33,611 nucleotides of DNA from Rhodospirillales bacterium (GCA_947469635.1 CANIRG010000013.1:1-33611); one strand, 5' to 3'; positions 1 through 33,611 are shown, counted from the stretch's first letter. Numbers and translations: made by a program. The notes: generated by a model from the letters alone, not told the origin.

Positions 1-2
1 AG

Positions 3-539
<537 letters not shown>

Positions 540-540
540 T

Positions 541-570
541 CGGACCGCGGGCCTGGAGGCCCGCGGTCCG
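541..570. terminator. Perfect 14-bp-arm palindrome between convergent genes, likely bidirectional terminator or dispersed palindromic repeat
   Basis: CGGACCGCGGGCCT-GG-AGGCCCGCGGTCCG lies between a + gene ending at 539 and a - gene ending at 576. Confidence 0.6.
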
Positions 571-575
571 TTCGA

Positions 576-1601
576 CTACTGGGCGGCGAGCGCCTGGCGC
601 GGCAAGGCGTTGACCACCGAGGCCTTGCCCGAGGTCATCTCGTCGTGGATCCACTTGTAGGTCTTCTCCATGCCGTCCTCGAGACGGATGGACGGGGCCC
701 AGCTCATCAGCTTCTTGATCAGGTCGTTGTCGCTGTTGCGGCCGCGCACGCCCTTGGGGGCGTCGAGCTTGTAGGAGCGCTTGAGCTTCACGCCGGCGAT
801 CTTCTCGACGATGTCGACCAGCCGGTTGATGCTCACCAGCTCGTCGCTGCCGATGTTCAGCGGCTCGACGATGTCGCTGGTGGCGAGGCGAATCGTGCCG
901 TCGGTGCAGTCGTCGATGTACATGAACGAGCGGGTCTGCTCGCCGTCGCCCCAGATCTCGATCTCGTGCTTGCCCGACATCTTGGCGGCGATGACCTTGC
1001 GGCAGATCGCGGCCGGGGCCTTCTCGCGCCCGCCGTCGTAGGTGCCTTCCGGCCCGTAGACGTTGTGATAGCGGGCGACGCGGGTGGCGATGCCGTAATC
1101 CTCGCGGTAGTGGCGGGCCATGCGCTCGCTGAACAGCTTCTCCCAGCCGTAGCCGTCTTCCGGCATGGCGGGGTAGGCATCCTCTTCCTTGAGCGCGGTC
1201 ACGTCGGTGCGGGTCTGCTTGTCGCCGTTGTAGACGCAGGCCGACGACGAATAGAAGAAGCGCGGGACGCCGGCTTCCTTGGCGGCGACCAGCATGTGGG
1301 TGCTCACCAGCACCGACAGCATGCACTCGGCCTTGTGGGTCTCGATGAAGCCCATGCCGCCCATGTCGGCGGCGAGGTTGTAGATCATCTTAGCGCCCTT
1401 GGCGGCGGCGCGGCAGGGTTCGAGCAGGGCGAGATCGCCCACCTGGTTCTCGACGCCCGGGGTCTTCTGGTACCACTCGCCGAGCGGCTTCACGTCGACG
1501 GCGCGGATCTTGGTGTGGCCGCGCTGCTGCAGCACCTTCACGAGGTGACCGCCGATGAAGCCACCGGCGCCGGTGACGACCACGAGATCATTGTTGGACA
1601 T
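576..1601 (-). CDS. NAD-dependent epimerase, GDP-mannose 3,5-epimerase-like
   Basis: MSNNDLVVVTGAGGFIGGHLVKVL Rossmann GxxGxxG; ...YHNVYGPEGTYDGGREKAPAAICRKV...; start likely the internal ATG at 1601 rather than 1616. Confidence 0.8.
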   Translation of the reverse strand: MSNNDLVVVTGAGGFIGGHLVKVLQQRGHTKIRAVDVKPLGEWYQKTPGVENQVGDLALLEPCRAAAKGAKMIYNLAADMGGMGFIETHKAECMLSVLVSTHMLVAAKEAGVPRFFYSSSACVYNGDKQTRTDVTALKEEDAYPAMPEDGYGWEKLFSERMARHYREDYGIATRVARYHNVYGPEGTYDGGREKAPAAICRKVIAAKMSGKHEIEIWGDGEQTRSFMYIDDCTDGTIRLATSDIVEPLNIGSDELVSINRLVDIVEKIAGVKLKRSYKLDAPKGVRGRNSDNDLIKKLMSWAPSIRLEDGMEKTYKWIHDEMTSGKASVVNALPRQALAAQ

Positions 1602-1774
1602 GGACGAGCCTTTCATGCGAGCGACGGCCGTAGGGGGTGGCCGGTCTTAAGCCGGTCTTTTCAACGGCTTGCGGCTTGTTCGTCAAGCCGCCCTATGACG
1701 CATCAGTGTATCATGGATCGCCGGGAAACCGATGGTCCGAGGCAAAAAACTCTCATATACCAGTGACATAGCTC

Positions 1775-2545
1775 GTGCTCAGCCAGATCACCCCCGTCAT
1801 CCTGACCTACAACGAAGCAGCCAACATAGGCCGTTCGCTGGAACGTCTGGTGTGGGCCCGCGAGGTCGTGATCGTCGACAGCGGCTCGACCGACGACACG
1901 CTGGCGATCGCCGCCCGCTTCCCCAATGTCCGCACCGTCCAGCGGCCCTTCGACACCCACGCCCAGCAATGGCGCTTCGCTGTGGAGGAGGCCGGCGTGG
2001 CCTCGGACTGGGTCCTGCGGCTGGATTGCGATTACATGGTGGAACCCGCCCTGCGCGACGAGATCGCCGCCCTGGTGCCGGCGGCGGAGACGGCGGCCTA
2101 TGAGATCGCCTTCACCTATTGCATCGAAGGCCGCCCGTTGCGCGCCTCGCTCTATCCCGCGCTGCCGGTCCTGTTCCGGCGCGGCAAGGGCCGCTTCGTG
2201 CAGGACGGCCATACCGAGAAGCTGCGCATCGACGGGCCTGTGGTGAAGCTGCGCCACCGGCTGCTGCACGACGACCGCAAGAGCCTGGAGCGCTGGCTGC
2301 AGAGCCAGTCCCGCTACCAGGCGATCGAGGCGGAAAAGCTCTCGACGCGGCCCTGGTCGGAGCTGGGCTGGGCCGACCGGCTGCGTCGCACCCGCGTGCT
2401 GGGGCCGCCGGCGGTGGCCGTGCACTGCCTGCTCGTGAAAGGATTGGTGTTCGACGGGACGGCGGGGCTTCTCTATACGGCCCAGCGCGTCACTGCCGAC
2501 GTGATCCTCTCCATGCACCTGCTGCGCCGGGACCTCGACCGATGA
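1775..2545 (+). CDS. Glycosyltransferase family 2
   Basis: PVILTYNEAANIGRSLERLVWAREVVIVDSGSTDDTLAIA is the typical GT2 N-terminus; GTG start. Confidence 0.85.
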   Translation: MLSQITPVILTYNEAANIGRSLERLVWAREVVIVDSGSTDDTLAIAARFPNVRTVQRPFDTHAQQWRFAVEEAGVASDWVLRLDCDYMVEPALRDEIAALVPAAETAAYEIAFTYCIEGRPLRASLYPALPVLFRRGKGRFVQDGHTEKLRIDGPVVKLRHRLLHDDRKSLERWLQSQSRYQAIEAEKLSTRPWSELGWADRLRRTRVLGPPAVAVHCLLVKGLVFDGTAGLLYTAQRVTADVILSMHLLRRDLDR

Positions 2546-4293
2546 CCTATATCCTGGGCCTCAACGCCTACCACGCCGATGCCGCGGCCTGCCTGGTGAA
2601 GGACGGCGTGCTGCTGTCCGCCGTCGAGGAGGAGCGTTTCCGCCGCATCAAGCATTGGGGCGGGTTCCCCAGTGAATCGATCCGCTACTGCCTGGCCGAA
2701 GCAGGCATCTCGCTGGCCGACGTCGACCATGTCGCGGTCAACAGCGACAACCGCGCCCACCGTTGGCGCAAGCTCGCCTATGTCCTCACCAAGGGCGTGA
2801 GCCCGTCCTATGTGCTGAAGCGCCTGCGCCATCGCGGCGACCGGGCCGACGTGGCGGGCAATCTCGCGCGCGCCCTGCCGGACCAGAAATTCGCCGGCAC
2901 GGTGCATGCGGTCGAGCATCACCTCTGCCATCTCGCCTCGGCCTTCCTGGTGTCGCCCTACGACAAGGCGGTGGCCGTCTCGGTCGACGGCTTCGGCGAT
3001 TTCTCCTCGGCGGCCTGGGGGCTGGGGCAGGGCGGCACTCTCGCGGTAGACGGCCGCGTGTTCTTTCCGCACTCGCTCGGCGTCTTCTACGAGGCGATGA
3101 CGCAATTCATCGGCTTCCCCCATTACGGCGACGAGTACAAGGTGATGGGCCTCGCGCCCTACGGCGAGCCGCGCCAGGTCGACGAGATGGCCAAGATCGT
3201 GAAGCTGAAGAATGACGGCAGCTTCGAGCTCGACCTGCGTTACTTCCTTCACGCCTCGGGCGAGGGCGCCAACTACTCGGTGAAGGACGGCATCCCCTCG
3301 GGCGGTCGCCTGTGGAGCGACGCGCTCACCGAGCTGCTCGGCCCGGCGCGCGACCCGTCGGCGCCGCTCGAGGACAAGCACCGCAACATCGCCCGCTCGG
3401 CCCAGGTGACCTACGAGAACGCCTTCTTCAACCTGCTGGGCGCGCTGCATAAGCGCTATGGCAGCGACGCCGTCGTGATCGCCGGCGGCTGCGCCTACAA
3501 CTCCGTCGCCAACGGCAAGATCTTCGACCGCTCGCCCTTCAAGAAGGTCTATGTCCAGTCGGCCGGCGGCGATGCCGGTGGCTCGATCGGTGCCGCCTTC
3601 GCCACCTGGCATAGACTGGGCGGCGAGCGGGCAAAGCGTCACTTCGTGATGGACCATGCCTATTGGGGTCCGTCCGCGACACCCGCCGAGATCGCCTCGG
3701 CCATCGCGGCGCGGCAGGCGGATTTCGACGCGGCGGGCTGCAGCATCGAGCAGATGGAAGAGGGAGCCCTCTGCACACGCACCGCCCAGGCCATCGCCGA
3801 GGGCAAGGTGATCGGCTGGTTCCAGGGCAGGCTCGAATGGGGGCCGCGCGCGCTCGGCAACCGATCCATCCTGGGCGACCCGCGCCGCGCCGACATGAAG
3901 GACATCCTCAACCTCAAGATCAAGCGGCGGGAATCCTTCCGGCCCTTCGCGCCCTCGATCCTGCGCGAGGCGGTGAAGGACTGGTTCGAAACCGACGACG
4001 ACGTGCCGTTCATGATGCAGGTCTTCAAGATCCGGGCGGAGAAGCGCAAGGAAATCCCCGCCGTCACCCATGTCGACGGCACCGGCCGCCTGCAGACCGT
4101 CACCGCCTCGGCCAACCCGCGCTACGCCCGGTTGATCGCTGCCTTCAATGAGTTGAGCGGCGTGCCCATGGTGCTGAACACCAGCTTCAACGAGAACGAG
4201 CCGGTGGTCTGCAAGCCCGAGGAGGCGATCGACTGCTTCCTGCGCACCAAGATGGACGTGCTCGTCCTGGGTGATACCTTCATCGCCAGATGA
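2542..4293 (+). CDS. Carbamoyltransferase (NodU/CmcH family)
   Basis: [43 protein letters not shown]...[12 protein letters not shown]...[24 protein letters not shown]...[16 protein letters not shown] overlap with the upstream gene, so the supplied ORF start (2119) is too far upstream. Confidence 0.93.
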
Positions 4294-4751
4294 TCCAGCT
4301 CACCGTCAACGGCCAGAAACGCGACGTCGACGCCCCCGCCGACAAGCCGCTGCTCTGGGTGCTGCGCGAGGATCTCAACATCGTCGGCCCGAAGTTCGGT
4401 TGCGGCGTCGCCTCCTGCGGCGCCTGCACCGTGCATGTCGACGGCAAGCCTGTGCGCTCCTGCTCCCTGCCAGCGGGCGAGGCGGTGGGCACGTCGGTCG
4501 TCACGATCGAAGGCCTGGGCGAGGGCAGGCTGCACGCGGTGCAACAGGCCTGGATCGAGGCGCAGGCGCCGCAATGCGGCTATTGCCAGCCCGGCTTCAT
4601 CATGGCGGCGGCGGCTCTCCTGACCGCGAAACCCAAGCCGACCGACCAGGACATCGACGACGCGCTCAACAACATCTGCCGCTGCGGCACCTACAGCGCC
4701 ATCCGGCGCGCGGTCCATCGCGCGGCCGCGATCCTGGGTGGCGCGACATGA
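4290..4751 (+). CDS. iorA: (2Fe-2S)-binding subunit of molybdenum hydroxylase, isoquinoline 1-oxidoreductase alpha-like
   Basis: [17 protein letters not shown] and [10 protein letters not shown]...NNICRCGTY cysteine motifs; ATGA overlap with the previous gene. Confidence 0.85.
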
Positions 4752-6991
4752 AGCTCGGCCGGCGCAAGACGATCATCGGCGGCATCGTCGGCGCGGGCTT
4801 CGTGGGGGTGGGCTGGTGGTTCGCGCAAGAACGCGATCGCCTCGGCGGGGCCAAGCTCTTCAACATCAAGCCGGGCGAGGCCGGCCTCAACGGCTGGGTG
4901 AAGATCACGCGCGACGACAAGGTCGTCGTGGCGGTGCCGCGGGCCGAGATGGGGCAGGGCGTCCATACTGCGCTCGCCATGCTGGTGGCGGAGGAGATGG
5001 AGGCGCGCTGGGACCAGGTGCGGGTCGAGGATCCACCGGTCGACGCGGTCTATCGCAACGTCGATATCCTGATGGACGCGCTGCCCTTCTCGCCGGAGGA
5101 GTCCGGCACGGTCGTCGATGCGGCGCACTGGGTGGCCGGCAAGCTGGGCGGCGTGCTGGGCGTGCTCGCGACCGGCGGCTCGACGGCGGTGCGCGACGCC
5201 TTCACGCCGATGCGCCTGGCCGGCGCCGTGGCGCGCGACCTGCTGATCCGGGCGGCGAGCCGCAAGGCCGGCATCCCCGAGGCCGAGCTGGTGGCGGCCG
5301 ACGGCGAGATCCGCCGCCGCGACGGCACAAAGGTCGCGACCTTCGGCGAGCTGGTCGACTCGGTCGGCGATCTCGCGGTCCGCCCGCCGCCACCGCTGAA
5401 GCCACCATCGCTATTCAAGCTGATCGGCAAGGATTTGCCGCGGGTCGACATCCCCGCCAAGGTCATGGGCACCGCGACCTTCGGCACCGACGTGCGCCTG
5501 CCCGACATGCTCTACGCGGCGGTGCGCAACGCCCCTACCTTCGGGGGCTGGGCCGCCGGCTTCGAGATCAACAAGGTCAAGCCCCCCGAGGGGTTCGTGA
5601 AGTTCGTGGTCGTGCCGGGAGGCATCGCCTGCATCGCCAAGAGCTGGTGGCTGGCCAATAAATTCATCGACGTGGGCGTGAAGCCCGATTGGCGCGCCGG
5701 TCCCGAGCCCAGGCTCGACAGCGCCACACTGTGGCAGCGCTACGAGCAGCTCCTGGCAAGCGGCAAGCTCGCCCTGACACGCACTCTCGGCACCGAGACC
5801 AAACCGGCCAACGCGCAGATCGTCGAGGCGACCTACCGCGCGCCCTACCTCGCCCACACGCCGATGGAGCCGATGAACTGCACCGCCCTGGTCGGCAAGG
5901 AGACGGTCGAGGTCTGGATGCCCAACCAGTCGCCGACCATCGTGCGTCTGGCGGCGTCCAAGGTCGCGGGCGTCGCGCAGGCCGACGTGCTGGTGCACAC
6001 GACCTTCCTCGGCGGCGGCTTCGGCCGGCGCGCCGAGGTCGATCTGGTGCAACAGGCCGTGACCTGCGCCCTCGCCGTGACAGGCAAGCCCGTGCAGGTC
6101 CTGTGGTCGCGCGAGGAGGATATCCGCCACGACTATTACCGCCCGATGGCGTTGGCGCGCTGGCGGGCGGAGATCGACACGTCAGGCCCCGCGCCCCGGC
6201 TCGCGAGCGTGACCAAGCGCCAGGTGGCGCAATCCCCCGCCGACCAGTTCCCCGCCCGCGCCGCCGGCCTGCCGGCGCAGGGCAAGCCCGAGGGCAACGC
6301 CGTCGAGAACCCGGCCTACGGCTTTCCCTTCTATCGCCTGGAAGCGATCGTGGCCGAGGGCTCGGTGCCGGTCGGCTTCTGGCGCTCGGTCGGCCATTCG
6401 CACGGCGCCTTCTTCGACGAAAGCTTCATCGACGAGCTGGCGCTGGCGCTGAAGGCCGACCCCTACGAGTTCCGCCGCACCCTGCTGGCGGGCCAGCCGC
6501 GCCACCTGAAGGTGCTGGAGACCGCCGCGCTCAAGGCCGGCTGGGGACGGCCACTGCCGGCAGGCTCCGGCCGCGGCATCGCCATGCGCGCCTCCTTCGG
6601 CTCGATCGTGGCCCAGGTGGCCCAAGTCTCCGTCGCCGACAAGCAGATCCGCGTCGAGCGCGTCACCTGCGCCGTCGACTGCGGCCCGGTGATCCATCCC
6701 GGCATCGTGCGGGCGCAGATGGAAAGCGGCATCGTCTACGGCCTGTCGGCCGCGCTCAATGGCGAGATCACCCTGGCCGACGGCGCCGTGCAGCAGTCGA
6801 ACTTCCCCGACTACGACGCCGTCCGCCTGGCCGACGCGCCCACGATGGACGTCCATCTGGTCGACAGCGGCGCCTCGACCCTCGGCGGCGTCGGCGAGCC
6901 CGGCACGCCGCCCATCGCCCCGGCCGTGGCCAATGCCGTCTTCGCCGCCACCGGCCAGCGCCTGCGCGCCCTGCCGCTCAGGCTGGCCTGA
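4748..6991 (+). CDS. iorB: Molybdopterin-binding subunit of xanthine dehydrogenase family, isoquinoline 1-oxidoreductase beta-like
   Basis: Twin-Arg-like N-terminus ([26 protein letters not shown]), [54 protein letters not shown]. Confidence 0.88.
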
Positions 6992-7192
6992 GGCGTCTCA
7001 ACCGTCTCGCCGAGTCTCACCGGGCGTGAGACACTTTTAATGCGATGGCATAAGGGTTTTGGGCCATTTCGTCTCACGTCTGACGACTCACACCATTGGA
7101 AAATGCACGTTTGTGTTTGCGGCGCCTCTCGGGGGAGCGCCCAATGCCAATCGCGCTTTCTTTTCAAGGACTTGAGTCGCGCCCCCTACGGA

Positions 7193-7245
7193 CCGCGGGC
7201 CTCCAGGCCCGCTCATGCTCATGAGGCGGGCCTGGAGGCCCGCGG
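7193..7245. terminator. Long inverted repeat, likely bidirectional terminator or palindromic repeat element
   Basis: CCGCGGGCCTCCAGGCCCGCTCAT and ATGAGGCGGGCCTGGAGGCCCGCGG are inverted copies (one bulged base) between convergent genes ending at 6991 (+) and 7269 (-). Confidence 0.6.
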
Positions 7246-7268
7246 CCCGGAAGACATGAGCGTAGTGC

Positions 7269-8252
7269 CTACCGCGCCATCTGCCGCCGCCAGCGCAGCG
7301 TGTCCTCGATCTGGACCGCGAGATCGCGCGTCGGCCGCCAGCCGAGCACGCGGCCGGCCTTGGCGATGTCGCCGACCAGCCGGGGCGAATCGCCCGCCCG
7401 CCGCGGCCCGATCCGATGCGGCACCGGACGGCCCGCGATCCGCCCCGTCTCCGCCAGGACCTGCTTCACGCTGAAGCCACTGCCGCTGCCGAGATTGAAG
7501 GCCTCGTGCAGCCCGCCCGCCGGCGCCTGGGCGAGCCAGGCGAGGGCGCGCATGTGGGCCTGGGCGAGGTCGGTGACATGCACGAAGTCGCGCACGCAGG
7601 AGCCGTCGGGCGTGTCGTAGTCCGTGCCCAGCAGGGTGAGCTCGGGGCCGAGGCCGAGGGCGGCATCCGCCGCAAGCGGCAGCAGATGCGACTCGGGACT
7701 ATGCGCCTCGCCGATCTCGCCGCCCGCATCGGCGCCGGTGGCGTTGAAATAGCGCAGCGCCGCCGAGCGCAGGCCCTGCGTCGCGGCTTGGGCCAGCGCA
7801 CGCTCGACCCGCGCCTTGGACTCGGCATAGGGGCTGATCGGCGCGATGGGATGGGTCTCCGCCAGCAGGGCGGTCTGCGGCAGGCCGTAGACGGCGCAGG
7901 TGCTGGAGAAGACGAAGCCTTCGACGCCGTGGCGCAGCGCGGCGGCGATCAGCGCCTCGGTCTTGGTCGCATTGTTGTGCAGGTAGCGCTCGGGTTGGGC
8001 GACGGATTCGCCGACCTCGATATAGCCGGCGAGATGGACGATGGTGCGGGGCTTGTGGCGGTCGAACAGTTCGTCGAGCAACCGGACGTCGCCGACGTCG
8101 CCCCGCTCCAGCGGCCCCCAGCGCACGGCCCACTCATGGCCCTTTTCCAGCGTATCGAGGCAGATGGGGAGGGCGCCCGACTCGGCCAGCGTCTTGCAGA
8201 CATGGCTGCCAATATAGCCCGCGCCGCCAGTGACCAGGACGGTGCCGCTCAT
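7269..8252 (-). CDS. galE: UDP-glucose 4-epimerase
   Basis: MSGTVLVTGGAGYIGSHVCKTLAESG...VHLAGYIEVGESVAQPERYLHNN...SPYAESKARVE...ALRYFNATGAD...DYDTPDGSCVRDFVHVTDLA. Confidence 0.92.
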   Translation of the reverse strand: MSGTVLVTGGAGYIGSHVCKTLAESGALPICLDTLEKGHEWAVRWGPLERGDVGDVRLLDELFDRHKPRTIVHLAGYIEVGESVAQPERYLHNNATKTEALIAAALRHGVEGFVFSSTCAVYGLPQTALLAETHPIAPISPYAESKARVERALAQAATQGLRSAALRYFNATGADAGGEIGEAHSPESHLLPLAADAALGLGPELTLLGTDYDTPDGSCVRDFVHVTDLAQAHMRALAWLAQAPAGGLHEAFNLGSGSGFSVKQVLAETGRIAGRPVPHRIGPRRAGDSPRLVGDIAKAGRVLGWRPTRDLAVQIEDTLRWRRQMAR

Positions 8253-8265
8253 GAGGCCCGAAGAA

Positions 8266-8310
8266 TGGTGCCGGGTGAGGGATTTGAACCCCCGACCTTC
8301 GGTTTACAAA
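8266..8310 (-). tRNA. Partial tRNA-Thr(UGU), 3' half only, probable att site remnant
   Basis: Minus strand reads TTTGTAA ACCGA AGGTC GGGGG TTCAAAT CCCTC ACCCGGC A CCA: anticodon loop, T-arm, acceptor 3' strand and CCA. The adjoining 5' sequence does not complete the anticodon stem and is too long for a D-arm. Confidence 0.7.
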
Positions 8311-8425
8311 TCGGCTTCCAGTCTAGAACCACGCTGAACCACCTGCCACCTTGGGGACACTAAAAACCAAGGCAGAGTGGCCTTTTAACGGCTTTCGATG
8401 GTACCTTAGAGGCACTGGCAAAACC

Positions 8426-9859
8426 ATGGCTAACCAGCCTTGGTGTTGTCCCAGAGTTGTCCTAGGCAATGACCTGGGAGTCGGAGGGGCAGTGGGTACT
8501 GCGAAAGCTAGGCTGACGGACAAGGGCATTTCGGCGCTAAAGCCTGCTCCTGCTGGCGGGCGATATACCGTCTGGGACGCGGGCTGTTTGCACCTTGGCG
8601 TTCGCGTGACCGACAAAGGGGCCAAAAGCTTCATCATCCTGAAACGGCTTCCCCACGGCAAACCAGTCGTCCACGTGGTCGGCCGGCACCCTATCACGAC
8701 ATTGGCGGATGCACGCAAGGCCACGCCAAGCGTCCTTGGTGATCTGGAGAGGGGCATCACGCCCAAGGCCAAGAGGGAGCAGGAGGCGCGCGAGTCAGCG
8801 CTTCGGAACGCGGATACCTTCGGGATCGCAGTCGAGCGGTTTGTCGAGTACGAGCAGGCCAAGAAGCTGCGTACTTGGCGCTCGACAGAGGCGGTACTGC
8901 GGCGCGAGTTCCTTGGGCAGAAACCCAAAGGCACACGCGTCACGACAGTGGTCGATGGACGACGCAAGGTCGAATGGAAGACCACTTGGTCGGATGGTCC
9001 AGCCCCTGTGTGGCGCGGCAAGCCAGTCAGCTCGATCACCCGGGCGAACATCGTCGCAAGGCTGGACGAGATTGCTCGCAGGAACAAGTTTGCGGCCCGT
9101 CATGCACTATCGGCCGTGCGCCGCCTATTTGGCTGGGCTGAGGAGGGCGAGCGGTTCGGCATTGTCGAGTCCCCAGCGGCGCGCATTCGCGACAGGCTGC
9201 TGGGCATCACGGGCAAGCACCTTCGGCGGACTCGGGTTCTAGCCAACGACGAGCTTCGCAGCGTGTGGCAAGCGGCGGGCGGGGCAGGCTACCCCTTTGG
9301 ACCACTGGTCCAGCTGTTGATGCTCACAGGGCAAAGGCTCAAGGACATTGCACATGCGGGGCGAGGGGAGATCGACCCAGACGCTGAGCGTCTCGTCCTC
9401 CCTCCAGAGCGTTTCAAGACTGACGTTGCGCAGGAGGTACCCCTCGCGCCTAAAGCGGTGGAGATCATTGAGGCGCTGCCTACTTTCACTGGGCCCTACC
9501 TTTTCACCACGACGAACGGGTCGCGCCCTATGGGCGGCTTTCACAAGCCAAAGCAGCTTCTGATGGAGGCGATTGAAGCCCAGCGCAAAGAGGACGGCCT
9601 CGCACCCATGGCGCATTGGGTGCTGCATGATCTGCGGCGCACGGTTCGCACGCGCCTGACCAGTGATTGCAACGTAGATGCGTTCATTGCTGAGCGCGTG
9701 ATTGGCCACCTGCTTCCTGGTCTTCACAGAGTCTATGACCAAGGTCTGCATCGACCACAAAAGAAGGCGGCGTTGATCGCCTGGGAGTCCTGTCTGCTGG
9801 GTATCGTCGAGCCTCAGCCTGCTGACGGCGGCAACGTTGTGCGGCTAAAGCGGGCATGA
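8426..9859 (+). CDS. int: Tyrosine-type site-specific integrase (P4-like)
   Basis: AKARLTDKGISALKPAPAGGRYTVWDAGCLHLGVRVTDKGAKSF N-terminal domain; LMLTGQRLKDIA, LHDLRRTVRTRL and VIGHLLPGLHRVYDQ catalytic boxes. Exact start uncertain (8351, 8426 or a GTG near 8492). Confidence 0.9.
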   Translation: MANQPWCCPRVVLGNDLGVGGAVGTAKARLTDKGISALKPAPAGGRYTVWDAGCLHLGVRVTDKGAKSFIILKRLPHGKPVVHVVGRHPITTLADARKATPSVLGDLERGITPKAKREQEARESALRNADTFGIAVERFVEYEQAKKLRTWRSTEAVLRREFLGQKPKGTRVTTVVDGRRKVEWKTTWSDGPAPVWRGKPVSSITRANIVARLDEIARRNKFAARHALSAVRRLFGWAEEGERFGIVESPAARIRDRLLGITGKHLRRTRVLANDELRSVWQAAGGAGYPFGPLVQLLMLTGQRLKDIAHAGRGEIDPDAERLVLPPERFKTDVAQEVPLAPKAVEIIEALPTFTGPYLFTTTNGSRPMGGFHKPKQLLMEAIEAQRKEDGLAPMAHWVLHDLRRTVRTRLTSDCNVDAFIAERVIGHLLPGLHRVYDQGLHRPQKKAALIAWESCLLGIVEPQPADGGNVVRLKRA

Positions 9860-10258
9860 CGGGGTAGGTTAAGGTCAAGGTGCGGACTGCGAGCGCCTTT
9901 GACTTCGGCAAAAAATTGCGACGCGCCAAAGGCTTGCTGTCCGTTTGATCATGATCGCAAAAATCAATTTGCGCTCGTGTCCCGCCGTCTGTACCGATTA
10001 CAGGCCTTAGCTCGTACCTGCGGAAAAGCGGTTGCCACGTCTGCCATAGGCCGGAACCGTGATGGGTAGCTCCACCGTAGGCTCGTTGCGCCGCGACTTA
10101 TTGATCGCACAGCGACGCGAAAATTCGATACCAAAACTGGGGCGACGCTAAAACTTCGTAATCGGCGAGATCGATGCGCCGAATGGCAACATGTGGTGGG
10201 ATTTCCGCCGCTGCCCTCGCATGTCGTCCCTGCGGCACCCTTAGCTACGGTGCTCGTT

Positions 10259-10543
10259 ATGCCGATCCGCCGATTTCCCGCCCTGCCGTTGATGGTACCC
10301 GGTGCCATCACGCGACTTGAGTTTTGCGACAAGTATCGGATCACTCCACAAACCTTTTTCAACTGGCAACAGAACGGCCGCGGCCCCGACTTGGTTTGCT
10401 ATGGCCGCTTCATCTTCGTTACTAGGAAGGCTGAGGGAACGTGGCTTGCGCGCTGCGCTGCCGGAAAGATCGTGAATGCTGGTCGTCGTCGCGAGCGGCT
10501 GAGGCAGAAATCTGCACCACGTCGCCATGGTGCCGCGCGATGA
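10259..10543 (+). CDS. Small HTH/AlpA-like DNA-binding protein
   Basis: GAITRLEFCDKYRITPQTFFNWQQNGRGPDLVCYGRFIFVTRKAEGTWLA; small ORF in the regulatory position between integrase and primase. Confidence 0.55.
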   Translation: MPIRRFPALPLMVPGAITRLEFCDKYRITPQTFFNWQQNGRGPDLVCYGRFIFVTRKAEGTWLARCAAGKIVNAGRRRERLRQKSAPRRHGAAR

Positions 10544-10782
10544 TGATCACCAAGCCAAGCCTGCTGCGCTTCGCCGACTTTCGGGATCTGGGAATTCCCT
10601 GGGGAAGAAAGCATATTCGGACGTTGGTCAGAGCGAACAAATTTCCAGCGCCGATCCGATTGGGTGCGAACACGCTCGCGTGGCGCACCTGCGAGATTGA
10701 CGATTGGCTTGCGTCGCGGCCGGTCGGTGGTAGCGGGGCCACGCCGGCAGGGTTCGCCGCGATGACCAAGGCGCGGCCATGA
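10540..10782 (+). CDS. AlpA-family transcriptional regulator
   Basis: LLRFADFRDLGIPWGRKHIRTLVRANKFPAPIRLGANTLAWRTCEIDDWLASRP is typical of AlpA excisionase/regulators; overlaps the stop of the upstream gene. Confidence 0.8.
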   Translation: MMITKPSLLRFADFRDLGIPWGRKHIRTLVRANKFPAPIRLGANTLAWRTCEIDDWLASRPVGGSGATPAGFAAMTKARP

Positions 10783-13070
10783 GTGTGCACAGCACCGCTC
10801 AGGCAATAGACTTCCTGCGCGCGATGGCGCGCTGCGGATACTGGCTTCTGTCGGCCATTGACCCGATGAAGACAGGCGTCATCGAGACGAAGACGTTTAC
10901 CGAGGAGACGTCCGGCGCAGCCACAGCGTGGATCAACCTCTGGCAAGGCAAGCGCAACATATACTTCTCGGCGAACCAGCCGCGCACTGCGATGACGGTC
11001 AAGGCGGAAAAGAAAGACATTGGGACGATGCTTGGGCTCCATGTCGACGTGGACCCTGTCGCACCGCCCGAAGGTTTGGATGAGGAAGGATACGCGACGT
11101 ACTACGAAGAGGCACAGCAGGCGATCTACTCCAGGATTATGGCGTATCCCGTGACGCCAAGCGTCGTGGTGTTCAGTGGCGGCGGTTATCAAGCCTATTG
11201 GCTACTCAAGGCTCCGATAGAGGTCGATGGTCCAGAGGCTGTGGCTCAGTTGGAGGCGTACAATCGCAAGCTGGAGAAAGACCTCGGCGGCGATCACTGC
11301 TTCAACGTTGACCGGATCATGCGCCTGCCGGGTACGATCAATCTGCCCAGCAAGAAGAAGCAGGCGAAGGGACGACGCACCGTGTTGGCGGCAGTAGCGT
11401 GCGCTGATTTCCAATTGGTCTATGAATTGGCGGACTTTAGGCCATGGGCGGGCGCTGACGAGAAAAAAGCTACGCTCAAGGGAGCAACCACAAAGCCATT
11501 TCCCAAGCGAGAGCCGCCTGCTTGGTGCCTACGGGTCATAGCGCAGGGACCTGACACAGAGGGTCCCAAATCCTATGGTGGGGATCGGTCGAGGGCGGTT
11601 TGGGCGGTATGTTGTGAGTTGGTGCGGTCAGGCTACAGCGATGAAGAGATCGTTGCTGAGCTTCTGGCCGCCGAAAACGGCATATCGGAGCATGTCCTTG
11701 AGCATTCCAAGCCTCATGTGTATGCGCCACAGCAGGCGGCGAAGGCGCGTGAGACGGTGGCCCGTGAGTTTACGCTCAGTCCCAATACCAAGAAGCCAAT
11801 CGTCGACATTTCGAACTTGCAGTTGGCCATGGCGAAGCTGGGCATCGTCTTTTCGCATGATGATTTTCGGAAAAAGGATCTAATCGAGGGCCCTGACGAT
11901 CGGCCCCGCCGCCCGATGGACGACAAGGGCTACAATCTGCTCTTCCGTGCGATCAACGAAAAGTGGGGCATGAACCCAAGCCGCGACTATCTCAGCATGT
12001 TCATCGACACCGAGGCGCAATCCAACAAATTTCACCCAGTGCAGGATTACTTAGCGGGGCTGAAATGGGACAACGAGCGGCGTATCGACTCGTGGTTAGT
12101 CGACATCGGCGGGGCAGCAGATACGCCCTACACTCGAGCAGTGGGCGCCATCGTTCTGACGGCGGCGGTGCGTCGGGTACGGCATCCAGGCTGCAAGTAC
12201 GATGAGATCGTAATACTCATAAGTCCGCAGGGCCTCGACAAATCCACAGCGCTCGCCGTGCTGGCTATACACGATGATTGGTTCACCGATTCCCTGTCAC
12301 TTGATGCCGACGGTAAAGCTGTGATCGAAAGTCTCGGTGGAAAGTGGATCGTTGAGGCGGCCGAACTCAAAGGCATGAAAGGCAAGGATGTCGAACATCT
12401 GAAGGCTCTGCTTTCGCGACAGGTCGACCGAGGCCGTATGGCCTATGGGCACTATGTAACGGAGGCGCCCCGCCAATGCGTATTCTTCGGCACCACCAAC
12501 TCCGATGCGTTCTTGCAGGATACAACGGGCAATCGGCGCTTTTGGCCGATAAGAATTAGCAAGATGGATATTGCGCGACTGCGAGCATGCCGTGACCAGT
12601 TGTGGGCGGAAGCGGCATATCGCGAAGCCAATGGCGAAAGCATCAGGCTTTCGCCGGCGCTGTACGAGGCGGCTGCTTTGGAGCAGGCCAGGCGCACAGT
12701 TGAGGACCCGTGGGAAGGACTCATCGAAAAAGCACTCGGCGAATTCGATAAGGGCCTCATTCTCGCCGCGGACGTCTGGACAATTCTCAACATTCCACCC
12801 GGCCAGCAGCAGCAGTCGCACGGGGCTCGCGTAGGTGATGCCATGCGTAATTTGGGTTGGCGGCGCATGGAGCGCCGAATGTTTGGGAAACGCGCGTGGT
12901 TCTATGGCAAGGGTTCCGAGGTTGACCTCGAAATGCGGCTCTGTTTTGAGAGGAGCTTAGCGGACGGCTGCATAACTGTTCGAGAAGAGCCTTTCCATTT
13001 GTCGAAATCAGATCGTGCGAGGACGGACGCCACCGCCGGTTGGCCGACTGACGGGGAATCAAGCCGATAG
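10779..13070 (+). CDS. Replication protein: RepB-like primase domain plus VirE/VapE-family P-loop NTPase
   Basis: VVVFSGGGYQAYWLLKAP...DRIMRLPGTINLPSKKK (primase) and ISPQGLDKSTALAVLAIHDDWFTD...GKWIVEAAELKGMKGKDVEHLKALLSRQVDRGRMAYG...QCVFFGTTNSDAFLQDTTGNRRFWPI (VapE-type). ATGA overlap with the AlpA gene. Confidence 0.88.
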   Translation: MSVHSTAQAIDFLRAMARCGYWLLSAIDPMKTGVIETKTFTEETSGAATAWINLWQGKRNIYFSANQPRTAMTVKAEKKDIGTMLGLHVDVDPVAPPEGLDEEGYATYYEEAQQAIYSRIMAYPVTPSVVVFSGGGYQAYWLLKAPIEVDGPEAVAQLEAYNRKLEKDLGGDHCFNVDRIMRLPGTINLPSKKKQAKGRRTVLAAVACADFQLVYELADFRPWAGADEKKATLKGATTKPFPKREPPAWCLRVIAQGPDTEGPKSYGGDRSRAVWAVCCELVRSGYSDEEIVAELLAAENGISEHVLEHSKPHVYAPQQAAKARETVAREFTLSPNTKKPIVDISNLQLAMAKLGIVFSHDDFRKKDLIEGPDDRPRRPMDDKGYNLLFRAINEKWGMNPSRDYLSMFIDTEAQSNKFHPVQDYLAGLKWDNERRIDSWLVDIGGAADTPYTRAVGAIVLTAAVRRVRHPGCKYDEIVILISPQGLDKSTALAVLAIHDDWFTDSLSLDADGKAVIESLGGKWIVEAAELKGMKGKDVEHLKALLSRQVDRGRMAYGHYVTEAPRQCVFFGTTNSDAFLQDTTGNRRFWPIRISKMDIARLRACRDQLWAEAAYREANGESIRLSPALYEAAALEQARRTVEDPWEGLIEKALGEFDKGLILAADVWTILNIPPGQQQQSHGARVGDAMRNLGWRRMERRMFGKRAWFYGKGSEVDLEMRLCFERSLADGCITVREEPFHLSKSDRARTDATAGWPTDGESSR

Positions 13071-13196
13071 GGAGGATTCCTTGGCGCAAAGCGGCAATCC
13101 GCTGTCGCCGTAGGAAGCGCGCCCAGTGGCAAGGTTTCCGGGGTTTCACGCGCTTTGCACGGTCCGACTGATTCCCAGTGATGCTCAGGAAGAAGT

Positions 13197-13445
13197 GTCA
13201 CCACCGTCACCAGCTGTCACGGCCTAGCGTCACCAGCCCAGAATGCGGGCGGGGCGGGCCTGTCACCGCTGTCACCGCCCTTGTCTTACTGACAATCGAA
13301 GAGAGAGGATAGGCTATAGGCCACGCGCGGCTGGCGTGCCGGGCTCATGCAAATCGCAATGCGGCGGTGACAGCCGGTGACACCTAGAAAGTCCACCATT
13401 GCCTGCATTTTCAACGTCACCGCTCCGCTGCTGGGCGCAGTGACA
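13197..13445. repeat. Cluster of GTCAC(C)/GGTGAC(A) repeats, candidate iterons / replication origin
   Basis: GTCAC(C) at 13197, 13206, 13216, 13229, 13262, 13271 and 13416; inverted GGTGAC at 13366 and 13376 and GTGACA at 13440; intergenic, directly downstream of the primase/VapE gene. Confidence 0.6.
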
Positions 13446-13648
13446 CCGGTGGCAGGCCTACAATCCCCAACTTTCTGTTTGTTTCGGCGACGTGCAGATT
13501 AGTGCACCAGTTCAATGGGTTACCAAGAATTAAGACCAACTCTGGTTCCATAAACCATTGATAGGTTCCACTAGGTGTCTAATTTATTGGATTTTGTGAT
13601 CATGCTAGGTTGTGGGGCAACATTTGGAACAACATACGCGAGCCCTAG

Positions 13649-14359
13649 TTGTCCCAGGCCAACGCTTCCACCCGCTCTCCGACCGGCCGATTCGCATCTG
13701 GTCGCCGGGGCTCGCGTGGCGCTCGGCGGAGTGGCTGGGAAGCGCCTGCGCACTACCGCCCTGACGCACGAACGTCAGCGGGTCGCTTCATCCGTCGGAT
13801 GCGCGAGGACTTGCTTAAGCATATCGGTGGCACGCCGACGGCGATCCAGCAGGCCCTAATCGACCGCGCGGCCTGGGCGTCGCTTCATCTGTCGACCATG
13901 GATTCATATCTAGGCGCAGGTAGGGAAGTCGACGAGCCGGTCTACCTACAATGGACCACGACCTTGATGTTTGCGCTGGCACACTTGAACGCCGCGCCAC
14001 GCTCTGACATTTCCAAGCCACCGAAGTGGGAGCGCACCGGACCACCATTGCCCGCGCCGCCGGGAGCGACGAGGGAAGACCGTACTCTTGCGAGAATCGA
14101 GTTGCAGACGCTGTGCTGCGAAGCCTCGCCCAAGTTGATCTCCACCATCGCTGCGTTGCTTGCTCGCCTGGAGCGGTACAGCCGCCTGCCGCCCACGCCA
14201 GCGCGCGCCAGAAAATACGTCGATATGGCACACCGGATGTCATCCGCGCTGGATGAACTTGGACGATGGAAATTGGTCAATACGATGATCGAGCGCGCAA
14301 CCGACCGCCATCGCTCGGCAGCGGCGCTGGTACTGGCCGACATGGAAGGTAAGCCGTGA
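13649..14359 (+). CDS. Hypothetical element protein
   Basis: 236-aa ORF (TTG start) with a basic N-terminus and LLKHIGGTPTAIQQALIDRAAWASLHLSTMDSYL; sits in the element reading direction. Confidence 0.55.
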   Translation: MSQANASTRSPTGRFASGRRGSRGARRSGWEAPAHYRPDARTSAGRFIRRMREDLLKHIGGTPTAIQQALIDRAAWASLHLSTMDSYLGAGREVDEPVYLQWTTTLMFALAHLNAAPRSDISKPPKWERTGPPLPAPPGATREDRTLARIELQTLCCEASPKLISTIAALLARLERYSRLPPTPARARKYVDMAHRMSSALDELGRWKLVNTMIERATDRHRSAAALVLADMEGKP

Positions 14360-14460
14360 GCGACACGAAGACTATTGACGTCGATTTCGCAGACGCGGCT
14401 TGCGCACTGATCGACTCGTTGACGGGGCTTCTCGGGATCCCAACGGGCTTTTTCCGATAA
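14356..14460 (+). CDS. Very small ORF (34 aa), possibly truncated
   Basis: GTGA overlap with the upstream stop; translates (V/M)SDTKTIDVDFADAACALIDSLTGLLGIPTGFFR; its stop lies inside the 19-bp palindrome. Confidence 0.3.
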   Translation: MSDTKTIDVDFADAACALIDSLTGLLGIPTGFFR

Positions 14461-14473
14461 TTGAATGTTATCG
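14455..14473. repeat. Left copy of 19-bp interrupted palindrome flanking the operon
   Basis: CGATAATTGAATGTTATCG; 18/19 identical, same orientation, to 32860-32878. Confidence 0.75.
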
Positions 14474-14738
14474 TACTAGCAGCGCTGGTTAATGCCGACG
14501 CCGTAACATTGCGCTCGCATGTTCTCGTTTGACTCCGTATTCCGCTCGAAGTATTTTGCTTTTGCTCCTGGATAGGGGCTGGAAAGAGAACCCGAGAGCG
14601 GTTCTGGACGATCCTGTCGCCGGATGGCGGCGCCCAAGTACGACGATGAGCCGGAAGGCCTTACGTCTTGGCACCCGGGCAATGCGCCCGTCGGCGGGAT
14701 CCACACCAGAGCAGTTCTCCTGACACAAGGAGAATGTA

Positions 14739-16118
14739 ATGAATCCCGAGAAGATCCTCGTTCGATACGACCAGATGTCCGAGCAGGTCGAAGGCCCGGT
14801 CAAGCGCATCGTGGGCTTCGTCAAGGCGAAGAATATGCTGCCGTTGTTCGATGCCGCCGACCTGGAGGCCAATCCGCGCTCTGCGAAGGCCGGCCCGGTC
14901 ACCGAGGCCATCATCGACAGCATCACCGAAACGCCCAAGACGTTTCCCTTCAAGACCAAAGGCGTACTCGTCGGCGCCTCGGATTACGATGCACTCGATC
15001 GCAAGCGCTACGAGCTCAGGTTCGAGAACCCGCGCGTCGAGGGTATCCTGGATGGTGGCCACAACATGCTGGCCATCGGCATCTACATCCTGGATCAGGC
15101 CGTCGATGATCCCAAGATGATCAAGAGCCTGCGCACCTGGCCCGCTTTCAAGGACGCATGGCAGCAGTACCGGAGGGAGATCGCGGCGTTGCGCCGTTCC
15201 GGTCCGGACGACGAAGGCGAGGCCGGTCCGCTCGACTTCCTCGTGCCGCTCGAGATTATCGTTCCGTCCGACCTCGACGACCAGGACGTCGTCGAAGAGT
15301 TCAAGACCCAGCTTCTCGACATCTGCGCTGCGCGCAACAACAACGTCGAGCTACGTCTCGAAACTAAGGCCAACCAGAAGGGCTACTACGAGACACTGCA
15401 ACGGGCACTGCCGCGCGCCATCGCCGACAAGATCGAGTGGAAGACCAACGACGGGGGTACCGTAAAGGTTCGCGATCTCATTGCGCTGGCCTGGATCCCG
15501 CTGTCGGTTTTGAAGCTGCCCGAGCCGTTGCAGCACATTCGCGTCGTGCCGCAGAACATCTATCGCAACAAGGGCGAGTGCGTGAAGCTGTTTGACGAGC
15601 TGATGAGCCACGAACTGGTATCGCGGCCGACCGGCGGCGAGTACACCCACGAACTACATAATCCGGCGGTGGCCAGTGCGCTCCGGATCGCGGCCGAGTT
15701 GCCGAAGCTTTACGACCGCATCTACGAAGACTTCCCGGCCGCCTACAACGGTAACAATGGGGAGGGTCGTTTCGGCCGTCTGGCCGTCGTCAAAATGGCG
15801 AGCAATATGCGATCGGTGCCCGAAACCCATTTCGGCGGCGAGCCCGTCGCGTACGCCTATCCGGACGGCCTGATCATGCCGCTCGTCTATGGCCTCCGGG
15901 CCCTGATGAAAGTCGCTCCCGACGGCCAGGTCTGCTGGAAGAGGAACCCGATGCAATTCCTCGATGCCCATCTCGAGTCCATCGTCCGTAAGTACCGCGT
16001 CATCCTCGATGCCTTCCGTGCCGATCCTCAGAAAGTCGGCAAGAACGAGGGTTCCTACGATCTCGTGCTCGATGCATTCGAGACCGAACTCCTAAAAAGC
16101 AGCCAGGAAGCGGCATGA
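14739..16118 (+). CDS. Unknown protein with DGGH motif (possible DGQHR/AIPR/ParB-like relationship)
   Basis: 459-aa ORF, RBS AAGGAG upstream; VEGILDGGHNMLAIGIYIL motif. First gene of the operon. Confidence 0.8.
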   Translation: MNPEKILVRYDQMSEQVEGPVKRIVGFVKAKNMLPLFDAADLEANPRSAKAGPVTEAIIDSITETPKTFPFKTKGVLVGASDYDALDRKRYELRFENPRVEGILDGGHNMLAIGIYILDQAVDDPKMIKSLRTWPAFKDAWQQYRREIAALRRSGPDDEGEAGPLDFLVPLEIIVPSDLDDQDVVEEFKTQLLDICAARNNNVELRLETKANQKGYYETLQRALPRAIADKIEWKTNDGGTVKVRDLIALAWIPLSVLKLPEPLQHIRVVPQNIYRNKGECVKLFDELMSHELVSRPTGGEYTHELHNPAVASALRIAAELPKLYDRIYEDFPAAYNGNNGEGRFGRLAVVKMASNMRSVPETHFGGEPVAYAYPDGLIMPLVYGLRALMKVAPDGQVCWKRNPMQFLDAHLESIVRKYRVILDAFRADPQKVGKNEGSYDLVLDAFETELLKSSQEAA

Positions 16119-17371
16119 GGGTTGCCGTCCGCCGGCCGGCGGAAGCAGCGTTCGGCAGTTTGGTCTTGCGCTCGGAGTTGAGGTCCAGTGAAATGACACT
16201 TGGGGTTGTGGGGGAGTCATGGGGAGTGGTCCAGCAGGCCGCGAGTCCCGGTCTGCCGATTTCAGAATTGTCCGATATGGCCCGTGATCCGCACGCCCTG
16301 CGGCTGCACGGCCTTGCCCATGTGCCGCTTCAGCCGGACGTCAATGCGGCCGATAGCGCGTGGGAAGCGGACGACTACGGAGTCTCCGACGAATACCTGC
16401 CTCTGAGCGCTCGCGCTTCGGCGCCTCCGGGAGATGGTCTTCTGCCGGGCCTGCTGCCTGAAGTGTCGAACGTCGACATGGATCTGCCGCTCTTCAAGAA
16501 CATTCAGACTCAGGTCGCGGATTTCGATCCGGACGCCGACGCGATCGGCTCATCCTCCCTGGAGGATGACGACGCCGATGCCGAATCTTTGGCCTCGGAC
16601 AAGGACATTGCCGAGCAGAACGAACTGCCCGATCTGCCCGACGATGATTTCGACTTCGAGGCCGGAACGCCCGACGAGCCGGGCGCATATCTCTTGGAAG
16701 AACGTGACGCGCGCGCCCTGTCGTGGGACGCCGTTGTCGAACTTCCCGATTTCGACCCCGACGCTCGCGTCGTGCCTTGGACCGTTCCGGCGGAAGCCGA
16801 TGACACGGCCAGGAGGAAGGCGCGACTCAAAGCCGCCGGCCTGGCAGCAGTACTCGATCTCACGACGACGACGGAAGTCGAGAAGGCGACCGGCTATCTG
16901 GTCGACTTCTATTGCCGCCATCGTCATCCGTCGACACACGGCGCCCTGATGCGGCTCGCCGATGAAGATCTCGATCTGGATACGTTGAAGGCAATGGTCG
17001 AACTGCGCCTCGAATGGGCGCAGCGGCCGGACTGGTGGCTGTTCCGTCACAAGGGCGAAGTCCGGCAGGTCGAGAGCTGCCTTTGGGCGATGACCTGGCG
17101 ACTTGCGCACGACGTCTGCCGGAGCCGCAGCGAGTTTCCACCCGAGTCCATGATCGACGAAGACTGGGCGGACGAATGGCACAATCTGCGCTTCGGCGCG
17201 CCCGGGTATTTCAGTTTTGCCGACCTGATCGCGGAAAAGGTCGATTCCCGGGAGGCTGGCCTGCTTTACGACGGTCTGCGGCAGGCACCCGGAGACCATC
17301 GGGATTCACCTGATCCCGGCGATCACCATTCCGATCTCCATCGCGCCAATGCCGCGCGGAGGGAATCATGA
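16115..17371 (+). CDS. Unknown protein with acidic central segment
   Basis: ATGA overlap on both sides; acidic stretch SSSLEDDDADAESLASDKDIAEQNELPDLPDDDFDFEAGTPDE; no recognised domain. Confidence 0.75.
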   Translation: MRVAVRRPAEAAFGSLVLRSELRSSEMTLGVVGESWGVVQQAASPGLPISELSDMARDPHALRLHGLAHVPLQPDVNAADSAWEADDYGVSDEYLPLSARASAPPGDGLLPGLLPEVSNVDMDLPLFKNIQTQVADFDPDADAIGSSSLEDDDADAESLASDKDIAEQNELPDLPDDDFDFEAGTPDEPGAYLLEERDARALSWDAVVELPDFDPDARVVPWTVPAEADDTARRKARLKAAGLAAVLDLTTTTEVEKATGYLVDFYCRHRHPSTHGALMRLADEDLDLDTLKAMVELRLEWAQRPDWWLFRHKGEVRQVESCLWAMTWRLAHDVCRSRSEFPPESMIDEDWADEWHNLRFGAPGYFSFADLIAEKVDSREAGLLYDGLRQAPGDHRDSPDPGDHHSDLHRANAARRES

Positions 17372-20208
17372 CCGAGGAAGTGCTTGTGCCCGGTCAGGGA
17401 AGCTGGGTGCGGCGACCGGCGACCCCCGGCCAGTTCGGCCAGGTGCTCGGCCAGCGCGGGGCCGCCGACCGGCCCGAGCTGCGTGTAAAGTGGCGCGATC
17501 GGGAAGAATGGGTTCCGCTCGCGGACCTTCGTTCGGGATTTCAATCCGGCTGGGCCGTCCAGGACGTGCCGATTTCATCGACGCGCAAGCCGCTTGGGCC
17601 GGGCCGGGTGATCGGCAATCGTGCGCTCGGGGAGCGCGAGCAGTCGCTGGTCCAGCTCGATAGCACGGGACACAGCGTCTGGCTGCCGTACGAGAATCTG
17701 AGGCGCATCAAGGACGCGCGTCACCGCTATGTCCGCGGCGAAACCAACCTGTCGGATCATCCGGAACGCTTTCGATTGAAACTTCTCGCCCACGCCCTGG
17801 AAAACTGGAACTCTCTCACCGGTTCGCTGGATCGCCTCGACGTCGATCCCCTGCCGCATCAGATTCAACTCGTTCACCGGATCCTGACGTCCGGCAACTA
17901 CAACTGGCTGATCGCCGACGATGTCGGCCTCGGCAAGACGATCGAAGTAGGCCTTCTGCTCGCGGCATTGAAGCGCACGAACCGCGCACGGCGTGTCCTG
18001 GTGGTGGCGCCTGCAGGCCTCGTGCGCCAGTGGCAGGACGAACTGAAGTTCAAGTTTGGCGAGGACTATCTCATATACGGCCACGACTTCGAGATCAACC
18101 GGCCCGATCACTGGAGGCTTTACGACAAGGTGATCGTCTCGCTCGACCGTGCCAAGCGAGACGACCACATGGCGTCGATCCGGCAGGCTGGTGGCTGGGA
18201 TGTCGTCGTGTTCGATGAAAGTCACAAGCTCAGCCGCTACGCCGACGGATCGCGGGCTCAGCGCTACCGGCTGGCCGAAATGCTGCGACCCCTCTCCGAC
18301 GCTTTTCTGCTGTTGAGCGGTACGCCGCACCAGGGTTACGTCGACCGGTTCATGGCCCTGCTCGAATTGGTCCGGCCCGATCTTGCACCGCAGATCCAGA
18401 CGCTCGAAGCCAATCCCGAGATCGTGCGTGAGATGATCCTTCGTAATCGCAAGAGCGACGTCACCGATGCCGACGGCAACTTCATCTTCCGCGGTCACCA
18501 GGTCCATCGCGTGCCGATCGAGCCGTCCGCCGAGACTCGCGAATTTCAGACTCTGCTGAACGACTATCTGCGGCGCGGCTATCGGGCGGGCGATGCCGGC
18601 GGGACTGCCGGCCGCGCCATCGGCTTCGTGATGACGACCTACCGCAAGCTCGCATCGTCCAGCATCGCGGCAATCCAGAACGCGCTCGAGCGGCGGCTGG
18701 ACCGGCTACGGGGCGAGACCAGGGAAACGTCCGGTCTGCCGTCGACGCAGGGCCAGCTCGAGCTGGAAGATCTCGTCGAGGGTGGCGACGATCAGGACGA
18801 TCTCGCGCGGACCGCTTCGGTCACCCGCGCCCAGGAATTCTTCGATCACGAGCACGACATGCTGACGGCTCTGATCGCAAAGGCAGGTGTCGTGCGCGCT
18901 CAGGACGAGAAGCTGCGCATCTTCCTCGAACAGGCGGCCGACCGTCTGGTGGCTGCCGGCAAGAAGCTGCTGGTCTTCACCGAATACCGCGCGACCCAGG
19001 CCTATCTCAAGGAGGCGCTGGAAGCCCGCTTCCCGCAGGCCGGCGAAGTGCTGCAGATCAATGGCTCGATGAAACTCGAAGACAAGCTCGAGTCCATCCG
19101 GAAGTTCAACGAGGGCGAAAACGTCTTTCTGGTATCGACCGAGGCCGGCGGCGAAGGTCTCAACCTGCATCACGCCTGTCACGTCATGATCAACTACGAT
19201 CTGCCGTGGAATCCGGCGCGGCTCGTACAGCGTATCGGCCGTCTCTACCGCTACGGCCAGAAGGAGACCGTTGTCGTCGTCAATCTCCACGCCCGCGACA
19301 GCTTCGACAATGCCGCGATCGATCTCATGATGGCCCGCGTCGCCCAGATCGCCCAGGACATGGCGCCCGTCGGAACCGAGTACAACGATCGCCTTCACGC
19401 CGATATCCTGGGCAATCTTCTCGAAAATCTCGATCTCGCGGCTATCCTTCAGGCCGCGTCGTCGATGGAAGTGTCCAGGACGCGCGAACAGATCGAAGAG
19501 GCGGTGGCGCACGCCCGGCGCGCTCAGGCCATGCAGGAAGAGATCTTCGCTCACGTTGATGGCTTCGACCCGAATGCCCTGGGGGGCACCATCGGCTTCA
19601 CCATGAATCATGTCGGAACTTTCGTGCGCCGCATGCTGCCTCTGGCCGGGATCGCCATCGAACGCGAGAGCCACGACGGGGCGGTGCTCGAGCTCCGACT
19701 GCCCGAAAACCAGCGCGGTGCGCATCCCGAGTTCGACCAGAGGACGGTGGTGCGCATCACCACCGATCGCCGTCTGGCGCAGCGCCTCGGCGACGTGCTG
19801 CTGCTCGACTTCGAATCGGCTTTTTTCCGCCATCTCGTAGACCTTGCCCAGTCGCAGAGGTTCGATGGTCTTTATGCCTCCATGGCGATGGGACCGGACG
19901 TGCGAGGGGTGTTGGGCGCCTTCAAGGTGCGCTGGCAGAACGACCAGGGCGAGCCGCTCACGGAGGAATTCCTGCCGGTATTCCTGGGCTCCGACGGCCG
20001 AACCGAGATCAATCCGCCCTTCTTTGCGTCGCTGCTGCTCGAAGGCGCGCCGTCTGTTCCGATTCCCAATGCGCCTGCGACCGATCGCGACGCCGCTTTC
20101 CAGCTTCTGGTCGACCGCGCCAACCGGCGGCTCGCCGAGGAATGCACGCGTTTCAAGCACCCGAACGGACTGGTCTACCTCGCCGCTGCCGACTGTCGGC
20201 CTGCGTGA
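17368..20208 (+). CDS. SNF2/RapA-like superfamily 2 helicase
   Basis: LIADDVGLGKTIEVGLLLAAL (Walker A), VVFDESHKLSR, LLLSGTPHQG, EAGGEGLNLHHACHVMINYDLPWNPARLVQRIGRLYRYGQ (motifs V/VI). Confidence 0.93.
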   Translation: MTEEVLVPGQGSWVRRPATPGQFGQVLGQRGAADRPELRVKWRDREEWVPLADLRSGFQSGWAVQDVPISSTRKPLGPGRVIGNRALGEREQSLVQLDSTGHSVWLPYENLRRIKDARHRYVRGETNLSDHPERFRLKLLAHALENWNSLTGSLDRLDVDPLPHQIQLVHRILTSGNYNWLIADDVGLGKTIEVGLLLAALKRTNRARRVLVVAPAGLVRQWQDELKFKFGEDYLIYGHDFEINRPDHWRLYDKVIVSLDRAKRDDHMASIRQAGGWDVVVFDESHKLSRYADGSRAQRYRLAEMLRPLSDAFLLLSGTPHQGYVDRFMALLELVRPDLAPQIQTLEANPEIVREMILRNRKSDVTDADGNFIFRGHQVHRVPIEPSAETREFQTLLNDYLRRGYRAGDAGGTAGRAIGFVMTTYRKLASSSIAAIQNALERRLDRLRGETRETSGLPSTQGQLELEDLVEGGDDQDDLARTASVTRAQEFFDHEHDMLTALIAKAGVVRAQDEKLRIFLEQAADRLVAAGKKLLVFTEYRATQAYLKEALEARFPQAGEVLQINGSMKLEDKLESIRKFNEGENVFLVSTEAGGEGLNLHHACHVMINYDLPWNPARLVQRIGRLYRYGQKETVVVVNLHARDSFDNAAIDLMMARVAQIAQDMAPVGTEYNDRLHADILGNLLENLDLAAILQAASSMEVSRTREQIEEAVAHARRAQAMQEEIFAHVDGFDPNALGGTIGFTMNHVGTFVRRMLPLAGIAIERESHDGAVLELRLPENQRGAHPEFDQRTVVRITTDRRLAQRLGDVLLLDFESAFFRHLVDLAQSQRFDGLYASMAMGPDVRGVLGAFKVRWQNDQGEPLTEEFLPVFLGSDGRTEINPPFFASLLLEGAPSVPIPNAPATDRDAAFQLLVDRANRRLAEECTRFKHPNGLVYLAAADCRPA

Positions 20209-23200
20209 GCATGGAAGAATTTGACGTGAAGCAGCCTCGAAAGGCCGCCGTCGCCGCTCCCGAGCGTGGCGAGACCGGCCTGCGCGACAACCGTGAGCGC
20301 GGTTCCGTCGCCGACTTTCTGCGTGGCGCGATTGCGCCGGGCGCGAAACTTTCTGTCGCCTCGGCCTACTTCACGATCTACGCCTACAATCTGTTGAAGG
20401 AAAAGCTGAACGCCATCGACCGGCTCGAATTCCTGTTCGGCGAGCCGTCCTTCCTCGCGCAGGTCAATCCAGAGCGAATGCCGAAGAAGTCGTTCATCAT
20501 TGATTCCGAAGGCCTGTCGCTGGCAACGCGGCTGGAGCAGAAGCGGGTGGCGCGCCAGTGCGCCGAATGGATCGACGCCAAGGCCGACATCAGGACGGTG
20601 CGGCAGGCCAATCTGCTGCATGGCAAGATGTATCACGTTGCCAACGGCGCGTTCGACCAGGCGGTTCTCGGCAGCTCGAACTTCACCGTCCGCGGCCTAG
20701 GACTCGGCAACGGCAACAACAATATCGAGCTCAACCTGGTCGTCGACTCCAAACGCGACCGGCAGGAAGTGAAAGCCTGGTTCGATGAAATCTGGAACGA
20801 CAAGAAACTCGTAGTCGATGTCAAGCAGGAGGTCCTGCGCTACCTGCGCCGCCTCTATGCCGACCAGTCTCCCGAATTCATTTACTACCTGACGCTTTTC
20901 CACCTCTTTGGTGCCTTTCTCGAAGGCGACCGCGACATCGACGAAGACCTGCGTCGCGTCGCCCTTACCGAAACCGACATCTGGAAAACGCTGTTCACTT
21001 TCCAGAGGGACGGTGCCAAAGCGGCAATCAGAAAGATTCTCGACTACAACGGCTGCATTCTCGCCGACAGCGTCGGTCTTGGAAAAACCTACACGGCGCT
21101 CGCGGTCGTCAAGTACTTCGAACTGCGCAACGAGCGTGTTCTGGTGCTCTGTCCCAAGAAGCTCACGCGCAACTGGACGATCTACCGCCAGCCAAGCGAG
21201 CTCAATCCGTTCATGGCGGATCGCTTCCGGTACGATGTCCTGCACCATACCGATCTTTCGCGTACGTCAGGTGAGGTCAACGGAATCGATCTGGCCAGAT
21301 TGAACTGGGGCGCTTACGATCTCATCGTCATCGACGAGTCGCATAACTTCCGCAATAACAAGCAGGCGACCCAGCGTACCGGCGAAGCCGAGCGTCGCAG
21401 CCGCTACGAACGCCTGATGCAGGATATCATTTCCGCAGGCGTGCGAACCAAGGTCCTGCTGCTATCCGCGACGCCGGTAAACAATCAGCTCGCCGACCTG
21501 CGCAATCAGATTTCCTTCATCGCCGGCGGTGACGTGGCGCGCGAGGATCGGCCGGACGGGGCGTTCGGCGACAGTCTTGGCATTCGATCGGTCAAGGATA
21601 CGACGCGCCTGGCCCAGGCTCAATTTACCACCTGGTCGCGGCGCCGGCCGGAGCAGAGGCGGACCAGGGATCTAATCTCCGCGATCGGAGGCGACTTCTT
21701 CAGGATGCTTGATGGGCTGAGCATCGCGCGTTCGCGACGCCAGATTGCGACACACTACACCGAGGAAATGAAAAGGCTGGGCGGCTTTCCGCGCCGACCA
21801 CCGCCGCGCGCGATCCATCCCGAAATCGACACGAAGGGCAAGTTTCCGGCTTTCGAGACGCTTGACGGCGAAATCGGCGGACTCCGCCTTTCGCTTTATC
21901 ACCCGACGCGCTTTCTGCGCTCCGATCTGCCGAAGGCGACCCGCGAGGAATACAATAGGAAGATCCTGGGCGGCTTCACGCAGGAAGGTCGCGAGCGAAT
22001 CCTCATCTCGATGATGAAGGTCAATTTCCTGAAACGTCTCGAGAGCTCTATCGATTCCTTTCGCGTCACACTCGAGCGCACGATCGACAAGGTCAAGACT
22101 CTGGAAAAACGCATCGGTGATTTCGAGACGCACCGTGATACTCACCCCGACATTGACTATGACTCGCTGACGCCAGAGGCTTTCGAGGATCCCGATTTCG
22201 AAGACGACGAATTCACCATCGGCGGGCGACGACGCATTCATCTCGCGCACCTGGACCTGCCGAAGTGGCTGAAGGCGGTGGGCGAGGACCGCCGTCAGCT
22301 GCAAGCCCTGCTGAAACTCGCCCAGCCGATAACACCAGCGCGCGATCGAAAACTCGCCGAGCTGAGAAAGATCATCAAGGACAAGGCGACGAATCCGTCG
22401 ACGACCCGAGATGGCAAAAGCAACCGAAAGGTACTTGTCTTCACGGCTTTCGCCGATACGGCGCGATATCTTTATCGCGAGCTGGCGGATTGGGCGCGGA
22501 AGGATCTCGGCATTCACGTCGGCCTGGTGTGTGGCGACGGCGGGAACAAGGCTTCTCTGGGCGGCACCGACTTCGACGACATCCTGACCAATTTTGCCCC
22601 CATTGCGAAAGGCAGGAGCCGGCAGACCGCCAATTTCAAGGATCAGAAGTCGGAGATCGACCTGCTGATCGCCACCGACTGCATCAGCGAGGGCCAGAAC
22701 CTTCAGGATTGCGACCTCCTCGTCAATTACGACATTCACTGGAATCCGGTGCGCATTATCCAGCGCTTCGGCCGCATCGACCGTATCGGCTCGCGCAACG
22801 ATGCCGTCCACCTGGTCAACTTTTGGCCGGTCGCCGATCTCGATCAATATCTCGGGGTCAAGCTTCGGGTGGAATCGCGCATGGCGCTCGTCGATCTCAC
22901 GGCAACCCAGACCGACAATCTGCTCGATCGCGATCAGCTCGACGAGTTGATCAATGAAGATCTTCTCTTCCGCAACCGGCAGCTCACGCGTCTCAAGGAC
23001 GAGGTGGTCGATCTCGAAGATCTGGGCGAGTCCGTCTCCCTGACGGATTTCTCGCTCGACGAGTTCCGTCTCGATTTGCTGAATTACCTCAAGGGCAATC
23101 GCGAAGCGCTCGAGGATGCGAGCGAGGGCCTCTACGCTATCGTGCCGCCGAAGGCCGATGTGCCGGTGGCCCGGCCCGGCGCGCTTTTCTGCCTGCGCCA

Positions 23201-23609
23201 CCGTGCAGCCGCGACGGAACGCAGCGGCGCCTTCGACTCCCAGAAGCTCAACCCGCTCGATCCCTATTACCTGGTCTTCGTGCAGGACGACGGTGAGGTG
23301 CGGCTAACCTTCACCCAGCCCAAGGAGTGCATCCTGCTGATGCGCGATCTGTCGGCCGGCGAGCGCGAAGCCTTTTCCCGTGTCTGCGAGCTTTTCGACC
23401 GGCGCACCGCAGACGGCACCGACATGGCGCACTACGACGGCTTGTTGGCCGGCGCCCTTGCGTCCATTGAGCAGACCTTCGGAAAGCGCGCCGCGAACAG
23501 CCTGGCGACCAGCCGGGGCGCGGTGCTGCCTCGATCGGGGGCGAGGCCGACGGCAAACGGTGCCGACTTCGATCTCGTCACCTGGCTTGTCATCCTGAAA
23601 GCGGAATAG
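20205..23609 (+). CDS. PLD-like (HKD) domain fused to SNF2-family helicase
   Basis: LLHGKMYHVANGAFDQAVLGSSNFTVRGLGLG (HxK...GSSN PLD motif) then ILADSVGLGKTYTALAVVKYF, VIDESHNFRN, LLSATPVNNQ, CDLLVNYDIHWNPVRIIQRFGRIDRIGSRND. Start GTG 20205 or ATG 20211. Confidence 0.9.
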   Translation: MSMEEFDVKQPRKAAVAAPERGETGLRDNRERGSVADFLRGAIAPGAKLSVASAYFTIYAYNLLKEKLNAIDRLEFLFGEPSFLAQVNPERMPKKSFIIDSEGLSLATRLEQKRVARQCAEWIDAKADIRTVRQANLLHGKMYHVANGAFDQAVLGSSNFTVRGLGLGNGNNNIELNLVVDSKRDRQEVKAWFDEIWNDKKLVVDVKQEVLRYLRRLYADQSPEFIYYLTLFHLFGAFLEGDRDIDEDLRRVALTETDIWKTLFTFQRDGAKAAIRKILDYNGCILADSVGLGKTYTALAVVKYFELRNERVLVLCPKKLTRNWTIYRQPSELNPFMADRFRYDVLHHTDLSRTSGEVNGIDLARLNWGAYDLIVIDESHNFRNNKQATQRTGEAERRSRYERLMQDIISAGVRTKVLLLSATPVNNQLADLRNQISFIAGGDVAREDRPDGAFGDSLGIRSVKDTTRLAQAQFTTWSRRRPEQRRTRDLISAIGGDFFRMLDGLSIARSRRQIATHYTEEMKRLGGFPRRPPPRAIHPEIDTKGKFPAFETLDGEIGGLRLSLYHPTRFLRSDLPKATREEYNRKILGGFTQEGRERILISMMKVNFLKRLESSIDSFRVTLERTIDKVKTLEKRIGDFETHRDTHPDIDYDSLTPEAFEDPDFEDDEFTIGGRRRIHLAHLDLPKWLKAVGEDRRQLQALLKLAQPITPARDRKLAELRKIIKDKATNPSTTRDGKSNRKVLVFTAFADTARYLYRELADWARKDLGIHVGLVCGDGGNKASLGGTDFDDILTNFAPIAKGRSRQTANFKDQKSEIDLLIATDCISEGQNLQDCDLLVNYDIHWNPVRIIQRFGRIDRIGSRNDAVHLVNFWPVADLDQYLGVKLRVESRMALVDLTATQTDNLLDRDQLDELINEDLLFRNRQLTRLKDEVVDLEDLGESVSLTDFSLDEFRLDLLNYLKGNREALEDASEGLYAIVPPKADVPVARPGALFCLRHRAAATERSGAFDSQKLNPLDPYYLVFVQDDGEVRLTFTQPKECILLMRDLSAGEREAFSRVCELFDRRTADGTDMAHYDGLLAGALASIEQTFGKRAANSLATSRGAVLPRSGARPTANGADFDLVTWLVILKAE

Positions 23610-23612
23610 TCC

Positions 23613-26600
23613 ATGGCCGACCGCGTCGATTGCCGCGCCGACATTGCCGCGGCTCTGTCCAGCCTCGCCGACGGCCCCTTGCCCGGAGGCGGCGGCGCAG
23701 TCTTCGGCGCCATGGGGTACCGTTCCGATCGTACCCTGCCCATGGCGACCGCCCGAGAATTCATTGTCGAGTTCGACGCGGGCGGGCGCCTGACGGAGAA
23801 CGAACGCGAGGCTCTCGGCCGGTCTTCGGCACTCCACCTCCTCTTTCAGCTCACGGATGACGAACTGGCCGTTCACGGCGACATGTTCAAAAGCTCCACG
23901 GAACTGCGTCCGGGCGATTTTAACTCCTATCTCTTCTTCGACGTCGAACTGCCGGCGCGGCCGCATACCCGGACCGAGCTCTCGGGACTGGTGCGCACGA
24001 TCAACAAGCCACTCGCCATGCCCGCTCTCGTCCTCTTCCGTCACGGCGAGAAGGCCTCCCTTGGTATCGTTCATCGCCGCCTCAGTCGACGTGATACGGG
24101 CAAGGACGTTCTGGAAAAGGTCACGCTGGTCAAGGACATCGATCTCGCGAGCCCGGTACGCGCCCACCTAGAGATCCTGAACGACTTCGCTTTCGAAAAT
24201 CTGAAGGCCGACTTCGAGATCTCGAGTTTCTCGGGCCTGCATGAGGCCTGGCAGAAGCGGCTCGATGCCGACGCGTTGTCGCGGAACTTCTATCGCGAGG
24301 TGGCCGACTGGTACTTCTGGGCTCACCACCTTGTCGATGACGGAAAAGTCGAGCTGCCCCGCGACTGCGATACCGAGCAGGAGCAGTCGCTGTTTCTGAT
24401 TCGTCTGCTCACCCGGATCATTTTCTGCTGGTTTCTGGTCGAAAAGCGCCTCGTGCCACCCGAGATATTCCAGCCTCATCGTCTGAAGGAGCTGCTCAAG
24501 GATTTCAATCCTTCGACGGACGCCCGCAAGCCGGACAAGGCGCCGACCTACTATCACGCCGTGTTGCAGAACTTGTTCTTCGGCACCCTCAACATGCCGC
24601 GTGACCTGCGTGGATTCCGCGAGAAGAAGGCGGCGGGCGAGCGCTACGACGGCAACTACGGGGTCACCAACCTGTGGCGGCATGAGGTGGATTTTCAACA
24701 TCCGGCCGCCTGGGAGGCTCTTGCCGCCCGTGTGCCTTTCCTGAACGGCGGGTTGTTCGACTGCCTCGACGACAAGCCGGGTCGTGGCCAGCAGGCCACC
24801 ATCCTCGACGGCTTCTCCGACAATCCGAAGTTCGCCTGCCTGCTGCCGAACGACCTCTTCTTCGGCGCCGAGCGGACGGTCGATCTATCGAGCGACTATG
24901 GCGAGAAGGACAAGAAGTCAGCGCGCTCCAAGAAAGCCAGGGTGCGCGGCCTCATCGAGATTCTTGCCCGCTACAAGTTCACCATCGAGGAGAACACGCC
25001 ACTCGAAGAGGAAATCGCCCTAGATCCCGAACTGCTGGGCAAGGTCTTCGAGAATTTGCTGGCCTCTTTCAACGAAGATACGCGTACCACTGCCCGCAAG
25101 GCGCTGGGTGCCTTCTACACGCCGCGCGAGATCGTAAGCTACATGGTCGACGAGGCGCTGAAGGCCTATCTCGCCGGCACGGTCCCGCGCTGCAAAGGCA
25201 TCCTGGACGACCTCTTCTCCAACAAGGCGGTACCTCGCGACATTCCAGAGGAGACGCGCGTCTCTCTCGTTCGGGCGATCGGCGGCGTGAAGATTCTGGA
25301 TCCTGCGTGTGGCTCCGGGGCATTTCCAATGGGCGCCCTGCATCGCCTCGTCGATTTGCTCGCCAAGCTCGATCCCAACAACGAATCGTGGAAACGCGAC
25401 AGGCTAGCGGTGGCTCGTCTCGATCTTGATTGGCTGAAGCGGGAAGACGCAGGCGCCGACCGGATTGCCGATGCCGAGGCACGCATCGTCGACATCGAGA
25501 AGTCCTTCGACACGCGCTTCCATGCGCTGGACTATGCCCGAAAGCTCTATCTGATCGAGAACGCCATCTATGGCGTCGATATCCAGCCGGTGGCCGTCCA
25601 GATCGCCAAACTGCGCTTCTTTATCTCTCTCGTCGTCGACCAGAACGTCGATCCGTCCGCCGACAATCTCGGTGTTCGGCCGTTGCCCAATCTTGAAACG
25701 CGCCTGGTCGCGGCGAACACCTTGATCCCGATTGAAAAGGAGGAAAGCACTCTTTTTTCCGGCGTAATCGAAAAGCTACGGCGGGAGCTCACGGAGATTC
25801 GCCACGAACACTTCAATGCACGTTCACCTGCCACCAAGAGGAAATGGCGCAATGAAGATCAGTCCAAGCGCCAAGAGATTTCCCGACACCTCGAACAAAA
25901 TCATATGCTCAGCAAGAGCGGCGCCAGAACGCTCGCCGCGTGGGATCCCTATAACCAGAACGCTTCGGCGGCGTTCTTCGACTCTGAGTGGATGTTCGGT
26001 CTGCCGATTGGCAAGACGAAGCGCCAAGGCCGCAGCTTGGTGACTATGCTCGGCAATCTAGCGCTTGTGAACGAAGCAGGCGGGCAGAGCGAGCTGATTG
26101 CGGCGCAAATCGACGAGGAAGAGAGCGGCTTTGATGTGGTGATTGGGAATCCACCGTACGTGCGGATTCAAACGTTGAAGAAGAAAGATCCCGAATTTGT
26201 GCGCTTTTTAGGTCGGAACTATTTGAGCGCCGGACAAGGTAGCTATGATCTCTATGTCACATTTATCGAAGCTGGTTTGCGCCTGCTTAAAGCCGGAGGA
26301 TCTCTGGCCTTCATCTGTCCGCACAAGTTCTTTAACTCTAAGTATGGCGAACCGCTTCGATCGCTAATTTCTGCCGGGCGGCAACTTCGACATGTCGTTC
26401 ACTTCGGCGATCAGCAGGTTTTCCCCGGCGCTTCAATTTATACTTGCTTGTTGTTCTTGTCGAAGGCGCCGCTCGACGAGTGCCGCTTCCAACAAGTTGA
26501 GGATCTGGATGTATGGAAGCGTACGCTAGCCGCTCCAACGAGCATTGTAGCATCGGCCGCGATAACAAAGGCAGAGTGGAACTTTGCTGTCGGTAAGAGC

Positions 26601-27698
26601 GGCGGACTATTTAATGAGTTGATGGCTATCCCTCTAAAGCTATCGGACGTCGTCAATCGAGTATTTCAAGGTCCCATAACCAGCGCTGATACGGTTTACC
26701 TGTTTAAGGAGGCATCCCATGCAAGGGGACGCACGACCAAGGTATTCTCGAAGCAACTGGGTCAAGAAGTTGAGCTTGAATCAAAACTTCTTAAGCGCGT
26801 CGTCAGAAGTGGCGAAATTGGTCGCTACGAAGCAAATCCGACGGCGCTGGTCCTTTTCCCGTACGAGATTGATGGTACCGAAGCGCAACTTCTCACGGCT
26901 GCCTCACTTCGTGATTCGTTTCCGCTCGCTTGGAAATATCTTTTGAAGAACCGCAAGGTGCTTTCCGCCAGAGAGGATAGCGCCTTTGACGATGCTCGCT
27001 GGTACAGGTTCGGCCGCACTCAGAATCTTGGCTTGTGGGAGCAGCCAAAGATCATGGTGCCTTACATGGTTACTCGGCTAGCGGCTCATCTGGATCAAGA
27101 AGATCATCTCTATTTTGTGAATGTTACAACAGGGGGGTACGGAATCACTGTCAACCCTAAGAAACTTTCGCTCGGTGCGCTTTGCGCGTTCCTCAATTCT
27201 CCCATTTTGGATTTCTGTCTGAAGCGGGTCTCTTCCAACTTTCGGGGCGGCTACTTTCCTGCAAACAAGCAGTACTTGGATCAACTCCCAATAGTCCTTC
27301 CGTCAGATCGTGAAGCTGAAACGCTGTCGTTGCTCGGTCGGATAATTGGGCTTACGAAGCAGCATTCGGCGGCGGGCGCTGGCACTAACGCCAACGTTAG
27401 CCAACAAATGCTGGAGTTCTGGGAGCAAGTCCAGAACGCGATCATCTACGCGATCTATTTTCGTGACAGTTTGTCGGCAATTCGCGCGGAGCTTGTCGAT
27501 AAGTTGTATAGCGAACAACTGATGAGAATTGGTAGCGAGCCTCGTAGCAATTGGGCGCTGCCTCTCCGTTCTCTTTACGATCGTTTAATCAATTCCACGC
27601 CACAGTTACGTAGCATGCTGAACGCTGTGGAGACGTTCGATGCGGTGCGTACTATTGAGAATGAAAGTCGCTCCGCTCGGCGAGAGGGTGAAAAATGA
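23613..27698 (+). CDS. Eco57I/PglX-like N6-adenine DNA methyltransferase with C-terminal specificity region
   Basis: TARKALGAFYTPREIVSYMVDEAL, VKILDPACGSGAFPMGALHRL (SAM motif I), DVVIGNPPYVRIQTLKK (NPPY), long C-terminal TRD-like region. Confidence 0.9.
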   Translation: MADRVDCRADIAAALSSLADGPLPGGGGAVFGAMGYRSDRTLPMATAREFIVEFDAGGRLTENEREALGRSSALHLLFQLTDDELAVHGDMFKSSTELRPGDFNSYLFFDVELPARPHTRTELSGLVRTINKPLAMPALVLFRHGEKASLGIVHRRLSRRDTGKDVLEKVTLVKDIDLASPVRAHLEILNDFAFENLKADFEISSFSGLHEAWQKRLDADALSRNFYREVADWYFWAHHLVDDGKVELPRDCDTEQEQSLFLIRLLTRIIFCWFLVEKRLVPPEIFQPHRLKELLKDFNPSTDARKPDKAPTYYHAVLQNLFFGTLNMPRDLRGFREKKAAGERYDGNYGVTNLWRHEVDFQHPAAWEALAARVPFLNGGLFDCLDDKPGRGQQATILDGFSDNPKFACLLPNDLFFGAERTVDLSSDYGEKDKKSARSKKARVRGLIEILARYKFTIEENTPLEEEIALDPELLGKVFENLLASFNEDTRTTARKALGAFYTPREIVSYMVDEALKAYLAGTVPRCKGILDDLFSNKAVPRDIPEETRVSLVRAIGGVKILDPACGSGAFPMGALHRLVDLLAKLDPNNESWKRDRLAVARLDLDWLKREDAGADRIADAEARIVDIEKSFDTRFHALDYARKLYLIENAIYGVDIQPVAVQIAKLRFFISLVVDQNVDPSADNLGVRPLPNLETRLVAANTLIPIEKEESTLFSGVIEKLRRELTEIRHEHFNARSPATKRKWRNEDQSKRQEISRHLEQNHMLSKSGARTLAAWDPYNQNASAAFFDSEWMFGLPIGKTKRQGRSLVTMLGNLALVNEAGGQSELIAAQIDEEESGFDVVIGNPPYVRIQTLKKKDPEFVRFLGRNYLSAGQGSYDLYVTFIEAGLRLLKAGGSLAFICPHKFFNSKYGEPLRSLISAGRQLRHVVHFGDQQVFPGASIYTCLLFLSKAPLDECRFQQVEDLDVWKRTLAAPTSIVASAAITKAEWNFAVGKSGGLFNELMAIPLKLSDVVNRVFQGPITSADTVYLFKEASHARGRTTKVFSKQLGQEVELESKLLKRVVRSGEIGRYEANPTALVLFPYEIDGTEAQLLTAASLRDSFPLAWKYLLKNRKVLSAREDSAFDDARWYRFGRTQNLGLWEQPKIMVPYMVTRLAAHLDQEDHLYFVNVTTGGYGITVNPKKLSLGALCAFLNSPILDFCLKRVSSNFRGGYFPANKQYLDQLPIVLPSDREAETLSLLGRIIGLTKQHSAAGAGTNANVSQQMLEFWEQVQNAIIYAIYFRDSLSAIRAELVDKLYSEQLMRIGSEPRSNWALPLRSLYDRLINSTPQLRSMLNAVETFDAVRTIENESRSARREGEK

Positions 27699-30600
27699 TT
27701 CCTCTTGCCCACCTTACTATTCGTGTCGCGTGGCACGACTCATCTTGGAACGGCTCAGTCTGTTCGCGGCCGGGGCTGAATTCTTTCTGCACGTCTCTGC
27801 CGCGAATTCGCGAGGGAAGATCCGACAGCGAAGAGGCTCTGGCTGGTCGTCCCTTCCACAAGCTCACACAGGATCAGCTCCCTCCGTGCAAGGCCGAGTC
27901 GGGCTTCTTCATGAGCCCACAAAAGTGGATGCGGGAGTTCGAGCATCCTTATGTCAAGAACAAGAACTGCGTCGAAACGCACGGCGACCTGAAACCGCGC
28001 AAGCTCGAGGTGCCGGCCTGGTCCGCTATCTCTGTTCCCTTCAACTGGATGCTGCGGCGGCGCCAGAAGGAGATCGATGCAAGGATGGTGAAGGCCCTGC
28101 CGTCCGACGAGCAGCCGCCTTTCCCTTCGCCCTGGGTATTCGGACGTGAGCGCCAGGACGCGCTCGTTGAACATGTTTATGGCAGGCTCGCCAAAGAGAA
28201 GTCGTTGGTCCTCTTCTATACGAAGGAAGGTCATCCGCTGGGCGACGATCTGCGCCGCCTGATCGTCGGCGTCGGTCGCATCGTCTCCGTCGGCAAACGC
28301 GAGCACTACGACCGCAAGAACGGCCAACTGGGACATCCTCTCTGGGACCGTATCATCGGGCATTCGATCCGGCCCGACGGGCACGATGGATTTCTGCTGC
28401 CGTATCACGAGTATCTCAAGCTGACCGGCGATGATGTCGAAGATGCGCGTCGTGCCGCGCTGCTTCGCGAGATCGCCGTCACCCCGCCGCCGGCCCGCAT
28501 TGGCGACTTTTCATACGGCTCCGAGTTGACCGACGCCGACGTGGCGCTGTCGGTGCTGAGCCGCCTGCTCGCGGCCGTGCGGCGCATCCGGGAGCACGGC
28601 ATCGCCGAGGGGCCTTGGCAGAAACGCGAGGAGTGGCTGAACCAGCAACTCGATCTCGCCTGGAAGGATCGTGGCGCCTTCCCGGGGACGGGTGCCTTGC
28701 TGGAGGCGCTTGGCATGCGGCTGGGTACGGCGTTGTTCATGGAGCTGCGCGCTACGGGCGTTCTGCAGCCTCACAGCGATCCCTGGCCAATTCTGGAGGA
28801 GGTCTTCAAGGGCAAGAGGAAGCCACCGGACGCAGCCTTCGCGCCGGATATCTCGGCCGTAGCGCCGACAGTGCTGGGCCTTGCGCCTGCCCGGCGCACG
28901 CTGCTGCATCTCCTGTCGAGGTTCGATCTCACACCCGACCAGGCACGCCGGATCTGGGACGAAGCGCAGCGGCGCCGCGGCTTCACGGTCCAGACGAGCG
29001 ACGAGGAAATCGTCTCAAATCCGTACCTGATCGCCGAGCGCGATCTGGGCGGCGGCGAAGACGCTTCGGTCTCCCTACAGGATATCGATCGCGGCCTGCT
29101 GCCGGACAAGGCGATCGGCGACGCGCCGAAGGTGCCGGCCCCGAGCGGTGTTGGCTCACCCATGGATTCTCGCCGCGTCCGCTGTGCGCTCGTGTCCGTC
29201 CTGCGCGACGCGGCAGCAGCCGGCGATTCCCTGCTCAGCCTGGAGGAAACCCTCGATCGCCTGAAGCCCCTGGGCGGTGACAGCCCGATCGTCGTTTCAA
29301 CCGACTGGATCGAGGGCAACAAAGTCTTCATCGAACAGACGATTGCCCGGCTCGCCGTTGCCAGGTCGGGCCTGGCCGGAAAAAGCGTACCGGCCCTGCA
29401 GCTTGTCGAGCTCAAGCAGCGCGAGGAGAAGCTGGGCAAAGTTCTGCGCGCGCGTTGCGCCAGGGACATCGCGCCGCCCAAGGTCGACTGGAAGAAGCTT
29501 ATCGTCGCGGCAGTCGAGGCGAGCGGTCAGAAGGTCGATTCTACGAGCGCCCGCCACAAGGCGGCGCTGGAGGAACAGGCAAAGGCGCTGGAAGCCGTCT
29601 GCTCGCGCCGTCTGTCGGTCCTCACCGGCAACGCCGGTACCGGCAAGACCTCCGTGATCGGCGGGCTTGTCCTGTGCGAACCGCTGCGCAAGGAGGGGCT
29701 GCTGCTGTTGGCACCCACCGGCAAGGCACGCGTGCGCCTGCAGGGCGCGACGGATGCCACGGCGATGACCGTGGCGCAGTTCCTTTATGGCCTGAAGCGC
29801 TACGACGGGCTGCGCCAGCGGCCACTGTTCGACGGCAAGGAAACGTACAAATCGGCAAAGACGGTGGTCATCGACGAAGCCTCAATGCTGACCATGGACG
29901 ACCTCTACGCCGTATTGCAGGCGCTGGATCAGGCCCACGTCCAGCGGATCGTTCTGGTGGGTGATCCCAATCAACTGCCGCCGATCGGCGTCGGCAGGCC
30001 CTTTGCCGATCTGATTTCCTGGCTCGCGACGGCCAAGGAGTCCGATCTGCCGGAAGATCGAAAGGCAGCGCCTGCGCTCGCGAAGCTGACCGTTGAAGTC
30101 CGGTCCGTGGGCGACACCTCGGCTAAGGACGGCAGCGCACGGTCCGACACGCTGCGGCTGGCCTCGTGGTTCACCGGAACCCCGCCTGATGGCGATGCCG
30201 ACCAGGTGCTTAGCCGGTTGGCGCTGGGCGAAAGCCTGAACGATCTTGAGGTGGCGTATTGGACCGGGCCGCATGATCTTCGCAATAAACTCGTCGACCA
30301 GTTCGTCAAGCATCTGGGCCTCAAGGACGCCAGCGATGCCAAAGGTTTCAGTAAGTCGTTCGATTTCGCCGATGAGGGCTGGATCCGCCGCGACAATCCG
30401 GACGGCATCGAAAACTGGCAGCTGCTGACGCCGACCCGCATGCACGCTCATGGTGTTGCCGAGCTCAATCGCTGGATCCAGGGACAGTTCCGCGCCAACG
30501 AGATCCAGGCCGCCCGCAATTTCCGGGGCGTAGCACTGGGAGACGAAGGCATCGTCCGCAATGACAAGGTAATCCAGCTCAAGAACGGGGTGCGAGATTG

Positions 30601-31414
30601 CTATCACTGGGAGACCAGGGAGCAGGCGGAGGACTATCTCGCCAACGGCGAGATTGGTGGCGTAAGTGTCGGTCAGAAGGGCTTCTTGAACGTCTTCTTC
30701 GCCGGGAGACCCTTGGTCAGCTTCGGCTATAGATCGGGCGATTTTGGTGAAGACAGAATTCCGCTTGAGCTTGCGTACGCTCTCACTATCCACAAAGCGC
30801 AAGGCAGCCAGTTCCGTACTGTTTTCGTCGTGCTGCCCAAAGCGTCGCGGCTGTTGAGCCGGGAGCTGGTCTACACCGCGCTCACACGTTCGAGGCAGCG
30901 GATGGTGCTGTTGATCGAAGGCGACAATCCTGGATTGTTGCACGACCTCAGCAGGCCCGAGAAATCGGATGCATGTCGGCGCAATACAAACCTGTTCTCG
31001 GGCATTCTGCGCGAGCGCGGCGGCGAGCCGCCCTACGCGGAAAACCTCATCCACCGGACCGAGACCGGGCACATGGTTCGTAGCAAATCCGAGCTGGTGA
31101 TCGCCAATCTCCTTCATCGGGAGGGCATCGCCTATCAGTACGAACAGCCACTCGAGGGAGAGGCGGCCCCCGGCCGGCTGCATCCCGACTTCACCTTCAC
31201 GGACGCGGGCGGCGACCGAATCGTCTGGGAGCATCTCGGCATGATGGACGATCCCGACTACGTCCGCGGCTGGAAGTGGAAGCAGGAGTGGTATCTGAAG
31301 AATGGGTATGTGCCGGGACAGAACCTCTTCGTTTCCGAAGAACGAAAGGGTCAGGGTCTGGACATGGAGAAGTTGAATGCTATGGCCGCGACCATCCGGT
31401 CACTGGTCGCCTGA
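27695..31414 (+). CDS. RecD/TraA-like superfamily 1 helicase with C-terminal PD-(D/E)XK-like nuclease motif
   Basis: LTGNAGTGKTSVIGGL, VIDEASMLTMDDLY, LVGDPNQLPPIGVG, ALTIHKAQGSQFRTVFVVLP...LVYTALTRSRQRMVLLIEG; C-terminal RSKSELVIANLLHREGIAYQYEQPL...HPDFTF...IVWEHLGMMDD. ATGA overlap with the methyltransferase. Confidence 0.9.
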   Translation: MIPLAHLTIRVAWHDSSWNGSVCSRPGLNSFCTSLPRIREGRSDSEEALAGRPFHKLTQDQLPPCKAESGFFMSPQKWMREFEHPYVKNKNCVETHGDLKPRKLEVPAWSAISVPFNWMLRRRQKEIDARMVKALPSDEQPPFPSPWVFGRERQDALVEHVYGRLAKEKSLVLFYTKEGHPLGDDLRRLIVGVGRIVSVGKREHYDRKNGQLGHPLWDRIIGHSIRPDGHDGFLLPYHEYLKLTGDDVEDARRAALLREIAVTPPPARIGDFSYGSELTDADVALSVLSRLLAAVRRIREHGIAEGPWQKREEWLNQQLDLAWKDRGAFPGTGALLEALGMRLGTALFMELRATGVLQPHSDPWPILEEVFKGKRKPPDAAFAPDISAVAPTVLGLAPARRTLLHLLSRFDLTPDQARRIWDEAQRRRGFTVQTSDEEIVSNPYLIAERDLGGGEDASVSLQDIDRGLLPDKAIGDAPKVPAPSGVGSPMDSRRVRCALVSVLRDAAAAGDSLLSLEETLDRLKPLGGDSPIVVSTDWIEGNKVFIEQTIARLAVARSGLAGKSVPALQLVELKQREEKLGKVLRARCARDIAPPKVDWKKLIVAAVEASGQKVDSTSARHKAALEEQAKALEAVCSRRLSVLTGNAGTGKTSVIGGLVLCEPLRKEGLLLLAPTGKARVRLQGATDATAMTVAQFLYGLKRYDGLRQRPLFDGKETYKSAKTVVIDEASMLTMDDLYAVLQALDQAHVQRIVLVGDPNQLPPIGVGRPFADLISWLATAKESDLPEDRKAAPALAKLTVEVRSVGDTSAKDGSARSDTLRLASWFTGTPPDGDADQVLSRLALGESLNDLEVAYWTGPHDLRNKLVDQFVKHLGLKDASDAKGFSKSFDFADEGWIRRDNPDGIENWQLLTPTRMHAHGVAELNRWIQGQFRANEIQAARNFRGVALGDEGIVRNDKVIQLKNGVRDCYHWETREQAEDYLANGEIGGVSVGQKGFLNVFFAGRPLVSFGYRSGDFGEDRIPLELAYALTIHKAQGSQFRTVFVVLPKASRLLSRELVYTALTRSRQRMVLLIEGDNPGLLHDLSRPEKSDACRRNTNLFSGILRERGGEPPYAENLIHRTETGHMVRSKSELVIANLLHREGIAYQYEQPLEGEAAPGRLHPDFTFTDAGGDRIVWEHLGMMDDPDYVRGWKWKQEWYLKNGYVPGQNLFVSEERKGQGLDMEKLNAMAATIRSLVA

Positions 31415-31576
31415 GCGGCCGAAAGCAGATCGCTGCATGCCTACTGTCGGCTAGATAGTCAAAGCTCAACGCCGTGCCAGGGCGCTCGAAGTATTATCTA
31501 GAAAGGTGTCTCCCCGAATGTCCAAGCGCACAAAACGCACAGTCCCTCGCCGGGAGACTATGATCCCTGAAGGAGG

Positions 31577-32869
31577 ATGACCTTGCCAGTCAATTCGACG
31601 GTTCTCTTCGGGACGCCTCACACTGCTATCGCTTCCTTGATCCGCGCTCGCATCGACGCGTCTATATCCACGCGGGTTGTTACGGGGTTCGCTACACTTG
31701 GCGGTCTGGCAGCAATTGAGACACCGATAAGGGCAAATCCAAACAAGCTTAAAACGTTGGTTGTCGGTGCTGCCACGTATCCAGCATTCCAAGCACTAGA
31801 TGAATTAATTGTGGCTGGCGTTTCACAATCGAATTTGCGGGTTCATTTGGGACACACAAGTTTCACGGGTGGCCGAAGGCATCCATTTGTTCGCTACCAT
31901 CCAATGCTTCACAGCAAGATCTACTACATGGACATGCCAGGAGATGCAGCCTGTGTATTCGTCGGTTCTCACAACCTGACATCGTTTGCGCTCGGGGGCC
32001 TGAATGGAGAAGCTTCCGTTTTGTTGGAAGGTCCGGCGGCAGATGTGGAATTCTGCAAAGTAAGGCAACACATCGACGCCCTTGAGCGCGAAGCGGCGCC
32101 ATATTCACAGGCTCTCAAGGAGGCATACGCTTGGTGGTCCAGGCAATATTTCGACGGTATGGGCGTTGAGATCGGTCTTCCTCACGATTGGACGACGGTG
32201 CGGACGATCCTGATTTTTACAACCGCACCAGAGCGTCGTAAGCCCAAGGTCGGAGACCACATATATTTCGAGATTCCCTACGGTATTCAGATAGAGAGGC
32301 TCCGCACAGAGGTGCACGTTTTTGTATTCGATGCATTGCCGTCGAGCCCTTGGGAGGCGCTTGCTCGACTATCATCTGCCAAAGAGAGCTTTACGGGAGA
32401 GGCTTCGGGCGCGGACAACGAACAGGGCAATGTGGAGGTGGTTGCTGATTGGCAAGTGGAACGAACACCTCAACCTGTGCTGCGGTCACTGCCAAATGGG
32501 CGACATCGACCGTTGACCCCGAGCGACAAGCAGCAGGTCCGGGCCAAAGTCGTGAGTTTGAATGTCACCCAATGGGACTATGCTTTCGAACGCGAAAAGA
32601 CTGGATGGGACCCGGCGTTCGGACCTGACTCCGAAGTCCTGCGCCAAGATCACGGCAACGATGAGCCGTTTGCAAAGGCTCTTGGCGCTGATCGCGAAAA
32701 GGCCCCTTGGAGATTGGTCGCGAATCTGCGACCTCGCACTGGACCGGCCAAAGAGGCGGACGAACAGGCCTTGGAATTGGCGAAACCCGAATCGGGCGCA
32801 TACGTTATCGTTGCCCTGCGAAGACGTCCGATTCGAGATCAGCCCATAGAACAACGCGACGATAAGTGA
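31577..32869 (+). CDS. Stand-alone phospholipase D-like (HKD) domain protein
   Basis: PMLHSKIYYMDMPGDAACVFVGSHNLTSFALGGLNGEASVLL (HxK...GSxN); RBS AGGAGG just upstream. Confidence 0.82.
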   Translation: MTLPVNSTVLFGTPHTAIASLIRARIDASISTRVVTGFATLGGLAAIETPIRANPNKLKTLVVGAATYPAFQALDELIVAGVSQSNLRVHLGHTSFTGGRRHPFVRYHPMLHSKIYYMDMPGDAACVFVGSHNLTSFALGGLNGEASVLLEGPAADVEFCKVRQHIDALEREAAPYSQALKEAYAWWSRQYFDGMGVEIGLPHDWTTVRTILIFTTAPERRKPKVGDHIYFEIPYGIQIERLRTEVHVFVFDALPSSPWEALARLSSAKESFTGEASGADNEQGNVEVVADWQVERTPQPVLRSLPNGRHRPLTPSDKQQVRAKVVSLNVTQWDYAFEREKTGWDPAFGPDSEVLRQDHGNDEPFAKALGADREKAPWRLVANLRPRTGPAKEADEQALELAKPESGAYVIVALRRRPIRDQPIEQRDDK

Positions 32870-32878
32870 ATGTTATCG
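32860..32878. repeat. Right copy of 19-bp interrupted palindrome flanking the operon
   Basis: CGATAAGTGAATGTTATCG; contains the stop codon of the PLD gene; 18/19 match to 14455-14473. Confidence 0.75.
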
Positions 32879-32957
32879 ACCGACGAATGGCCTTCTGTGC
32901 AATTGATTGTACAAGACTAATAGTGCGGCCCTCATGGATTAGGGGCTGCGAGCCGCG

Positions 32958-33173
32958 ATGGAACCCATCCGCCGCGAGCTCGCCAACGCCGACGATGGCA
33001 ATCGCCAGATGGTCGACCGGCTGCCGGCCGTTGAGGCCGGTGGGGCCGAAACGACTGCCCGCGGCGTCTACTTCGCCGATGTCGTTCTCAAATTCCTAGC
33101 CCGCCACCGCAATCCGGAGCCGCCCGCCACCATCACACTGCCGGCCACGCTGAGCTATGCTCCGCTCGTGTAA
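32958..33173 (+). pseudogene. Remnant of IS21-family IstA transposase C-terminus
   Basis: GNRQMVDRLPAVEAGGAETTARGVYFADVVLKFLARHRNPEPPATITLPATLSYAPLV resembles remembered IstA C-terminal sequence (...LPAVEAACAEA...G..ADVVLNILARRR.P.PP..I.TP..L...); short and isolated. Confidence 0.5.
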
Positions 33174-33471
33174 GCCCGATCGCCGGCGGCGACGCAACAA
33201 ATAGGCGATGGACAGAGAGCCAGGGACAAATGCCGGGCGTCACGTTACCTGCGGTCGTCGGACTGGGACTGCCGGCCATTGTCATCGCTCTCCCTTGCGC
33301 GTTGCATCCGCGAGCGGCAAATGAGCCATCCTGCGGCGAGCCCGACCGGCTGCGCTCGAATATCGAGGAGCGACGGGAGAAGTCCGCCCTGGCCGTGACG
33401 CGCAAGCTGCGCGATGTCGAGACGCTGCCGAAGGCAGACGCCACTGTGCTGCCCGGGTTGGAGTGCGCATT

Positions 33472-33563
33472 CCGACTGATCGCGACCACCTGTTCCGATT
33501 GATTGCGACCACCGATTCCGATTGATCGCGACCACCTGTTCCGATCGATCGCGACCAGGCTGT
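33472..33563. repeat. Four tandem 23-bp imperfect repeats, possible IS21-family terminal repeats
   Basis: CCGACTGATCGCGACCACCTGTT / CCGATTGATTGCGACCACCGATT / CCGATTGATCGCGACCACCTGTT / CCGATCGATCGCGACCAGGCTGT. Confidence 0.75.
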
Positions 33564-33611
33564 GGGCGGGTGTGAGTGGCGCCGTTGGGTGATCCTCGAA
33601 TCGGCATGGCA

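What the first reader, a model, noticed from the sequence alone, without database searches (positions are those of the whole stretch)
14739..32869. Candidate undescribed methylase-helicase-PLD-nuclease defence operon
Seen: six genes on one strand joined by 4-bp stop/start overlaps (ATGA at 16115, 17368, 27695; GTGA possible at 20205) or a 3-bp gap (23613), plus a seventh PLD gene 162 bp downstream. Products: DGGH-motif protein, acidic unknown, SNF2 helicase, PLD-SNF2 fusion, Eco57I/PglX-like adenine methyltransferase, RecD-like helicase with a PD-(D/E)XK-like tail, PLD protein. Established: methyltransferase plus SNF2 helicase plus PLD protein is the logic of DISARM, and PglX-like methyltransferases are central to BREX. 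No DrmA/DrmB (DUF1998), PglZ, BrxC or BrxL is recognisable in this window. Inference: a multi-gene restriction-like anti-phage system distinct from both.
Basis: partly seen in the sequence, partly recalled or inferred. Interest (0 to 1): 0.87.

Follow-up and report, generated by a model that had tools for sequence, protein, structure and literature searches.

The report
Composite restriction-modification defence gene block
Seven co-oriented genes that looked like one undescribed anti-phage operon are better read as a stack of separately mobile defence modules inside an integrated element, built around a widespread but unnamed methyltransferase plus nuclease-helicase restriction pair.

Summary
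The seven ORFs, their coordinates and junctions are confirmed. The reading as one conserved seven-gene system is not: no other genome examined carries this order. Comparative genomics splits it into modules. (1) The PLD-SNF2 helicase (20205-23609) and Eco57I-type adenine methyltransferase (23613-27698) are a conserved pair: of 53 loci with enough flank, from many phyla, 48 carry both; catalytic motifs are invariant. (2) The first gene is a divergent AIPR-family protein; its orthologues sit beside other PLD-SNF2/methyltransferase pairs in three loci, and without them in two. (3) The acidic protein and SNF2 helicase form a separate two-gene module (Nitrosococcus, two Deinococcus plasmids, one further genome). 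(4) The RecD-like protein is PADLOC candidate PDC-S68, often standalone. (5) The last PLD protein has a paralogue in the same genome beside Zorya type I. The block lies downstream of an integrase and a VapE-like gene, and is bracketed by a 19-bp palindromic repeat found nowhere else in this genome. Best mechanism: ATP-dependent restriction-modification, working like CglI/NgoAVII or a split Type ISP enzyme, with add-on modules. DISARM, BREX, ARMADA and Hma membership tests fail. New variant of a known kind. Function is inferred throughout.

The parts
14739..16118 (+). P0001: divergent AIPR-family (DGGH) protein; accessory or partner of PLD-SNF2/methyltransferase pairs
   Evidence: orthologues in L145 (67% id), L146 (55%) and Roseomonas L002 (55%, operon broken by an IS5-annotated transposase) are followed by PLD-SNF2 and/or MTase genes; no such pair follows in L003 and L147.
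16115..17371 (+). P0002: acidic variable N-terminus plus C-terminal domain shared with proteins upstream of P0003-type helicases
   Evidence: C-terminal region similar to Nitrosococcus 524-aa protein (E 3e-6), which is similar to Deinococcus 1300-aa proteins (E ~1e-19) and to the G193 410-aa protein; each lies directly upstream of the P0003 orthologue.
17368..20208 (+). P0003: RapA/BrxHII-like SNF2 helicase; forms a two-gene module with P0002
   Evidence: 41-45% identical over nearly full length in L012, L013, L014, L143.
20205..23609 (+). P0004: PLD nuclease - SNF2 translocase fusion (PADLOC C3a139 HKD+Snf2); longest frame starts 20142, likelier start 20205/20211
   Evidence: HxK, GSSNFT, Walker A, DESH and motif VI core conserved in 49 of 49 sequences aligned.
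23613..27698 (+). P0005: Eco57I-type N6-adenine methyltransferase with TaqI-like C-terminal specificity domain and a conserved N-terminal region of unknown fold
   Evidence: NPPY invariant in 81 of 81; closest solved relatives are adenine-specific MTases (7lni), BseCI and TaqI; N-terminal 520 aa gave no significant PDB fold match.
27695..31414 (+). P0006: RecD-like SF1 helicase with C-terminal PD-(D/E)XK-like tail; PADLOC candidate PDC-S68
   Evidence: orthologues standalone on Rhizobium, Embleya and Vibrio plasmids; next to a PLD-SNF2 gene in L166. The tail assignment is a sequence reading.
31577..32869 (+). P0007: PLD-family protein (HxKx4D...GSHN), accessory
   Evidence: 42-44% identical paralogue in the same genome (C27) beside ZorA, ZorB and ZorC homologues.
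14455..14473 (.). left copy of 19-bp palindromic repeat CGATAATTGAATGTTATCG
32860..32878 (.). right copy CGATAAGTGAATGTTATCG, overlapping the stop of P0007
   Evidence: two copies only in the 6.3-Mb assembly (one more at 3 mismatches).
8351..9859 (+). tyrosine recombinase/integrase of the host island
10779..13070 (+). VapE-like primase/helicase, typical of satellite-type elements

Best explanation
The block is a composite defence cassette carried by an integrase/VapE island. Its core is an ATP-dependent restriction-modification pair. P0005 methylates adenine at a site chosen by its specificity domain. P0004 couples an SNF2 translocase to a PLD nuclease and cuts DNA whose sites are unmethylated. 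P0001 (AIPR) is a recurrent partner of such pairs, probably a sensor or regulator. P0002-P0003, P0006 and P0007 are further defence modules co-transcribed with or stacked on the core, each able to exist apart from it elsewhere. Shown here: gene content, domain identity, invariance of catalytic motifs, independent recurrence of the modules, non-conservation of the seven-gene order. Inferred: enzymatic activities, methylation-dependent discrimination, partner roles and any anti-phage effect.
For:: P0004 with P0005 in 48 of 53 loci with at least 4.5 kb upstream, across Verrucomicrobiota, Chloroflexota, Poribacteria, Desulfobacterota, Pseudomonadota, Spirochaetota and others. PLD, SNF2 and NPPY motifs invariant in the aligned homologues. 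P0001 orthologues next to PLD-SNF2 and methyltransferase genes in either order (L145, L146, broken copy in Roseomonas L002); the L145 methyltransferase carries the Type ISP specificity domain (244 bits). P0002-P0003 as an independent pair in four loci. P0006 mostly standalone. P0007 paralogue beside Zorya. PMC4267653: CglI and NgoAVII show that PLD nuclease plus helicase-like ATPase plus methyltransferase gives ATP-dependent, methylation-blocked cleavage.
Against: The 4-bp overlaps suggest translational coupling of most genes up to P0006, so they may work as one machine in this host. Repeats at both ends also suggest the block moved as a unit. P0001 orthologues exist without the pair (L003, L147). 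P0001-type AIPR is absent near the closest P0005 relatives. No expression or activity data.
Confidence: 0.66

Rival explanations
1. A genuine single seven-gene system, recently assembled, in which all proteins act together.
For: Overlapping starts and stops; a 19-bp repeat brackets exactly these seven genes.
Against: Order not found in any other locus examined; modules recur separately.
Confidence: 0.15
2. A DISARM, BREX or ARMADA derivative that lost its hallmark genes.
For: P0003 hits BrxHI/II and DrmD models; P0005 hits PglX weakly.
Against: All curated cut-offs missed (DrmD 312 of 610 bits; PglX 69 of 400); no DrmB, PglZ, BrxC/L or YprA found among the proteins scanned; P0003 orthologues occur with P0002-like partners instead.
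Confidence: 0.08
3. Methylation-dependent (Type IV-like) or replication-blocking defence in which P0005 marks self for signalling and P0004 does not cut unmethylated DNA.
For: PLD-helicase architecture resembles SauUSI (review PMC12707154); the same review describes BREX type 1 as restriction without cleavage.
Against: Near-constant adjacency to an active-looking methyltransferase and invariant PLD catalytic residues.
Confidence: 0.11

Closest known systems
CglI / NgoAVII ATP-dependent restriction-modification (PMC4267653, PMC5737866)
   Same: PLD-family nuclease, SF2 helicase-like ATPase and a DNA methyltransferase; cleavage needs ATP hydrolysis and is blocked by methylation
   Different: There nuclease and ATPase are separate proteins, the ATPase is DEAD/Z1 type, the nuclease carries a B3 domain and the methyltransferase is C5; here PLD and SNF2 are fused and the methyltransferase is N6-adenine
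Type ISP restriction-modification enzymes (LlaBIII/LlaGI kind)
   Same: SF2 translocase, adenine methyltransferase, specificity domain; an AIPR-linked relative (L145) has Pfam Type_ISP_C
   Different: Two polypeptides and PLD instead of an Mrr-type nuclease (the Mrr-type, single-chain description is from own knowledge); the window's own P0005 hits TaqI_C, not Type_ISP_C
PADLOC C3a139 (HKD+Snf2)
   Same: P0004 matches at 402 bits over residues 148-1121
   Different: A single-protein candidate model; it does not name the methyltransferase or AIPR partner
PADLOC PDC-S68
   Same: P0006 matches at 1353 bits end to end
   Different: None for this protein; it is a candidate of unknown mechanism
BrxHII/RapA-like helicase of BREX type 3, DISARM (DrmD) and ARMADA (PMC12839542, PMC12458937)
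   Same: P0003 SNF2 core; match extends beyond the core in the BrxHI/II model
   Different: Partner is the P0002-type protein, not PglX, YprA or BrxC

Membership tests
DISARM | DrmA and DrmB (DUF1998) present | tested here: not met
   PADLOC/Pfam/NCBIfam scans of P0001-P0010 listed no DrmB or DUF1998; the DrmA-labelled hit to P0003 lies within the shared helicase region
DISARM | DrmD above curated cut-off | tested here: not met
   P0003 311.9 bits, P0004 152.8 bits, cut-off 610
BREX | PglZ and BrxC/PglY present | tested here: not met
   No hit listed
BREX | PglX above curated cut-off | tested here: not met
   P0005 68.7 of 400 bits (BREX-2), 63.1 of 500 (BREX-1)
ARMADA | YprA-family helicase with DUF1998 | tested here: not met
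   No DUF1998 hit in the window proteins scanned; definition from PMC12458937
Hma | HmaA, HmaB and HmaC together | tested here: not met
   Only HmaA-like helicase similarity; HmaB/HmaC not among the hits listed
MADS | MAD2 methyltransferase above cut-off | tested here: not met
   P0005 21 of 720 bits
Type ISP | nuclease, translocase, methyltransferase and TRD in one chain | tested here: not met
   Two genes, 20205-23609 and 23613-27698; Type_ISP_C only in relative L145
Type IIG | nuclease domain fused to the methyltransferase | tested here: inconclusive
   Best PADLOC hits are REase_MTase_IIG but the N-terminal 520 aa model (pLDDT 82) has no significant PDB fold match
CglI/NgoAVII | PLD nuclease plus helicase-like ATPase plus cognate methyltransferase | tested here: met
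   (gene content and motifs; that the methyltransferase is cognate is inferred)
CglI/NgoAVII | C5 methyltransferase and separate nuclease with B3 domain | tested here: not met
   N6-adenine NPPY methyltransferase; PLD fused to SNF2
AIPR family (P0001) | Pfam PF10592 above cut-off | tested here: not met
   P0001 no hit; orthologues 17.4 and 15.5 bits of 25; tblastn to annotated AIPR proteins E down to 6e-10
PDC-S68 (P0006) | full-length match to PADLOC model | tested here: met
   1352.8 bits, residues 2-1234

The most novel reading that the evidence does not exclude
AIPR + PLD-SNF2 + adenine methyltransferase is a distinct, unnamed restriction class in which the AIPR protein is a required sensor or subunit, and the P0002-P0003 helicase module docks onto it to widen or back up the response.
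Probability: 0.2. Interest if true: 0.7.

Novelty: new variant of a known kind. Interest (0 to 1): 0.47.

Why it matters
The PLD-SNF2 plus adenine-methyltransferase pair occurs across many phyla, yet PADLOC labels it only as isolated parts, and the literature searches made here found no named description of the pair. It gives a testable PLD-based counterpart of Type I/ISP restriction. The locus also shows how defence modules (AIPR, a RapA-like helicase pair, PDC-S68, PLD) are stacked into one apparent operon, which warns against reading co-orientation and overlapping genes as one system.

Tried and rejected
Conserved seven-gene order: rejected. Nuclease in the P0005 N-terminus by AlphaFold and Foldseek: no match. 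Fold of P0001: moderate model (pLDDT 77, pTM 0.56), no match; PDB sequence search none. P0001 in phages, P0002 and P0007 in plasmids: none. P0003 and P0006 in viral contigs: none. The 19-bp repeat in viral contigs: two matches in unrelated contexts, roughly what chance would give (estimate from own arithmetic). Promoter and terminator scans at chance level. One name search (ZacB/ZacC) was uninformative.

Full report
OBSERVATION. The window is one whole contig of the assembly (G000:C13, 33,611 bp). Frames of 418-1361 aa with profile matches are not chance. Domain content: P0003 SNF2 helicase; P0004 PLD + SNF2; P0005 Eco57I/N6_Mtase + TaqI_C; P0006 RecD-like; P0007 weak PLD match. P0001 and P0002 had no hit in any of the three libraries.

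SURROUNDINGS. Upstream lie an integrase (8351-9859), an excisionase-like ORF (10441-10782) and a VapE-like primase/helicase (10779-13070). This is the make-up of an integrated, satellite-type island (inference). By eye, the minus strand at about 8258-8320 reads as the 3' half of a tRNA-Thr (anticodon UGU) without a matching 5' half, as expected of an attachment site; ARAGORN calls no tRNA and no second copy of the anticodon region was found in the incomplete assembly. This is inference. A 19-bp imperfect palindrome, CGATAA-N7-TTATCG, stands at 14455 and at 32860, i.e. just outside the seven genes at the left and over the last stop codon at the right. In the 6.3-Mb assembly it occurs only there, apart from one copy at 3 mismatches. 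In Markov-simulated sequence, a similar pair of any kind arises in 5 of 60 trials, a palindromic one in 0 of 60. It may mark the ends of a cassette or two operator sites; not resolved.

MODULE 1, P0004-P0005. A scan of about 85,000 species genomes with a P0005 alignment gave at least 553 relatives, of which the best 80 loci were kept. Where at least 4.5 kb upstream was available (53 loci), 48 carry a P0004 homologue, usually directly upstream. The record titles span Verrucomicrobiota, Planctomycetota, Chloroflexota, Poribacteria, Desulfobacterota, Pseudomonadota, Spirochaetota, Bacteroidota and others. The PLD residues H160, K162, G177-S-S-N180, the Walker A lysine, DESH and the motif VI core are invariant in 49 P0004 sequences; NPPY is invariant in 81 P0005 sequences. 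A third gene, an SMC/RecF-like ATPase of about 550 aa, lies in 27 of the 80 loci, typically right after the methyltransferase; the window has P0006 there instead. P0004-type proteins (about 40% identical) also occur with DUF4391 and site-specific methyltransferase genes, usually with a DEAD/DEAH helicase gene, in type III-like operons on plasmids of E. coli, Acinetobacter, Acetobacter, Desulforapulum and Methanomethylovorans. So the PLD-SNF2 enzyme is itself exchangeable between methyltransferase systems.

MODULE 2, P0001. It is rare: found only in its own genome among 299 phylum genomes, and with one convincing partial extra match among 385 class genomes. Orthologues: L145 (67%) is followed by PLD-SNF2 and a methyltransferase with a Type ISP specificity domain; L146 (55%) by a methyltransferase then PLD-SNF2; the Roseomonas copy (L002) by the start of the same methyltransferase, 76% identical to that of L146 and interrupted by an IS5-annotated transposase. 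In Subdoligranulum (L003) and L147 no such pair follows. Iyer et al. 2008 describe AIPR as commonly encoded by RM operons (PMC2292703). The PLD-SNF2 partners in L145 and L146 are only 27-29% identical to P0004 while the AIPR is 55-67% identical, so the AIPR has probably swapped partners.

MODULE 3, P0002-P0003. Near-full-length P0003 orthologues (41-45%) were found in Nitrosococcus, two Deinococcus plasmids and genome G193. In all four the gene directly upstream encodes a protein with a variable N-terminus and a shared C-terminal domain, to which P0002 belongs. P0001, P0004 and P0005 were not found as close relatives there (only cross-hits between helicase domains). P0002's own link rests on one alignment (E 3e-6 to the Nitrosococcus protein) plus identical position.

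MODULE 4, P0006, is PADLOC PDC-S68 (1353 bits). Orthologues stand alone on plasmids and were found in 3 of 298 other genomes. In L166 one lies directly before a PLD-SNF2 gene. MODULE 5, P0007, has a 42-44% paralogue in the same genome beside ZorA, ZorB and ZorC homologues.

MECHANISM. The architecture best fits ATP-dependent restriction-modification. CglI and NgoAVII demonstrate the principle experimentally: a PLD nuclease driven by a helicase-like ATPase, blocked by methylation (PMC4267653). The fusion of PLD to SNF2 and the N6-adenine methyltransferase make the present pair a variant, not a member. The N-terminal third of P0005 is conserved but gave no fold match, so a hidden nuclease there is not excluded. 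Roles of AIPR, the second helicase pair, PDC-S68 and P0007 are inference.

KNOWN SYSTEMS. DISARM, BREX, ARMADA, Hma and MADS fail on tested features (see Membership tests). The literature searches made here found no paper naming the PLD-SNF2 + Eco57I-type pair or the AIPR trio. The library is open-access only and REBASE could not be consulted, so absence of a name is weak evidence.

LIMITS. The right end of the island lies beyond the contig. Only the best 80 of at least 553 P0005 loci were read; flanks were 10 kb or less and some contigs end early, so a rare locus with the same seven genes cannot be excluded.

Noticed in passing
window 14455-14473 and 32860-32878: A 19-bp palindromic repeat with 7-bp spacer brackets exactly the seven-gene block and occurs only here in the genome at up to 2 mismatches; possible cassette ends or operator sites.
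   Followed up: partly
window 8258-8350: Looks like the 3' half of a tRNA-Thr(UGU) next to the integrase gene, a probable attachment site; not called by ARAGORN and no second copy found in the incomplete assembly.
   Followed up: partly
L164 (G000:C27), 6724-18016: Zorya type I-like genes (ZorA, ZorB, ZorC homologues) in the same genome, with a P0007 paralogue and an AAA ATPase gene on the opposite strand beside them.
   Followed up: partly
L033-L112, e.g. L037:14080-15993: An SMC/RecF-like ATPase gene near, usually right after, the P0005 homologue in 27 of 80 loci: a probable third component of the widespread pair.
   Followed up: partly
L004-L008 (plasmids): PLD-SNF2 enzymes with DUF4391 and site-specific methyltransferase genes, usually also a DEAD-box helicase gene, in type III-like restriction operons on plasmids, including E. 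coli.
   Followed up: partly
L166 (G265:C24), 5202-17001: A P0006 orthologue lies between an SNF2 helicase gene and a PLD-SNF2 gene.
   Followed up: no
window 33469-33557: Three tandem 23-bp units (TTCCGATTGATCGCGACCACC-like) at the contig end, perhaps the end of a multicopy insertion sequence that broke the assembly.
   Followed up: no
L002 21441-23231: The Roseomonas copy of the AIPR-methyltransferase operon is interrupted by an IS5-annotated transposase, with further transposase genes downstream.
   Followed up: no
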